DNA from: Campylobacterota bacterium
GTDB taxonomy: Bacteria; Campylobacterota; Campylobacteria; Campylobacterales; Sulfurimonadaceae
DNA: 64,000 nucleotides
Assembly (NCBI GenBank): GCA_040752835.1
Contig: JBFMGG010000007.1
Location: 186,001-250,000 of the forward strand
Direction: 5' to 3'
Shown piece by piece: positions 1 to 64,000 of the stretch. The translations under genes were made by a program, and so were the position numbers. The notes under the pieces were generated by a model. That model was not told the DNA's origin. It saw only the letters and a list, made by a program, of their open reading frames with translations, and searched no databases. The stretch's first letter is position 1. Each line of letters begins with the position of its first letter.

Positions 1-1
1 T

Positions 2-214
2 CAGGAAAAAGGGCTGATCTGGAAGATGTGGACCGAAAACCGCGAGACCGGCGAAGCGGGGGGAATTTACCTGTTTGAAGATGCCTCTTCCGCGACGGCG
101 TATCTTGCGATGCACACCGCGCGTCTGGAAAGCTTCGGGGTTCAGGGGATCCGCTCGAAGCTGTTCAACGTGAACGTCCCGCTCTCCCGCATTACCAAAG
201 CCCCTTTGAGCTAA
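2..214 (+). CDS. YdhR-like monooxygenase-fold protein, C-terminal part
   Basis: The frame is open from base 2 and the 5' end lies outside the window; 70 residues remain. The fragment (EKGLIWKMW, then GGIYLFED and AYLAMHTARLESFGV) matches the C-terminal half of the small YdhR / dimeric ferredoxin-like monooxygenase family. The family uses a dimeric alpha-beta barrel, and its true substrate is mostly unknown. The stop codon overlaps by four bases the stop of the convergent c-di-GMP gene. The assignment rests on the family-like motif order only, because the N-terminal half cannot be seen. Confidence 0.72.
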   Translation, partial: QEKGLIWKMWTENRETGEAGGIYLFEDASSATAYLAMHTARLESFGVQGIRSKLFNVNVPLSRITKAPLS

Positions 215-1914
215 CCCTCCATGGATGGGGCGGGCTCTGCGAAATAATACCCCTGCATCGCATCGATGGGCAGCGTCTGAAGGTAGCGGCAGATCGGTTC
301 GGAACTGACGAATTCGGCCACGGTTTCGACGCCGAGTTTGGACGCGAAATCGAGGATGGTATCGAGGATGATCTTCGAGGTACGGTTTGTATCCACGTCG
401 CGGATGATCGAACCGTCGATTTTGACGTAGTCGATGTCGAGCCGGCTGATGTAGGCAAAATTCGAATACCCCGCTCCGAAATCGTCAAGGGCGATTTTGA
501 CCCCGTATTTTTTGACTTCGGTGATAAAGGCGTTCACAACGTCGTAGTTTTCGATCCCCTCGGATTCGAGAATTTCGAAAATCAGCTGCGGAGCATTGGT
601 ACAGTTACGCACTTTGTCGATGATGTAGGAATACATTGACGGGTTGTGGATGTCTTCGATGGAGAGGTTGATCGAACAGATTTTTCCCGGATTTTGCCGG
701 AGCGCTTCGAATACCTTGTCGATCATGATCCGTGTGACGTGGTAATAAAGTTTGACTTTTTTCGAAATGTCCAGAAAATGATACGGCGTGACGACCGAGC
801 CGTCTTCCTCCACGATCCGTACCAGTGCTTCGTATTTTTCGATTTCGAGCGTTCGGGCGTTGACGATGGGTTGATAGTAGGGGACGATACGGTCTTCTTC
901 GATCGCTTCGCGCAGCCGTTTGATCCAGCGGATATTTTTTTCGTAATCTTTTTTGATGTGCAAGGACGGGTCGTAGACGATGTAATTGCGTCGTCTTTTT
1001 TTGGCCAGCTTGAGCGCCATCCCCGCACGCAGCAGTACGCTTTGGCGCGTGTCGGTCAAATCGTTCGAACACGCTATCCCCACCGTTGCGTTGAGATTCA
1101 TGCCGTGATCTTGGATGTGAAAGTTGCTTTGGGCAATCTGCTCGACCACATAACCGGCGAACGCTTCGATCTCTTCGCGTGAGGGAGGGGCCGTGATAAG
1201 GAGCGCGTATTCGTCCACGGGGAGTTTGTAAAGGACGCTGCCGTTCATCTGCTTGGAGAGCTCGCCGAGCAGTTCGGCTACGCTTTCGAGGAGTTCGTCA
1301 CCGATCTCGTGGCCGTAGAAACTGTTGATTTCACCGAAACGGTCGATGTTCAAAACGACGATCGCGTAGGGTTGTTCGAGATTTTCGGTGTCGTGTATCA
1401 GTTTGGTTCGATTGGGGAGACGGGTGAGGGAGTCGTAAAAAAGACGGTAGGTGAGTTCGCGGGTCCGATTTTCCACGATCCCTTTCAAATCTTCGGTGTA
1501 CCGCTGCAATTCGGCTTTTGAATCGGAAAGTTCTTTGTTGAGTTCATGCAGATGCGTCAGGTCCCGGATGCTGACCACGATGGTGCGGATTGTTCCGTGA
1601 TCGTCGTACAAAGCCTGGACGTTTTTCGAAATATGGACGGTAGAGCCGTCTTTGCGTTTAAAGATCGTTTCCTGATCGCTGCAATGCCCGTGTGCGTTGA
1701 TACTGTCAATGCAGCTGCTGAGGATGTCGAGATTTTCCAGATGTTCCGTGACGGATGAACCGACCAGTTCTTCGGCCTCGAATCCGAGCAGTTTGCAAAA
1801 TGCGGGATTGGCATACCGGATGATGAGGTTGGTATCGAGCGTAAACATCCCATCGGGCATGTGCTTGAGTATGTCGTGAACGTGAACCCGATCGGCAGGA
1901 AAAGGGTTTTGCAT
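211..1914 (-). CDS. PAS-GGDEF-EAL protein, probable c-di-GMP phosphodiesterase
   Basis: This 567-residue cytoplasmic signalling protein has a PAS sensor at about residues 11-125, a short coiled linker, a GGDEF domain at about 155-320 and an EAL domain at about 330-560. The GGDEF active-site loop reads LPVDEY at 231-236 instead of GGDEF, so diguanylate cyclase activity is unlikely, though the domain may still bind GTP as a regulator. The EAL domain looks catalytically complete: EALVR at 362-366, DDFGAGYS at 477-484, VKIDGS at about 497-502, a VAEF glutamate and the QGYYFAEP end. The expected activity is hydrolysis of c-di-GMP to pGpG, tuned by the PAS domain. I see no membrane segment. A TATAAT element lies about 30 bases upstream of the ATG. 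Confidence 0.95.
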   Translation of the reverse strand: MQNPFPADRVHVHDILKHMPDGMFTLDTNLIIRYANPAFCKLLGFEAEELVGSSVTEHLENLDILSSCIDSINAHGHCSDQETIFKRKDGSTVHISKNVQALYDDHGTIRTIVVSIRDLTHLHELNKELSDSKAELQRYTEDLKGIVENRTRELTYRLFYDSLTRLPNRTKLIHDTENLEQPYAIVVLNIDRFGEINSFYGHEIGDELLESVAELLGELSKQMNGSVLYKLPVDEYALLITAPPSREEIEAFAGYVVEQIAQSNFHIQDHGMNLNATVGIACSNDLTDTRQSVLLRAGMALKLAKKRRRNYIVYDPSLHIKKDYEKNIRWIKRLREAIEEDRIVPYYQPIVNARTLEIEKYEALVRIVEEDGSVVTPYHFLDISKKVKLYYHVTRIMIDKVFEALRQNPGKICSINLSIEDIHNPSMYSYIIDKVRNCTNAPQLIFEILESEGIENYDVVNAFITEVKKYGVKIALDDFGAGYSNFAYISRLDIDYVKIDGSIIRDVDTNRTSKIILDTILDFASKLGVETVAEFVSSEPICRYLQTLPIDAMQGYYFAEPAPSMEG

Positions 1915-1943
1915 TAATTATCCTTATGGATTGCTAAGCGGTC

Positions 1944-1949
1944 ATTATA
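1944..1949 (-). promoter_or_regulatory. -10 element for the PAS-GGDEF-EAL gene
   Basis: Read on the minus strand this is TATAATGACC, about 30 bases before the ATG at 1914. No good -35 box is visible, which is usual for the main sigma factor in this phylum. Confidence 0.5.
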
Positions 1950-2051
1950 ATTCAGTGTTGCTTGAAAGTTTCATTAAGCAAACGGTTTGAATGTTGTTTT
2001 AATAATAAAAAATAACTTTTCGCATCGTAGGGATATTGTCTCTTTTTAGTG

Positions 2052-2057
2052 TAAAAT
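2052..2057 (+). promoter_or_regulatory. -10 element (TAAAAT) for the glycine-zipper protein gene
   Basis: The sequence GTGTAAAATTTT lies in an AT-rich stretch 34 bases before the ATG at 2091, with an AAGGA ribosome-binding site between. It is a plausible main promoter by motif only. Confidence 0.35.
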
Positions 2058-2090
2058 TTTCGTAAAATTACGCAATATAAGGATTACAGT

Positions 2091-2435
2091 ATGAAAAAAA
2101 ACCGTATAACCGCCATTTTCGGGATCACGGCCCTGCTGCTGGGCATTCAGGCCAATGCTGCCCAGATCGACGGTTCGGCCGTACTCGGGAGCGCGATCGG
2201 AGCCGCTGCGGGATCGGCCGTAGGCTCTGCGGTCGGCGGTAAAGACGGTGCGGTCATCGGCGGCGGGATCGGCGGTGCGGTCGGTGCGGCGGCGGGAAGC
2301 GGCAAATCGTCGGTACAACCCTCCGCCCAGGTGCGGGTAGGATCGTCGGCGATTGCGGCGGACGACGATCGCGGACATCGCGATCACGGCCTGCACAAGG
2401 GACATTACAAACACAAACATAAACACAAGCATTGA
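2091..2435 (+). CDS. Exported glycine-zipper protein with His/Lys-rich tail
   Basis: This 114-residue protein has a signal peptide (about residues 1-24, ending QANAA). Next comes a run of Gly/Ala repeats at about 30-80 (GSAIGAAAGSAVGSAVGG, then IGGGIGGAVGAAAGSG) typical of glycine-zipper membrane-associated segments. The C-terminus is polar and ends in a strongly basic tail of alternating His and Lys (HKGHYKHKHKHKH). Glycine-zipper proteins usually sit in the outer membrane or its inner face. The His-rich tail could bind metal ions or nucleic acid, but that is inference. The preceding AAGGA fixes the start. I do not recognise a named family. Confidence 0.8.
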   Translation: MKKNRITAIFGITALLLGIQANAAQIDGSAVLGSAIGAAAGSAVGSAVGGKDGAVIGGGIGGAVGAAAGSGKSSVQPSAQVRVGSSAIAADDDRGHRDHGLHKGHYKHKHKHKH

Positions 2436-2465
2436 TCCCCGGGGCTTGCAAACAGGAAAAAAACG

Positions 2466-3479
2466 GTGAAAGCAGGTAGGCAAGTGCGTAGATATCCTTG
2501 GTGGTTATGGTGCATTCCGATGGTTGCGGTGTCGCTGTACGGGGAGTCTTATGAACCCGGACGGGGTGTCAGTCTCAGCGATTCGCTCAATGTCGGCGGC
2601 TATTTTTCCACCGAATTCGAATCGAGCGCGAGCCGCGACCGCTTTACGCTGGATGATGTCGCGGTGATGGCGTACGGGGATCTTACCCCCGCGTTTTCAT
2701 ATCTTGCGGAACTCGAAGCAGTAGGCTTTTACCAAAAAGATTTTACCGACGGCAGCGAGAGCGGTGATCGCAAGTTTCACATCGAACGCCTCTACGGTGA
2801 CGTATGGGTAAACGACGCTTTTAACGTCCGTTTCGGAAAACAGATCACCCCCATCGGATACTGGAACCGCGAACCGATCAACGTTTTGCGCGACACGACG
2901 TCCAACCCCCTCTACAGCAAACTGCTGTTTCCGAAATTTTTGACGGGGATGGATATTAACGGATACGTTCCGGGGGTTGAAAACCTCAATTACCATCTCT
3001 TCGGTCAGAGCACCCATGACATGGACGAAGAATACATCAATATCCCCAATACCCATTTTTACGGTCTGGCCTTGGAAAAAGAGTTTTCCTGGGAATGGAA
3101 CGGGGGCGGAAGCGTCGGGGAATACATTGCAGCGGCGAGCGGCGAGCGGACCCGATTCCTCCAGGGGAATCTGAAATACGAAAACGAAGAGTGCGTCGTT
3201 ACCGTCGAAGCGATCGCGGCACGCACCGCATACCGTATCGGCGGAGACGATGACACCTATGCGGGGTATTTTCAGGGGCTTTACCGGTTCACGCCGCAAC
3301 ACGCCGCAGTCGCCCGATACGAGTATTACGACCGGCGCCACGACGATTACCGTGACCATATCGGGATTGTCGGATACAGCTATCGTCCGATCTATCCGGT
3401 TTCGCTCAAAGGGGAGTACCAGTGGCACTCCCAAAACGATGAAAACCGGTTTTTATTTTCGTTTGCGGTGTTGTTCTGA
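2466..3479 (+). CDS. Outer-membrane porin-like beta-barrel protein
   Basis: This 337-residue protein starts at a GTG preceded by AGGAAA. A signal peptide covers about residues 1-26. The rest alternates short amphipathic strands and ends in phenylalanine (SFAVLF), as outer-membrane barrels do. Segments such as NAFNVRFGKQITPIGYWNREP resemble the phosphate-selective porin O/P type found in many Proteobacteria. Its stop codon overlaps the ATG of the next gene, a small binding protein, and that gene overlaps an HD-GYP sensor. The three are therefore very probably one operon, and this barrel may let the sensed ligand into the periplasm. The ligand is unknown. Confidence 0.8.
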   Translation: MKAGRQVRRYPWWLWCIPMVAVSLYGESYEPGRGVSLSDSLNVGGYFSTEFESSASRDRFTLDDVAVMAYGDLTPAFSYLAELEAVGFYQKDFTDGSESGDRKFHIERLYGDVWVNDAFNVRFGKQITPIGYWNREPINVLRDTTSNPLYSKLLFPKFLTGMDINGYVPGVENLNYHLFGQSTHDMDEEYINIPNTHFYGLALEKEFSWEWNGGGSVGEYIAAASGERTRFLQGNLKYENEECVVTVEAIAARTAYRIGGDDDTYAGYFQGLYRFTPQHAAVARYEYYDRRHDDYRDHIGIVGYSYRPIYPVSLKGEYQWHSQNDENRFLFSFAVLF

Positions 3480-3880
3480 TGAAAGGGATCGTGGTCGCGG
3501 CTTGCCTGGTTTGCATGTTGAACGGGGCGGAATACGTGGTGGTCGTTTCGAAAAAATCCTCTATCGGTACGCTGAGCGTTTCGCAGATCCGCGACGTATT
3601 CTTGCAGAAGCGCCGAAGTCTCGGCGAACAAAAAACGATCCCCGTCAACGTACTGGGGCACGACGAGGTGCGCGGCGCTTTCGAGTCGAGAGTGCTCGGG
3701 ATGGATCGCAACCGTCTGAACGCCTATTGGGTCAAGCAGCATTTCCAGGGGGTCACTCCTCCCCTGACGCAGCCTTCTTTCGAATCGGTCAAAGCGTTTG
3801 TCGAGAATGTCGAAGGCGCGATCGGTTATCTGCCCGGATCGATGGTGGATGCCAAAGTAAAGGCCGTGTATGAGTTTTAA
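3479..3880 (+). CDS. Mini PstS-like periplasmic substrate-binding protein
   Basis: This is a 133-residue exported protein with a signal peptide at about residues 1-17. It carries one lobe-like PBP domain (VVVVSKKSSIGTLS, QIRDVFLQKRRSL, NAYWVKQHFQG, GAIGYLPGSMVD) of the phosphate-binding PstS-like superfamily. It is about half the length of a classical two-lobe binding protein. No ABC permease or ATPase is nearby; it lies between a porin and a membrane HD-GYP protein, overlapping the latter by 11 bases. The context suggests ligand sensing rather than import, with the protein presenting a ligand to the sensor's periplasmic domain. That role is inferred. Confidence 0.82.
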   Translation: MKGIVVAACLVCMLNGAEYVVVVSKKSSIGTLSVSQIRDVFLQKRRSLGEQKTIPVNVLGHDEVRGAFESRVLGMDRNRLNAYWVKQHFQGVTPPLTQPSFESVKAFVENVEGAIGYLPGSMVDAKVKAVYEF

Positions 3881-5384
3881 AATCAAAACGATCCTCTTTT
3901 TTCTCGGCGTCAGCCTTGTCCCCTACATCGCTACGATGTTTTTGCTCGGGAACTCTTTTCGGGAGGAACAGTACAACGCGGTGACGGCGGAAATGAATAC
4001 CCAGCTGCGTTTGACGGTTGAACGGATCGATCAGCATCTTGCAACTTTGCAAAAAGATATGGCCTTTATCGCCAAATCCGATTTGATGAACGACATGTAC
4101 ACGCTTGACCTCGACCGCCGTATCGGCAACACCCTTCTGGCGAAAAAGAACGATATGAAGCTCCAAGGGGATTTTTACGCCGTCGATCTGAAGAACCGCG
4201 TGATCGCATCGAGCGATTTCGCGATGATCGGAAAAAGCGCCGGAGCGCCTCTCTTTTATTCCGTACCCATCACGTCGGCGTTTACGGGAGAACAAATCGG
4301 GTGGCTGAGGGTGGATTACCGGATGGAAAATTTCAGCCGCTTTTTTTCGAATACTCCGCAGCGTCATTACTATCTCCGCCATCAAAACGGAAAAGTCGAC
4401 CTACGCCCCTCCGTGTTCGGCGAGTCGCTTCAGGTGGCCCGTAAACTGAGTAGCAACCCTGAACTCACGGTCGTGCTTGAAGAGGAAAAAGCGTTTGCCT
4501 ATCGGCTGCTGTACAAGTACGAACGGTGGTTTTTGTTGCTGTTGGTTCTGGGGGCCGTCTTTATCGCGATCGCGGCGTACTTTATCGCCAAGGGGCTTAT
4601 CCGTCCCGTCATCGCCCTCTCCGCAACCGCAAAGCAGATCACCCGCACCCGCGATTACACGCAACAAGTCAGCGTTGACCGCGACGATGAGATCGGACAG
4701 CTCTCCGATGCTTTCAATACGATGATCCGGGGGATGGACAGTGCGCTTGGCGAGATCACCGCGCTGAACAAAGAGATCGAAGATACCCAGCGCGAAGTCG
4801 TCTTTACGATGGGCTCGATCGGGGAAAGCCGCTCCAAGGAGACGGGAAACCATGTCCGCCGCGTTGCGGAATATTCGAAGCTGCTGGCTCTCTATTACGG
4901 ACTGGATGAAGAAGAAGCCGAAATGCTCAAGCAGGCATCCCCGATGCACGATATCGGAAAAGTGGCCATTCCCGACGCGATCTTGAACAAACCCGGACGA
5001 TTCGACGAAGAAGAACGCCGTATCATGGATACGCATGCGGAATTGGGATATGATATGCTCAAGCACTCGCAGCGTCCCCTTTTGCAGACCGCCGCGATCG
5101 TCGCTTACGAGCATCACGAAAAATGGGACGGCACCGGCTATCCCAGAGGTTTAAAAGGAGAGCAGATCCATATTTACGGTCGCATCACCGCCCTGGCGGA
5201 TGTCTTTGATGCCCTTGGAAGCGACCGCGTTTACAAAAAAGCGTGGACGGACGAAAAGATTTTCGCCCTTTTCAACGAAGAAAGAGGGAGACATTTCGAT
5301 CCCCGGCTGATCGATATCTTTTTTGCCCATCTGGATGAGTTCCTGTCGATCCGCGAACGCCTGAGGGACGTTTGCGCGGATTGA
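3870..5384 (+). CDS. Membrane sensor with HAMP and HD-GYP domains
   Basis: This 504-residue protein has a first membrane helix at about 7-26, a periplasmic sensing region to about 218, a second helix at about 220-240, HAMP at about 241-295 and an HD-GYP domain at about 314-495. HD-GYP domains hydrolyse c-di-GMP, usually to GMP. The key residues are present: an HD pair at 360-361 followed by IGK, HHEKWDGTGYP at 415-425, and a later DVFDAL. It is the last gene of the porin/binding-protein/sensor set, so the periplasmic region probably responds to the binding protein or its ligand. Its ATG lies inside the previous gene, which suggests translational coupling. Confidence 0.93.
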   Translation: MSFKIKTILFFLGVSLVPYIATMFLLGNSFREEQYNAVTAEMNTQLRLTVERIDQHLATLQKDMAFIAKSDLMNDMYTLDLDRRIGNTLLAKKNDMKLQGDFYAVDLKNRVIASSDFAMIGKSAGAPLFYSVPITSAFTGEQIGWLRVDYRMENFSRFFSNTPQRHYYLRHQNGKVDLRPSVFGESLQVARKLSSNPELTVVLEEEKAFAYRLLYKYERWFLLLLVLGAVFIAIAAYFIAKGLIRPVIALSATAKQITRTRDYTQQVSVDRDDEIGQLSDAFNTMIRGMDSALGEITALNKEIEDTQREVVFTMGSIGESRSKETGNHVRRVAEYSKLLALYYGLDEEEAEMLKQASPMHDIGKVAIPDAILNKPGRFDEEERRIMDTHAELGYDMLKHSQRPLLQTAAIVAYEHHEKWDGTGYPRGLKGEQIHIYGRITALADVFDALGSDRVYKKAWTDEKIFALFNEERGRHFDPRLIDIFFAHLDEFLSIRERLRDVCAD

Positions 5385-5407
5385 TCCCATTTTTCAAGGA
5401 GACGTAA

Positions 5408-5845
5408 ATGCTAGAAGAATTCAAAAAGTTTCTCATTACGGGGAATGTTGTCGATATGGCGGTCGGATTCATCTTCGGAGCTGCGTTTGCAACCGTCGTC
5501 AAATCGCTGGTCGCCAACGTCATCATGCCGCCCGTCGGGCTACTGATGGGCGGGGTCGATTTTTCGTCCCTTTTCATCGCGCTTGACGGGAAGGAATACG
5601 CTTCGCTCGCCGCGCTCGATGCGGCGGGAGCTCCGGCGATCAAAGTGGGGGTGTTTCTCAACGACGTGATTTCGTTCACGATTCTGGGATTTGTGATGTT
5701 TATGATGGTCAAAGCGTACAACCGGCTCAAAGCGGCCGAACCCGCTGCGGAACAGGCTGCACCGACCAGCAAAACGTGCCGAGAATGCGGCATGGAAATC
5801 CCTGCCGCCGCAAAAAGCTGTCCGTATTGCCGGACTCCCCAGTAA
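5408..5845 (+). CDS. mscL: Large-conductance mechanosensitive channel with C-terminal zinc ribbon
   Basis: MscL opens under membrane tension to release solutes during osmotic downshock. The 145-residue protein begins with the family signature (EEFKKFLITGNVVDMAVGF), then the pore helix, a periplasmic loop and a second helix at about 80-100. In place of the usual end of the cytoplasmic helical bundle, the last 23 residues form a small zinc ribbon: CRECG at about 122-126 and CPYC at about 138-141. The ribosome-binding site is AAGGAG before the ATG. The ribbon suggests a metal- or redox-dependent control or docking surface, which is inferred. Confidence 0.97.
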   Translation: MLEEFKKFLITGNVVDMAVGFIFGAAFATVVKSLVANVIMPPVGLLMGGVDFSSLFIALDGKEYASLAALDAAGAPAIKVGVFLNDVISFTILGFVMFMMVKAYNRLKAAEPAAEQAAPTSKTCRECGMEIPAAAKSCPYCRTPQ

Positions 5846-5851
5846 CGGGGG

Positions 5852-6418
5852 TCAGATACTCGTGTCGAGAAGATTGCCGCCCAGTGCGGCGATTCTCTCG
5901 TCGATGAGGGCGAGGGTTCGCTCCTGCGTTTGGTAGGAGATATCGGGCAGTTTCCCTCCCCACATCGCCTCGGCTTCCTCGAAACCGCGGATCACTCCTT
6001 CGCGTCCGGCTTTTAGCCGTTCAAGGTCCTCTCCCGCTCCCGATATAACGAAATCGGCTACCCGTTCAGAGGTTTGCTTGATGCCGAAAAATCCGTCTTC
6101 GGAGACCAGTGCGGCCGCTTCTTCGGGTGTCATGTCGGCAATCGGCTTGCCATCATACCCGATCGTTTCGAAATCGATCGTTTCCAGCAGATCGCGCACT
6201 TTGTTCAAATCGAACACGCCGCTTTGCGCGCTGAAGTTGTCTGCACTGTTTTTTTGCGCTTTTTGGGTGTATTCGACCAAATACGCCTCGGTCAGTTTTT
6301 TACCGCTGATCTCACCGCTTTTGACCTTTTCTTTAAACTCTTCGCGCTTGGTTTCATCCGACGAAATCCCTTTTTGGACGTAGGGGTTCGCCGAGGGGTG
6401 TTCGGAACCGATTTTCAT
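5852..6418 (-). CDS. Campylobacterota-specific protein, sometimes labelled hydrogenase-4 component G
   Basis: This is a 188-residue soluble, acidic protein with no signal peptide. Its C-terminal part (about 145-188: REGVIRGFEEAEAMWGGKLPD, then ISYQT) matches a protein type common in Campylobacterota that databases often call hydrogenase-4 component G. Nothing here supports a hydrogenase link, since no hydrogenase genes are nearby. The middle (VFDLNKVRDLLETIDFETIGYDGKP) is predicted helical. It lies convergent to mscL with six bases between the stop codons. The function is unknown and the name should not be read as a role. Confidence 0.75.
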   Translation of the reverse strand: MKIGSEHPSANPYVQKGISSDETKREEFKEKVKSGEISGKKLTEAYLVEYTQKAQKNSADNFSAQSGVFDLNKVRDLLETIDFETIGYDGKPIADMTPEEAAALVSEDGFFGIKQTSERVADFVISGAGEDLERLKAGREGVIRGFEEAEAMWGGKLPDISYQTQERTLALIDERIAALGGNLLDTSI

Positions 6419-6457
6419 AATACGCTCCTTTGTATGGATAATATAATATCGTCCGAT

Positions 6458-7669
6458 TCATTCGTGACGTAAAGCGTCGATCGGATTGAGGCGCGCCGCT
6501 TTGCGCGCGGGGAAATATCCGAACAAAATCCCCACAAGCGCCGAAAACAAAAAAGCGACGAGGATGATGAAGGTGTTGAAAATCAGCGGCAGGTCGAAAA
6601 AGAGGCTGATTGCAACCCCCGCGCCGACGCCGAGCACGACCCCGATGATACCGCCCAGTGAAGAGAGGACGATCGCTTCGACGAGAAACTGCAGCAGTAC
6701 TTCGCGCTCCAATGCCCCGATGGCGAGGCGTATCCCGATTTCGCGGGTCCTCTCGGTGACGGAGACGAGCATGATGTTCATAATCCCGATCCCTCCCACG
6801 AGGAGGCTGATTGCCGCTACCGCTCCCAGAAGGATTGTCAGCATCTGCGTCGTCGAAGAGAGGGTCTGGACCATTTCGCGCATGTCGCGCACGTTGAAGT
6901 CGTCCTCTTCCCCCCGTTGGATACGGCGCCGCTCCTGCAGCAGAAGGGTAACCGAGCTTTTGACCGCTTCGATGGCCGATGCCGATTCGGCGGAGATCAT
7001 GATGCGTGAAATGTCCTGGTTGCCGCTGATGCGGCGCTGAAACATCCGGATCGGCACGACGACGATGTCGTCTTGGTCCATCCCGAACATTGCGGCCCCT
7101 TTGGGGTCGAGAACGCCGATCACTTCGCACGAAAAACTTTCCAGCCGGATCGATTCGCCCAGAGGGGGCTGGTTGCCGAAGAGCTCCCGCCGAACCGTCT
7201 CGCCGATGACGCAGACCGCTTTACCCCCCTGGAGTTCCGCGTCCGAAAAGGGGCGTCCCGAGGCGAAAACCCAGTCTTTGATCGTGAAATAGTCGTTGTC
7301 GCTCCCCTCGACCGTCGTGGAGTAATTCTGGTTGCCGTACACCGCATGCATCGAAATCGATCCCACCGGGGCGGCGCCGCGGATACGGTCGATTTCGTGT
7401 TTGAGGGCTTCGACGTCGTTGTGGGTGAAACGCTTGGCCGTCAGATCGCTGCTGGGAGGCCCGCGGCGTTCCTGCCCCGGGATGACGACGAGCATGTTCG
7501 TTCCCAGTTTGGAAATGCTGTTCGTGACGTAGGCGGTCGTAGCGTCGCCCAGCATCACCATCGCGATGACGGATGCCACCCCGATGACGATCCCCAGGGT
7601 GGTGAGGATCGAGCGCATGGCGCTGCGGCGGATTTCACGTAGAGCGAGTAAAAAAGCGTTCCAGATCAT
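6458..7669 (-). CDS. MacB-type ABC transporter permease
   Basis: This 403-residue FtsX/MacB-family permease has a first transmembrane helix at about 20-42 (SILTTLGIVIGVASVIAMVM). A large periplasmic domain runs to about 285, and three C-terminal helices follow. MacB proteins act as mechanotransmitters that drive an adaptor and a TolC channel to expel substrates from the periplasm. Here the permease is separate from its ATPase, which is encoded immediately upstream with a 4-base overlap. It is the last gene of the operon outer-membrane factor, adaptor, ATPase, permease. The substrate could be a macrolide-like compound, peptide or lipid and cannot be told from sequence. Confidence 0.93.
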   Translation of the reverse strand: MIWNAFLLALREIRRSAMRSILTTLGIVIGVASVIAMVMLGDATTAYVTNSISKLGTNMLVVIPGQERRGPPSSDLTAKRFTHNDVEALKHEIDRIRGAAPVGSISMHAVYGNQNYSTTVEGSDNDYFTIKDWVFASGRPFSDAELQGGKAVCVIGETVRRELFGNQPPLGESIRLESFSCEVIGVLDPKGAAMFGMDQDDIVVVPIRMFQRRISGNQDISRIMISAESASAIEAVKSSVTLLLQERRRIQRGEEDDFNVRDMREMVQTLSSTTQMLTILLGAVAAISLLVGGIGIMNIMLVSVTERTREIGIRLAIGALEREVLLQFLVEAIVLSSLGGIIGVVLGVGAGVAISLFFDLPLIFNTFIILVAFLFSALVGILFGYFPARKAARLNPIDALRHE

Positions 7670-8361
7670 GCGGTCGCTCCGTCGATAAGCCCGTCGCGGA
7701 AGCGTACGGTGCGCGAGGCGTATGCGGCCATGTCGCTTTCGTGGGTTACCATGATGATCGTGATTCCCCGTTCGCGGTTGAACGAGGCGAGGAGTTCCAT
7801 CACTTCGATGCTTTTGGCCGAATCGAGGTTTCCGGTGGGTTCGTCGGCCAGCAGGATGTGCGGATCGGTGACGATGGCCCTGGCGATGGCGACACGCTGC
7901 TGTTGACCTCCGGAGAGTTCGGCGGGGGTATGGTGGGCGACGTGTTCAAGGCCGACGCTCCGGAGCGCTTCGAGGGCTTTTTCACGGCGCGTTTCCGCGG
8001 CAAATCCGCGATAGAGGAGGGGGAGCTCGACGTTTTCGACCGCAGAGGTTTTTCCCAGCAGGTTGAACCCCTGAAAAATGAATCCGATGTAGTTGCGCCG
8101 CAGCAACGCCCTCTGATCACGCGTCAGTGCCCCCACGTCGACCCCTTCGAAAAGGTATTGTCCCTCGGTAGGGGTGTCGAGACATCCGATGATGTTCATG
8201 GCGGTTGATTTGCCCGAACCGCTGGGCCCCATAATGGCGACGAATTCTCCCCGATCGATCCGGAGGTCAACTCCTCGTAGGGCGTAGGCCGCAGCTTCCC
8301 CCTCGCCATAGGATTTCACCGCGCGCCGCAACTCGATGACCGATTGGGAGGAGGGTGCCAT
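7666..8361 (-). CDS. ABC transporter ATP-binding protein, MacB/LolD type
   Basis: This 231-residue ATPase carries Walker A GPSGSGKST at about 46-54, the LSGGQQQR signature at about 149-156, and Walker B ILLADEP at about 169-175, all intact. The sequence is of the LolD/MacB/FtsE type that pairs with FtsX-fold permeases. Its stop overlaps the start of the permease gene and its start abuts the adaptor gene stop, so the three are co-transcribed. It should hydrolyse ATP at the inner membrane to power the tripartite pump. In E. coli MacB the two domains are one chain, while here they are separate, a common arrangement in other bacteria. Confidence 0.95.
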   Translation of the reverse strand: MAPSSQSVIELRRAVKSYGEGEAAAYALRGVDLRIDRGEFVAIMGPSGSGKSTAMNIIGCLDTPTEGQYLFEGVDVGALTRDQRALLRRNYIGFIFQGFNLLGKTSAVENVELPLLYRGFAAETRREKALEALRSVGLEHVAHHTPAELSGGQQQRVAIARAIVTDPHILLADEPTGNLDSAKSIEVMELLASFNRERGITIIMVTHESDMAAYASRTVRFRDGLIDGATA

Positions 8362-9572
8362 CAGTGTTTTTCCCGGGTGCCGACGATGACGGCATCCCCT
8401 TTTTTAAGCGATGTTGAAGTGATTGCGGTCGACGAACCGTCCGTCCGGACGATCCGTACGGCGGTTTTCCGGGGTGTCCCCTCATGAAGCGTCCAGACGT
8501 ATCGTACGTTATCCGAAGAGAGGGTTTTGGCTTTTTTGGTTCCGTCGCCCTTTTCCGAATCGGGGGTAAAGCGCAACGCGGCGTTGGGGATGGTAAGCTG
8601 CGCTGGATAGGTTCCCGTCACGATCCGGGCCGAGACGGTCATTCCCGGGCGCAACAGCAGCTCTTTGTTGTCGATGGTGACGACGGCGTCGTAGGTGACG
8701 ACGCCGTTGACGATCTGGGAGTTCAGCCGCAGCTGCGTGATGACTCCCGCAAAAAGACGGTTGGGATACGCATCGACGGTGAATTCGACTTTTTGATTCT
8801 CTTTGACCTCCCCGATATCGGCTTCGTCAACGCTGACGATCGCTTTCATCACGCTGAGGTCTTCGGCCATCGTAAAGAGAACGGGAGTCTGCATCGACGC
8901 GACGACCGTTTGGCCCGGTTCGACTTTGCGTTCGAGGACGATACCCCTGACCGGAGAGACGACGGTCGCTTTTCGGATGTTCTCTTCGTCGGTTTGAAGC
9001 TGCGCACGGGCCTGATCGGCCTGGGCCTTTGCCGCGGCCACCTGCGCGCGGGCTTTTTCGACCGCGGTGCGGGCATCGTCGATTTCCTGGGCGGAAGGGT
9101 AGTTTCCCCGGGTTGCCGCCGCCATTTTCATTACCCGCTCCAATTCGCTGCGGGCATTTTGGTATGCGGCTTCGGCTTCGGCAATGTTGGCACGGAATCG
9201 TTCGAGAGAAGCTTTGGAACCGACGGCCTGAGCGAGGAGCTTCGTCGTATCGAGCCGTGCCATCACTTCCCCCTTTTCGACACGGTCGTTATAGTCGACG
9301 TTCACCGCTTCGATCGTCCCGGAGACTTCGATGCCCACTTCGACGGTATTGGTGGGTTCGAGGTTCCCCGTCGCCGAAACGCTCGTGGTGAGCGTTTTGG
9401 TCTCGACGGGTGCGGTAAGGTACTCGGCGGGTGTCTCTTTGGCGCTTTGGTACCATATCCCCGATCCGACGGCCAATACCGCCGCAGCGGCAATCCAGGC
9501 AATCCGTTTTTTGTGTTTTCGCTCCGGGGGCGTATCGAGCCCCAGAGTCTGTCGGATCGGATCGGAAGTCAT
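8361..9572 (-). CDS. MacA-like periplasmic adaptor of a tripartite efflux pump
   Basis: This 403-residue membrane-fusion protein has a short cytoplasmic tail, a single N-terminal membrane anchor at about 22-41, a lipoyl half-motif, and a long helical hairpin at about 110-210 rich in Ala, Glu and Gln. The second lipoyl half follows (TVVSPVRGIVLERKVEPGQTV), then beta-barrel and membrane-proximal domains. It bridges the inner-membrane ABC transporter to the outer-membrane factor encoded just upstream, whose gene it overlaps by four bases. The domain order and length match MacA/HlyD-family adaptors. Confidence 0.94.
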   Translation of the reverse strand: MTSDPIRQTLGLDTPPERKHKKRIAWIAAAAVLAVGSGIWYQSAKETPAEYLTAPVETKTLTTSVSATGNLEPTNTVEVGIEVSGTIEAVNVDYNDRVEKGEVMARLDTTKLLAQAVGSKASLERFRANIAEAEAAYQNARSELERVMKMAAATRGNYPSAQEIDDARTAVEKARAQVAAAKAQADQARAQLQTDEENIRKATVVSPVRGIVLERKVEPGQTVVASMQTPVLFTMAEDLSVMKAIVSVDEADIGEVKENQKVEFTVDAYPNRLFAGVITQLRLNSQIVNGVVTYDAVVTIDNKELLLRPGMTVSARIVTGTYPAQLTIPNAALRFTPDSEKGDGTKKAKTLSSDNVRYVWTLHEGTPRKTAVRIVRTDGSSTAITSTSLKKGDAVIVGTREKH

Positions 9573-10777
9573 GGCAGTTCCTTGGCGGGATTGAGTGCGA
9601 AATGGAGTTTGGCCAATTCGATTTGGATGTTGATTTCGTAGACGCGGATATCGTATTCCTCGATCGATCGGGAATTTTGGAGCGTCTGAAGATCGTAGCC
9701 GGTTTTGGTTCCGGCTTCGACCCCCGAGCGTATCGCGCCGATGAGATCGTCGTAGAGCGATAAATTGCGCCGGATGAGGGCGATCGTCTCTTCAAAACTT
9801 CTGATTTTTTCGACCGCCTGGGCGTAGGTTCCGTCCAGGGCCCGCCGTTTGTCGGCGACCGAAGCCGCTTCCTTGAGATAGAGGGCTCTGGCTTCCTGGA
9901 CGGTCGAGGAAGCGTTGTAGGCCAGCGGCAGCGTAACCGATACACCCGTATTGTAGTAGTGCCCGTCATACTCGCCCGCCCGATCCCGGGGATCGTAACG
10001 GCGGTATCCCAACGCGGCGTTGAGTGCGATCGAGGGGAGGTAATCAGAAGCGGTCACTTCGTACGCATAGCGTTGTGTCTGGGTGTTGGCACGGGCGTAG
10101 CGCAGGTCCAGCTGCTCTTCGACGTAAGCTTGTTTGTCGATCCGTTCGAATCGCGGAAGTTCAAAGGAATCGGGGGAGAGATTGCTGATCTTGGCGATTT
10201 CGTAACGCTGTTCGGCGATCGAATATTCCAAACCGGCGAGCGATTTGAGTTCGGCACTTTGCGCCATCAACGCGTTGTTCAGTTCGGTGATATCGGCTTT
10301 TCCCGCATCGAAGAGATGGCGTTTGATGATTACTTCGATCTCTTTGTTCCTGAGTTTAAGAAGGGTTTGCTCTTTCTGAAAAAGGGCTTTGCGGTATTCG
10401 AGCAGGGAAACAAAAAGCTGCCGGTTGAGCTCTGCGATCTCTTTTTGGCGCGAGAGCGATTCGCGCTCTTTTTTGGCGTCGGCGTAAGCGATCCGGTAGG
10501 TAATTCCCCCCGAACGGAAGATATCCTGTGCGATCGATCCCGAGACGTTTTCGGTCGTACTGAAAAATCCCCCCTGCGCGCTGCGGTCGTAATCGTACGC
10601 ACCGTTCAGGTTGAGCGGCGCGATCCAGTCGGTCCGCAGTTTTTCGTGTTCGGCTTCGTACGCTTCGCGCTCTAAACGCAGCATTTCCTGTTTTTCTTGG
10701 GACAGCAACGCGTAGGGCTCATCGGCGTGGCCGATCTGCGACAACAGAAGAAGGTTCAGCAATACCGGGTATTTCAT
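9569..10777 (-). CDS. TolC-family outer-membrane efflux protein
   Basis: This outer-membrane factor of about 402 residues begins with a signal peptide (MKYPVLLNLLLLSQIGHA) and then shows two repeats of long coiled-coil helices rich in Ala, Glu, Arg and Tyr (for example EALRAL-type heptads and the repeat ending LQNSRSIEEYDIRVYEINIQ). I chose the ATG at 10777, where a normal signal peptide begins; a GTG five codons earlier is also open. It is the first gene of the tolC-macA-ATPase-permease operon and forms the exit duct of the pump. No terminator separates the four genes. Confidence 0.9.
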   Translation of the reverse strand: MKYPVLLNLLLLSQIGHADEPYALLSQEKQEMLRLEREAYEAEHEKLRTDWIAPLNLNGAYDYDRSAQGGFFSTTENVSGSIAQDIFRSGGITYRIAYADAKKERESLSRQKEIAELNRQLFVSLLEYRKALFQKEQTLLKLRNKEIEVIIKRHLFDAGKADITELNNALMAQSAELKSLAGLEYSIAEQRYEIAKISNLSPDSFELPRFERIDKQAYVEEQLDLRYARANTQTQRYAYEVTASDYLPSIALNAALGYRRYDPRDRAGEYDGHYYNTGVSVTLPLAYNASSTVQEARALYLKEAASVADKRRALDGTYAQAVEKIRSFEETIALIRRNLSLYDDLIGAIRSGVEAGTKTGYDLQTLQNSRSIEEYDIRVYEINIQIELAKLHFALNPAKELP

Positions 10778-10904
10778 ATTGCCATCATACACCGTTTTTC
10801 GCTAACAAAGAAGTAAACGCCGTAAACGGAAAATTAACAATGGAAAAAAATTATCCTTTAAGTCAAAACGCCCTAAGATTGACGAAATAATTTAAAGGAA
10901 ACGC

Positions 10905-11789
10905 ATGAAAATCCTCACGGCTCTAGCGGCGGCAGTCGTCTCGTTGATGGCGATCGAACCCGTCGTCACCCCGCAATGGCTCCATGAACACCAAAAGGAC
11001 GCCAATCTTCGGATCGTCGAAGTATCGGAAGGAGATGCGTATGCGTTCGGGCACATACCGGGTGCGATGCATACGACAATCGCCAAATGGCGGTTTGACA
11101 ACGGCACTTTCCTCTCGGTACGCCCGGTGGCCCAGATCGAAGCGGAAATCTCCCGTCTGGGGATTGACGCCCGAAGCGACGTTGTCCTCTATGCCCCCAT
11201 CAACGATCCCAAAGACTTGCTGAAAACGAGCTATATCTACTGGGCTCTCAATTATCACGGGGTGAAAAACGTCGCATTGCTCGACGGCGGACTCAAAGCT
11301 TGGACAAACGCCTCTTTTCCCCTTGCTCAAGATGAACCGCTTATCAAGCCTACCGCGTACAAGGCCAAGCTCGATCCGGCCAAAATCGCCGATGTAGGGT
11401 ATGTCAAAAGCCATCTCGGAAAGATTCCCATGATCGATGCCCGACCCGGCGACATGTACCTGGGGGTTACCCCGACCCCGACGGTCAAACGTGACGGCCA
11501 CATCAAAGGAGCAATGAGCTATCCGTGGAACTATTCGGTGGACAAAGAGTACGTCCTCAAATCGAAGAGCATGCTCGACAGCGTCTTCAAAGAGGGATAC
11601 GGACTCGACAAGAACAAAGAGGTGCTGGTGTATTGTACCGGAGGGCTTGAAACGTCGTTTAACTATTTTATTCTCAGTGGAGTATTGGGATACAAAAACA
11701 TCCGTCTTTATGACGCGTCGATGAAAGAGTGGGGGAACCGCGAGGATACCCCGATGACCCGGTTCGGTTACGAAAGGTTTTCCGAATAA
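10905..11789 (+). CDS. Periplasmic tandem-rhodanese sulfurtransferase
   Basis: This 294-residue protein has a signal peptide at about 1-16 and two rhodanese domains. The N-terminal copy (about 20-140) has no cysteine in its loop (VVLYAPIND) and is structural. The C-terminal copy (about 165-285) carries the active-site loop YCTGGLETS with Cys244. Such enzymes transfer sulfane sulfur from thiosulfate or persulfides to acceptors such as cyanide or thiols. A periplasmic location fits sulfur-oxidising relatives. The ribosome-binding site AAAGGAAA is strong. Just after the stop lies a perfect palindrome at 11804-11834. Confidence 0.93.
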   Translation: MKILTALAAAVVSLMAIEPVVTPQWLHEHQKDANLRIVEVSEGDAYAFGHIPGAMHTTIAKWRFDNGTFLSVRPVAQIEAEISRLGIDARSDVVLYAPINDPKDLLKTSYIYWALNYHGVKNVALLDGGLKAWTNASFPLAQDEPLIKPTAYKAKLDPAKIADVGYVKSHLGKIPMIDARPGDMYLGVTPTPTVKRDGHIKGAMSYPWNYSVDKEYVLKSKSMLDSVFKEGYGLDKNKEVLVYCTGGLETSFNYFILSGVLGYKNIRLYDASMKEWGNREDTPMTRFGYERFSE

Positions 11790-11803
11790 TCGTAACGATT
11801 AGC

Positions 11804-11834
11804 GATAAAACTTATCCGATTGATAAGTTTTATC
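11804..11834. repeat. Perfect 13-bp inverted repeat with 5-base spacer
   Basis: GATAAAACTTATC, spacer CGATT, then GATAAGTTTTATC, with no mismatch. It is followed by CTGTATAATTCC, not by a T-run, so it looks more like an operator or a symmetric protein-binding site than a standard terminator. A smaller 6-bp inverted repeat (TAATCG-TAA-CGATTA, 11788-11802) precedes it. Confidence 0.7.
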
Positions 11835-11837
11835 CTG

Positions 11838-11843
11838 TATAAT
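11838..11843 (+). promoter_or_regulatory. TATAAT -10 element next to the palindrome
   Basis: TGTATAATTCCGC is a strong extended -10 on the plus strand, starting four bases after the palindrome. No plus-strand gene is seen in the following 1 kb, so the transcript, if real, would be non-coding or antisense to the minus-strand genes. Confidence 0.35.
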
Positions 11844-11908
11844 TCCGCTCGTGCCCACTCTTTCTTTTTTTTCACACTCTAAAGTCCGTGTGGGCGCATC
11901 CTCGATTC

Positions 11909-12064
11909 CTACGTTTCCATTTTCTCCGGTTCACACAGATATTTTTTCTCTTTTGCCGCACGCGCGCATTTAGTACAGATATATTTCGGGTTTTTGACAA
12001 TCTTGACGATCTTTTTAAAATCCGACTTAAGATCGGATTTGCCGAGTTTGCAGAGTTCTTTCAC
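11909..12064 (-). CDS. Small Cys/Lys-rich protein of 51 residues
   Basis: A GTG start preceded by AAGGAGA at good spacing opens a 51-residue frame ending in TAG. The protein is very basic and has four cysteines, at positions 5, 30, 33 and 44, with a CTKC pair in the middle (KNPKYICTKCARAAKEKKYLC). This pattern suggests a small zinc- or iron-binding fold. It begins 32 bases after the stop of the rubrerythrin gene, on the same strand, so the two are probably co-transcribed. I recognise no named family; a metal-handling or redox role is inferred from the cysteines and neighbour. Confidence 0.7.
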   Translation of the reverse strand: MKELCKLGKSDLKSDFKKIVKIVKNPKYICTKCARAAKEKKYLCEPEKMET

Positions 12065-12096
12065 GGGGTTCTCCTTGTCCCCCCGGAGGAGGGGCT

Positions 12097-12744
12097 TTAG
12101 TGCAGGTGCTCGCGTTTGAAATATTCACGTCCTACTTTGCACAGCGGACAGGCGACGGGGGGCTTTTTCCCCCGGTGGACGTGTCCGCACACCTCGCAAA
12201 CCCAGATTTCCTCGTCGGGGCTTGAGAAAAAGCCGTCCGCGATCAGGGCCTCTTTGAGGGCGGCGTATTCGCGCTCGTGTTCCACCTCGACTTTTCCGAT
12301 GGCGGTAAAGAGGCGTGCCAGGTCCTTATGCCCCTCGGCCGTTGCGATCTCGGCAAAAGAGGGATACATGACCGTGTGTTCGTAATTCTCGCCGTGCATC
12401 GCCGTCTCGAGATTTTCGGGGGTCGCATCGACCTCTTGTCCGTAAATCAGTTTGTGATACGCTTTGTACTGCGCGCGGGCATGGTACATCTCGTTAAACG
12501 CCGCTTCGCGGAAATGGCGCTCGACCGCATGCCACCCCTCATCGCGGGCGATGTCGGCGAAGAGTTCGTATTTGTTCCGGGCCATGCTTTCGCCTCCGAA
12601 CGCTTTCATCAGGTTCACCGCCGTGAGGTTTTCGGTGGTCATTTCCATCTCTTCACCGCAGCAGACCAATGTCCCGCCTCCCACTTTCTGGATTTCGACT
12701 TCGTTGCCGCAGACATTACATCGGTAGGTTTCGTATTGACGCAT
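12097..12744 (-). CDS. Three-domain rubrerythrin-type protein
   Basis: The 215-residue protein has a desulforedoxin-like Cys4 site at the N-terminus (CNVCG and a CC pair within residues 1-36). Next is a ferritin-like four-helix domain with Glu and ExxH di-iron ligands (about 45-170), then a C-terminal rubredoxin-like site (CEVCG and CPLC at about 183-205). Rubrerythrins reduce hydrogen peroxide using electrons passed through the rubredoxin centre. I chose the ATG at 12744, preceded by AAGGAG; the open frame extends 26 codons further without a ribosome-binding site. Two Fur/PerR-like palindromes lie upstream, so control by metal or peroxide is likely. Confidence 0.93.
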
Positions 12745-12806
12745 CGTTACTCCTTCATCGAACGCTTTGTCTGTATCATAACGCAAATAGTCGAAAAAGA
12801 ATAATA

Positions 12807-12821
12807 TGATATTTGTTATCA
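12807..12821. promoter_or_regulatory. Fur-box-like palindrome upstream of the rubrerythrin gene
   Basis: TGATATTTGTTATCA fits the 7-1-7 Fur consensus TGATAAT-N-ATTATCA with three mismatches. It lies in the divergent control region between the rubrerythrin and DUF2325 genes. Fur or the related PerR could bind it. Confidence 0.55.
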
Positions 12822-12857
12822 ATATTATTTTATTTTAAGGGATAACTTCGTAATATT

Positions 12858-12872
12858 TGATATCTATTATCA
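12858..12872. promoter_or_regulatory. Fur-box-like palindrome upstream of the DUF2325-hemP genes
   Basis: TGATATCTATTATCA matches the right half of the Fur 7-1-7 consensus fully and the left half at five of seven positions; the palindrome extends one base on each side (TTGATA-N5-TATCAA). It ends 14 bases before the DUF2325 start, a position suited to repression. Confidence 0.6.
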
Positions 12873-12886
12873 ATAAAGGAGTGCCA

Positions 12887-13222
12887 ATGTCCGTTCTCAT
12901 TATCGGAGGAGACAAAGTCACGCGCCTGCAGTCGCTGTTGCAATCGCTGGGTGCGACCGAAACGCGTCACTGGGACAGCCGCCGCAATTCGACGTCCCAC
13001 AAGACGCTTCCGCACAACACCGATATGATCATCATGCTGACCGATTTTCTCAAGCATAACTCGATGAACCATTTCAAGCGGGAAGCGAAAAAATCGGATA
13101 TCCCTTTTCTGTGCGTCAAAGGGTTGAGCGGATGCAGCGAGTGCCAGATCCGCCAGATGGTCGAAGGGATCCGCAACGCGGATGAAACGAACCGTTTTTG
13201 CAGCGGCGTATGCGCTCGTTGA
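12887..13222 (+). CDS. DUF2325 domain protein
   Basis: This 111-residue protein starts at the ATG at 12887, preceded by AAAGGAG; an open frame continues upstream without signal. The sequence (SVLIIGGDKVTRLQSLLQSLG at the start, TDMIIMLTDFLKHNSMNHFKR in the middle) fits the DUF2325 family, a Rossmann-like domain that may recognise nucleotides or NAD-like ligands; its function is not established. There are several cysteines near the end (FLCVKGLSGCSEC, FCSGVC). It leads a probable Fur-controlled set with a tiny peptide, HemP and a TonB-dependent receptor. Confidence 0.85.
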   Translation: MSVLIIGGDKVTRLQSLLQSLGATETRHWDSRRNSTSHKTLPHNTDMIIMLTDFLKHNSMNHFKREAKKSDIPFLCVKGLSGCSECQIRQMVEGIRNADETNRFCSGVCAR

Positions 13223-13244
13223 TCCAATGAAAGGAACTGACCCT

Positions 13245-13325
13245 ATGAAACTTCCGTGTGAACCCAAAACCGATACCGTCCTCCCCCCGTCGCACCGGCT
13301 GTTGCGGCGCGGACGCGCTTGCTAG
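13245..13325 (+). CDS. Possible 26-residue peptide upstream of hemP
   Basis: An ATG eight bases after AAAGGA opens a 26-codon frame ending in TAG, eight bases before the hemP start. The peptide has Cys at positions 5 and 26, three prolines and a run of arginines (RLLRRGR). It may be a leader or coupling peptide that helps ribosomes reach hemP, or a real micro-protein. Only the ribosome-binding site and the tight spacing support it. Confidence 0.35.
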   Translation: MKLPCEPKTDTVLPPSHRLLRRGRAC

Positions 13326-13333
13326 GAGAGAGG

Positions 13334-13489
13334 ATGGTAACCGAAAGCTCATCGTCAAAAGAGTATAATGGCACCGTTATTGAGTCCAAAGAGCTGTTTA
13401 AAAACGACAGTTCGATCAGGATCGTCCACGGTAACGATGTCTACATACTTCGCATTACCAAAGGCAACAAACTGATCCTCACCAAATAA
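13334..13489 (+). CDS. hemP: Hemin uptake protein HemP
   Basis: A 51-residue frame begins at an ATG preceded by AGGAGAGAGG. Its C-terminal half (SSIRIVHGNDVYILRITKGNK, then LILTK) is the conserved HemP core, in which the family consistently ends with KLILTK. HemP is a small cytoplasmic protein found beside haem and siderophore receptors. In some bacteria it is needed for expression of the haem receptor. Here a TonB-dependent receptor gene follows after a GC-rich hairpin, as expected. A Fur-box-like palindrome upstream of DUF2325 probably controls the whole group. Confidence 0.9.
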   Translation: MVTESSSSKEYNGTVIESKELFKNDSSIRIVHGNDVYILRITKGNKLILTK

Positions 13490-13490
13490 G

Positions 13491-13507
13491 CGGCGCCCTT
13501 GGCGCCG
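13491..13507 (+). terminator. GC-rich hairpin between hemP and the TonB receptor gene
   Basis: CGGCGCC, loop CTT, GGCGCCG is a perfect 7-bp stem right after the hemP stop. There is only a five-T run further on (TTTTTG at 13521), inside the next gene's ribosome-binding region. It could attenuate transcription or protect the hemP message rather than end it. Confidence 0.45.
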
Positions 13508-13525
13508 TCCGCCGAAGGAATTTTT

Positions 13526-15556
13526 GTGCTGCGTCCCCTGTTTTTCACCGCTTTATCCCTCTCCGCCGTCTGTGCGCAGGAGATCATCCAGCTTGACAAA
13601 ATCGAAGTCGAAGAAGAATATACCGTCCTCGAAGAACGCAAAGAACACTCGATCGCCAAACGGATTATCAAAGGCGAAGAGCTCAGCCAGTACGGCGACC
13701 TCAATGCCCTTGAAGTACTCAAACGAACCCCCGGCGTCACGGTTGCCCAGGGCAAAGGGAAAAAAGGGACGCCGGGCAAGGGATATACGAAAGTGCTGAT
13801 CGACGGCGAAGAGGTTTCGTCGACGAAGCGTGGGAACCCGCTGGAACAGATTTCGCCCGAAATGATCGAACGGATCGAGGTGATGACCAACGGATCGGCC
13901 GAATACACCGCCGAAGCGATGGGGGGAATCGTCAACATCGTCCTGAAAAAACCGTCATCGGAGGGAAAAACGATCGCCAAACTGAGCGGAGGGGCATACA
14001 ACGGTCGGCCGCTGGGATCGGTTTTTGCCCAAAGAGAAGGCAAATCGGGGCGGTATTCGTACCTGTTTAACGCCACGTACGCCGACAATACGCACAAAGA
14101 CGACGCTTCGACCCGGATCGACGACACGATCAACCTCACCGAAAAACTGCGCGATTCGCAGGGGCGTTACCGTGCGTTGAGCCTCAACGGCAAGCTGATG
14201 TACGCGGCGGATACAAAAAACAAATACGCCTTCGACGCGTCGATGGGGCTGAATGCAAACCGTGCCACGGCGGATGAACGGACGTATACGAACGGGACGT
14301 TAAGCACGACTCTTTACAACCGCGACGAAAGCGACGCGATGATGCTCTGGACGAAAATTTCGGGAGAACATCATGTGTCGGGAACGGAGCTCGTTGACTG
14401 GAAACTCAAATTCCATCAAAACGATTCGGAAGGGGAGAACCGTTCGGGAACGAAGCTTCAGTACGACGATTCCCTGTTCCGCGTGTTCGGAGCCGAAGGG
14501 AGCTACTCGCGCATCAGTGCGGAGCATTTCGTGAAAACGGGAGTCGAGGTCAAGCGGATCCTGCAGGACGAAAGCGTGAGGGTTCTCAGCGGCGGAGTGG
14601 AGACCTCCAACGTACGACAGACCCTGCGTCAGGAGAAAGGTGCGCTCTACATCCAGGACGAAGTGGGGATCGGCGAGAATTTCCTGGTGACTCCGGGAAT
14701 CCGCTACGAGAGCGTTTCACGCGATTTCGCAGGGTCGTCGAACATCGATTATTTCGCCCCTTCGCTGCACCTGCTTTATCGCCTCAGCCCCGATGATAAC
14801 TTCCGGGCAAGCGTTTCGAAAACGGTCAGGCTGCCACGCCTGGACGAACTGACCGATACCGTCGACAGTTCGCTGGAACTCAACGATCTTACCCGTCCGG
14901 ACGTGAGCGGGAATTCGGCTCTGAGAGAAGAAAAAGCACTCAGTTACGAAGTGCGTCTGGAACACTATTTCGCCGACAAGGGGATAGTGAGCGTGGGCGG
15001 ATTTTACCGCGTCATCGACGACAAGATCGAAAAACTGACCACCTATGAGGGGGGACGTTACATCGAACGGCCCTACAACGCGGGCGAGGGGAGATTATGG
15101 AGTGTGGAGGCCGAGCTGAAAAAATCGCTTGCTTCGTATGTGACCGGCTTGGGGATTTTCGCCAATGCGACGGTCCAAAACTCCTCTCTGAGCGTCAACG
15201 GCTTTAAACGTCCCATCAAAGCGACCAATGATTATCTCTATAACGTCGGTGTCGACCATACGCTCAGCGCCTACCGCCTGACCTACGGCGCCGCCTACCG
15301 CTACGTCAGCGGCTACGACGATCCGACCGACGAAAACGGCATCGCCGAATCGCAAAAGGGGTACGGAACGTTCGACCTGTACGCCAAAAAGCGGATCGAT
15401 TCGACGTTCAAAGCCGGGATCAATCTCAAAAATCTCACCGGTGAAACGATCACGACCACGACCCGCCGCTATACGTCGGGGACCCTTGTCGAAACCCAGA
15501 CCTATCGGGAAAATACCCGTCCCTATCTCCTTGTGACGCTCGAGGGGCGTTGGTAA
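13526..15556 (+). CDS. TonB-dependent outer-membrane receptor, likely haem or siderophore
   Basis: The GTG at 13526, preceded by GAAGGA, gives a protein of about 676 residues with signal peptide LRPLFFTALSLSAVCA; an earlier TTG is open but lies in the hairpin. After the signal comes a plug domain (GDLNALEVLKRTPGVTV, then IERIEVMTNGSAEYTAEAMGG) and a 22-strand-type barrel ending in VTLEGRW. It should import an iron complex or similar ligand across the outer membrane using the ExbB-ExbD-TonB motor encoded 3.3 kb downstream. Its place behind hemP favours haem, but no His-FRAP/NPNL signature is obvious and the ligand is unproven. Confidence 0.92.
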   Translation: MLRPLFFTALSLSAVCAQEIIQLDKIEVEEEYTVLEERKEHSIAKRIIKGEELSQYGDLNALEVLKRTPGVTVAQGKGKKGTPGKGYTKVLIDGEEVSSTKRGNPLEQISPEMIERIEVMTNGSAEYTAEAMGGIVNIVLKKPSSEGKTIAKLSGGAYNGRPLGSVFAQREGKSGRYSYLFNATYADNTHKDDASTRIDDTINLTEKLRDSQGRYRALSLNGKLMYAADTKNKYAFDASMGLNANRATADERTYTNGTLSTTLYNRDESDAMMLWTKISGEHHVSGTELVDWKLKFHQNDSEGENRSGTKLQYDDSLFRVFGAEGSYSRISAEHFVKTGVEVKRILQDESVRVLSGGVETSNVRQTLRQEKGALYIQDEVGIGENFLVTPGIRYESVSRDFAGSSNIDYFAPSLHLLYRLSPDDNFRASVSKTVRLPRLDELTDTVDSSLELNDLTRPDVSGNSALREEKALSYEVRLEHYFADKGIVSVGGFYRVIDDKIEKLTTYEGGRYIERPYNAGEGRLWSVEAELKKSLASYVTGLGIFANATVQNSSLSVNGFKRPIKATNDYLYNVGVDHTLSAYRLTYGAAYRYVSGYDDPTDENGIAESQKGYGTFDLYAKKRIDSTFKAGINLKNLTGETITTTTRRYTSGTLVETQTYRENTRPYLLVTLEGRW

Positions 15557-15572
15557 TCTTCATGATTCTTAA

Positions 15573-15590
15573 GCCGGAATAAACTCCGGC
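15573..15590 (+). terminator. Hairpin after the TonB receptor gene
   Basis: GCCGGA, loop ATAAAC, TCCGGC forms a 6-bp GC-rich stem 17 bases after the stop, followed by ATCTTATTTATTT. It is a plausible weak terminator before the control region of the next receptor gene. Confidence 0.5.
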
Positions 15591-15602
15591 ATCTTATTTA
15601 TT

Positions 15603-15617
15603 TAATAATGCTTATCA
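15603..15617. promoter_or_regulatory. Fur-box-like palindrome, distal
   Basis: TAATAATGCTTATCA matches 12 of 14 defined positions of the 7-1-7 Fur consensus. It is in the 187-base gap before the siderophore receptor gene. Confidence 0.6.
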
Positions 15618-15658
15618 CTATTGACATAATCTTTCAATCCCGCTATAGTTCCATAAAT

Positions 15659-15673
15659 TGAAATCAATTATCA
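15659..15673. promoter_or_regulatory. Fur-box-like palindrome, proximal
   Basis: TGAAATCAATTATCA has a perfect right half (ATTATCA) and a weaker left half. It lies about 77 bases before the receptor ATG. With the distal box this suggests co-operative Fur repression of the receptor-piuC-exbBD-tonB genes. Confidence 0.5.
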
Positions 15674-15749
15674 ATTGCTTTTCTAGAAACTAGCCAGCAA
15701 ATGCTCTCCCGAGCCGGTAGCCAGCCACTTCAACTTTCAAGGAGTGCTT

Positions 15750-18029
15750 ATGGCCTACCACAACCGTTTTCTCAATTCTCAGATGCTTCCGATAGGTGCG
15801 ATGCTTTTGAGCATCGGAGCAAGTTCCGTGTTGGCGGATTCCGCCGATTCGAACGCAACGATCAAGGCGATAGACATCCAAGATACCGTCGAGATCGAAC
15901 TGCCGCGATATCAGCCGGGTATTTCCAAAACCGCCAAAACCGGACAACTCGCGCACGACGTTCCCCAGGCGATTACCGTCGTGACGAAAGAGCTGCTGCA
16001 CGACAAATCCGAATTTACCCTCAAAGAGGCGCTCAGCAACGTGTCGGGCCTCACCTTCAACGCCGCCGAAGGGGGACGGATCGGGGATAACATGAATCTG
16101 CGCGGTTTTTACACTTTCGGGGACCTTTACCTCGACGGTATCCGCGACGTTGCGCAATACAACCGCGATACGTTCAATCTCGAGCAGGTCGACGTTCTGC
16201 GCGGCGGCGCGGCCATGCTGTTCGGCCGCGGGCAGGCCGGCGGCGTCATCAACCAGGTGAGTAAAGACGCCGAAGCCGAAAATTTCGGCAAGCTCTCGAT
16301 GACGCTCGGTACGGACGAGTACAAACGGGCATCGGCCGACATCAACGTCATGCTCGACGATACGACGGCGCTTCGCCTTAACGTGATGGGGATGGATGCC
16401 GGGAGTACCCGAAACGACGTCTATAACGAATCGTACGGCATCGCCCCTACGATCACTTTCGGATTGGGGACCGACAACGAGTTCAGCCTCTCCCATTTTT
16501 ATCTCAACACCCACATCACTCCCGATTACGGTGTCCCTTTCGACAGTGCTACAAAGCGCCCTGCGGATGTAGGTAAGGAAACATTTTACGGATTTACGGA
16601 CGATTTCGAGGATAACCGTGTCAACATCACGACCGCCAGTTATACCCATAAATTTTCGTCGGACACGCAACTGCGTTCGGTGATCCGTCATGCCGATTAT
16701 CTGCGGGACAACTGGGCTATCGCCCCGGGCGGGTACGATTCGGCGACGGGATCGGTGAACCGGAGTTCAAAAGGAAACGGGGCCAAGGAGAAAACCGATA
16801 CGTGGCAGAACGATTTCACAACCAGATTCGAAGCGCTGGGGATGAAGCACGAAGCGCTTGTAGGGACCGAATTCCTGCGCGAGGAACAGGTACGCTGGGG
16901 ACATGACGGGCTTTCGTCGTATTATCCGAACATCAGCGATGCCAACGGTCCGGCCAACGGATTGCCCGATACCGCGACGGGGCGGTATGTGGCGAGCAAC
17001 GGGATTATTTACTCCCGTACCAGCGCTACGGGATCCTGGGTGGCGCAGTTGCCCAACTCCCTGGAATCGGGTTCGTCGATTCCCGAAGCCTACAAGGCGG
17101 TTTACGGCAACAAAGAGCGCAACATCAACGGCGGATACAAAGGGCATACCTGGGCCCTCTACGCCCAGGACGTCGTCGAATTCGTTCCCAACTGGAAAGT
17201 GATGGCGGGATTTCGCAAGGACTGGCTGAAGATGGATTATTACACCGGCGCGTCGCTGACGCAAAACGGAGATCTCCGTTACAACGAGATGAGTTACCGT
17301 GCCGGGCTGTCGTATCAGCCCGATACCCGTCAGCACTATTACGTAGCATGGAACAATTCGTTCAATACGACCGGGGATCTGTATTCGTTTTCGAACCGAT
17401 ACGATCCGGAACGGAGCGTCACGTACGAGCTGGGGGCAAAATGGGAATTTTTTGATGGGGACCTGTCGCTGCGTACCGCAGTTTATCGGACCATCAAAGA
17501 GTGGGAACGCAATACCGACGTCATGAGCGCTTCGTCCAACCCGATTCTCTCCAAAGAGCGTCATACCGACGGCATCGAACTCGAAGCGGCCGGCCGGATT
17601 ACCGACAACTGGGACGTTTTCGCCGGCGTCGCGCTGATGGATCCCGAAGTCGATGAGGTCGCACCCGGTAAATCGGACATCGTCGTCGGACATAAACCGC
17701 CCAATTCGACCGACTATACGTTCAACCTCTGGACGACGTACAAACTCGGCGGCGGATGGAAAGTCGGCGGCGGAATTGAGGGCAAAGGGGACCGTGCGGT
17801 CTACAGCTATCCCAACGCCGGTGCTACGTCGTTCAACCCGAACGTAGCGCCGCATTACGTCCGTTACGACGCGATGGTCGGCTATACCCAGAAAAACTAC
17901 GCGGTGCAGCTCAACGTCAAAAACCTTTTCGACACCACCTATTACGAATCGGCCTACATCAACGGCGGATTCGCCATACCCGGGACGGGACGGACGGCGC
18001 AGGTGACGCTCGATTACAAATTCTTTTAA
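15750..18029 (+). CDS. TonB-dependent siderophore receptor, Fiu/catecholate type
   Basis: This receptor of about 759 residues starts at the ATG at 15750 behind AAGGAG. The signal peptide ends at about residue 30 (SSVLADS). The plug domain has the siderophore-receptor pattern [11 protein letters not shown], then LNLRGF-like [19 protein letters not shown] and [22 protein letters not shown]. The barrel ends with VTLDYKFF. The sequence resembles Fiu-type receptors for catecholate siderophores and their breakdown products. A PiuC-type hydroxylase gene follows, as in the fiu-ybiX pair of E. coli. Two Fur-box-like sites upstream support iron control. Confidence 0.95.
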
Positions 18030-18032
18030 TCG

Positions 18033-18054
18033 AAAACTCCCCCAGGGGAGTTTT
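18033..18054 (+). terminator. Rho-independent-like hairpin after the siderophore receptor gene
   Basis: AAAACTCCCC, loop CA, GGGGAGTTTT forms a perfect 10-bp stem starting four bases after the stop, with the final TTTT inside the stem. It may partly end transcription between the receptor and the piuC-exbB-exbD-tonB genes, giving higher receptor levels. Confidence 0.7.
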
Positions 18055-18111
18055 GATACGGCTCCATGCGGTGCGTGGGACCGTACCAAAACTCAGGCAA
18101 AGGAAAACACC

Positions 18112-18795
18112 ATGTTACTCCACATACCCAACGTACTCACTCCCGAACAGGTGGCGGAATGCCGCCGTATTCTGACGTCGTCGACGTGGGTGGACGGCAA
18201 CGTCACCAGCGGCACGCAGGCGGCAAAGGCAAAAAACAATCTTCAGCTTCCCGAAGATTCCGAAGCGGCGGTCGCATTGCAGAAAATCGTATTGGACGCG
18301 CTGAGCAACAACGCGCTGTTTTTCACCGCGGCACTCCCCAAAAAGATTTTTCCGCCGTTATTCAACTGTTATACGGGTGAGTTCAACACCTTCGGAAACC
18401 ATGTCGACAATGCGGTCCGTACGATGCGCGGTGGGGGGAAAAGGGTACGCAGCGATCTGTCGTTCACCCTCTTTTTTTCCGATCCGGAAGAATACGACGG
18501 GGGGGAACTGGTGATTGAAGACACGTTCGGATCGCAAATCGTGAAACTTCCCGCCGGAGATATGGTTCTGTATCCTTCATCGAGCGTCCATCGCGTCGAA
18601 CCGGTAACGCGCGGCGCGCGTATCTCGTGTTTTACCTGGTTGGAGAGCATGATCCGTGAAACGGACAGACGCCGGTTGCTTTTTGATCTGGACATGAGCA
18701 TTATCGCGTTTCGCGAACGGCTGGGCGACGATGAGGATACGGTCAAGCTGACGAGCATTTACCACAATCTGCTCCGTACCTGGGCGGACACTTAA
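18112..18795 (+). CDS. piuC: PKHD-type Fe(II)/2-oxoglutarate hydroxylase, PiuC/YbiX family
   Basis: This 227-residue enzyme has a double-stranded beta-helix fold. The iron ligands are visible as His97 and Asp99 (GNHVDNA) and His160 (SSVHRVEPV), and Arg170 is placed to bind 2-oxoglutarate. Members sit beside TonB-dependent siderophore receptors and are thought to modify the receptor or a siderophore, but the substrate is not proven. Here it follows a Fiu-like receptor gene and precedes exbB. The ribosome-binding site AAAGGAAAA and the ATG at 18112 give the usual family length. Confidence 0.94.
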
Positions 18796-18821
18796 TACAT
18801 CATAACAAACAGGAGACAAAA

Positions 18822-19244
18822 ATGGAAGAATTGAAACTGGCGGTCGATTATGCGACCTTGGGAATTTTGGGAATTATGAGCGTGATCGCTTTCGCCTATG
18901 GAATAGAGCGTTATTTCTATTATCGTTCGGTGGATGTCAGCAGTTACGAAACGAAAAACAAGGCGGAGGCGGAGCTGTCGAAAAACCTCACGGCCATCTC
19001 GGTAATCGGGTCGAATGCCCCCTATGTAGGCCTGCTCGGTACGGTTGCGGGGATCATGGTGGTGTTTTACGAGATCGGCCAGAGCGGTGGGATGGAACCC
19101 TCGGCGGTGGTTATCGGTCTGTCGTTGGCACTTAAAGCAACCGCGCTGGGACTGCTCGTCGCGATCCCGTCGATGATGATCTACAGTGCGTGCCTTCGGA
19201 AGATGGATCTGCTGATGGGGGCATGGGAAGATGCGCGCGCTTAA
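18822..19244 (+). CDS. exbB: TonB-system energiser protein ExbB
   Basis: This 140-residue inner-membrane protein has three membrane segments, at about 10-28, 62-85 and 100-125. The MotA/TolQ/ExbB signature is present (APYVGLLGTVAGIMVVF, then ALKATALGLLVAIPSMM). It forms the pentameric proton channel that, with ExbD, drives TonB. It is the short form typical of Campylobacterota. AGGAG precedes the ATG, and the stop overlaps the exbD start by 14 bases. Confidence 0.95.
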   Translation: MEELKLAVDYATLGILGIMSVIAFAYGIERYFYYRSVDVSSYETKNKAEAELSKNLTAISVIGSNAPYVGLLGTVAGIMVVFYEIGQSGGMEPSAVVIGLSLALKATALGLLVAIPSMMIYSACLRKMDLLMGAWEDARA

Positions 19245-19614
19245 ACGGGTAGAGGGGATCAACGTCGTTCCCCTTATCGACGTCGTCCTTGTTTTGCTGG
19301 CAATCGTATTGACCATTTCGACGTTCGTCGCGTCGGGAGCGATCAAGCTTGATCTTCCCAAAGCCGCCAGTGCGAAAGAGACTTCTGCACAAAAAATCGA
19401 AATCGCGGTCAATGAAAGCGGCGAGATGTTCTGGAACGGCAAAGCGATGCAGCGTGTTGAACTGATGCAGGCGATTTCGACATTGAAAAGCGACGCAAGC
19501 GTGAGTGTATTGGGGGATAAAAAAGCGTTTTTCAACGATTTCATCTTTATTCTCGACCGCTTGAAACTTCAAGGAATCGAAAAAATCTCGATCGTGACGA
19601 AGAGAGACGCATGA
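19231..19614 (+). CDS. exbD: TonB-system energiser protein ExbD
   Basis: This 127-residue protein has one membrane helix at about 12-32 that carries the essential aspartate (VVPLIDVVLVLLAIVL, Asp14) and a periplasmic domain. The aspartate carries protons through the ExbB-ExbD complex. The ATG lies inside exbB and the stop overlaps the tonB start (ATGA), so the three subunits are translationally coupled. Confidence 0.95.
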   Translation: MRALKRVEGINVVPLIDVVLVLLAIVLTISTFVASGAIKLDLPKAASAKETSAQKIEIAVNESGEMFWNGKAMQRVELMQAISTLKSDASVSVLGDKKAFFNDFIFILDRLKLQGIEKISIVTKRDA

Positions 19615-20282
19615 AAACGCGCGGCTCGTTCATATTTTCGGTATTACTGCATGCGCTGATCATTGCCGTTGCGGTTGCTTCCCTTCCCGTGGAGGAGACC
19701 GAAGAAGAGATTGTTCTGGAACTGGCGCTGACTCCTGCCGTGTCCCCCGGGCGAACTGCGCCGGTCGTGCAAACGGCCGTGCCGAAATCCCCTGAAGCCA
19801 AACCGCTGACCGAAAAGAGGCCCGATCCGCTACCCGAAACCCCGACGATCGATAAAGAGGATCCCGAACCGGTCGTATCGAAAACGGTTGCCGTCCCTTC
19901 CGAACCTGTCCGCGCGGTGCAGACGGCACAACCCGAATCCATAGCCGCTCCGAAACCCGTTCCGGCCGTCCCTGTAATCGATGCGGAAAAGGAATATTTG
20001 GACGACCATCTTTCGACGATTCGGGAATTGTTGGTGAAATACCGCAAATATCCCTCGCAGGCCGTACGCCTGAGACAGGAAGGGAGCGTCAGAATTTCGT
20101 TTCGTTTAAAACATGACGGCGAGGTCGATGACATCAGGATTGTGGACGGGTCGGGATTTCCGATACTCGATGAGGACGCGATCGCGCTGATACGCAAAAC
20201 AGCCGAATATTTTCCAAAACCTCCCAAACCCGTGCGGATTACGGTTCCGCTCAACTATACGCTGAAAATGCGTTCATCGTGA
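19611..20282 (+). CDS. tonB: TonB energy-transducing protein
   Basis: This 223-residue protein has an N-terminal membrane anchor at about 7-24 (FIFSVLLHALIIAVAV). A periplasmic linker rich in Pro, Glu, Lys and Val (about 35-125) is followed by a C-terminal TonB domain (about 140-223) with the usual pattern YPSQAVRLRQEGSVRISFRL and DGEVDDIRIVDGSGFPILDEDA. It transfers energy from the ExbB-ExbD motor to the receptors encoded upstream. It is the last gene of the cluster, and I see no strong terminator in the 115 bases that follow. Confidence 0.95.
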   Translation: MKTRGSFIFSVLLHALIIAVAVASLPVEETEEEIVLELALTPAVSPGRTAPVVQTAVPKSPEAKPLTEKRPDPLPETPTIDKEDPEPVVSKTVAVPSEPVRAVQTAQPESIAAPKPVPAVPVIDAEKEYLDDHLSTIRELLVKYRKYPSQAVRLRQEGSVRISFRLKHDGEVDDIRIVDGSGFPILDEDAIALIRKTAEYFPKPPKPVRITVPLNYTLKMRSS

Positions 20283-20397
20283 CGATAAAAAGAACCAATA
20301 AACAAACTTAAACCGTCAGAGTAGGGGAGATTCGTTAACTCGATGTAGGGTAAGATGGCTAATATTATCGCATTATCTGCATAAAAAGGAACCACCC

Positions 20398-20595
20398 ATG
20401 AAAGACAATGAACCTACTCTCAGCTCGATTGAGGACTACGATACGCTCAAAGGGGAGAAAAAACGGATCGTCTGGACCGTTATCGTGATCGGATTACTCA
20501 TCGGAGCGGTGTTTGTCGGTGCCAAATACTATTACGGCGATGCAAACGATTCGATTCCCGTCGAAGATACGATCGGTAAAGTTCCGGTCAAATAA
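20398..20595 (+). CDS. Small single-pass membrane protein, unknown
   Basis: This 65-residue protein starts at an ATG preceded by AAAAAGGA. It has an acidic N-terminal stretch, a KGEKKR positively charged turn at about 20-25, one membrane helix at about 26-45 (IVWTVIVIGLLIGAVFVGA) and a short acidic tail outside. The positive-inside rule places the N-terminus in the cytoplasm. It lies alone between tonB and the M48 protease gene. I recognise no family. Confidence 0.75.
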   Translation: MKDNEPTLSSIEDYDTLKGEKKRIVWTVIVIGLLIGAVFVGAKYYYGDANDSIPVEDTIGKVPVK

Positions 20596-20629
20596 TGGTA
20601 AAATCCCTTTCAAAAAAACGGGACAGTGA

Positions 20630-21874
20630 ATGATAGCCACGATCATAGGCGTGTACACATTTTATATTTTCATCCGGACATACGTCAGCGTGATGCAGAT
20701 CGGTTACGTCAACCGCCTCAAATGCAAGGGTGCGGTGTTGATGGGCGAAGCCGATTATCGCGATGCCGCAGCGTATGCGATCGCCAAAGAGAGGCTTTCG
20801 ATCATCGAAGGGATGGTGGAATATTTTCTATTCCTCGCATGGATGGGAGGAATGATCGCATGGCTTGATGGCGCATTGATGGAAGAGGGCGGATTGACCC
20901 AAACGATCGGCGCCGTGATGGGCCTGGTGCTTATTAACGCTTTTGTGACGCTTCCTCTGGGATGGTATGCCAAGTTTAAAATCGACGCGCGTTTCGGCTT
21001 CAACCGTTCGAGCACGGCTCAATACGTCAAAGATACGTTGATCACAACCTTCTTGAGTGTTCTGTTCGGAAGCCTCGTCGTGTGGGGCGTCGCTTCGATC
21101 ATCGCTTCGAGCGAGGAATGGTGGTTATGGAGCTTCGCGTTCATCATGACCGTCGTCGTGGCGATCAATATGTTTTTCCCCACGGTCCGTGCCCTGTTTT
21201 TCGATAAAGTGACACCGCTCGAAGACCCCGAACTCAAATCGAAGATCGAAGAGCTGATGCAAAAAACCGGTTTTGTCTCAAGCGGCGTATTCGTCAGCGA
21301 CGCGAGCAAGCGCGATGCGCGGCTCAACGCTTATTTCGGAGGGCTCGGGAAAGCCAAACGGGTGATTTTGTTCGATACCCTCATCCAGAAACTTACTCCT
21401 GCCGAACTGATCGCGGTGCTGGGGCATGAACTGGGACATTTCGCCCACGGCGATCTGTACAAAAATATCGCGATGGTGGGTGCGATGCTGTTTGGAATGT
21501 TCGCCTTTTTCGGCAATCTCCCCCAAACGCTGTATCTTGAACTCGGCGTAGCCCAAAGCCCGCACGTTGTCATGATGCTGTTTCTTCTGATGCTCCCGAT
21601 GGTGAGCTTTTTCATCATGCCGCTCTTTGGTCTCATGAGTCGTCATAACGAGTATGAAGCCGACCGAAGCGGTGCCGAGCTCGGAGGGGCCGGGCATCTG
21701 GCCGACGCGCTCAAAAAACTGGTGAGCGAAAACAAAAGCTTCCCGCTATCCCATCCGCTCTACCGCTTTTTCCACACGACTCACCCGCCGGTCGTCGAAC
21801 GGCTGCGGGCGCTGGGTTACGAGATCCGTATCGATGCGGAGGAAGGGTACGGTGATCCGTGTCCCAACGACTAA
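20630..21874 (+). CDS. M48-family membrane metalloprotease (Ste24-like)
   Basis: This 414-residue integral membrane zinc protease has several N-terminal membrane helices, then the catalytic motif GHELGHFAHGD (HExxH) at about residues 267-277 and a downstream EYEADRSGAELGG glutamate ligand near 343. The overall arrangement is that of Ste24/CAAX-type M48 proteases, which in bacteria take part in membrane protein quality control. The start ATG at 20630 follows GGGACAG. The prmC start lies 16 bases inside its 3' end, so the two are coupled. Confidence 0.93.
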   Translation: MIATIIGVYTFYIFIRTYVSVMQIGYVNRLKCKGAVLMGEADYRDAAAYAIAKERLSIIEGMVEYFLFLAWMGGMIAWLDGALMEEGGLTQTIGAVMGLVLINAFVTLPLGWYAKFKIDARFGFNRSSTAQYVKDTLITTFLSVLFGSLVVWGVASIIASSEEWWLWSFAFIMTVVVAINMFFPTVRALFFDKVTPLEDPELKSKIEELMQKTGFVSSGVFVSDASKRDARLNAYFGGLGKAKRVILFDTLIQKLTPAELIAVLGHELGHFAHGDLYKNIAMVGAMLFGMFAFFGNLPQTLYLELGVAQSPHVVMMLFLLMLPMVSFFIMPLFGLMSRHNEYEADRSGAELGGAGHLADALKKLVSENKSFPLSHPLYRFFHTTHPPVVERLRALGYEIRIDAEEGYGDPCPND

Positions 21875-22692
21875 GCAGTCTGCACGAAGCACTGACGCAA
21901 AAACTGTCGGGAGTCGTCGAATCTCCCCGCCGTGAAGCCGAATTGCTTCTGATGGCGTATCTGGGAAAAGATCAGCTTTATTTCATAACCCATCAAGACG
22001 ACCTGATAGACGACAGTGACCCGAAACTGTGTGAATGGATCGAAAAACGTTCCCGTAACGTTCCCCTTGAATACCTTACCCGGCGTGTCAGCTTTTACAG
22101 TCGGGAGTTCTACGTCGACGAAGGGGCGTTGATTCCCCGCCCCGAAACGGAGCACCTGATCGATGAGGTCCTCAAACGTGTAGACCCGCGCGAATCGATC
22201 AGTGTTGCGGAAGTAGGAGTGGGTAGCGGGATCATTTCGATCATGCTGGCCCTGCACCTGCCCAACGCCCGTTTCATTGCCGTGGATATCTCTCCGGCGG
22301 CACTGGCGGTAGCGCGACGTAACATCGAAGCGTTCGGCCTCAGCGAGCGGATCGAGCTGCGGGAGGGGGATCTTCTCTCCTGCGTGGACGAGACGATTGA
22401 TCTGCTGGTATCCAATCCCCCCTATATCGCACTGGATGCCCCGCTGGAGAGCAACCTCTCGTTTGAACCCCAAAACGCCCTTTTCGGAGGGGAGATCGGG
22501 GATGAGATCATCCGGCGCCTCATCGGTGAAGTATATGCGCGTCGAATCGGTTGTTTTGTTTGTGAAATGGGATACGACCAACGTACGAAAGTGCAGGAAT
22601 ATCTTACGCCATTTGCGGTACAATCATTGGAATTTTATACCGATCTCGCGGGATTCGACCGGGGGTTCGTTTTAAAGGCGGTACATGAATAA
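21859..22692 (+). CDS. prmC: Peptide chain release factor N5-glutamine methyltransferase
   Basis: This 277-residue AdoMet-dependent methyltransferase modifies the glutamine of the GGQ motif in release factors RF1 and RF2, raising termination efficiency. The N-terminal helical domain is followed by PRPETEHLIDEVL, the AdoMet-binding EVGVGSGIISIML at about 113-125, and the substrate-binding motif NPPYI at about 183-187. A GTG start at 21859 overlaps the protease gene. The next gene overlaps by eight bases. Confidence 0.96.
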   Translation: MSQRLSSLHEALTQKLSGVVESPRREAELLLMAYLGKDQLYFITHQDDLIDDSDPKLCEWIEKRSRNVPLEYLTRRVSFYSREFYVDEGALIPRPETEHLIDEVLKRVDPRESISVAEVGVGSGIISIMLALHLPNARFIAVDISPAALAVARRNIEAFGLSERIELREGDLLSCVDETIDLLVSNPPYIALDAPLESNLSFEPQNALFGGEIGDEIIRRLIGEVYARRIGCFVCEMGYDQRTKVQEYLTPFAVQSLEFYTDLAGFDRGFVLKAVHE

Positions 22693-23164
22693 AAAAGCAG
22701 CGGTCGACGCACTCTATCTGCTACTGGTCGGGATGACGGCCGGCGCCGTTCTGGTTCTGGGCGTTTTCGTCGCGGCGGTTGTTTTCCACTCCGAACTTTT
22801 CTTGAGCGTACCGCTTCTGTCCCGTTTCGAAGAGGGGAAAATCATGGGAGAGGTGTTTCGCCGCTTCAGCTACTGGGGATACGTGATGGCGGCCGTTATC
22901 GTTCTGTATGAAGTTTCCCGTTACAAGGTGATGCAAATCGACAAAATCGCGATTCTGAGCGCATTGGGTTCGGTCGCGACGCTGCTTCTTTTCAGCGCGG
23001 TGTACACTCCGAAAATCCTGGCCTACCAGGCGCTTGGGGAAAGCGGGATCGACGAAGGGTTCGAAGCGCTTCACAAAGCAAGCGAGATTGATTTCAAAAT
23101 TCTCTTGATTACCCTGAGCGTACTGTTTGTGCGCCGTGCGTATCTGATGGCGGTAAAACGATGA
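22685..23164 (+). CDS. DUF4149-like four-helix membrane protein
   Basis: This 159-residue integral membrane protein has four predicted helices: about 9-32, 57-78, 86-107 and 135-155. The loop after the first helix and the end resemble the DUF4149 family, whose role is unknown. It overlaps prmC by eight bases and the MlaF-like gene by four. The sequence gives no catalytic residues. Confidence 0.75.
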   Translation: MNKKAAVDALYLLLVGMTAGAVLVLGVFVAAVVFHSELFLSVPLLSRFEEGKIMGEVFRRFSYWGYVMAAVIVLYEVSRYKVMQIDKIAILSALGSVATLLLFSAVYTPKILAYQALGESGIDEGFEALHKASEIDFKILLITLSVLFVRRAYLMAVKR

Positions 23165-23913
23165 TCCGGTTTGAAAACGTGACCAAAAGCTTCGGTTCGC
23201 GCCAGATTCTGCGCGGTGTCGATCTCGAGATCGAAAAAGGGAAAACGACGGTCATTTTCGGCGTATCCGGAGGCGGAAAATCGACGATCATCAAACACAT
23301 CGTCGGCTTGCTCAAGCCTGATGGCGGTTCGATTACGGTGGGGGGAATACGGGTCGACAACGCGGATGAAGCGACGTTGCGCGACATTCGGACAAAGGTG
23401 GGATTCCTGTTTCAAAACGGCGCGTTGTTCGACAGTATGAACATCCGCGATAACGTTGCATTCCCGATGATCGAGCACCAAAAACTGACCCCAAAAGAGC
23501 TGGAATACAAAATCGATGAAAAATTATCGATGGTCGGGCTCAAACCCGACATCGTCAAACCGCTTTATCCCGAAGAACTCAGCGGCGGGATGCGCAAACG
23601 GGTCGGACTTGCGCGTACGCTGGCACTTGAACCGGAGGTCATTTTGTACGATGAACCTACTTCCGGACTTGACCCGGTTACCAGCGATTTCATTACCCAG
23701 ATGATCTGTCGTCTGCGCGATGAGATCGGCATGACGTCGATCCTGATCAGCCATGATGTTAACGAGAGTTTCAAAGCGGGCGATCGTTACGCGATGCTGT
23801 TTGAGGGGGTTATAGTGGAAGCGGGCGACAAAACGTCGTTTCAAAATTCCTCCAACCCTGTCGTTCAGCAATTCATCCATGCCCGTTCCGAAGGGCCGAT
23901 CGCTTTTCACTAA
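23161..23913 (+). CDS. MlaF-like ABC transporter ATP-binding protein
   Basis: This 250-residue ATPase of the phospholipid-transport (Mla/Ttg2A) type has Walker A GVSGGGKST at about 37-45, ELSGGMRKRVGLARTL carrying the signature at about 139-154, Walker B VILYDEPTSGLDPV at about 160-173, and a switch His in LISHDVN. The GGMRKR variant of the signature is characteristic of MlaF. MlaF powers an inner-membrane MlaE-MlaD complex that moves phospholipids between membranes. No mlaE or mlaD gene is seen in this window, so the partners must be encoded elsewhere. A hairpin follows at 23920-23944. Confidence 0.92.
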   Translation: MIRFENVTKSFGSRQILRGVDLEIEKGKTTVIFGVSGGGKSTIIKHIVGLLKPDGGSITVGGIRVDNADEATLRDIRTKVGFLFQNGALFDSMNIRDNVAFPMIEHQKLTPKELEYKIDEKLSMVGLKPDIVKPLYPEELSGGMRKRVGLARTLALEPEVILYDEPTSGLDPVTSDFITQMICRLRDEIGMTSILISHDVNESFKAGDRYAMLFEGVIVEAGDKTSFQNSSNPVVQQFIHARSEGPIAFH

Positions 23914-23919
23914 ACGTGT

Positions 23920-23944
23920 GCCTACCGCTTTTAGAGCGGTAGGC
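23920..23944. terminator. Bidirectional hairpin between convergent genes
   Basis: GCCTACCGCT, a five-base loop, AGCGGTAGGC forms a perfect 10-bp stem. It overlaps the last codons of the minus-strand gene and follows the plus-strand stop by six bases. It probably ends transcription from both sides, although T-runs are short. Confidence 0.65.
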
Positions 23945-24293
23945 CGTACCATACCCTCGAACCCGTACGCGAAGCCAAAACCGTCGAAATTCTCTCGAGT
24001 ATCGAATTCACCCGTACCGTGTATTCAGCCAATGTCGCTTCGTGCCTGTCCGTCTTTTCCAGACCCCCTTCGAGCCGCTTTAACGTTTCCATGACCGAAC
24101 GGATGAAATTGCGATGGTCGATGCAGTTGCTGTCGATCGCCGCATTGGTGCACAACCCCGCTTCCATTACCGCATAGGCCTCTTTGGTCGCGGCGCTCAA
24201 CTGTGTAAAATAGTCCTGTGCATAGATTTCGGGATAGCTCAGGATGGCATGAACGCTTTGAAAACGTTTTTTGGCTTCATGAAAAATATCCAT
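23931..24293 (-). CDS. Helical protein of 120 residues, unknown
   Basis: This soluble, mostly helical protein starts at an ATG preceded by GGGAGAAAA. There is no signal peptide or membrane segment. It has two cysteines close together (EAGLCTNAAIDSNCIDH). The overall pattern of long amphipathic helices suggests a small helical bundle. It has its own TATAATGG promoter element upstream. I recognise no family and do not infer a role. Confidence 0.7.
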   Translation of the reverse strand: MDIFHEAKKRFQSVHAILSYPEIYAQDYFTQLSAATKEAYAVMEAGLCTNAAIDSNCIDHRNFIRSVMETLKRLEGGLEKTDRHEATLAEYTVRVNSILERISTVLASRTGSRVWYGLPL

Positions 24294-24324
24294 AATGGTT
24301 TTCTCCCGTTGAGATTTTTATGCC

Positions 24325-24330
24325 ATTATA
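24325..24330 (-). promoter_or_regulatory. -10 element for the 120-residue protein gene
   Basis: Read on the minus strand this is TATAATGGCA, about 30 bases before the ATG at 24293, in a very AT-rich stretch. Confidence 0.5.
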
Positions 24331-24399
24331 ATGAAACAATAATAAACAAAAATAAAACAAAAGTATTATTGTGGAATGAATGAGGAAAACGGTGCCGGA

Positions 24400-24690
24400 T
24401 CAGCGTCCGCCGAATTTTTTGGTCCACCATTCCTGGGGAGTGAGGGTTTGTTCTTTTAAAAACGCTTCGTCGAAGTTGTATTCGTAGGCCGAACAGTATT
24501 CCAATAAGGTGGCGTAGGCTTCGTTGATTTGCGCACTCATGGCGTGTGCGCCCTCCGGATCTTCGGGGTGTTTGTCGGGATGCCACCGGTGCATCATGTT
24601 TTTGTAACGGGCTTTGATTTCAGAAAGAGTGGCTTTGTCGTGAAGGCCAAGGAGCGTTTTGGCCTTCATGAGTTTGTCAAAAGAGAGCAT
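24400..24690 (-). CDS. Mini J-domain protein
   Basis: This 96-residue protein consists almost only of a J-domain: KTLLGLHDKATLSEIKARYKN, MMHRWHPDKHPED carrying the HPD motif at about 37-39, and INEAYATLLEYC. J-domains stimulate the ATPase of an Hsp70 partner. The G/F region, zinc fingers and substrate-binding part of DnaJ are absent, and a short tail (LTPQEWWTKKFGG) is added. It begins 14 bases after the ftsZ stop on the same strand, so it is probably in the ftsA-ftsZ transcript. A link with division is inferred from position only. Confidence 0.85.
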   Translation of the reverse strand: MLSFDKLMKAKTLLGLHDKATLSEIKARYKNMMHRWHPDKHPEDPEGAHAMSAQINEAYATLLEYCSAYEYNFDEAFLKEQTLTPQEWWTKKFGGR

Positions 24691-24704
24691 GGAAAAAGGG
24701 CGGA

Positions 24705-25853
24705 TTAGTCTCTTTGCTGACGCATAAACGTCGGAACGTCAAGGAAATCTTCACTGTAATCGCCGTTGGCTACCATTGCGGGGCGGGCAACGACGCGCGG
24801 TTTGGCAACGGCTGCGGTAGCGGCTGCGGCGACCGCTTCTTTGTTCTCGAATTCGCAGTTGTTGATCCCCATCGTCGCTTTTTTCTCGAAGCCTGTGGCA
24901 ACAAGAGTGATGCGGATGTAATCTTGCGGTAGATTGGCATCGGTGGTTGTTCCGAAAATAACGTCGGCACCGTCGTCAACGCTGTTGTGGACGACGTCCA
25001 TCGCCGCCGAGAGTTCCATGAACGGGAACTCGGGATGCATGCTGAAGTGGACGAGCACTCCAAGCGCACCGGTAATCGACATATTATCCAGAAGAGGAGA
25101 TTCGATCGCGTTTTTGATCGCTTCGTACGCCGCGTTCTCCCCTTTGTATTCGCCTACACCCATCAGCGCGAGGCCGCGATGGCTCATGACCGTCTGAAGG
25201 TCGGCGAAGTCGAGGTTGATGTCGTTGTCCCCGCTGGCGAGGATGACGCCCGAAGTTCCGCTTACCGCGCGGGCCAGGACGCTGTCAACGATTTTAAAAC
25301 TCTCTTTGATCCCCAGTTTGGGATCGATGATCGAGAGGAGTTTGTCGTTAGGGATGACGACGATCGAATCGGACTCTTTTTTGAGTTCTTCCAGCCCTTC
25401 TTCGGCAAGTTTAAGACGTTTTTTCCCTTCGAACGAGAACGGCTTGGTAACGACCGAAATCGTCAGGGCGCCTACCTCTTTGGCAATTTTGGCGATGATC
25501 GGAGCCGCACCGGTTCCGGTGCCTCCCCCCAGGCCTGCCGCAACGAAAACGATATCGGCCCCTTCGAGTGCACGGGCGATATCTTCGTAGCTTTCCAGTG
25601 CCGACTCTTTGCCCACTTCGGGTTTCATCCCCGCGCCGAGTCCTTTGGTCAGTTTGGCCCCGAGCTGGATTTTGCTCGCCGCGCTTCCCTGCTCAAGTAC
25701 CTGTGCATCGGTGTTGGCCATAATCAGCTCGATGCCGGGGATCTGCTCTTTGAGCATATAGCCGATCATGTTGCCGCCGCCGCCGCCGACGCCGACCGCT
25801 ACGATACGGGCCCCCGTTAGAGAGGTTGATTCTTCAATTGAAAATGGTTCCAT
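24705..25853 (-). CDS. ftsZ: Cell division GTPase FtsZ
   Basis: This 382-residue tubulin homologue polymerises with GTP into the Z ring. GTP-binding features are clear: GVGGGGGNMIGYM at about 21-33 and the tubulin signature GGGTGTGAAP at about 109-118. The C-terminal linker is short and the conserved end DFLDVPTFMRQQRD is the site for FtsA binding. The start ATG follows AAGGAGC. It lies 18 bases downstream of ftsA, and no strong terminator separates them. Confidence 0.98.
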   Translation of the reverse strand: MEPFSIEESTSLTGARIVAVGVGGGGGNMIGYMLKEQIPGIELIMANTDAQVLEQGSAASKIQLGAKLTKGLGAGMKPEVGKESALESYEDIARALEGADIVFVAAGLGGGTGTGAAPIIAKIAKEVGALTISVVTKPFSFEGKKRLKLAEEGLEELKKESDSIVVIPNDKLLSIIDPKLGIKESFKIVDSVLARAVSGTSGVILASGDNDINLDFADLQTVMSHRGLALMGVGEYKGENAAYEAIKNAIESPLLDNMSITGALGVLVHFSMHPEFPFMELSAAMDVVHNSVDDGADVIFGTTTDANLPQDYIRITLVATGFEKKATMGINNCEFENKEAVAAAATAAVAKPRVVARPAMVANGDYSEDFLDVPTFMRQQRD

Positions 25854-25871
25854 GCTTGCTCCTTGACGTAA

Positions 25872-27269
25872 TTAAAAAAGTTGAGTTGCCCAATTCCAGA
25901 ATTTGGTGATCGGGTTAGGCTGGTCGTCCTGTACCGGCTTATTCGACCCGATGTTGACCATCTTCGACACATCCGCCTTCTTCTCTTCCTTGACCGGTTC
26001 GGGCTGGGGAGGAGTAGGGGCGGCGTTTGGAATGTCGAATTCCGGTACCTCTTCGTGGAATTGAACCTGCGGCTGGGTTGCCGGTTCTTCGCTCGCGTGA
26101 CGCATGTGTTTGTTCACGTCGATTTCATAGGGGGTATAGCCGCCGGCCATGTATTTGACCAATCCGACCGCCCCTGAATAGGAAGGATCTCTGAGCGTAT
26201 CGAAAAGACCTCCCATGTCGCTTGGTTTTGCGAGGCGCACTGGCATGTTGTCGAAAATTGCGACCGCCAGTTCGCGCAGCCCTTCGATTTTGGTAAATCC
26301 GCCGGTCAGGACGACTCCCGCTCCCATGTGTTCTCTAAGGCCGCTTTTTTCAAGCGACTGGGCGATAATCATCAGCGTCTCTTCCACCCGGGCGTAGATG
26401 ACGTTATGCACTACTTCGAGTGAGACTTCGTGGGTTGCGTTTTCGTCTCCGATGACGGGGAGCTCGATCAGGTCGTTGCTCGGTGCGTAGAGGGAACCGT
26501 AGTTGATTTTGACGTTGTCGGCGGTCTGAAGCGGCGTATGCAGCGCCATGGAGAGATCGTTCGTTATATGGTTAGAACCGACTCCGAGAAAATCGTTGTA
26601 GCGGATGGCGTGCCCGGAGTGGATCACGATGTTGCTGGTGTTTCCACCCATATCGACGACGGCCGCTCCCAGTTCTTTTTCGTCTTGGTTGAGGACGGCG
26701 ATTGCCGAGGCGTATCCGCTCAATACGACGCTTTCAACTTCGACACCGGCGGCTTTGACCGCTTTGCGGAGGTTGTTGAGATTGCTTTTCTGGGTAGTGA
26801 TGATGTGGGTCTCGACCTCGAGGCGCGCGGCGTTCATCCCCAGCGGGTCTTCGATGAAATCCTGATCGTCCACTTTGAAATTGTAGGGGAGGGCGTGGAG
26901 CACTTCGAATTCATTAGGGATATTCGCGTTGTAAAGCGAGGTATGCATGACGCGGTTGATCTCTTTGAGGGTGATCTCTTTATTCGGGATATTGACGATA
27001 CCGCTGGAATTGAGGCTTTTGGTATACGCTCCCGAAATCGATACCACGGCGCTGCGCAGTTCCGTACCCGCAACGCGTTTCGCGTCGTTCAGGGCGCTTT
27101 TGATCGATTTGCTGGCGAGCTCGATGTTGGTAATGCTCCCTTTGCGAAGCCCCTGCGCTTTTGAGATTCCGGCTCCGATGATCTGCGCACTGTTGTCATC
27201 GTCGATTTCGGCGATGATGGCGCAAACTTTTGTCGAGCCGATATCGATGGCTAAAACGGTTCGTTTCAA
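25872..27269 (-). CDS. ftsA: Cell division protein FtsA
   Basis: This actin-like ATPase of about 465 residues anchors FtsZ to the membrane. The phosphate-binding start KRTVLAIDIGSTKVCAIIAE is intact, the second phosphate loop (AAVVDMGGNTSNIVIHSG) is at about 202-219, and the C-terminus ends in an amphipathic helix (NPITKFWNWATQLF) that binds the membrane. I chose the TTG at 27269, one base after the stop of the upstream gene and placed correctly after GGAAGGG; a longer frame from 27314 would overlap that gene. A Pro/Glu-rich linker precedes the end helix. Confidence 0.95.
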   Translation of the reverse strand: MKRTVLAIDIGSTKVCAIIAEIDDDNSAQIIGAGISKAQGLRKGSITNIELASKSIKSALNDAKRVAGTELRSAVVSISGAYTKSLNSSGIVNIPNKEITLKEINRVMHTSLYNANIPNEFEVLHALPYNFKVDDQDFIEDPLGMNAARLEVETHIITTQKSNLNNLRKAVKAAGVEVESVVLSGYASAIAVLNQDEKELGAAVVDMGGNTSNIVIHSGHAIRYNDFLGVGSNHITNDLSMALHTPLQTADNVKINYGSLYAPSNDLIELPVIGDENATHEVSLEVVHNVIYARVEETLMIIAQSLEKSGLREHMGAGVVLTGGFTKIEGLRELAVAIFDNMPVRLAKPSDMGGLFDTLRDPSYSGAVGLVKYMAGGYTPYEIDVNKHMRHASEEPATQPQVQFHEEVPEFDIPNAAPTPPQPEPVKEEKKADVSKMVNIGSNKPVQDDQPNPITKFWNWATQLF

Positions 27270-27270
27270 A

Positions 27271-28734
27271 TCAGATCCCTTCCACATAGATTTCAACAGG
27301 GTATTTGTTTTCAAGGACTTTGATCAGTCCCTGATCCAATACATTGCCCTTCAGCTTCGCAACGGCTGCTTCGTTCGCAATTGCTTTTGTTTGAAGCAAC
27401 TTTTGTTCCAAAACGTTATAGATTATAACATTTCCGCTTTCCAAAGCGATAAAACCCTGTTTTTGTTTGGAGGTGAAGAGTTTGGAAAGGAATTCGGACG
27501 TTTCCGTAGGAGTTAAACCGGCCAGTTCGGGAGTTTCGGTGCGGCTGATGAAGTCGGTGGTCGTACCCGTGAACGAGCGATAGCTGTTTTTAGCCAGCTC
27601 TTCGAGTTTTTGCGTTTTGAGCTGAGTGGTATACAGAACGTTAGCTTCGTTTTTCGCCTCTTCGTACGTTTTGGTCCGTGAGGGGATCGATTTATCGAGT
27701 TTGATGACAACGAAATCGCTTCCCGCTTTGCGGGGTTTGAGATAGGGCTTGTTCGGATTCAGCGCGGCGATCTCTTTGGTCAGCGCGGGATCGAACGGTG
27801 ACGCGGAAGCGCTGAAAGCGGCTTTTTCGACCGGGATGTTTTGGAGCTGCCCTTTTTTGTAATCGACGTAGAGGCGAAGCGCTTCTTTTTCAGTTGCTTT
27901 TTCCTGCAAAGCGGCAACGACGGCCTCACGGGCGTCGGCCGGAGGGAGGATTTTTCCCGACGCGTCTTTGAGCGTCAGGCGGTTGGCTTCGTAATATTCG
28001 GCAATTTCGCGTTCCGAAGGAAGTTCGGCAACCGGTGCCTGGCGAACGAAGGAGATTTCATAGCCGGGTTCGGTTTTAAATTCTTTTTTGTGTTTTTCCC
28101 AGAACGCCTTGAGTCCCGCTTCGTCGGCGGAAACGTCGATCATCGCGGGTGTCAGGAGCTTGTAGGTGATTTTGTCGGAAACACCCAGCGCGCTGCCCAG
28201 TGCACGGGTTTCGAAAGGACGGGCGTTGGAAGCGAGCATGTAGAGGGTTTTTTGGATCAGCAGCTCTTTGCGCAACGACTCTTCGTACTCTTTTTTCGTG
28301 AGGCGGTTATCGGCAAGCGCTTTTTCGTAAACGGTTTTGTCGAAAGCTCCCCCCTTGAAAAACATCGGCTGAGACTGGATCACCTCGGCGAGTTCCTTGT
28401 CGCTGACGACCATTCCGTAACTTTGGGCGAGGTTCAGTACGAGAGCCTGATTGACCAGCTGGCGGAGGGCCTGGCGCTGCAAGCCCAGTTGCTGGGCCAT
28501 TTTTTCATCCATTTTTCCCTGAAACATCTGATTGTACTGGTTGAAAAGAGAAGTGTAGCTTTTCTGGAGCTCTTCGGCGGTGATCGAAATATCGCCCACT
28601 TTGGCGACGGCACCCGCTTTGTCCCCGTAGCTGTATTGTCCCCATCCGACGAATCCCGCACCGATAAAAGCGATCGTGGAGATCCAGATCGTTACGACCA
28701 GGTATTTGCGATGGCGCTGCATCCATGTGATCAT
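27271..28734 (-). CDS. PpiD/SurA-type periplasmic folding protein
   Basis: This 487-residue protein is anchored by one N-terminal membrane helix at about 11-30 (YLVVTIWISTIAFIGAGFVGW) with the bulk in the periplasm. A SurA-N-like helical chaperone domain (about 40-195) is followed by a region in the place of the parvulin PPIase domain (about 225-340), with weak catalytic-site resemblance, and a C-terminal helical part. PpiD proteins help newly exported outer-membrane proteins leave the Sec channel. It is the first gene of the set with ftsA, ftsZ and the J-domain gene; whether isomerase activity is retained is unclear. Confidence 0.88.
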   Translation of the reverse strand: MITWMQRHRKYLVVTIWISTIAFIGAGFVGWGQYSYGDKAGAVAKVGDISITAEELQKSYTSLFNQYNQMFQGKMDEKMAQQLGLQRQALRQLVNQALVLNLAQSYGMVVSDKELAEVIQSQPMFFKGGAFDKTVYEKALADNRLTKKEYEESLRKELLIQKTLYMLASNARPFETRALGSALGVSDKITYKLLTPAMIDVSADEAGLKAFWEKHKKEFKTEPGYEISFVRQAPVAELPSEREIAEYYEANRLTLKDASGKILPPADAREAVVAALQEKATEKEALRLYVDYKKGQLQNIPVEKAAFSASASPFDPALTKEIAALNPNKPYLKPRKAGSDFVVIKLDKSIPSRTKTYEEAKNEANVLYTTQLKTQKLEELAKNSYRSFTGTTTDFISRTETPELAGLTPTETSEFLSKLFTSKQKQGFIALESGNVIIYNVLEQKLLQTKAIANEAAVAKLKGNVLDQGLIKVLENKYPVEIYVEGI

Positions 28735-28850
28735 TAAAGCGTCCTGTTGTAGAATTCAGATATTTTATTGCGTTTAGCATTAAACTTGGATGAAAAGAAC
28801 CCTTGGCTAACGCGTGTTATCACATTATAACCCAAAAAAGGGAGGTTTTC

Positions 28851-30158
28851 ATGAACAATTCGGAGATGGCGCGGCGCGATTTGAACGTTGTGTGGCATCC
28901 GTGCACACAGATGAAGGATCACGAGACTCTTCCGATGACGCCGATTTCACGCGGTGAAGGGGTCTGGCTCGAAGATTTTGAAGGGCATCGCTTCATCGAT
29001 GCGATCAGCAGCTGGTGGGTCAATCTTTTCGGTCATTCGAACCCCTACATCAACGGCAAAATCAAAGAACAGCTCGAAACCCTCGAACACGTCATTCTTG
29101 CAGGATTTACCCACGAGGGGGTCGTGCGCCTCTCCGAACGGCTCGTCGCCCTTTCACCCGAGGGGCTAACGCGCTGTTTTTATGCCGACAACGGTTCGAG
29201 CGCCATCGAAGTGGCGCTCAAGATGAGCTACCATTTTCATCGTAACCGTGGGGAGGAACGCCCTCTTTTCGTCTCTTTGTCGGAGAGTTATCACGGCGAA
29301 ACGCTCGGAGCCCTCGCGGTTGGGGACGTTTCGCTTTACAAAGAGACTTATGAGCCACTTTTGATCCGTTCACTGGTTACCCCTTCGCCCCGGGATCAGA
29401 GCCTTGAAGCGGCGCTCGAAGCCTCGGAAACATTCGGAAGACTTTTGAGGGAACGGGGCAAAGAGATATCGGCGCTGATCGTGGAACCGCTAGTGCAGTG
29501 CGCGGGAGGAATGAGAATGTACCATCCCCGTTTTCTCAGCGAAGCCAAGCGGTTGTGCGAAGAATACGGCATCCATTTTATCGCCGATGAAATCGCGGTC
29601 GGATTCGGTCGTACGGGGACGTTGTTTGCCTGCGAACAAGCCGGGATTTCACCTGATTTTATGGCTTTATCCAAGGGGCTTACCGGGGGGTATCTTCCTC
29701 TTTCTGTGGTTCTAACGACCGAAGAAGTGTACGGTGCGTTTTACTGTGATTACAACCCTGCAAAATCGTTTCTCCACTCACACAGTTATACCGGAAACGC
29801 TCTTGCCTGCGCCGCTGCCAACGCGACTTTGGACCTGTTCGAATCGGAATGTGTTATTGAATCGAACCGCCGCCTCATCGGGGTGATCGAACGGGAACTT
29901 AAACGGTTTGAACGTTATGAAAAGGTCAAGGAGACACGCCAGTGCGGGATGATCGCCGCCATCGAGCTTGACGGGTTCGATCCCAAAGCGCGGATCGGAC
30001 TCGAAATCCACCGGCGGTGCATGGAAAAAGGGGTGCTTATCCGTCCGCTGGGGAGCGTCGTGTACGTGATGACGCCCTACGTGATAACCCCTGATGAACT
30101 GGTGCGGGTATTCGATGCGATCGAGAGTGCGGTCGCGGCGATTTCAGTCGATGTCTAA
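28851..30158 (+). CDS. bioA: Adenosylmethionine-8-amino-7-oxononanoate aminotransferase
   Basis: This 435-residue PLP enzyme converts KAPA to DAPA in biotin synthesis, using AdoMet as amino donor. The N-terminal VWHPCTQMKDHE is the BioA hallmark, followed by ISSWWVNLFGHSNP and the PLP lysine Lys275 in LSKGLTGGYLPLS. I chose the ATG at 28851 behind GGGAGG; an upstream in-frame codon lies in a region with no ribosome-binding site. No other bio gene is beside it. Its 3' end overlaps the convergent aldolase-fold gene by 15 bases. Confidence 0.96.
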   Translation: MNNSEMARRDLNVVWHPCTQMKDHETLPMTPISRGEGVWLEDFEGHRFIDAISSWWVNLFGHSNPYINGKIKEQLETLEHVILAGFTHEGVVRLSERLVALSPEGLTRCFYADNGSSAIEVALKMSYHFHRNRGEERPLFVSLSESYHGETLGALAVGDVSLYKETYEPLLIRSLVTPSPRDQSLEAALEASETFGRLLRERGKEISALIVEPLVQCAGGMRMYHPRFLSEAKRLCEEYGIHFIADEIAVGFGRTGTLFACEQAGISPDFMALSKGLTGGYLPLSVVLTTEEVYGAFYCDYNPAKSFLHSHSYTGNALACAAANATLDLFESECVIESNRRLIGVIERELKRFERYEKVKETRQCGMIAAIELDGFDPKARIGLEIHRRCMEKGVLIRPLGSVVYVMTPYVITPDELVRVFDAIESAVAAISVDV

Positions 30159-30734
30159 ACGTGCCTGGGAGTGATCGAGCATCAGGATCCGGCAGCTGCG
30201 TTCGAGGATCGAGAGCTGGCGCACCATCGAGTGGATGTCGCGGCTGAAAGCGTAAACGCCGTATCCGCGGATGACCATGATCGAGGTGTTGTTCTGCTGG
30301 AAATACTGAGGGATTTCACTCACCGCCCGTTCGTACCAGTCGTCGAATTTTTTCGGGTCGTAGATGGCGATTTTGCCAAATTCCTTGAAGCCGAAATAGT
30401 CGTTGGGGATGATGATGCTGTGGTTCAACGAAAAGGCGGTCGTAAAGGGGGGCATCGTAAAGGTGATGAATTTGGCGTCCGATATCTGACGGTAAATCCC
30501 GTGGTGGATCGAGGCGTCGATGCTTGCCTCCTTCCAACGGTAATCTTTATTGTAAAAAAGATCGATGAGGCTGTTTTCGCCGATCGAATCGAAAATGGCG
30601 TTTTTCGTATTGATCGTGAAAAGATTGGTATCGAGTTTGGCCGAGAGCGAACCGTGATAGATTCCGAAAAAATCTTTCCGGAACATCGACAGGGCGAATG
30701 CGGCGAGCTGACGTTTTACGTTTTGTTTGTCCAT
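30144..30734 (-). CDS. Class II aldolase/adducin-fold protein lacking metal ligands
   Basis: This 196-residue protein follows the class II aldolase/adducin pattern (GIYHGSLSAKL, ASIHHGIYRQISDAKFI, IMVIRGYGVYAFSRDI, IHSMVRQLSILERSC). The three zinc-binding histidines of active aldolases are missing: the HTHPP segment reads FTMPP and the third (GHGVY) reads GYGVY. It is thus probably a non-catalytic member that binds a ligand or protein, or an enzyme with a different mechanism. It is transcribed towards bioA and away from a LysR gene. The family membership is clear but the role is unknown. Confidence 0.82.
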   Translation of the reverse strand: MDKQNVKRQLAAFALSMFRKDFFGIYHGSLSAKLDTNLFTINTKNAIFDSIGENSLIDLFYNKDYRWKEASIDASIHHGIYRQISDAKFITFTMPPFTTAFSLNHSIIIPNDYFGFKEFGKIAIYDPKKFDDWYERAVSEIPQYFQQNNTSIMVIRGYGVYAFSRDIHSMVRQLSILERSCRILMLDHSQARLDID

Positions 30735-30750
30735 GAAAAGGATTTTAGCA

Positions 30751-30756
30751 TATAAT
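30751..30756 (+). promoter_or_regulatory. -10 element for the LysR gene
   Basis: TATAAT in TTTTAGCATATAATAGTGC lies 25 bases before the ATG at 30781, with GAGGGG between. It supports the ATG at 30781 as the true start, since an earlier in-frame codon would place the promoter inside the gene. Confidence 0.55.
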
Positions 30757-30780
30757 AGTGCACAAATGAGGGGTGAAAAG

Positions 30781-31662
30781 ATGTTTACGCTGCGTCAACT
30801 TGAAATTTTTACGGCCCTGGCCGCCTCGTCCCGCGTTATCGACGTCGCCGAAACCCTCTCCATGAGTCCTTCGGCCGTTTCGATGGCGGTACGGGAGCTG
30901 GAGAAAGATTGCGGCGAAGAGCTGTTCGAGAGGATCGGCAAACGGCTGGTTCTCAATGAAAGGGGACGTTATTTTTACGAACATGCGGCCCGAATCGTCG
31001 ACAAATCGCACCGATTGTTCGAAACCTTTCAGGCCGATTCGATGGGCGGACATCTCTACCTCGCCGCCAGCGTAACGATCAGCAACTATCTTTTGCCCGA
31101 ATGGATCGGGGATTACCGTTCCGGGAATGAGACGGTCAAGGTATCGCTCAAAACCGCCAACAGTACCGAGGTGATCGAAATGGTCCGCAACGGGGGGTGC
31201 GATCTGGGATTCGTCGAAGGCAAATTCGACGAAAACGACATGGAATCCCTGCGGCTCATGAGCGACGAACTCGTCGTCATCGGAAGCGATCCGTCGTTAG
31301 CGGAGCGGGAGTATTTCATCGACGAACTGGTTGCCAGACGCTGGATCCTGCGCGAGCGGGGTTCGGGGACGCGCGAAATCTTCCTTTCGCAGATTGCCCC
31401 GGTCGACAAGGAACTGCAAATCGATATGGAATTCCAGCACAACGAAGCGATCAAGCGCTACCTGATGCACGACAAAGAAGCCCTCTCGTGCCTTCCCAGA
31501 CTCAGCGTTGCCGAAGAGCTGGATTCGAAAAAGATGTTCGAGGCCCGGATCATCGGTCATCGGTTCGAGAGGGAATTTCGTCTGATATGGAGAAAAGAGA
31601 AGACGCTGACACGGGTGATGCGCGATTTTAAACGTTATGTTAGTGAGCTTAGGATAGTATAG
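30781..31662 (+). CDS. LysR-family transcriptional regulator
   Basis: This regulator of about 293 residues has a winged helix-turn-helix at about 1-60 (FTLRQLEIFTALAASSRVIDVAETLSMSPSAVSMAVRELE) and a periplasmic-binding-like co-inducer domain (about 88-290). LysR proteins usually act on a gene divergent from their own; here the divergent neighbour is the aldolase-fold gene. The effector is not evident. The sequence is closest in style to the CysB/CbbR-like single regulators of Campylobacterota. The start at 30781 follows GAGGGGTGAAAAG. Confidence 0.93.
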   Translation: MFTLRQLEIFTALAASSRVIDVAETLSMSPSAVSMAVRELEKDCGEELFERIGKRLVLNERGRYFYEHAARIVDKSHRLFETFQADSMGGHLYLAASVTISNYLLPEWIGDYRSGNETVKVSLKTANSTEVIEMVRNGGCDLGFVEGKFDENDMESLRLMSDELVVIGSDPSLAEREYFIDELVARRWILRERGSGTREIFLSQIAPVDKELQIDMEFQHNEAIKRYLMHDKEALSCLPRLSVAEELDSKKMFEARIIGHRFEREFRLIWRKEKTLTRVMRDFKRYVSELRIV

Positions 31663-31674
31663 GGCGATAAAAAC

Positions 31675-32610
31675 ATGCAAGGAACCCCAGTGCAGGAAGC
31701 CCCCCATATTCCCGTTTTGTACCGCGAAGTGATCGAAGCGTTTTCGCCGTGTACCGACGGGATCGTCATCGACTGCACGATGGGGTACGCCGGGCATTCG
31801 TCGATGCTGCTCGAACACTATCCTGACGTTTCGCTGATCGGGATCGACCAGGACCCGGAGGCGATTGCGTTTTCTTCGCGCAGACTTGAACCGTTCGGCA
31901 AACGGGTCGAAATCCGACAGGGGCGTTTTTCCGACGTTGCACGTGAGGCCATCGCCGAAAAAGGGGATGCGATCTGCGGCATACTGGCCGACATCGGGGT
32001 GTCGTCTCTTCAGCTTGACCGGCGCGAGCGGGGCTTCTCGTACGAAAGCGACACCCTCGACATGCGGATGAATCCCGATGCGGCGCTGAGTGCGGCGGAC
32101 GTGGTCAATACCTATGGGCAAAGCGAATTGGAGACGATCCTGCGCGAATACGGCGAAGTGACCAATGCCCGCCGCGTTGCCGAAACGATCGTACAGCGTC
32201 GACCTTTCTATTCGGCCAAAGAACTTTCCGGTGCCATTTTCCATCTGATGCCCAAGGGGAAAAAAATACACCCCTCCACGCTGGTGATGCAGGCGATCCG
32301 GATCGAGGTAAACGACGAACTCGGGGAACTCGAGAGGCTGCTGGATGCGGTTGAACAATCGGACGTCAAGCAGATGAGGGTGGCGATCATAACATTTCAT
32401 TCCCTCGAAGACAGAATCGTCAAAAACCGCTTCGCGAAATGGTCGAAAAACTGTATCTGCCCAGCCGAAGCGATGCGCTGTACCTGCGGCAACAACCATG
32501 CGATCGGCAAGACCCTCACCAAAAAGCCGCTGAGTGCGCAGGAGGACGAATTGCGTTCCAACCCGCGCAGCCGGAGTGCGAAACTTCGCGTATTCGAGAT
32601 TCGACGATGA
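31675..32610 (+). CDS. rsmH: 16S rRNA m4C1402 methyltransferase RsmH (MraW)
   Basis: This 311-residue AdoMet methyltransferase modifies N4 of C1402 in the ribosomal decoding site. HIPVLYREVIEAF at the start, the AdoMet-binding DCTMGYAGHSSMLLE at about 33-47, then GVSSLQLDRRERGFSY and AIITFHSLEDRIVK near the end are family hallmarks. Its stop overlaps the ATG of the following ftsL-like gene, as is typical of the division cluster. Confidence 0.97.
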   Translation: MQGTPVQEAPHIPVLYREVIEAFSPCTDGIVIDCTMGYAGHSSMLLEHYPDVSLIGIDQDPEAIAFSSRRLEPFGKRVEIRQGRFSDVAREAIAEKGDAICGILADIGVSSLQLDRRERGFSYESDTLDMRMNPDAALSAADVVNTYGQSELETILREYGEVTNARRVAETIVQRRPFYSAKELSGAIFHLMPKGKKIHPSTLVMQAIRIEVNDELGELERLLDAVEQSDVKQMRVAIITFHSLEDRIVKNRFAKWSKNCICPAEAMRCTCGNNHAIGKTLTKKPLSAQEDELRSNPRSRSAKLRVFEIRR

Positions 32611-32885
32611 ACGACAAACACGATATCCTGGAAGAAACGAGAGAGATTATCGCCCCTGATGAGTCGATGGGGCCGGTCTTTTTACGCAACGTTTTTGTCG
32701 GGGTTTTTCTGGTTTTGATCGTCGTTTTTCCGAAAATTTTCATCAATACGCAGATCTATTTCAAAAGCCGTGAAATTTCGACCCTGACGCATGAACACGA
32801 TGCCCTGATGGAAGAGAACCGCCTGATCAAGGCCAAAGTGGAAGCCCTCAAATACAAAAACGAAATCCTCGATACCCAGTTTTGA
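32607..32885 (+). CDS. FtsL-like small division protein
   Basis: This 92-residue bitopic membrane protein has a cytoplasmic N-terminus, one helix at about 26-46 (RNVFVGVFLVLIVVFPKIF) and a periplasmic coiled coil (about 52-90: TLTHEHDALMEENRLIKAKVEALK). Its ATG overlaps the rsmH stop, exactly where ftsL is found in most bacteria. FtsL pairs with FtsB through such a coiled coil and helps activate the septal synthase. Sequence similarity to E. coli FtsL is expected to be weak, so position and topology carry the call. Confidence 0.8.
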   Translation: MNDKHDILEETREIIAPDESMGPVFLRNVFVGVFLVLIVVFPKIFINTQIYFKSREISTLTHEHDALMEENRLIKAKVEALKYKNEILDTQF

Positions 32886-32932
32886 TTTTTGAGCGAACGA
32901 TTCTCTATCGCATCAACTAAGAATTGTGGTGG

Positions 32933-32938
32933 TATAAT
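32933..32938 (+). promoter_or_regulatory. TATAAT -10 element
   Basis: GGTGGTATAATCGCG lies between the ftsL-like gene and the exported 135-residue protein gene, about 52 bases before its ATG. A 5-bp inverted repeat (GATCC-N8-GGATC, 32942-32959) follows directly at the expected transcript start. Confidence 0.5.
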
Positions 32939-32989
32939 CGCGATCCTAATGTTTGGATCAAGTTGGGTCCGAAACGGTCAGGATGTCGG

Positions 32990-33397
32990 ATGAAAAAGCT
33001 TTTTTTCGTTTTAGCGATGACGGCGGCGATGCTTCAGGCGGCTCCGTGGAGGGAATCGAAAAGCTTTGTTTTGCCGAAGGACCGTACCGTGAAGGTGCTG
33101 GTAAAAAGCGAAGGGCTCGAACGTCTTCTCTCTTTTCGATGGACGCTGTATGCTGATAAAGGGCTCGTCGTGCACGAAAATTTTGATCGGTTTGTGGGAC
33201 AGCATGTTTTGTACGCGTCACATACTAACCAAAGTTTTCGAAAGCGGCTGCTTCCGGCGAAAAAGAGCGAAAAAGACGTTCCCTACATTGTCGTCGTATT
33301 CAAAAAATTCGACGAAGGGGCGAAAACCGCGCAGCTTGACCTGCTGTTGTTCGACAAAGAGCAGCGGATCATGCTCGAGTATTTAACGGAGAAGTGA
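32990..33397 (+). CDS. Exported protein of 135 residues, unknown
   Basis: The ATG at 32990 gives a signal peptide (KKLFFVLAMTAAMLQAA) and a mature part of about 116 residues with alternating beta segments and many Lys/Phe. An upstream open frame exists but lacks both a signal peptide and a ribosome-binding site. There are no cysteines in the mature part and no membrane segment. It overlaps the start region of the polyprenyl synthase gene. I recognise no family; a periplasmic location is all that can be stated. Confidence 0.72.
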   Translation: MKKLFFVLAMTAAMLQAAPWRESKSFVLPKDRTVKVLVKSEGLERLLSFRWTLYADKGLVVHENFDRFVGQHVLYASHTNQSFRKRLLPAKKSEKDVPYIVVVFKKFDEGAKTAQLDLLLFDKEQRIMLEYLTEK

Positions 33398-33405
33398 TAA
33401 AGAGG

Positions 33406-34296
33406 ATGCAAGAAAAGGTAGAAACACTCATTGCCAAACTCGTCGAAGAGGTCGATTATCCCAAAGCGGCAGAGCTTTTTGCAAAGCTTTCGGGGGGAAA
33501 ACGGCTCCGCGCGCGGCTGATCCTCACGATCGCCCCCGAAGCCCCTGAAGCGCCTCTTCTAGGGGCCATCGTCGAACTGATCCATGCGGCCAGCCTCCTG
33601 CACGACGACGTAATCGACGAAGCGATGCTCCGGCGCGGCGTCCCTTCGGTGAATGCGACCCACGGCAGCAAAGTCGCCATTATGCTCGGCGATATCCTCT
33701 ACTCCAAAGCGTTCAGCTCTCTTACGGCTTTTGACCCCGCCATTTCCCGTGCCGTTGCCGAATCGGTCACCCGTCTCTCGATCGGGGAGATGATGGATGT
33801 CGAGATGGCCGAAACGTTCAATACCGATCGGGAACTGTATCTTAAAATGCTCTATCTCAAAACGGCGACGTTGATCGAAGCCGCCGCCTTTTCGGCCGCT
33901 CTTCTGGCAGGCAAGGATGCACAGTCGTACGCAACGTACGGAAAAAATCTCGGTCTGGCGTTTCAGATCGTCGATGACATCCTCGATATCACTGCCGACG
34001 AAGCGACGCTCGGTAAGCCCTCATTGAACGATTTTGTAGAGGGGAAAACGACGCTTCCCTACATTGATCTGTACGATGCGCTAGACGTTCCGGGTCGTGA
34101 AAGGCTCCGGAATTCCCATGCCCGTCCGATCGACGAGGCGGAGAAAAGGTGGATCCGTTCGCGAATGGATGAACACGGGGTGATCGAGCGTTCATACGCC
34201 TTCGCGCGCTCCCTTTGCGACGAAGCGACTGCGGCGGTAGGGAATGATCTTCCTCTCCACGCCATCATCGAATCCGTTTTGAAAAGAAGTAACTGA
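33406..34296 (+). CDS. ispB: Polyprenyl diphosphate synthase
   Basis: This trans-isoprenyl diphosphate synthase of about 296 residues makes the side chain for menaquinone. Both aspartate-rich motifs are present: LLHDDVIDEAMLRRG (first, about 66-80) and FQIVDDILDIT (second, about 186-196), along with the GGKRLRARL start motif. I chose the ATG at 33406 after AAAGAGG; a GTG four codons earlier is in frame. The gene stop overlaps the hemA ATG, and the order ispB-hemA-proS-hemC is conserved in Campylobacterota such as Helicobacter (from memory). Confidence 0.93.
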   Translation: MQEKVETLIAKLVEEVDYPKAAELFAKLSGGKRLRARLILTIAPEAPEAPLLGAIVELIHAASLLHDDVIDEAMLRRGVPSVNATHGSKVAIMLGDILYSKAFSSLTAFDPAISRAVAESVTRLSIGEMMDVEMAETFNTDRELYLKMLYLKTATLIEAAAFSAALLAGKDAQSYATYGKNLGLAFQIVDDILDITADEATLGKPSLNDFVEGKTTLPYIDLYDALDVPGRERLRNSHARPIDEAEKRWIRSRMDEHGVIERSYAFARSLCDEATAAVGNDLPLHAIIESVLKRSN

Positions 34297-35588
34297 TGCA
34301 CTATCTCATCGTCAGCTTTTCACACCGCAACTCGACGCTTGCCATCCGCGAAAAGCTGGCATTTGTAAACGAATCCGAACAGCTCGAAGCCCTGGCGGCG
34401 CTGAGACGCTGTAGCGCCATCGGCGAGTCGATGCTCCTCTCCACCTGCAACCGGGTCGAAATTTTTTGCAGCTGCAACGATACCGAAGCGGCGACAGAAG
34501 CGATTTTCGCTCTTCTTTCGAAGCGTTCGGGGATCGGACACGAAGAGTTGCACGAGCGGGGCGATATTTTCGATGACGAAGGGTGCATCCACCACCTTTT
34601 CAGCGTTGCCAGTTCGCTCGATTCGATGGTTGTGGGTGAGACTCAGATCGCGGGGCAGCTCAAAGACGCGTTCCGCCTTTCGCAGGAAAACGGCTATTCG
34701 GCTCAGAAAATTTCGCGGGCAATGGGATTTGCGTTCAAATGCGCCGCAGAGGTCCGAAACGCAACCAATATCTCCTCCAAACCGGTTTCGGTGGCGAGCG
34801 TGGCGGTATCCAAAGCCAAAGAAAGTGTCGGTAGCCTTGAGGGGAAAAAAGCCCTTGTCATCGGCTCAGGGGAGATGTCGGTCATCACCTGCAAGCACCT
34901 GAGCGCTCAGGGTGCGGAGGTGACGATGATGAACCGCACCTTCGAGAAAGCCGAAGAGATCGCGCGCGAATGCGACGCCCGGGTCCGGTCGTTCGAAGAG
35001 ATTGCTTACGCCATCAACGATTACGAGCTGCTCTTTACGTCGACAGGGTCGATCCATCCCATCATCACCGAGGAGATGATTTCCCAGACGCCGTATAAGC
35101 GGTACTGGTTCGACATGGCCGTCCCGCGCGATATCGATTGCGATGGGGCGAAGTGGGGAATATCGCTTTATTACGTCGATGATTTGCAGGAGATCGTGAG
35201 CGAAAACATTGCCCTGCGCGAAGACGAGGCGAAAGTCTCCTATGTGATCGTCCGCCGGCATGTCGTGCAGTTTTTCGAATGGCTTAAAACCCTCTCGATC
35301 GAACCGCTGATCAAGACCCTTTATCTTCGTGCCGAAGAAGCGGCCGATGAGGAGGCGTTCCGCGTTATCCGTAACGGCTATATCCCCGAAGAATACGAAT
35401 ATGCCGTCCGCAAAGCGGCCATCCAGACGCTGAAGCGGTTTTTGCACCCCTTCGCCGAACGGATGCGCGACGGATCGGATCCTCTCAAAGTGGATGCGCT
35501 GATCGAAGCGATGAATTTTTTACTCGACAGCGAGGACGGATCCGACCTCTCCCAAAAAGCCTGTACCTATCATACGAAAGGAAAATGA
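34296..35588 (+). CDS. hemA: Glutamyl-tRNA reductase
   Basis: HemA reduces glutamyl-tRNA to glutamate-1-semialdehyde with NADPH, the first committed step of the C5 pathway of haem synthesis. The 430-residue protein contains the catalytic loop [12 protein letters not shown] with Cys50, [13 protein letters not shown], the NADPH-binding ALVIGSGEM, and a C-terminal dimerisation helix region. It is coupled by base overlap to ispB upstream and proS downstream. Confidence 0.97.
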
Positions 35589-37291
35589 TGCGTTTTAGCA
35601 AAGCCTATATCCCCACTACCAAAGAGTCTCCCAAAGACGCCCAGCTCCCGAGCCACATCTATCTCTCCCGCGCCGGTTTTATAGCGCAGGTCGCGAGCGG
35701 TCTGTACAACTTTCTGCCGCTGGGCAAGCGGGTGTTGCGTAAGATCGAAAACATCATCAACGAAGAGATGTCCGCGTGCGGCGCGTTGGAAGTCGATCTC
35801 AGTTTCGTTACTCCCGCCGAGCTGTGGGAAGAGAGCGGTCGCATCGAAAAATTCGGTAAAGAACTCCTCCGTTTCCGCGACCGGAAAGAGAATCTTTTCG
35901 TTCTGGGACCGACGCATGAGGAGATGATGGTCAACATCGTTCGTAACCGCGTCACGAGTTACAAACAGCTTCCGCTGAACGTTTACCAGATCAAAACGAA
36001 ATTCCGCGACGAGGCCCGCCCCCGGTTCGGTTTGATGCGCGCCCGCGAATTCGTCATGAAAGACGGTTACAGCTTCCATGCGACGACCGAGGACCTCGAT
36101 CGTGAGTTCGATGCCATGGAAGCGGCGTACAAACGGGTTTTGGAACGTCTTGGGCTGACGTTTCGCATCGTCGAGGCCGACAGCGGAGCGATCGGCGGGA
36201 CCGGATCGAAAGAGCTGATGGTTCTGGCCCAGAGCGGGGAAGATACCCTTGCGGTCTGCGATACCTGCGAATACGGCGCGAACGTTGAAGCGGCGCGCCG
36301 TGCTCCCCGTTCGACGGTTCCCGAAGCGCCGGAGGCCGATTTCATGCGGTTTAAAACGCCGGGCGTCAAATCGATCGACGACCTGTCCGCCTTTTTCAAG
36401 GTCGACTCCTATTACACGCTCAAAGCGGTGGTCCAGCGGGCCGTCTATACCGAAGGGAGCGAACTGGTCTGTTTCTTCCTCCGGGGTTGCGACGAACTTC
36501 AGGAAGTCAAGGCACGCAACAGCGTCGGGGCGATCGATCTCGTCGACGCGGGCGAGGAAGAACTCCGTTCGATCGGTCTTGTACCCGGATTCATCGGGCC
36601 GCTCGATCAGGATAAAATCCGTATCGTCATGGACAGCGATACCCGTAATGCGACGTCCATGATCTGCGGTGCGAACGAAGAGGACTACCACTTCGTAGGC
36701 GTTGATCTGAGCGTGATGGGCGAAGCCCATTTTGCCGATCTGGCGAGCGTTCAGGAAGGGGACGGATGCCCCCACTGCGGAGGGAAGCTCCTCCATACCA
36801 AAGGGATCGAAGTCGGGCATATCTTCAAACTGGGGACCGTTTACTCCGCGCCGCTGAAGGCCGAATTCCTGGACGAAAACGGCCGTTCCCAGCCTTTTAT
36901 CATGGGTACGTACGGGATGGGGGTCAGCCGTCTCGTCGCCGCCGTGATCGAACAGCACCACGACGAACGCGGGTGCATCTGGACCCCCGCGACGGCTCCT
37001 TATCTCGTCAACGTCATGGTGTCGAACGTCAAAGAAGAGACCCACCTCTCCTATGCCGAAAAACTGTACGGCGAACTTCAGGCCAGGGGGATCGAAACGA
37101 TTCTTGACGACCGTAAGGAACGTTTCGGATTCAAGATGTCCGATGCCGAGCTGATCGGATTCCCTTTTACGGTTATCGTAGGAAAAGAACTCGACAACGG
37201 CTCGGTGCAGATCATGATCCGCGCTACCCGCCAGATGGTCACCGTCGATGCCGACAAAGTGATTGAAACGCTTGAGGAACTGCGGGGATGA
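35585..37291 (+). CDS. proS: Prolyl-tRNA synthetase
   Basis: This 568-residue class II aminoacyl-tRNA synthetase of the bacterial long type charges tRNA-Pro. Motif 2 ([19 protein letters not shown]) is at about 138-156, motif 3 with [14 protein letters not shown] is near 441-454, and an insertion (editing) domain lies between them at about 225-385 and would remove mischarged Ala. The ATG overlaps the hemA stop, and a second ATG follows directly. The fxsA gene overlaps its end by four bases. Confidence 0.97.
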
Positions 37292-37698
37292 TCTATTTTC
37301 TGATCTACCTCTTCGCCGAGGTGATCGTCACCGTGGAGATCGCCTCGCGAATCGGGGGGATCGCGACGTTTCTCGAAATCGTCGGAAGCGCTTTTCTGGG
37401 AGTTTTCATTCTCCTCAACTTCCGCCATGCCCTCGCGGAAAACCTTTACGCGCTGCAAACCCGCCGAATCGACGTTCAGGGATTTGCCAACCGGAACCTG
37501 ATGGGACTTGTCGGGGCGTTTTTACTGATCGTTCCGGGCTTTTTGAGCGATTTGGTCGGGATAGCGCTGCAGCTTTTCGTGGCCGGTTCGTTTCTGGTTA
37601 ACCGTTTTGGGCGAAAATACGGATCGCCAACCCCAACACAAAAGGATGAATATGTCATTGATGCCGAAATTATCGACGATACTCCTTCTCTCCGCTAG
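37288..37698 (+). CDS. FxsA-family membrane protein
   Basis: This 136-residue protein has membrane helices at about 3-20, 25-45 and 72-102 ([21 protein letters not shown]). The length and helix pattern match FxsA, a small inner-membrane protein that in E. coli affects phage exclusion and is otherwise uncharacterised. It overlaps proS by four bases. The start of the following DsbC-like gene lies 47 bases inside its 3' end, an unusually long overlap. Confidence 0.85.
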
Positions 37699-38488
37699 CC
37701 TCTTCGCGGCGAGCGACTCCGAAGTGGTCTCGTTTTTGAAAAAAGGGATCGGAAACAATCCCGCCATCAGCAATCTCAACATCGAGATCAACGGTAAAAA
37801 GCCCGTTCCGTCCATGAGCGGATGGCAGGCCTATTTCGTCAGTATCGGTGCGGACGTCAAACAGGGGAATGAAAAACGCCGGATCAACCAAAACGGCATC
37901 TACTTCGTCAGCGGCGACGTGATCGCCCCCGAACTGGTCAACCTCAAAACCGGGGTTCGCTACAACGATACGATCACCCCCGATTTCAACGCTTCGTATT
38001 ACACGAAAGCCAACCGCATCAGCGGGGATGCCAACGCGACCCACAAAGTGGCCATTTTCTCCGATCCGTTGTGCCCCTTCTGCCGCCGCTACGTTCCCGA
38101 AGCGATTTCATACATGGCCAAGTATCCCAAAACGTTTGCCGTCTATTACTACCACCTCCCCCTCGCCGGGCTTCACCCCGCCGCGGTGACCCTGACGAAA
38201 GCCGCGATCGCGGCGGAAGAAGAGGGGATGTCAAATGCGGTGATGAAGCTCTATACGGTCGATATCGACGCCAACGAGAAGAACGAACAGAAGATTCTCG
38301 ATGCGTTTAACAAAGCGACCGGCGCGAAAGTGAGTCCGGCCGACATACGCCGCCCTTCCGTCCTCAAACAATTCGAATTCGACCGAAAGGTGGCCGACGA
38401 CATGATCGTTTCGGGAACCCCGACGGTCTTTTTCAACGGTGAAAAAGACCCCAAAAAAATGAAATACAAAGACGTAAAGGTTAAATAA
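37652..38488 (+). CDS. DsbC/DsbG-like periplasmic thiol-disulfide protein
   Basis: The ATG at 37652, six bases after AAAGG, gives 278 residues with a signal peptide ([17 protein letters not shown]). The N-terminal part (about 22-110) resembles a dimerisation domain. The thioredoxin-fold part follows, with an active-site CPFC at 141-144 and cis-Pro in SGTPTVFF. It should isomerise or form disulfides in periplasmic proteins. The gene lies in the hemA-proS-hemC cluster, and its start overlaps fxsA in another frame. A nearby upstream ATG (37646) touches the ribosome-binding site and is less likely. Confidence 0.9.
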   Translation: MSLMPKLSTILLLSASLFAASDSEVVSFLKKGIGNNPAISNLNIEINGKKPVPSMSGWQAYFVSIGADVKQGNEKRRINQNGIYFVSGDVIAPELVNLKTGVRYNDTITPDFNASYYTKANRISGDANATHKVAIFSDPLCPFCRRYVPEAISYMAKYPKTFAVYYYHLPLAGLHPAAVTLTKAAIAAEEEGMSNAVMKLYTVDIDANEKNEQKILDAFNKATGAKVSPADIRRPSVLKQFEFDRKVADDMIVSGTPTVFFNGEKDPKKMKYKDVKVK

Positions 38489-38491
38489 TCG

Positions 38492-39439
38492 ATGAAAAAA
38501 CTGACCATCGCAACCCGCGGAAGCAAACTGGCCCTGTGGCAGTCCAACCACATCAAATCACTCATCGAGACCAATTTTCCCGAGGTATCGGTGGAACTGA
38601 AGATCATCATCACTTCCGGTGACAAGATCCTCGACGTTCCGCTCGCCAAAATCGGCGGCAAAGGGCTGTTTCTCAAAGAGATCGAAGAATCGATGCTCCG
38701 CGGGGAAGCGCAGATGGCGGTCCATTCGCTCAAAGACGTTCCGACGGTGATGCCCGAAGGGCTGCTGCTTTCGGCCATTACGACGCGCGAAGATGTCCGG
38801 GACGCGATGCTCAGTGAAAAATATCCCGATATCGCTTCGTTGCCGCAAGGGGCCGTTGTCGGTACCTCTTCGCTGCGCCGCCGGATGCAGCTCGCGCTTC
38901 AGCGCCCCGACCTCGTGATCAAAGACCTTCGCGGAAATGTCGACACCCGCATCCGCAAACTCAAAGAAGGGGAATTCGACGCGATTATCCTCGCGGCCGC
39001 GGGGATCAACCGTCTGGGACTCCGCGATTCCGTGACGTACTTCTACCCGATTTCGCTGGATGAGATGCTTCCGGCAATGGGGCAGGGGGCCTTGGGAATC
39101 GAAACCGTCAACGAGCCGTGGGTGCTCGAAATCGCCCGCTTTCTCGACGATGAAAACAGCCGCATCGAAACGTCGATCGAACGCGGGTTCGTCGATACCC
39201 TTCAGGGGGGGTGCCAGGTTCCCATCGGGGTAAGCGCACGGGTGCGTGAGGACGGCAGCGTGGTGGTCCGTTCAACCCTGGGAATGCCCGACGCGAGCGA
39301 AACGATGGGAGACGAAATCGTGGTTGAGCGCGACCGGACCGCCGGCGTGGGCGAAGCGATGGCGAAGCGCCTCATTTCGCAGGGTGCGATGGAGTTGCTG
39401 CAACGTGCCGAAGCGATGGCAAACGGGGCCGCGCAATGA
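38492..39439 (+). CDS. hemC: Porphobilinogen deaminase
   Basis: HemC joins four porphobilinogen molecules to hydroxymethylbilane in haem synthesis. The 315-residue sequence begins TIATRGSKLALWQ and contains KDLRGNVDTRIRKL. It has the cofactor-attaching cysteine in LQGGCQVPIG (about residue 240). It is three bases after the Dsb-like gene and overlaps the UbiD-family gene by four bases. With hemA it covers two steps of the same pathway in one probable operon. Confidence 0.97.
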   Translation: MKKLTIATRGSKLALWQSNHIKSLIETNFPEVSVELKIIITSGDKILDVPLAKIGGKGLFLKEIEESMLRGEAQMAVHSLKDVPTVMPEGLLLSAITTREDVRDAMLSEKYPDIASLPQGAVVGTSSLRRRMQLALQRPDLVIKDLRGNVDTRIRKLKEGEFDAIILAAAGINRLGLRDSVTYFYPISLDEMLPAMGQGALGIETVNEPWVLEIARFLDDENSRIETSIERGFVDTLQGGCQVPIGVSARVREDGSVVVRSTLGMPDASETMGDEIVVERDRTAGVGEAMAKRLISQGAMELLQRAEAMANGAAQ

Positions 39440-41259
39440 CCCTTCAAAAGACGATCGATCTGCTCCAGTCGCAGGGTGAACTCCGTATCATCAGCGAGCC
39501 TTTGGACATCTATCTGGAAATCCCCCATCTGGCCTATGCCGAAGTCAAAAAAGAAGACGGGGGGAAAGCACTCCTTTTTACCCATCCGATCGACCGTAAA
39601 AGGGGCAAACGCTTCGATGCCCCCGTGGTTATGAACCTGTTCGGATCGTTCCGCCGGACCGAACTGCTGTTCGGGCGCGAGGTCGAAGGGGTGGCCGAAG
39701 AGATCGAAAAACTGCTTCACATGAAGCCGCCGCAGAGTTTCAAGGAAAAAATCGGAATGCTCGGCGATCTGTTCTCGATGAAAGATATTTTCCCGAAAAA
39801 ACTCCCCAAGCGGGGAAGCTGCCAGGAGATTGTCAAGGAGGGGGAAGAGGCTTCGTTGCACGACATCCCCGTTCTCACGACCTGGGAAGAAGACGGAGGG
39901 CCGTTCATCACAATGGGGCAGGTCTATACCCAAAGCCTCGACGGCGATGTCGTGAACCTGGGAATGTACCGTCTGCAGGTTTACGACAAGCACCGGCTGG
40001 GGATGCACTGGCAGATCCACAAAGATTCGTCCCATTTTTTCGACCAGTACCAGCGGGCGGGCAAAAAAATGCCCGTCTCCGTCGCGATCGGGGGAGATCC
40101 CCTTTACACCTGGTGTGCGACGGCACCGCTCCCTTACGGGGTTAACGAGCTGCTGCTGTATGGACTCATCAAAAAAGAAGCGCCGAAACTGGTCCAATCG
40201 ATTACCACTCCCCTTTACATCCCAGAGGATGTCGATTTTGTGATCGAGGGATGGGTGGATCCCGAAAAAATGGAACTTGAAGGGCCTTTCGGGGATCATA
40301 CCGGCTATTATACGTTGCAGGAGTATTATCCCGTTTTGGAAGTAAGCGCGATCACGCACCGCAAGGAGCCTTATTACCTCGCCACCGTCGTGGGGAAACC
40401 GCCGCTTGAGGACAAATACATGGGATGGGCGACGGAACGGATTTTCCTGCCGCTGCTCAAAACGAACGCGGCCGATCTGATCGATTACCACATGCCGGAA
40501 AACGGGGTGTTCCACAACCTGATTCTCGCCAAGATGAAGACTCTCTACAAGGGGCACGCGAAGCAGTTTATGCACATTTTCTGGGGATCGGGGCAGATGA
40601 GTTTCGTCAAACACGCCCTCTTTTTTCCCGAAGACGCCCCGAAACTCACCAATTATGAAGCGCTGGCGACGTACGCGCTCAACCGTTTCCAGCCCAAATG
40701 TCTCTTCCTCTCCGAAGGGATCACCGACGCGCTGGATCACTCCAGCCCCGAAGCGCTTGTCGGCGGGAAACTCGGGATCGATTTTACCGCATCGCTGGCA
40801 CCCCAACAGCCCGAGTCGATCGAAACCGCCGCATTGCTCGAAAAAATTGCCGCGCTGATTCCCGAAACGGTCAACGTCGCGCAGTACATGCGCCATACGG
40901 CCAATCCGGTTACGGTCGTCAGCGTCCGCAAAGGGGAGCGTTCGATCCGGGACCGTTTCGCTTCGCTGGAGACGCTGGAACGTTATCTGCGGATCGTCAT
41001 TTTCGTCGACGAAGCCAAAAACGACCTCTACAACCCGTACATGCTGATCTGGAGGGTGAGCAACAACCTCGACGCACAGCGCGACCTGTACCGTGGAAAT
41101 ACGGTCGTGGCGCTGGACGGAACGACGAAAACCGCCGCCGACGGGTATGAGCGCGAATGGCCCGGCGACGTGGAATGTACCCCCGCGGTTGTCGAGCGGC
41201 TCAAATCGATGGGGATCTGGGATCTGGACGAACTTCTGGAAAAGAAGTACCGGCCCTGA
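39436..41259 (+). CDS. UbiD-family decarboxylase, probable menaquinone (futalosine) pathway
   Basis: This 607-residue UbiD-fold decarboxylase would use prenylated FMN. The pattern FGDHTGYYTLQEYYPVLEV, then ITHRKEPYY, carries family residues near the active site; a conserved glutamate lies in KMELEGPFGD. The length matches the menaquinone-specific UbiD subgroup of bacteria using the futalosine route, which is the usual route in Campylobacterota. It probably decarboxylates the 1,4-dihydroxy-6-naphthoate intermediate or its prenylated form. It ends the ispB-hemA-hemC set, linking quinone and haem synthesis. Confidence 0.92.
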   Translation: MTLQKTIDLLQSQGELRIISEPLDIYLEIPHLAYAEVKKEDGGKALLFTHPIDRKRGKRFDAPVVMNLFGSFRRTELLFGREVEGVAEEIEKLLHMKPPQSFKEKIGMLGDLFSMKDIFPKKLPKRGSCQEIVKEGEEASLHDIPVLTTWEEDGGPFITMGQVYTQSLDGDVVNLGMYRLQVYDKHRLGMHWQIHKDSSHFFDQYQRAGKKMPVSVAIGGDPLYTWCATAPLPYGVNELLLYGLIKKEAPKLVQSITTPLYIPEDVDFVIEGWVDPEKMELEGPFGDHTGYYTLQEYYPVLEVSAITHRKEPYYLATVVGKPPLEDKYMGWATERIFLPLLKTNAADLIDYHMPENGVFHNLILAKMKTLYKGHAKQFMHIFWGSGQMSFVKHALFFPEDAPKLTNYEALATYALNRFQPKCLFLSEGITDALDHSSPEALVGGKLGIDFTASLAPQQPESIETAALLEKIAALIPETVNVAQYMRHTANPVTVVSVRKGERSIRDRFASLETLERYLRIVIFVDEAKNDLYNPYMLIWRVSNNLDAQRDLYRGNTVVALDGTTKTAADGYEREWPGDVECTPAVVERLKSMGIWDLDELLEKKYRP

Positions 41260-41294
41260 GGCAAAAAGGGCGATTTTTAGCGCCTTTTCGGCCT
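41259..41294 (+). terminator. Probable terminator hairpin after the UbiD-family gene
   Basis: An imperfect stem, AGGC-A-AAAAGG-G-CG against CGCCTTTT-CG-GCCT, with an ATTTTTAG loop, begins at the stop codon. It ends the long ispB-to-ubiD run of coupled genes. Confidence 0.5.
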
Positions 41295-41372
41295 GAAAAA
41301 TGATTAAGCATTCTATTAGATTTAGTAATGTAAGATTAATTTAAATTTTTTTTAACAGGAAGAGCGATTCCG

Positions 41373-41708
41373 ATGCGCACATTATACGCTACCGTAGCCC
41401 TTACGCTTTTAGCCGGTTCTACCCTCCTCAGCGCAGCGACCTACAAGGGTCAGAAGATCTATATCGAATCGTGCAAAGAATGCCACGGCGGCGGCCAGGA
41501 ACTCGCGGCTTCCAAAAAACAGCGCGCCTGGGAGAAGTTGATGGCGAACAAAGGGCAAAAACTTGCCGACGTCCATCTGGGTTCAAAAAAAGCGCAGGCG
41601 TCATGGGAATATTTCGGAAGCCGGGCTTTTACGAAAAATGCCAAGCACATCGAGGATTTTCTCGTCGAATACGCCGCCGACAGCGGTAACGTCCCCGCCT
41701 GTAACTAA
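41373..41708 (+). CDS. Periplasmic monohaem cytochrome c
   Basis: This 111-residue protein has a signal peptide of about 21 residues (LYATVALTLLAGSTLLSA) and one haem site CKECH at about 34-38. The rest is Lys-rich and helical; no methionine stands at a clear distal-ligand position, so the sixth ligand is uncertain. It ends with an extra cysteine (VPACN). It probably carries electrons in the periplasm. It sits alone, with a short CCCC-GGGG hairpin right after the stop. Confidence 0.88.
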   Translation: MRTLYATVALTLLAGSTLLSAATYKGQKIYIESCKECHGGGQELAASKKQRAWEKLMANKGQKLADVHLGSKKAQASWEYFGSRAFTKNAKHIEDFLVEYAADSGNVPACN

Positions 41709-41760
41709 CCCCCTTTCGGGGCGGACCTTCTTTCAAACTTTCGTCTAAACCAAACTGCGC

Positions 41761-41766
41761 TAAAAT
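41761..41766 (+). promoter_or_regulatory. -10 element (TAAAAT) for argH
   Basis: The sequence CTGCGCTAAAATATTCCC lies 30 bases before the argH ATG, and GGAGA of the ribosome-binding site follows. Confidence 0.4.
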
Positions 41767-41795
41767 ATTCCCATTTATTACGATTCGGAGATACT

Positions 41796-43202
41796 ATGAA
41801 AAAAATGTGGTCCGGACGCTTCGCACAGGATGCGTCAAAGCTTCTCGAACAGTTCAACGCCTCGATCATGTTCGACCGCAAGCTGTACCGCGAAGACATT
41901 GAAGGTTCCGTCGCACACGCGCAGATGCTCGCCCATCAGGGAATTCTGAGCCCGGAAGAGCTTGCCTCGATCGAAAAAGGGATGGCTCAGGTGCTCGAAG
42001 AGATCGAATCGGGCGTTTTCGAATGGAAAATCGCCGACGAAGATCTTCATATGGCGATAGAGAAGCGGTTGACCGAGATTATCGGAGAAGCGGGTAAAAA
42101 GCTTCACACCGCCCGCAGCCGTAACGACCAGGTTGCGCTTGATTTCCGCCGTTACGTCCTGAGAAAAAACGGCGAGATCGTCGAACAGATTAAAGAAGTG
42201 ATGGGAGTCCTCGTCGACATCGCACGGAATCACACGTCGACCCTTCTGCCGGGGATGACCCATCTTCAGCACGCCCAGCCGATCAATTTCGCGTTCCATC
42301 TTCTGGCGTACGTTTCGATGTTCAAACGCGACTGTGAACGTTTCGAAAGTTCGGCGGAACGCAATAATATCTCTCCGATCGGATGTGCCGCACTTGCCGG
42401 AACGCCGCACAACATCAACCGCGAAATGACCGCGCAGAGCCTAGGATTTCATTCGGTCAGCATCAACTGCCTCGACACCGTCAGTGACCGCGATTTCGCC
42501 CTTGAAATCCTTTTCAACATTTCGACGCTGATGATGCACGTTTCACGTCTGGCCGAAGAGATCATTCTCTGGTCGAGTTACGAATTCCGTTTCGTTGAAC
42601 TTTCCGATGAGTATTCGACCGGAAGCTCGATCATGCCGCAGAAGAAAAATCCCGACGTTCCCGAACTGCTGCGCGGCAAGACGGGGCGGGTCTATGGGAA
42701 CCTGATGGGGCTTTTGACGGTCATGAAAGGGCTTCCGCTCGCCTACAACAAAGATACCCAGGAAGACAAAGAGGGGGTTTTCGACAGCGTCGAAACGATC
42801 GAAATTTCGCTTGAGATCCTTCGCGAGGCGCTCAGAACGATGACGGTCAAGCCTGAAAATATGGCTCGTGCCTGCAAACTCGGGCATCTTTCGGCGACCG
42901 ATCTGGCCGACTACCTCGTCGAACACTGCGGGGTACCGTTTCGCGAAGCGCATCACATCACCGGACGGGCCGTCGCGCGCGCCGAACAACTGGGATGCGA
43001 TTTGAGCGACATCCCCTACGCGGAACTCTACGCGATCGATGAGCGGATCAAAGAGGACGTCTGCGGTTACCTTTCGATCGAACATTCGATGAATGCCCGC
43101 ACCTCGCAGGGAGGAACCGCCGAAGTGCGTACTCTCGAGCAAATCATGTTTTTCGACGAATACCTCAAGGCGAAGGGGTACGATTCCCTTCCAGACGTGT
43201 AA
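41796..43202 (+). CDS. argH: Argininosuccinate lyase
   Basis: ArgH splits argininosuccinate to arginine and fumarate, the last step of arginine synthesis. The 468-residue protein starts MWSGRF and has [15 protein letters not shown] near 107 and the superfamily signature [15 protein letters not shown] near 282. All three conserved regions of the fumarase/aspartase superfamily are intact. No other arg gene is next to it. An OsmC-type gene follows 15 bases after the stop. Confidence 0.98.
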
Positions 43203-43217
43203 AAAGGAGATTGATTC

Positions 43218-43682
43218 ATGAAGATTACCGTTTCCCACCAGGATGCGATGCGTTTCGAAGCGCAGACCGAAAAAGGGAGTTTTATCATCGACTGCCCGCA
43301 GATTTCCCCGATCGAATATTTTCTGAGCGGGATTATCGCCTGCAGTGCCACCGATGTCGTCATGCTCCCCCAAAAACAGGGGTATACGGTGAAAAACCTG
43401 GCCGTTAGCGGCGAAGTCGTCCGCAACGAGAGCGCACCCCGAAAGTTCAACACGCTGCATCTGGAGTACCGCTTCGATTCGGATGCGGACGATACGATGG
43501 CGGCCCGCTGGGTAATGGCGAGCCTTGAGACCTATTGCTCGACCATCAATACGATTCGCGACAGCGTGGCGATCACCTACACGATCGTCCACAACGGCAA
43601 AACGGTCCGAGAACATGAAAAAATGATCAGCGGCGGCGGAAGCACCGTCGATTTCGGTGCCCTGCAAGGGTGCAACGCCTAA
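43218..43682 (+). CDS. OsmC-family protein
   Basis: This 154-residue protein has the OsmC/Ohr fold. Two conserved cysteines are visible, one in IIACSATDVVM (about residue 40) and one in LETYCSTINTI (about 100). These would reduce organic hydroperoxides using thiols. AAGGAGA precedes the ATG. The SDR gene starts 13 bases after its stop if the GTG at 43696 is used. It could be a peroxide-defence protein, though members of this group also act in sulfur handling. Confidence 0.88.
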   Translation: MKITVSHQDAMRFEAQTEKGSFIIDCPQISPIEYFLSGIIACSATDVVMLPQKQGYTVKNLAVSGEVVRNESAPRKFNTLHLEYRFDSDADDTMAARWVMASLETYCSTINTIRDSVAITYTIVHNGKTVREHEKMISGGGSTVDFGALQGCNA

Positions 43683-43695
43683 GAAAAGGGCGGTC

Positions 43696-44403
43696 GTGGA
43701 ACGGACGCAAACCGCATTGGTCACCGGTGCCGCACAGGGGATCGGGCGTGTTATCGCACGGTTGTTCGTCCAGCGCGGCTGGGAAGTGCTGGGGCTTGAC
43801 TTCAACGCCGAAAGCCTTGCCTCCGCCGCTTCGGCCGAGGGATTCGTGCCGATCGTCTGCGATCTGGCCGATCCCGAAGCGGTCGAAAAAGCTGCCGAAG
43901 GAATCGTATCGCTTGATTTACTCGTAAACAACGCCGCCTACAGTGCGCAGGGCGATCCAAGGATACTTCCGTTGGCCGAATGGAACCGTGTCCTCGCGGT
44001 CAATCTGAGCGCCCCGTTTTTGCTCTCCCGTCTATTGGCCGATAAACTGACCCTGAAAAAAGGATCGATCGTCAACATCGCTTCCACGCGGGCATTGATG
44101 AGCGAACCGTTTACCGAAGCCTACAGCGCGAGCAAGGGGGGATTGCTCAGTCTCACCCATGCGCTCGCCATGAGTCTCTCCCCGGTTCGGGTGAATGCGA
44201 TCAGCCCGGGCTGGATCGAACATGCCCACCCGGGTTCTCTTCGCCAGATCGATCACGATTTTCATCCCTCCGGGCGGGTCGGACGTGCGGAAGACATTGC
44301 CGAAATGGCCTGGTTTTTGGGAAATCAGCAATCGGGGTTTATTACGGGACAGAATTTCGTCGTAGATGGAGGGGTGACCAAAAAAATGGTCTACCCCGAG
44401 TGA
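43696..44403 (+). CDS. Short-chain dehydrogenase/reductase
   Basis: This NAD(P)-dependent Rossmann-fold enzyme has about 235 residues. The coenzyme-binding TGAAQGIGRVIA, the NNAAYS loop, the catalytic Ser in NIASTRA, and the YSASK catalytic Tyr-Lys pair are all present. I prefer the GTG at 43696, placed after AAGGGCGG; an ATG at 43657 inside the OsmC gene is also open and would add 13 residues. The substrate cannot be told from sequence. It is convergent with the HIT gene. Confidence 0.9.
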   Translation: MERTQTALVTGAAQGIGRVIARLFVQRGWEVLGLDFNAESLASAASAEGFVPIVCDLADPEAVEKAAEGIVSLDLLVNNAAYSAQGDPRILPLAEWNRVLAVNLSAPFLLSRLLADKLTLKKGSIVNIASTRALMSEPFTEAYSASKGGLLSLTHALAMSLSPVRVNAISPGWIEHAHPGSLRQIDHDFHPSGRVGRAEDIAEMAWFLGNQQSGFITGQNFVVDGGVTKKMVYPE

Positions 44404-44406
44404 GGG

Positions 44407-44763
44407 TCAGATAAAATCTTTGGGGTCGGCGTCGGCGAAATGGCCCCATTTGAGCTTGGCGCCGCCGAGGAGATGGAAATGGAGGTGTTTGACCTCCTGT
44501 CCGCCGTCCTCACCGATATTGCTGATAATACGGTAACCGCTTTCGTCGATTCCGAGGGTTTTGGCCGTTTCTTGCATAAACGTCCCCATTCTTCCCATAA
44601 CGTCGCCGGGGATCTCTTTGAAACTGTCGTAATGGGCTTTGGGGATCACCAGGACATGGACGGGCGCTTTGGGATTGATATCGTGGAAGGCGTAAAATTC
44701 TTCGTTTTCGGCGACCGCGTTGGAGGGGATCTCTTTCGCGACGATTTTGCAAAAAATACACAT
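44407..44763 (-). CDS. hinT: HIT-family (Hint-like) nucleotide hydrolase
   Basis: This 118-residue histidine-triad protein hydrolyses nucleoside phosphoramidates and related adenylates. The catalytic HLHFHLLGG triad is near residue 98, and CIFCKIVAKEIPS near the start carries the zinc-type cysteines of the Hint group. I chose the ATG at 44763; an in-frame codon 12 residues earlier has no ribosome-binding site, and AGGTTAT precedes the ATG. In Helicobacter this gene also lies next to pheS (from memory). Confidence 0.95.
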   Translation of the reverse strand: MCIFCKIVAKEIPSNAVAENEEFYAFHDINPKAPVHVLVIPKAHYDSFKEIPGDVMGRMGTFMQETAKTLGIDESGYRIISNIGEDGGQEVKHLHFHLLGGAKLKWGHFADADPKDFI

Positions 44764-44787
44764 GGCATAACCTCTTTTTTTCGTCCC

Positions 44788-44793
44788 ATTGTA
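44788..44793 (-). promoter_or_regulatory. -10 element (TACAAT) for hinT
   Basis: Read on the minus strand this is GTGCTACAATGGG, about 25 bases before the hinT ATG. It is supported by motif and position only. Confidence 0.4.
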
Positions 44794-44933
44794 GCACAAG
44801 TTCGCGAGATGAATCCCCCCCTGAAGCTGTTTATAAAAGAGTTTAGAATAGAATATCCCAAAATATTGTCCGTTTTTGCGAAAACGGATACGATGAACCG
44901 TTTATGGAATTTAATTAGGATGGAGACACTGCT

Positions 44934-45926
44934 TTGCAAGAGTGGTACGACGCGATAAAATCGGCCGATACGATTGACAAAATCGAAGAGATTCGGATTG
45001 CCGTTTTCGGTAAAAAAGGGGTAATGAACGCCGAGTTCGCCCGAATGAAAGACCTTGACGATGCGGAAAAAGGCTCTTTTGCCAAAGAACTGAACGTCCA
45101 TAAGGAAGCGTTGAATGCGCTGCTGCTGGACCGCAAACTCTTTTTGGCGATGGAACACCTCGAGGCGACGATGAAAGCCGAAGCGGTCGACGTCAGCCTC
45201 TATTCACCTTCCAGCGAGCGCGGTTCGCTCCATCCCGTCATGGAAACGATGGACCGGATCGTTGAATATTTTCTGGCGATGAATTTTTCGGTGCAGACCG
45301 GGCCGATGGTGGAAGACGACTTCCACAATTTCGAAGCCCTGAATCTTCCCAAATACCACCCCGCGCGCGACATGCAGGATACGTTTTACTTCAAGGATTC
45401 GATGCTGCTGCGTACCCATACCTCTCCGGTACAGATTCGGACGATGCTCTCGCAAAAACCGCCCATCCGGATGATTGCCCCGGGCGCCGTTTTCCGCCGC
45501 GACTACGATTTGACCCACACACCGATGTTCCACCAGGTCGAAGGGCTGGTCGTCGAGGAGGCGGGGAAAGTGTCGTTTGCGAACCTCAAATTCATCCTCG
45601 AAGACTTTCTCAAAACGATGTTCGGAGACGTCGAGGTCCGTTTCCGTCCGAGCTTTTTTCCGTTCACCGAGCCTTCCGCCGAAGTGGATATCAGCTGTAT
45701 TTTCTGCGGCGGGGAAGGGTGCCGCGTCTGTTCGAAAACAGGATGGCTTGAAGTCCTCGGATGCGGTATCGTTGACCCGAATGTCTTTAAGGCGGTCGGT
45801 TACGAAAACGTCAGCGGATACGCCTTCGGCCTCGGGGTCGAGCGGTTCGCGATGCTGATCCACCGGATCGGCGATTTGCGGTCCCTTTTTGAAGGAGATA
45901 CGAGACTATTGGAGCAGTTTAGATGA
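44934..45926 (+). CDS. pheS: Phenylalanyl-tRNA synthetase alpha subunit
   Basis: This 330-residue class II synthetase subunit contains an N-terminal coiled arm, motif 2 ([15 protein letters not shown]), [10 protein letters not shown], and motif 3 [14 protein letters not shown]-like [14 protein letters not shown] near 298. With PheT it charges tRNA-Phe. The start is a TTG, preceded by GGAG at 44920, which gives the usual family N-terminus. The last bases overlap the pheT ATG. Confidence 0.97.
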
Positions 45927-48250
45927 TCGTTACGAAGAATTGGTTAAACGAATGGATTGATCTTGGGGGTATCAGTACCGAACACCTCCTCAAAACGTTC
46001 AATGCCATCGGGCTGGAAGTCGACCGCCACGAAACGATCCGCGTCCCTGACGGCGTCGTTATCGGATACGTCGAACAGTGCGAACGCCATCCCGATGCCG
46101 ACAAACTGAGCGTTTGCCAGGTCAACATCGGCTCGGGCGTCCGGCAGATCGTCTGCGGTGCCTCGAACGTTCGTGCGGGAATCCATATCGCGCTCGCGAC
46201 GGTCGGTTCCGAACTTCCCGGCGGACTGAAAATCAAAGCAGCCAAACTTCGCGGCGTCCCTTCGGACGGAATGATCTGTTCGAGTAAAGAGATCGGCCTC
46301 CCTTCGACCGGCGAGGGGATTATGATCCTTGATGGCAGTATCGGGGAACTGGTTCTGGGGAAAAATCTCAACGAGTACCCGCTTTTCAACGACGATCTGA
46401 TCGAAATCGAGTTGACCGCCAACCGAGGCGACTGTCTGAGCATCCGGGGTATCGCCCGCGATCTGCGCGCCGCTTTGAACCGCCCGTTGCGCGAATGCGC
46501 CAAAAACGAGAGTCAGGAACGCCTGGGAATCGGCCGCATTTTGCAGCTCCATCACAACGAAACGTTTGATGCCGACTTGCTTTTCGGGGCCGTCGAGGTC
46601 AAAGAGTTCGATGTCCCTTTCATGATCGTGTTGCGTCTGGCACTGATCGAGGGGGAATATTCGACTCCGGTTGAAGCGGTGTTGCTCTATTCGACCCACA
46701 GCACGGGGGTAATCCTCAGAGCGTACCCGTTTGAAAAATTCGGCGACCACGATACGAAGGGAATCATCACCCTTGATACGGACGAAAACGGCTACACGGC
46801 GCTTTATGGCAAGGAAAAAGTCTCGGTGATCGGCGTTTCGCAGGAGAAAGAGGCCCGCTTCAGTGCCAAAGAGGGGCTGGCAATCATCGAAGCCAGCTAT
46901 ATCGCTCCCGATATCATCTCCAAAAAGATGGGGGAGAAGAAAGTCCCCAGCTGCGCGCACTATTACCGTACATCCCGGGGCAGCGAACCCAAAATCGACA
47001 TGGGGATCGCGTATGCGATGCGTCTGTTCGAAAAATTTTCGTCGTCCCAGGTGTACGGCGGGAATATCGAGCTGCTCTCTTCGTACGAGCCGCGCATCGT
47101 CAGCATGAGCGAAGAAGAGATCGCCTCGTTCATCGGGATGCGCGTCGATAAAACGACGATTACCCAGATTTTCAAAAACCTGGGGATGGAGATCGGCAAG
47201 CCCAAAGGATCGACGTTTGCGATTTCGATTCCGCAGTTTCGCCACGACATCGTGAACAAGCAAGACATCGTCGAAGAGATCGTCCGCATCGTCGGCATCG
47301 ACAACATCCCCTCCAAGCCGCTTTATTTCGCCGAAGCGAACCGTGCGGGCGATGACCTGAACGAATACCGCAAAACGCGGATGTATCGCCATCGCGCCGC
47401 GCAGAGCGGGTTTTACGAATCGGTCCATTTCGTTTTTAACGAACGCACACAGCTTGAAAAATACGGGTTCGTCTGCACCGACGAGTCCAAAGAACTGATC
47501 AACCCGATTACCGCCAATTTCGATACGCTTCGGCCGACCCTTCTGATGGGGCTTTTGAACTCCGCATCGGCGAACGTCAAAGTGAATCAGAAAAAAATTG
47601 CCCTGTTCGAAGCGGGGATGGTGTTCGATGCGGATCGTAAAGAATCCAAGCGTCTAGGGTTTATCGTTTCGGGTGCGGTGCAGGGTGAAAAAGTTGCCAA
47701 TGCCGGCAAGCCCGCCTCCATCGATTTCGCGTCGTTCGTCCAGATGATATCGGACGTGGCGGGTTCGTTTGAACTCGTTTCGCACGTTCCCTCCCATTCC
47801 CTCGCACACCCTTACGTTTGTGCGAAAGTGATGATCGCCGGGGTCGAGGCGGGGGAACTTTTCCGCGTTCACCCCAGTGTGGAGGAAGCGTTCGACCTTC
47901 CGCAGACGTTTATGTGCGAGCTCAAAACCGATCTTCTCCCATACGGCTTGATCCAGGCGCAGCCGTACTCGAAGTACCAGGCGTCGTATCGCGATTTGAG
48001 CATCGTCGTTTCGAAAGAGACGGCGTACGAAACGATCAAAAATGTCATTGAAAAACACGTCTCCCCTCAGGTCCGTCGGTTCTATCCCGTCGACCGCTAC
48101 GTCTCCGAAGCGCTGGGTGACCAGATGAGCCTGACGCTGCGGTTTGTTCTGCAGTCGGAGGAAAAGACGCTGGAAGAGGAAGATATCACCGCCGCGATGG
48201 AATGGGTGCTGGACGGTTTGAAAAACGAACTCGGGGTAAGCTTGCGATGA
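45923..48250 (+). CDS. pheT: Phenylalanyl-tRNA synthetase beta subunit
   Basis: This 775-residue partner of PheS has an N-terminal tRNA-binding OB domain (about 40-150), B3/B4 editing regions, a core repeat domain and a C-terminal ferredoxin-like anticodon-binding domain (about 685-775, ending [20 protein letters not shown]). It overlaps pheS by four bases and aroA by four. Confidence 0.97.
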
Positions 48251-49524
48251 CGAAAGCGAAAGTCCATCCGGTCCACTCCTTCGCGTTCAAGAGCAACGCG
48301 ATCGCGCCCGACAAATCGATTTCGCACCGATGCGCCATGTTCGCCGTTCTGGCCGAAGGGGAGAGTAAGGTCCGCAATTTTCTCCGTGCCGAGGACACCC
48401 TCAATACCCTCAAAATCGTCGGTCATCTGGGGGCGGATATCCTGGATGAGGGAGAAACCATCACGATCCGCTCCAACGGGATAAAAGAGACGAGCGAAAT
48501 CCTTGACTGCGGGAACTCCGGGACGGGGATGCGGCTGTTTTGCGGCCTCCTCTCTTCGGCGGAGGGGCATTTTGTCCTCACCGGTGACGAGTATCTCAAA
48601 CGCCGCCCGATGAAACGGGTGACCCAGCCGCTGCGCTCCATCGGTGCGAAGCTCGACGGACGCAACAACGGTGACCTGGCTCCCCTTTCGATCCGGGGCG
48701 CGTCGCTCAAATCGTTCGATTATACATCTCCGGTCGCATCGGCGCAGGTCAAAAGCGCCATGATGCTCGCAGCGCTCCGTTCAGACGGTGTCTGCACATT
48801 CCGTGAGCCGGAACTGAGCCGTGACCACACCGAACGGATGTTGCGGGGGATGGGGGCACGCATCGAGGTAAACGGCCTTGAGACCAAAATATGGCCTTTG
48901 GAAAAACCGCTTTCGCCGCTGGATATCCGTGTGCCTGCCGATCCTTCCAGCGCTTTTTTCTTCGCCGTAGCGGCGGCGATCGTCCCCGGGGCATCGGCCC
49001 TGATCGAAGGGGTCACCCTCAACCCGACCCGTATCGAAGCGTTTAAAGTATTGGAAAAAATGGGGGCCAAGATCACCTATACCCTCACCGACGAGCGGTA
49101 CGAGCCGATCGGCAACATTCGCGTCGAGTACGCCCCTCTTAAAACCGTTACCGTCGAGGAAAACATTGCGTGGCTCATCGACGAGCTCCCGGCTCTTTCT
49201 GTGGCCATGGCGTGCGCGGAAGGGAAAAGCGTCGTCAAAAATGCCGAAGAACTTCGGGTCAAAGAGTCCGACCGGATTAAAACGGTGGTTGATAACCTGA
49301 ACCTCTGCGGCATCGAAACCGAAGAGTATCCCGACGGCTATGCGGTGATCGGCGGAGAGCTCAAATCCGCCACCGTGAACAGTTACGGCGACCATCGGAT
49401 CGCCATGAGTTTCCTGATTGCGGGGCTGAGATGCGGGATGGAGGTCGAAGACGTCGAATGCATCAATACCTCCTTCCCTAACTTCTTTGAGCTCCTCGGC
49501 ACTTTTGCGAAGGTAGAACGATGA
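48247..49524 (+). CDS. aroA: 3-phosphoshikimate 1-carboxyvinyltransferase (EPSP synthase)
   Basis: AroA adds enolpyruvyl from PEP to shikimate-3-phosphate on the route to aromatic amino acids. The 425-residue protein has [17 protein letters not shown] near the start, [17 protein letters not shown] near 85, and [15 protein letters not shown] near 337. I chose the ATG overlapping the pheT stop; the open frame continues 15 codons upstream inside pheT without a start signal. Confidence 0.97.
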
Positions 49525-50351
49525 AAATCGAGCTGGCCGAAAGTTACGGATTCTGTTTCGGTGTGAAACGGGCGATCAAAATTGCCGAAGAAAACCGCAA
49601 CTCTTCCACCTATGGCCCGCTTATTCATAATGCCAACGAGATCGCGCGACTCAAAAACGATTTTAACGTCGCGTTGAGCGAAAATCTCGATACCTTCAAA
49701 GCCGGAGATACTGCCGTCATTCGAACCCACGGTATTCCCAAAGAAGAACTTGCCCTCCTGAACCGCCGCAACGTGAACGTCGTCGATGCGACGTGTCCTT
49801 ACGTTACCAAGCCCCAGCAAATCGTCGAGGAGATGAGTACTCAGGGGTACGATATCGTCATTTTCGGAGACGAAGCCCACCCCGAGATCAAAGGGGTCAA
49901 AAGCTATGGTGTGGGCAACGTATTCGTCATCAACGCTCCCGAGGAGATCGATGCGCTTAAACTGCGCGAAAAAGTGGCCACCGTCGCACAGACGACCCGC
50001 AAGATCGAAGATTACCGACAAATCGTCGGAAAGCTGATGGAAACGCACAAGGAGGTGCGGGTATTCAACACGATCTGCAACGCGACGTTCGACAACCAGG
50101 ATGCCGTACGCGCATTGGCCCAAAAAGCCGACGTGATGGTGATCATCGGCGGCAAAAACTCTTCGAACACCAAACAGCTCTACGCCATTTCCAAAGAATT
50201 CTGCCCTGACAGTTATCATATCGAGAGCAAAGACGATCTCGAGCCCGGCTGGTTCAGCGGAAAAGAGTTCTGCGGGATCAGCGCGGGAGCTTCGACACCT
50301 GATTGGATCATCGACGAAGTTGTCGAAGCGATCGAGCATCTTCGCCGATAG
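49521..50351 (+). CDS. ispH: 4-hydroxy-3-methylbut-2-enyl diphosphate reductase
   Basis: IspH (LytB) is the last enzyme of the MEP isoprenoid pathway and uses a 4Fe-4S cluster. Its three ligand cysteines are present: Cys in [11 protein letters not shown] (about 12), [12 protein letters not shown] (about 95) and [11 protein letters not shown] (about 191). The 276-residue length is typical. It overlaps aroA by four bases. In related genomes rpsA usually follows directly; here the two-partner secretion pair lies in between. Confidence 0.97.
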
Positions 50352-50526
50352 ATTTCCGTTCCCCTCTTTTTCCTTCACGAGAAACGTATCCGTACTTTGT
50401 TGTCTGAGTGTCGATACACGTACCGCTGCAACGTCCGTACAACAAAACTGCAACACATTTGCAACTCTATCGTCGGATAATTCCACCACAGGGTAATACA
50501 CCCGAATAATCATACAAGAGGATTCA

Positions 50527-50595
50527 ATGATGAAGGGCAATCCGGATTAAAGTTCGCGTTTTCGTATTCTCAAAGGTGGAAAAATATCGCTTGTC
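50527..50595 (+). other. Severed signal-peptide start of the TpsA gene
   Basis: A normal start (AAGAGG, then ATG ATG at 50527 and 50530) opens a seven-codon frame (MMKGNPD) closed by TAA at 50548-50550. The same frame then runs on without another stop for 898 codons. Reading past the TAA gives a basic n-region (SSRFRILKGGK) joined to a hydrophobic core and a cleavage site, all expected of a TpsA signal peptide. The TAA thus splits one gene rather than ending a short one. Confidence 0.75.
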
Positions 50596-53244
50596 GTGTC
50601 GGCATTGCTTGCAGGATCGAGCATCGCGTACGCCGCACCAAGCGGAGGCACCGTAACGACAGGCAGCGCAACCATCAGCCAAAACGGCAGCGTTACCACC
50701 ATCAGCCAGTCTACCAACAAGGCCTCGATCAACTGGCAGGATTTCAGCATCGGCAAGAGTGAAACGGTCAACTTCGTACAGCCTTCCGCCGCCTCGGTTA
50801 CGCTCAACCGTGTCATCGGGACCAACCGTTCTCTTATCGAAGGGGCAATGAACGCGAACGGACAGGTATTCCTCATCAACCCTAACGGGATTTTATTCGC
50901 CAACGGCGCACAAATCAATGTGGGGGGGATCGTAGCCTCTACGCTCAATATTACCGATGCGAACTTCCAATCAGGCAACTATGTCTTCGAAGGTAACAGC
51001 CAGAATTCGGTCCTCAACATGGGAACGATTACAGCTGGCAACGGCGGTTACGTGGCAATGATGGGTAAAACCGTAGCCAATGAAGGGACCATCGTTGCGA
51101 CGATGGGGAACGTACAGATGGCGTCAGGCGAAAAGATCAGCCTCAATCTCAACGGCAACTCTCTCGTAAAGCTGACCATCGATCAGGGAACGATGGATGC
51201 CCTGGTAGAGAATAAAGGGCTTATCAAAGCCGACGGAGGTCAAGTCTACCTGACCACCCAGGCGCTCAACACCATCCTGGACGGAATGGTGAACAATACC
51301 GGGATCATCGAAGCGCAGACACTCGAAGACGTGACGGGCAAGGTCGTTCTTTTCGCTCACGGCGGGACGGCGGATATCGGCGGGACGATCAAAGCCGAAG
51401 GGGGATTCGTCGAAACGTCCGGGAAAGAGTTTACTATTGCCGACGGGACAACGGTGAAAGCCGGAGAATGGTTGATCGATCCGGTCAACATAACGATCGA
51501 TTCAACACTTGCATCGGCCATTGAAACAGGCTTGGCCGGCGGTAATGTCAAAATTACGACCGATACGACAGATGGCACTCGCTTGGATACAACAAGCGGA
51601 GAAAGCGGTACGGATGGAAATATCAATGTTAATTCGGCCATTACATGGTCATCAAACAATACGTTGACCCTTTCGGCATACAACAACATCAATGTCAACG
51701 AAAATATCACCCATACGGGTACTTCGGCCGGCGGAATTATTTTTCTCTACGGGCAGGGAAGCAGTGATGGAGGCAGCAGTGCCTACAGCGTCGCGGGAGG
51801 CAAGACGGTTACCTCTCCGTCGATCCAATGGCGCAAGGGAAGTGACCTGGCCGGGACCCGTTATGCCGTTGTCAACGGAGATGTTTTTCTCGGTGGAAAA
51901 TACATTGAAATCGGGATCAACCTGGCATCGGGAGGAAAATTCGGAACGACAAGCAAACCCAGCCTGTTCTTCGGGCGTCAAAGCGGTGCAGGCGTAGGGA
52001 TGACGGGGGATGCTGACGGTTTCGGAACGGGGAGCGATCTTCGCATCGACTATTTTTTACCCGGTTCACCGTATGAAGCGTTTTCGGCACAGTACGAAAT
52101 CGGCGGGACACCTACCACGGCAACAAATTTCGTATCGTCGGGCAATTCCGGAACGATCGTTTTGTCTCCTTTGGATTCAAGCGGTGTGATGGAAGCCGTT
52201 GTGACGACGACATTAGGCGGAAATCTCAAAACTGAACAAACGATTACTCTTGGAAAAGATAATAAGTATTTTAACAATGAGGTTAAATTGACGAACGTCG
52301 GAGCAACGGCCTTGGAAGACGTTACGTTCATCCGCAGTTTTGACCCTGACAATACTGTCGATATGGGCGGAAGTTATACCACGATCCAAAAAATAGATCA
52401 GAAAGTCTCGGCCGGCGATTCGGCTACGGTTGTCAGTGCGACAAGCCAGGCCGGCGATGCTTATGCGATTGCTTCCGGCGGCAATCAGTCCAAAATTATT
52501 TATTATACGACCGACAGTCGTGCCAACGTCGGTTACGGTTCCCCGTTTTTCGGCGGAACGGTAGCCAATATGCTGTCAACTGCGGCGACACAGTCCAAAG
52601 GGGATACCGCTACGGGCGACCGCGGTATCGGAATCATCCTTGAAGCAGGGAACCTTGCGACCGGGGGAAGCGCAACATTTAACTATCTGACGTCGCTCGA
52701 TAACCGCGAAATGAGCACCATTCTCAGCGAACTGAATGTTGCCGGAGGAGCTTCGACTCCTACTCCGGCTCCGGTGCAGGAAACGACTACAAATTCTGCA
52801 TCGGAAAAACAGGCTAAAAACGTTGTTACGACAATCGTAAATTCGACCGTTGCCCCTGCCGTGCCGGTCGTGCAATCTCCCGCAACGATGCCACAGCCGA
52901 TTTCGGTACAGACACAGGCGCAAAACACCGCATTGCTTAAAACGATCATTCCGCAAAACGGTTCGGGTATCGGAAACTCTTTCGGTTTGGTCGGGACAAG
53001 CGAGGGGACGACTCCGGTTCAGACGGTAACGATGGAACAGCTTCAGACGGCCGCTACGGTACAGGGAACCGGCGATATCCGCGTACCGCTGGCCAACGAC
53101 AGCCTGGTCGAATTGGTAAACGGGGGACTGAACCTTCCCAAAGGGGTCAGCCAGGAGTTTTACGTCGTTGCGGACAACGCTGTGAGCGGAAGCGGGAACA
53201 ACGGAATGAACGTTGAGCCGAACAATGAAAATGAGAAAAGATAA
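50596..53244 (+). CDS. TpsA adhesin of a two-partner secretion system (haemagglutinin N-terminal domain)
   Basis: This frame has 882 residues from the first start codon (GTG) after the TAA. Residues 16-235 form the TPS secretion domain, with NWQDFSIGKSETVNF, NRVIGTNRSLIEG and the hallmark NPNGIL at 95-100, as in FhaB and HMW1. A second domain at about 430-715 (FFGRQSGAGVGMTGDADGFG, RSFDPDNTVDMGGS) recalls a domain seen in other large exported proteins. The C-terminal tail is Ala/Thr/Gln-rich and lacks a membrane anchor. The tpsB gene follows nine bases after the stop. From the GTG the basic part of the signal peptide would be lost, so export needs readthrough of the TAA or another start. Confidence 0.85.
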   Translation: MSALLAGSSIAYAAPSGGTVTTGSATISQNGSVTTISQSTNKASINWQDFSIGKSETVNFVQPSAASVTLNRVIGTNRSLIEGAMNANGQVFLINPNGILFANGAQINVGGIVASTLNITDANFQSGNYVFEGNSQNSVLNMGTITAGNGGYVAMMGKTVANEGTIVATMGNVQMASGEKISLNLNGNSLVKLTIDQGTMDALVENKGLIKADGGQVYLTTQALNTILDGMVNNTGIIEAQTLEDVTGKVVLFAHGGTADIGGTIKAEGGFVETSGKEFTIADGTTVKAGEWLIDPVNITIDSTLASAIETGLAGGNVKITTDTTDGTRLDTTSGESGTDGNINVNSAITWSSNNTLTLSAYNNINVNENITHTGTSAGGIIFLYGQGSSDGGSSAYSVAGGKTVTSPSIQWRKGSDLAGTRYAVVNGDVFLGGKYIEIGINLASGGKFGTTSKPSLFFGRQSGAGVGMTGDADGFGTGSDLRIDYFLPGSPYEAFSAQYEIGGTPTTATNFVSSGNSGTIVLSPLDSSGVMEAVVTTTLGGNLKTEQTITLGKDNKYFNNEVKLTNVGATALEDVTFIRSFDPDNTVDMGGSYTTIQKIDQKVSAGDSATVVSATSQAGDAYAIASGGNQSKIIYYTTDSRANVGYGSPFFGGTVANMLSTAATQSKGDTATGDRGIGIILEAGNLATGGSATFNYLTSLDNREMSTILSELNVAGGASTPTPAPVQETTTNSASEKQAKNVVTTIVNSTVAPAVPVVQSPATMPQPISVQTQAQNTALLKTIIPQNGSGIGNSFGLVGTSEGTTPVQTVTMEQLQTAATVQGTGDIRVPLANDSLVELVNGGLNLPKGVSQEFYVVADNAVSGSGNNGMNVEPNNENEKR

Positions 53245-53253
53245 GGATCTGCG

Positions 53254-54933
53254 ATGATGAAACGAACCATTACCCTTTCCCTGCTGGCATCGGTCTCTTT
53301 GATGGCTGCCGCACCCACGACAGGAGACATCCTCCGCCAAGTGGAACAGCCGAAGCTTCCTGAGACACCCAAAGCGCTACCAAGTGTCGGAGCGGGGGAA
53401 TACAAAGCGCCGCTTGAAGCCAAAGACACGGTAAAAGTCTTTGTAAAATCGTTCAAATTCAGCGGAAACACCGTTTTCGGATCGGACGTTCTGGCTGAAC
53501 TGGTCAAACCCTACGAGGGGAAAGAACTGGGGATCAACGCTCTCAAAGAAGTCGCTTCGATCATCACCAAATACTACCGAGACCGGGGCTATTTCGTCGC
53601 CCGTGCCTACATCCCCGCGCAAAGCATGGAGAACGGCATCGTCGAGATTGCGATCATCGAAGGGACGTACGGATCGTTCGACATGAAAAACAGCTCTCTG
53701 GTCGATACCGCCGAAGTACAGGGATTCATGGACCATCTCAAGCAAGGTCAGATCGTCTCCACGATGAGCCTTGAGCGCCAGATGCTTCTCATCAACGATC
53801 TCTCGGGTGCGCAGGTGACCAACGCCGAAGTTTACCCGGGAGAGGCAGTCGGAACCAGCGACTTTCGCATCACCGTCTCCCCGACGCCCAAATACAACGG
53901 CTATGCCATAGTCGATAATTACGGAAGCCGCTACACCGGAGAGAACCGTCTGAGTGCGGGTGGTTACATCAACAGCCTCACCGGAATCGGCGATACCCTG
54001 AGTATAACCGGGCTCGTCTCCAACACCGCCGATCTCAAAAACATCCGCCTGGGGTACGATCGCCCGCTGGGATATTCGGGACTCAAAGGCGGGGTGAGCT
54101 TCAGCCTGACCGACTATACCCTCGATGAGATCGAGAACTACGACGCGTACGGACGGACCGACAGTTACAGCGCCTACGTCAGTTACCCGACAATCAAGAC
54201 CCGCGCCCACACGCAAACCCTCGAAGCGTCGTACGATCATAAAGAGATGAAAGACAGCAGCGGAACTCCCGGAGCCCTCGACGAAGCGAAAAAACAGCTC
54301 GACGCCCTGACGCTCAAGGCAAGCGATAAACGTAATACCTCGCTCGCCGGCCTTCCCGGAAGCCTGTATGCTTCGGCGGGATACACGATCGGCCATCTGG
54401 GACTTAAAAACGGTACGGCCATCACCAACGATGCGGGGCTCAATTCGGGAGGCAACTACACCAAACTGGCCCTGAACGCATTGCACAGCCAGTACCTCAG
54501 GGACGGAATGACCCTCCAGAGCACTTGCAAAGCCCAAAAAAGCTTCGGTAACAACCTCGATTCTTCCGAAGATCTCTCGGTAGGCGGAACCAACGGCGTT
54601 CGGGCTTACGAAGACAGCGAACTCAGCGGCGACCAGGGGTATGCGATCAGCCTCGATTTGATCTACGCTCTCCCGTCGCTGCGGCAGATCAGCCATAGCA
54701 CCAGCATCTTTTTGGACCATGCCAAAGTGTGGAAAAACGATACGACGTTTAACAGTGACGATAATATCCGCACGCTCAATGCCGTCGGGGTAGGGTATGC
54801 CATGAATTACGGCAATTTTGACCTTAAAGCAACCCTTGCGCACGGGTTCGGCGATGAACGCCGCCCCCAGAGCGAAGCGGAATTCCACACCAACTCCAAC
54901 AAATTCCTCCTGCAGGGAATGATGCGGTTCTAA
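53254..54933 (+). CDS. TpsB outer-membrane transporter (FhaC/ShlB type)
   Basis: This 559-residue partner exports the adhesin encoded just upstream. A signal peptide (TITLSLLASVSLMAAA) is followed by a POTRA domain of the ShlB type (about 60-135: FKFSGNTVFGSDVLAELVKPY, YYRDRGYFVARAYIPAQ). A 16-strand barrel ends in phenylalanine (GMMRF). The L6 loop motif, usually VRGY/F, reads VRAY in NGVRAYEDSELSGDQG. The frame has no disruption, in contrast to the tpsA start. A strong hairpin follows. Confidence 0.94.
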   Translation: MMKRTITLSLLASVSLMAAAPTTGDILRQVEQPKLPETPKALPSVGAGEYKAPLEAKDTVKVFVKSFKFSGNTVFGSDVLAELVKPYEGKELGINALKEVASIITKYYRDRGYFVARAYIPAQSMENGIVEIAIIEGTYGSFDMKNSSLVDTAEVQGFMDHLKQGQIVSTMSLERQMLLINDLSGAQVTNAEVYPGEAVGTSDFRITVSPTPKYNGYAIVDNYGSRYTGENRLSAGGYINSLTGIGDTLSITGLVSNTADLKNIRLGYDRPLGYSGLKGGVSFSLTDYTLDEIENYDAYGRTDSYSAYVSYPTIKTRAHTQTLEASYDHKEMKDSSGTPGALDEAKKQLDALTLKASDKRNTSLAGLPGSLYASAGYTIGHLGLKNGTAITNDAGLNSGGNYTKLALNALHSQYLRDGMTLQSTCKAQKSFGNNLDSSEDLSVGGTNGVRAYEDSELSGDQGYAISLDLIYALPSLRQISHSTSIFLDHAKVWKNDTTFNSDDNIRTLNAVGVGYAMNYGNFDLKATLAHGFGDERRPQSEAEFHTNSNKFLLQGMMRF

Positions 54934-54935
54934 TC

Positions 54936-54966
54936 CGGAGGGAAGAAGAAATTTTCTTCCCGTCCG
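54936..54966 (+). terminator. Hairpin terminator after tpsB
   Basis: GGGAAGAA, a six-base loop, TTCTTCCC forms an 8-bp stem extended by CGGA/TCCG with one bulge, just after the tpsB stop. It should isolate the pair from rpsA. Confidence 0.65.
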
Positions 54967-55057
54967 CCTCTCCTTGCCTCCTCCTTTTCACCCCCTTTGA
55001 TTTTTCCGTTTACGCGATATTTCATGCAAATAAAACCGAATCCAAGCATTTTTGCGC

Positions 55058-55063
55058 TATAAT
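55058..55063 (+). promoter_or_regulatory. -10 element (TATAAT) for rpsA
   Basis: TTTTTGCGCTATAATCAGCC lies 36 bases before the rpsA ATG. It gives rpsA its own promoter downstream of the two-partner secretion genes. Confidence 0.6.
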
Positions 55064-55093
55064 CAGCCAATTTTTAGTTACAAGGGATTAGGT

Positions 55094-56749
55094 ATGGCTT
55101 TCGATAACGAAGCGTTCGAAGAAGAAAATTTTGCCGAGATGTTAGAGGCGTCTTTCAAAGAGCAAGAGTCTACTCGCATCACCGAAGGTGAAATCGTAGA
55201 AATCCAGGAGGGTGACAACCGCGCGTTGGTAGGCGTCGGCGAAAAACTCGAAGGGATCATTTCACTCGACGAGATCCGCGATGCGAGCGGCAAACTTCTT
55301 TTCAACGTCGGCGACAAAATTACGGTAATGATTACGGGACACTACAACGAGCGTCCGAAAATCTCGTATAAAAAAGTGCTGGAGCAGGAGAAAACGCTTG
55401 CGTTTATCAATGCGCACAAAGACGATTTCGAATCGGTCATCGTCGATGCGGTCGTGACCAAGAAAAACAAAGGGGGATACCTCCTCGAAGCGGACGACGT
55501 CCACTTCTTCCTCCCCCGTTCGCTCGCGGCGTTCAAAGAGAGCGACAACGTGATCGGCAAAACGGTTAAGGCCCAGGTCGTCAAAATCGATCCGGCCGAA
55601 GCTTCGATCGTCGTTTCGCGCCGCAAGCTCTTCAACGACGAGCGCAAGCGGAAAAAAGAGGTGATCGACGCCCTGATGGAAGAGGGGAAAATCATCCAGG
55701 GGACCGTCAAAAAGATCACCAGCTACGGTATGTTCGTAGACGTCGGCGGGATCGACGGTCTCGTTCACTACAACGAAATCAGCTACAAAGGGCCGGTCAA
55801 CCCTTCCAAACTCTACAAAGAGGGGGATGAAGTAACGGTTAAAGCGATCGCGTACGATAAAGACAAACGCCATCTTTCACTCTCGATCAAAGCGGTTCAG
55901 CCCGATCCGTGGAAAGAGGTCGAAGAGGCTCTGGACGAGGGTGATACCATCACCGTTACCGTCAGCAACATCGAGCCTTACGGCGTATTCGTCGATCTTG
56001 GGAACGATATCGAAGGGTTCTTGCACATCTCCGAAATCACGTGGGACAAAAACATCAAGCACCCCAAAGATTACCTCACTGTCGGACAGGAAATCGACGT
56101 CGAAGTGATCGAAATCAATTCGAAAACGCATAAACTGCGCGTTTCGTACAAACGCCTTCAGCCCAAACCGTTCGAAGAGTTCATGAAAAAATGCAAAGAG
56201 GGCGACGTCGTCAAAGGGACGGTCACTTCTCTGACCGATTTCGGCGCATTCGTCAAAGTGGGCGGCGTCGAAGGGCTCCTGCACAACCAGGATCTCTCAT
56301 GGGACAAAAACGTCAAATGCAAAGAGACGCTCAAAGTGGGTGACGAAATCGAGGTGAAAATCGCGAAAATCAACGCCGAAGACGAAAAAATCTCATTGAA
56401 CCGCAAATCGCTCGAAGAGAGCCCGATCGATCAGTTCGCGGCAAACCATAAAATGAACGACGTCGTCAAAGCGACCGTACGCGACGTCAAAGATTTCGGC
56501 GTCTTCGTATCGCTCGAAGGGGGAGTCGACGCCCTGATCCGTAACGAAGACCTTTACCCCCTCGTCGCCGAAGAACTTCAGATCGGTCAGACGATCGAAG
56601 CGGCCATTCTCGTGATCGACGCCAAACGTGACCGTATCCGCCTCTCGGTCAAAAAGCTCGAGCGGATCAAAGATCAGGAAATGCTCAACGAAATCAACGA
56701 CGATGAGTCGAACAGCCTGGGCGACCTGATCAAAGACCAACTGAAATAA
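55094..56749 (+). CDS. rpsA: 30S ribosomal protein S1
   Basis: S1 binds mRNA and helps start translation. The ATG at 55094, behind AAGGGATTAGG, gives about 551 residues with six S1/OB repeats. The repeats show the usual core, for example GTVKKITSYGMFVDVGGIDGLVHYNEISY, GVFVDLGNDIEGFLHISEI and GTVTSLTDFGAFVKVGGVEGLLHNQDLSW. Acidic residues dominate the N-terminal arm that docks on the ribosome. The next gene begins five bases after the stop. Confidence 0.98.
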   Translation: MAFDNEAFEEENFAEMLEASFKEQESTRITEGEIVEIQEGDNRALVGVGEKLEGIISLDEIRDASGKLLFNVGDKITVMITGHYNERPKISYKKVLEQEKTLAFINAHKDDFESVIVDAVVTKKNKGGYLLEADDVHFFLPRSLAAFKESDNVIGKTVKAQVVKIDPAEASIVVSRRKLFNDERKRKKEVIDALMEEGKIIQGTVKKITSYGMFVDVGGIDGLVHYNEISYKGPVNPSKLYKEGDEVTVKAIAYDKDKRHLSLSIKAVQPDPWKEVEEALDEGDTITVTVSNIEPYGVFVDLGNDIEGFLHISEITWDKNIKHPKDYLTVGQEIDVEVIEINSKTHKLRVSYKRLQPKPFEEFMKKCKEGDVVKGTVTSLTDFGAFVKVGGVEGLLHNQDLSWDKNVKCKETLKVGDEIEVKIAKINAEDEKISLNRKSLEESPIDQFAANHKMNDVVKATVRDVKDFGVFVSLEGGVDALIRNEDLYPLVAEELQIGQTIEAAILVIDAKRDRIRLSVKKLERIKDQEMLNEINDDESNSLGDLIKDQLK

Positions 56750-56754
56750 GACCG

Positions 56755-57237
56755 ATGCGACGGGTTGCCTACTGGCTGTTTCCTCTCATAGCAGCAGCGG
56801 TAGCCGCGTTCATCGTCATTTTCATGATCCAGATCAATCCCTCCGTTCCCCTTTCGGAACGTTTTTCGGGGGGCGGCGAAGAGACCTCCTCTTCCGCCGC
56901 TTCTGCCGAAGAAGAGAGCTGGCTGGAGCGTTTCTCCCGAAGCGAAGAAAAAGACTACCACTATCCCGTCAACGAGGTCCACATGGTTCTCGATGCGGGT
57001 GAGCATCCCGAAGTGCCGGCGTACCGGATGACGGTGCCGCTGAAAGACTCGTACGAACTTTTTTGCGTGAAACAGGAGCTTTACAACAAAGCGCTTCCGT
57101 ATTTTCTGCAAAAAGAGGGTGACGCGATGACCCTCCTGGTCGATTCGAACGATGAGAAAACACTCGCATCTCTTGTAACAAAACTAAAAACCTACCAAAT
57201 CACGGCGACGCTGTCGCCTTATACAGAGGAAAAGTAA
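56755..57237 (+). CDS. Membrane-anchored protein of 160 residues, unknown
   Basis: One N-terminal membrane helix at about 5-26 is followed by a Ser/Glu-rich linker (about 38-68) and a small C-terminal domain (about 75-155) that ends in an alternating strand-helix pattern (DAMTLLVDSNDEKTLASLVTKLKTYQITATLSPY). The fold could be a SPOR- or ferredoxin-like domain in the periplasm. It lies between rpsA and serA and overlaps serA by one base. From memory, an uncharacterised gene also sits between these two in Helicobacter, so the position may be conserved. The function is unknown. Confidence 0.75.
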   Translation: MRRVAYWLFPLIAAAVAAFIVIFMIQINPSVPLSERFSGGGEETSSSAASAEEESWLERFSRSEEKDYHYPVNEVHMVLDAGEHPEVPAYRMTVPLKDSYELFCVKQELYNKALPYFLQKEGDAMTLLVDSNDEKTLASLVTKLKTYQITATLSPYTEEK

Positions 57238-58826
57238 TGGAAAAATATAAAATTGTCGTATGTGACCATATCCATGAAGAGGGGCTGAACATTCTGCGCC
57301 GCGACGACCAGATCGAGATGGTTTTCGCCGCCGATATGGATAAAACGGCCCTTCTGGACGTCATCAAAGATGCGGATGTGGCCATTACCCGCAGTTCTAC
57401 CGACGTAGACGACAAATTTATCAATGCCGTCAAAGGCAAACTCAAAGCGGTCGTACGTGCCGGTGTCGGTGTCGACAACGTCGATATCCCCGGATGTTCG
57501 AAAGAGGGGATCATCGTCATGAACGTCCCGACGGCCAACACGATCGCGGCGGTCGAGCTGACGATGACCCACATGCTCTCATGCATGCGGATGTTCCCGT
57601 ATTCCCACGACCACCTCAAAAACCAGCGCGTCTGGAAACGGGAAAAATGGTACGGTTACGAGCTCAAAGGGAAAAAACTGGGGATTATCGGTTTCGGTAA
57701 CATCGGAAGCCGCGTGGGTATCCGCTCCAAAGCGTTCGAGATGGACGTCATCGCGTACGACCCTTACATCCATCCTTCCAAAGCGACCGATGTCGGCGTC
57801 AAATACACGACCAATTTCGAGGATATCCTTGCCTGCGACATCATCACGATCCATACCCCCAAAAATAAAGAGACGGTCGGCATGATCGGTGCGGATGAAA
57901 TCGCCAAAATGAAAGACGGCGTCGTCCTCATCAACTGCGCGCGCGGCGGGCTCTACGACGAAGACGCCCTCTATGACGGCCTCAAATCGGGCAAAATCCG
58001 TTTCGCGGGTATCGACGTGTTCAACAAAGAACCGGCAACCGACCATAAATTGCTCGACCTGGATAACGTCACCGTCTCTCCGCACCTGGGGGCTAATACA
58101 TTCGAATCCCAGTACAACATTGCGGTCGAAGCGGCACAGCAGGCGATCGAAGCGGCCAAAGGGATCGCGTATCCCCACGCCCTGAACCTCCCGATTGATG
58201 AGACGAAGATCCCTCCGTTCGTCAAACCGTTCCTCGAAATGGTACAAAAAATCGGGTTCCTCAGCGCCCAGATCAACAAAGCCCCCATCGTATCGATCAA
58301 GGTGAGCGGCCGCGGCGAGATCGCCGAATACGGTTCATCACTGGCGACCTTTGCAACGGTCGGTGCGCTGGCAGATATGTCAGGGGAGACGATCAACTAT
58401 GTCAACGCCGATTTCGTTGCCAAAGAGCGCGGGATCAAAGTCGAGTCCGAATCGCTTCCGGCGAGCACCGTCTATAAAAATCTCGTCACGGTGAAACTGA
58501 CGACGGACAAAGACGTCATCGAGATCAGCGCGACGATGTTCGGCGACGACGTACAGCGTATCGTCGACATCAACGGCTTCGGCGTCGACGTCGAACCGAC
58601 GGGGAATCTGATCCTCTTCAAAAACACCGACGTCCCCGGCGTCATTGGCCAAGTTGGGACCCTGCTGGGCGCCCACAACGTCAACATCGCCGACTTCCGC
58701 CTCGGGCGCAACAAAAGCGGCGAAGCGCTCGCCGTCATCATCGTCGATTCGGCCGTCAGCGACAAAACCCTCAAAGAGCTCGCAGCGCTCAACGCCTGCA
58801 TCAGCGTCAGCTACGCACGCATCTGA
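57237..58826 (+). CDS. serA: D-3-phosphoglycerate dehydrogenase
   Basis: SerA oxidises 3-phosphoglycerate in the first step of serine synthesis. The 529-residue long form has the substrate and NAD domains (GIIGFGNIGSRVGIRSKAF with the nucleotide loop near 146; NCARGGLYDEDALYDGL near 228; catalytic HLGANT near 280). An intervening ASB domain is followed by a C-terminal ACT domain (about 452-529) for feedback by serine. Its first base is shared with the stop of the upstream gene. Confidence 0.97.
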   Translation: MEKYKIVVCDHIHEEGLNILRRDDQIEMVFAADMDKTALLDVIKDADVAITRSSTDVDDKFINAVKGKLKAVVRAGVGVDNVDIPGCSKEGIIVMNVPTANTIAAVELTMTHMLSCMRMFPYSHDHLKNQRVWKREKWYGYELKGKKLGIIGFGNIGSRVGIRSKAFEMDVIAYDPYIHPSKATDVGVKYTTNFEDILACDIITIHTPKNKETVGMIGADEIAKMKDGVVLINCARGGLYDEDALYDGLKSGKIRFAGIDVFNKEPATDHKLLDLDNVTVSPHLGANTFESQYNIAVEAAQQAIEAAKGIAYPHALNLPIDETKIPPFVKPFLEMVQKIGFLSAQINKAPIVSIKVSGRGEIAEYGSSLATFATVGALADMSGETINYVNADFVAKERGIKVESESLPASTVYKNLVTVKLTTDKDVIEISATMFGDDVQRIVDINGFGVDVEPTGNLILFKNTDVPGVIGQVGTLLGAHNVNIADFRLGRNKSGEALAVIIVDSAVSDKTLKELAALNACISVSYARI

Positions 58827-58910
58827 TCTTCCCCTCCCGGGGGAGAGCCTTTTCCTCAGCGATTTTTCGATTCTTTTTCCGCTCATAGCCTCGTTTTAGT
58901 CCCTCTGAGT

Positions 58911-58916
58911 TATAAT
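58911..58916 (+). promoter_or_regulatory. -10 element (TATAAT) for the mutS gene
   Basis: TCTGAGTTATAATAAAATAC lies 31 bases before the mutS ATG in an AT-rich gap of 120 bases; the ribosome-binding site is TGTGGAG. Confidence 0.6.
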
Positions 58917-58946
58917 AAAATACTTTTAAAATCGTGTGGAGTTTGA

Positions 58947-61898
58947 ATGAGTACGGAAGAGATCGGGGCGATACTAAACGATAAAAAAAAGCTCCTCTCC
59001 GAAATCTATTTCGACCTTCAGGCGGCGTGTGAAGCCAAATACGGTCCCGATACCCTCGTCATTATCGAAGTGGGATCGTTTTTTGAAGTCTACGAGGTCA
59101 ACAACGAGGAGATGAAGATCGGCAAGGCCAAAGAGGTCGCCGAGTTCCTCAACATCCAGCTCACCCGCAAAAACAAGACGATCCTCGAAAACAGCATCCA
59201 GAACCCGCTGCTGGCGGGGGTGCCTACGGTCTCGATCGAACGCTATCTTGCGCGGCTGGTGCAGTCGAAAAAATACACGATCGTCCTTGTGCGCCAGCAG
59301 GGCGAACCGCCGCATATCCGCCGCTATATCTCCAACATCATCTCTCCGGGTACGAACTTCGATTACATCGCCGAAGCGAGCGAAAACTACATCGCCTCGC
59401 TCCTGATCGATCAAAACCACGGCGTCTATTCGGTCGGGTACGCCGCGATCGACGTCGGGACGGGAAAAACCCTCATCAACGAGATACACGGCACCCGCGA
59501 AGACAAAACATATGCCTTGGACGAAGTGTTTACCCTCCTGCAAAGCTACCAGACCTCCGAAGTCGTCGTGACGTATTGCGACGATGCGATCGACGCCGAG
59601 GAGGTGTCACGCTATCTGGAGATCAATGCGCATCACCGCGCGAGCCTCAATGACAAACGGCTTCGGGTCGATTACCAGAACGAGCTCTTCGGACGTATCT
59701 ACCAGATCCGCTCCCTGCTCAGCCCCATCGAGTATCTGGACCTGGAGCGTTTCCCGTACGCCTCCGAATCGCTGGGGGTGCTGATCAACGTGATTATCGA
59801 TCACGATCACGCGATCATCGAAAAGATGAACCGTCCGACCTTTCTGGGAACGTCGCGCTACATGTATCTGGGGAACAACGCGGCCGAACAGCTGGGGATC
59901 ATTTCGCGTGACGCGGACGAGATGACGCTGCTCAAACTGATCGACAAGACCTCTACGGCGATGGGAAAACGGCTGCTGCGCGAGCGGTTACTCAATCCGA
60001 TCTGCGATCCGAAGCTCCTTGAAGAACGCTACGACCTGATCGAAAAAATGCAGCGCCATATCGCGCCGCTGGAGACAAAGCTCAAAGAGGTGTACGATCT
60101 TGAGCGGATACTGCGGCGGCTGAAGCTGGGAAAACTCCATCCCTACGAGCTGGCCTATTTTCATGCGTCGCTCACTGCGGCGGAGGCGTTGTTCGACGAG
60201 GCGAAAAAACTAGGCATCGCGTATGACAAATCAAGCGCTCAGGAGTGCGTACAGTGCGGCATCGAACTGCGCCGTGTCTTTGCCATCGAAACGTGTGCGA
60301 AGTTTCGGCGCGATCAGGTTGACGAGAACCTCTTCAACGAAGGGATCGATCCCGCCATCGATGCCCTCGAAGCGCTGCAGCGTGCCAACGAGGCAAAACT
60401 GCACGGCATCATCGAGCACATCGGTACTTTTTTCGAAGGAGAAGGGGGGCCGTATGCTTCCGTCGGATGGCTCGAGAGCGAGGGGTATCATCTGCTGATG
60501 ACGCGCAACCGCTACGTGAGTGTGGAGGAGCAGCTCTATAACAGTTTTTTCACGCTGGAAGGGGAACACTACTTTTTCCGCGATTTTCAGGTTCGCAAGC
60601 TCAAAACGTCGGTGAAGCTCTCTTCGGCGCTGCTGGACGAACTCTCGATCGAGAACGCGGGAGCCAAATCGCGGATGCTCGCACAGGTACGCGAGCGCTA
60701 CACCGAACAGCTGGAGCAGATCGAGCGGCGTTTTTCGCACGCGATAGAGCATCTGATCGGGTTTTTGGCGGTGCTGGACGTTGCTCTCAGCAGTGCGAAA
60801 TGTGCCGCGCAGTACCGCTACGTCCGCCCCGAAATCGTCACCGATGGCAAAGAGGCCTTCATCGAGGCGGTGGGGCTGCGTCATCCTCTGATCGAATCGC
60901 GCGAGGAGAACGGGATATTCGTCCCCAACGACCTCTTTTTGGGCAAAGCGGGGAGCCAGTATTTCGATGAGCACACGACCATCGAGGCCAGCGGAGGCGA
61001 GGACGTCAAAGGGGTGTTGCTCTATGGGATCAACTCCAGCGGGAAGTCTTCGCTGATGAAAAGCATCGGCCTGGCCGTCGTGATGGCGCAGGCGGGGTTC
61101 TTCGTCCCGTGTGCGCAGCTGCGGTTCGCTCCCGTCGACAAGCTCCTCACCCGTATCGTCTCCAAAGACAACCTCTACAAAGGGCTCTCGACGTTTGCGG
61201 TGGAGATGCTGGAGTTGCGCAACATCTTCAACCGTGCGACCCCCAATACCCTGATCCTCGGCGATGAGATCAGCCACGGCACCGAAACCGAATCGGCGCT
61301 GGCCATCGTCGCCAGCGCGATCCTCAAACTCCGCGAGATCGGGAGCCTCTTCATCTTCGCAACGCATCTGCACCAGCTCTCAAGCTTGAACGAGATCCAG
61401 AAGGCCAAGGGGATCGTACTGCTGCACCTGGGGGTCTATTACGATGAAGCGGCCGACCGTCTCGTCTATGACCGCAAGCTCAAAAGCGGGAGCGGTTCGA
61501 CGCTGTACGGTCTGGAGTTCGCCAAATCGCTTCATATGGACGAGACTTTCCTGAAAAAAGCGTACGAAATCCGCGGCCGGATCACCGACAAGACCCACGA
61601 GGCCTCGATGCTCAAACGGGAGAAAAAGAGCCGCTACAATACGAAGCTCTACCTCACCAAATGCGCATTGTGCGACGAGGCGGTTGACGAGGTACACCAT
61701 ATCATTCCGCAGGCGAACGCCGACGACGGCGGCGGGGTGGGGCATTTTGGCGTTAACCATCGCTACAACCTGATCCCGCTGTGTGCCAAGCATCACCGCC
61801 TCGTGCATGAGGGGAAAATCGCCGTTCACGGGTTTGTCATGAGCGAGGAGGGGCTGCGCCTGAGCTACAGCGAAAACACGTTAAAGGATGATCTATGA
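58947..61898 (+). CDS. mutS: MutS7-type mismatch repair protein with C-terminal HNH nuclease domain
   Basis: This 983-residue MutS homologue keeps the mismatch-reading motif ([12 protein letters not shown]-x-E type) in domain I, the lever and clamp regions, and a full ATPase with Walker [10 protein letters not shown] near 694-702 and [10 protein letters not shown] near 774-783. After the ATPase it adds an HNH domain: Cys906/Cys909 (CALC), His917-His918 (HHII), an Asn/His-rich middle, and Cys946 with HHRLVH. This architecture is that of MutS7, described for Campylobacterota, octocoral mitochondria and giant viruses, where recognition and cutting are thought to be in one chain. No mutL is nearby. 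Confidence 0.93.
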
Positions 61899-62218
61899 GC
61901 GTATTACTCGAATTCGCGATGTTTCCCACGAGCGACGAATGCCGCAAAGGTGCTTCGGTGTCCCATCAGGTGGCCAGGATTATCGATATGATCGACCGCT
62001 CCGGGCTGGCGTATCAGCTCACGCCGATGGGGACGATCGTCGAGTGCGCGAGCGTCAAAGAGGCGCTGGGAATCGTCGAAAAGGCGTACGAACGGCTCGA
62101 GGAGTGCGAGAGGGTTTATTCGACGATCAAGCTCGATATCCGCAAGGGGGAGCTCGGACGGCTGAAGGGGAAAATCGCATCGGTCGAAGAGAAGATCGGC
62201 CGCGAGGTGCGGCACTGA
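61895..62218 (+). CDS. MTH1187-family thiamine-binding-like protein
   Basis: This 107-residue protein has the MTH1187/YkoF-like ferredoxin fold ([12 protein letters not shown] start, [33 protein letters not shown]). Members bind thiamine or related ligands, but many have no proven role. The C-terminal part is an added basic helix ([19 protein letters not shown]). The ATG overlaps the mutS stop, so it is co-translated with MutS. A link to repair is not implied by sequence. Confidence 0.85.
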
Positions 62219-64000
62219 TCAGGCCATTACGCGGCTGAGCGGACGGGAGTAGGGCTGTACGAGCTGAGCGTAGATTTTGGGAACGTCGATGATCGAGATC
62301 ATCTCGTTGCCGAAATCCTCGGCGCGGTCGGGGATGATGACCGCTTTGGTCAGCGAGTTTTCGTTTTTGAGGACGTTGCTGTAATGGCTGATCGATCGCA
62401 GCGGTATTTCGGGGCTGCTGAAAATCGCATCGACGGCGAGCCCCAGATGGAGGAGCTGGCCGTCGATATCGGCTTTGACGACGATGATCGTATCGTGTTC
62501 CTTGTCGTATTTTTTCTCCATTCCCATCAATTTGGCGAGCGAAATGACGCTGACCATCCGTTTATCGAAACCGATCACGCCGAGGTTGTATTCGCTCGCG
62601 TGGAGGATCGGGGTCAGTTCCTGGTGCATGAGCGAGCAGACCACCTCTTTGGACTCGACCGCAAAGAGGGTGTTCCCGATAAAGAACGTCGAAATTTCGC
62701 ACGTCTCCTCCAGCCCGCTGGGTTTGGGATAGACGTAAACGCGGCGCTGCGGCGTTTCTTCGTAGGCGAGGGCGCATTCGCCGATCGGGCGGAACAAGAC
62801 GGCGATGACGTCGTTGCGGTATCCGTCGGTGTGTTTGTATTCGCGGTAACCGCTCGAACACGTCGCGCCTACCGCATAATACAACCCGTTATAGGCGATC
62901 ATCTGGGCATGGCTTCGGCCGCAGGGAAGGTTGAGCAGCGATTCACCCAGTGCGATCGTGCTTCCCACCTCGATCGATGCGTCGGTGGAGGAAAGGACGC
63001 GCCCGCGCCGATCGACGAAGAGGGCGAACATTCCCTCTTTGATTTCCCCTTCTTCGTTTTTGGGAAGGATGTCGTCGAGCATGGCCTGAAATTGCGGTCT
63101 CGAATCGAAAACGATTCCGATGCCTCCGATACTCTCGCCGTTAAAATCGCGGATGCAGGCGTTGTAGACGTAAGTGTGGTCGTTGTCGTAAAACGGACTC
63201 GGTTCGAAATCCGAGACGATATACTCCTGCGTCGTCTGCAGGCGCAGGGCGTCGGATGCCCACGAGTGCCCCACTTTTCTCCCGACGTAATGTTCGTGCG
63301 CGCCGTTGGAAACGGCCTGGATCGTTCCGTCGCGGTCGTACACGAACATCGTCGCGTAGACCGTGTAGAGGGAGTTGATGTACTCTAGGATCGATCCCAT
63401 TTTCGAACGCTCTTCGGACGAGAGGTCGCGTTGTGCCAAAGATTCGCGGAACGTCGTCGTCAGCGCCCACCAGCGGCAGTCGTTGGCCCGTTCGTAAAGG
63501 TTGCGGTCCATAATGTCGATTGCCAGGGAGGACTGGAACCGGAGGTCTTCGAGATAGCGCTCCAGCATCGCGGTGTTAAGGTTGGTGACGGTTTGCTCGA
63601 ATACTTTTTTGGTCTCCTCGCCTGTTTTGGAGATTTCGCCCAGCAGCGCTTTGGTAAACGGGTTCTCCTTGTTCGACGCATTGGCGATCTGGACGTTGCC
63701 GTTCCACACGGTAATGTCGAGTTCGGTCTGGATCTTTTTGGCTTTGTCGAGGATCTCTTTGAGCTCCTGCGGGAAGTATTCGGTCGTATTGGCGACCTTT
63801 TCGAACATCGGGTCGTTCGAGAGGGACGAGTGCGACGACGAACGGAACGCAAGGTGCATCGGGACCATCGCGTGGCCGATCCAGCCGGGTCCCGTGTATC
63901 CCTGGTATCCGGTCGTCAAGACCGCTTTGTAAAGGTATTCGAACCCCGCGTAATAGGTCTGGTGGGTCGGCGAATTCTGCGCTTCGAGGTGTGATCCGAC
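62219..64000 (-). CDS. Sensor protein fused to a CheW domain, C-terminal part
   Basis: The frame is open to the right edge, so the start is outside the window; 593 residues are visible. The first part is helical with coiled-coil character (about 30-170 of the visible part). Next is a Cache/PAS-like ligand domain (about 185-370: TMFVYDRDGTIQAVSN, VYNACIRDFNGESIGGIGIVFD, MFALFVDRRGRVLSSTDA). It ends with a CheW-like domain (about 435-580: FFIGNTLFAVESKEVV, LGVIGFDKRMVSVISLAKLMG). No membrane helix, HAMP or MCP signalling hairpin is seen in the visible part. It probably couples a small-molecule signal to a CheA-type chemotaxis array. Confidence 0.85.
   Translation of the reverse strand, partial: VGSHLEAQNSPTHQTYYAGFEYLYKAVLTTGYQGYTGPGWIGHAMVPMHLAFRSSSHSSLSNDPMFEKVANTTEYFPQELKEILDKAKKIQTELDITVWNGNVQIANASNKENPFTKALLGEISKTGEETKKVFEQTVTNLNTAMLERYLEDLRFQSSLAIDIMDRNLYERANDCRWWALTTTFRESLAQRDLSSEERSKMGSILEYINSLYTVYATMFVYDRDGTIQAVSNGAHEHYVGRKVGHSWASDALRLQTTQEYIVSDFEPSPFYDNDHTYVYNACIRDFNGESIGGIGIVFDSRPQFQAMLDDILPKNEEGEIKEGMFALFVDRRGRVLSSTDASIEVGSTIALGESLLNLPCGRSHAQMIAYNGLYYAVGATCSSGYREYKHTDGYRNDVIAVLFRPIGECALAYEETPQRRVYVYPKPSGLEETCEISTFFIGNTLFAVESKEVVCSLMHQELTPILHASEYNLGVIGFDKRMVSVISLAKLMGMEKKYDKEHDTIIVVKADIDGQLLHLGLAVDAIFSSPEIPLRSISHYSNVLKNENSLTKAVIIPDRAEDFGNEMISIIDVPKIYAQLVQPYSRPLSRVMA

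Follow-up and report, generated by a model that had tools for sequence, protein, structure and literature searches.

A probable recent nonsense mutation in the leader of a two-partner secretion adhesin gene of an environmental Sulfuricurvum

The tpsA–tpsB locus and its genomic setting

We analysed a 64,000-nucleotide stretch of DNA (here called the window; C7:186001-250000), which lies deep within a 734-kb contig of a 2.13-Mb genome assembled into 11 contigs (99.5% complete and 0.03% contaminated). Judged by its named relatives, which are Sulfuricurvum MAGs that carry the same type of locus, the genome is an environmental member of the genus Sulfuricurvum. The window encodes a tpsA gene that ends 9 nt before the start of tpsB (Table 1). 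An earlier note on this DNA had described a ribosome-binding site, two adjacent ATG codons that open a seven-codon frame, a TAA stop and a continuation of the same frame to the end of tpsA, and we found all of these at the same positions. Its description of the rest of tpsA and of tpsB as clean also holds: the tpsA frame contains no further stop, and the matches of TpsB to ShlB and POTRA_2 are above the cut-off.

By sequence, tpsA is a two-partner secretion substrate. The TPS domain is present (the product also matches TIGR01901, E 3.6e-23), as is an adjacent TpsB with POTRA and ShlB domains; an intact Sec signal peptide that runs from the start codon is absent, with TAA at codon 8. The locus resembles type Vb TpsA/TpsB systems of the filamentous-haemagglutinin/HMW type (PF05860 and TIGR01901, with a ShlB/FhaC-type TpsB) in its TPS domain, its Sec-type leader and its adjacent tpsB with POTRA domains and a ShlB barrel. 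It differs from them in that a stop interrupts its leader and its passenger matches no Pfam family. The only other TPS-domain protein of this genome (G000:C6:5720-6460; L001) is encoded in a frame that stays open for about 2,136 codons; its leader differs, and it has a TpsB-like neighbour of its own.

The nearest genome that we compared, G036, shares approximately 88.7% identity with the window genome across a 380-kb contig. Identity rises to 98–99% at around 47000–51500 of the window, against approximately 88% contig-wide and 85–90% on the flanks, and a second block of high identity to G036 lies near 30000–36000. These blocks suggest recent exchange between the two lineages. The passenger segment of tpsA is swapped between the window (51358-52731) and its otherwise near-identical G036 counterpart (L028), with the TPS domain and the extreme C terminus retained; a third genome, G062, has the passenger of the window.

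Table 1 Features of the tpsA–tpsB locus, in window coordinates
Feature	Position	Strand	Basis or remark
Shine–Dalgarno-like AGAGGA of tpsA	50517..50522	+	Sequence; anti-SD duplex −5.8 kcal/mol; identical in G036
Seven-codon ORF MMKGNPD, truncated by TAA	50527..50550	+	Sequence; ATG at 50527 and 50530
In-frame TAA	50548..50550	+	Nearly all relatives have Tyr or Phe in this alignment column
Rest of tpsA, no further stop	50551..53244	+	Open reading frame
Leader motif FRILKGGKISLVV: basic n-region and start of hydrophobic core	50560..50598	+	Little or no variation in alignments A1 and A2
GTG, first standard in-frame start codon (of ATG, GTG and TTG) past the TAA	50596..50598	+	A start there loses every Lys/Arg of the leader
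AYA-A, predicted signal-peptidase site region	50626..50637	+	Read from the sequence
TPS secretion domain, PF05860	50629..51357	+	Pfam E 2.9e-37; residues 12–254 of the 882-residue frame
Passenger segment	51358..52731	+	79% amino acid identity with G062; replaced in G036
tpsB, intact outer-membrane transporter partner	53254..54933	+	ShlB, POTRA_2; dN/dS approximately 0.08 versus G036

A conserved leader in Campylobacterota

The N termini of TpsA proteins in Campylobacterota follow the pattern M-(about 5-9 residues)-[FY]-S-S-R-FRILKGGKISLVVSALL-...-A-x-A-(A/S)P, and the window sequence fits it on both sides of the TAA, which stands in the aromatic column. The earlier note had proposed that the residues on either side of the stop join into one export signal. 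This is borne out by 59 other genomic copies of the leader, all of them intact, and by the G036 DNA, which is 99% identical. Because both flanks agree with a leader that is whole in the other copies, the stop cuts a single leader and the start has not been mis-chosen.

In Campylobacterota, the near-invariant block [FY]SSRFRILKGGKISLVVSALL (50551-50610 in the window) forms the leader of TpsA proteins and of classical autotransporters alike. Among the leader-bearing proteins examined, 25 of 29 contain a TPS domain. Autotransporters (PF03797) with the FRILKGGK leader include two in the Sulfuricurvum genome G004 (L204:1044-3410 and 3548-6952) and four more in genomes G221, G262, G088 and G317 (L236, L237, L238 and L239). 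The leader matched no Pfam or NCBIfam model, and the extended signal peptide region (ESPR) model PF13018 matched none of the leader-bearing TpsA proteins or autotransporters (E up to 1 in one search and 0.001 in another). A literature search for the motif, or for extended signal peptides in Campylobacterota, returned none in a partial coverage of the literature.

Like the ESPR of type V secretion, the Campylobacterota leader is strongly conserved and common to type Va and type Vb proteins. It differs from the ESPR in sequence (FRILKGGKISLVV), in that its conserved block makes up the n-region and is not an extra 25-residue extension, and in that it was found here in Campylobacterota only. By analogy, the motif may be a lineage-specific extended signal peptide, a counterpart of the ESPR. 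Its conservation in the set from our contig scan was partly selected for, as FRILKGGK was one of the two seed patterns.

When 299 Campylobacterales genomes were searched with a profile of the leader, a test less biased by the seed although the profile had been built from the same leaders, 36 genomes yielded a total of 60 matches, and only the copy in the window carries a stop. Across 43 distinct leaders, the stop column holds Tyr in 23, Phe in 16, Thr in 2, Ser in 1 and a stop in 1. TAA codons had also been flagged inside three other homologues; in two (L020 and L024), alignments show that the codon falls where the protein itself ends, at its C terminus, and L004, for which the local alignment broke off earlier, is consistent with this. 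Further leader-bearing tpsA fragments occur in G264 (L210/L241; 110 amino acids followed by a stop) and in G291 (L226/L242; cut by the end of a contig).

Origin and age of the in-frame stop

Comparison of the same codon in close relatives, which the earlier note had called for, found a sense codon there and showed that the TAA is private to the window genome. Over the 1,068 bases that surround the site, G036 shows 99% identity to the window; it has the same Shine–Dalgarno sequence and starts, and encodes an aromatic residue through a codon that differs from the TAA by one base. The G062 orthologue is full length and stop-free (897 amino acids, 78% identity over 892 codons, with the same passenger), and its tpsA is followed by tpsB and then by an ORF that matches the rpsA of the window. 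Because neither orthologue carries the stop, it would have arisen on the window’s own branch or be an assembly error. The stop is thus derived and absent from orthologues, as in a nonsense pseudogene.

Of the four explanations in the earlier note—recent nonsense mutation, assembly error, readthrough acting as a control and a rare start after the TAA—the first is favoured by the sense codon in relatives. We consider it the probable explanation that a recent nonsense mutation in the tpsA leader has produced an allele that is off or nearly off.

An error of sequencing or assembly, with a sense codon and an intact tpsA in the true genome, is the alternative that fares best, although we regard it as unlikely. 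In its favour, a single base separates the window codon from that of the closest relative, and the rest of tpsA and its operon is intact and was under selection. However, the difference is a substitution, and the sequence around it is non-repetitive, contains neither a homopolymer nor a repeat and lies far from the ends of the 734-kb contig, so that the surroundings give no hint of an error, and the assembly is of high completeness and low contamination. When 323 genes were checked for intactness against G036, the window assembly showed approximately one nonsense-like and three frameshift-like breaks; in the reverse check of 326 genes, G036 showed two nonsense-like breaks and one frameshift-like break, with one gene counted in both classes. 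As the counts are similar in both directions, the window assembly is not error-ridden.

If the base is real, as appears probable, the age of the stop can be gauged from the gene behind it. Codons 9–277 of the frame (269 codons, covering the TPS region) differ from those of G036 by six synonymous and no nonsynonymous changes. Nonsynonymous sites outnumber synonymous ones by approximately 3.2 to 1, and under neutral drift the window branch would be expected to have gained about 8 to 10 amino acid changes since the split; none was observed. Because these expected changes are missing, sequence comparison indicates that selection on the TPS region held until recently or still holds, the counts being too few to separate the two. 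Past the stop, tpsA shows no decay (no nonsynonymous change in the TPS region versus G036 and no further stops) at a time when few substitutions have accumulated since the split, so the mutation would be recent, or little has been lost so far. The time scale is shortened further because the TPS region sits in the recently exchanged block.

In-frame stops in bacterial genes are mostly short-lived (PMC7918605). Like the transient in-frame nonsense alleles described by Belinky et al. in 2021 (PMC7918605), the tpsA of the window has a single in-frame stop, a constrained remainder, intact close relatives and an apparently young age; it differs in that its stop is carried by one genome only and so gives no measure of persistence.

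Expression from the interrupted gene

The absence of further decay in the 882 remaining codons and in tpsB fits a young mutation and would equally fit continued function. One way in which function could continue is that chance misreading of UAA, or a restart downstream at GTG 50596 or at the non-standard ATT 50566 or ATA 50584, yields enough protein to matter. We judge this to be a slim possibility. The lack of nonsynonymous changes in the TPS region is compatible with it, as are an SD-like run, AAAGGTGG, immediately 5′ of ATA 50584, 15 nt before GTG 50596, and the argument that in-frame stops are frequently tolerated in bacteria (PMC7918605). Against it, UAA has the lowest readthrough of the three stops (PMC5289835), none of the 42 tRNAs of the genome has a suppressor anticodon, the SD-like run is the coding sequence of the conserved KGGK and is also present in intact relatives, and the number of substitutions is too low to tell a young stop from a gene still in use. 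The GTG, which the earlier note had correctly described as lacking the basic part of the leader, would cost the protein all four Lys/Arg residues together with the invariant FRILKGGK; the rare start that the note had proposed could therefore serve as a weak leak at most. It appears less probable again that the stop is real and dims a surface protein, the adhesin, which would still be supplied in small amounts by leaky decoding of UAA or by a non-standard start within the conserved leader. Even so, the case against a weak rescue by a later start is less strong than that against programmed readthrough.

The least credible reading is that the TAA underlies an on/off switch or is read through in a programmed manner, and the proposal in the earlier note that readthrough serves as a control was not supported. 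The sole support for such a device is the clean continuation of the frame, against a stop that is private to one genome (1 of 60 leaders). Neither a conserved stop with a stimulatory context nor a decoding tRNA or reassignment was found: RNA folding around the stop gave z-scores of +0.5 to +1.4 (less stable than shuffled sequence), no stop anticodon occurs among the tRNAs, and TAA is not reassigned, because it is the natural end of tpsA in relatives. Other forms of switching were considered and rejected. There are no repeats around the stop for slipped-strand or inversion phase variation, the leader is present once in the genome and so has no donor copy for gene conversion, and the other two frames near the stop offer no suitable start or return point for a frameshift bypass.

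We therefore return to the recent nonsense mutation as the favoured reading. A single-codon change in the window lineage alone would have turned codon 8, which lies within the signal peptide, into a stop, and ribosomes that initiate at the good ATG would terminate after seven residues. The exported adhesin would then not be made, or would be made in traces through leaky termination or weak internal starting, and TpsB would be left without its usual substrate.

Independent changes are seen elsewhere in the group. The complete genome G172 (L240:1255-3368) carries a tpsA that is broken after codon 256; what follows lies in an overlapping frame, and tpsB is retained. Together with the passenger swap in G036, this case indicates that remodelling and loss also affect Tps genes of this group in other genomes.

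The TAA itself is of little weight: it would add a clear-cut case of a young nonsense allele to a class of genes, the surface adhesins, that is often lost or remodelled, and it cautions that readthrough should not be called from a single genome. The leader that it interrupts, which the curated models examined do not cover, may be the mark of an export signal particular to this lineage and comparable to the ESPR.
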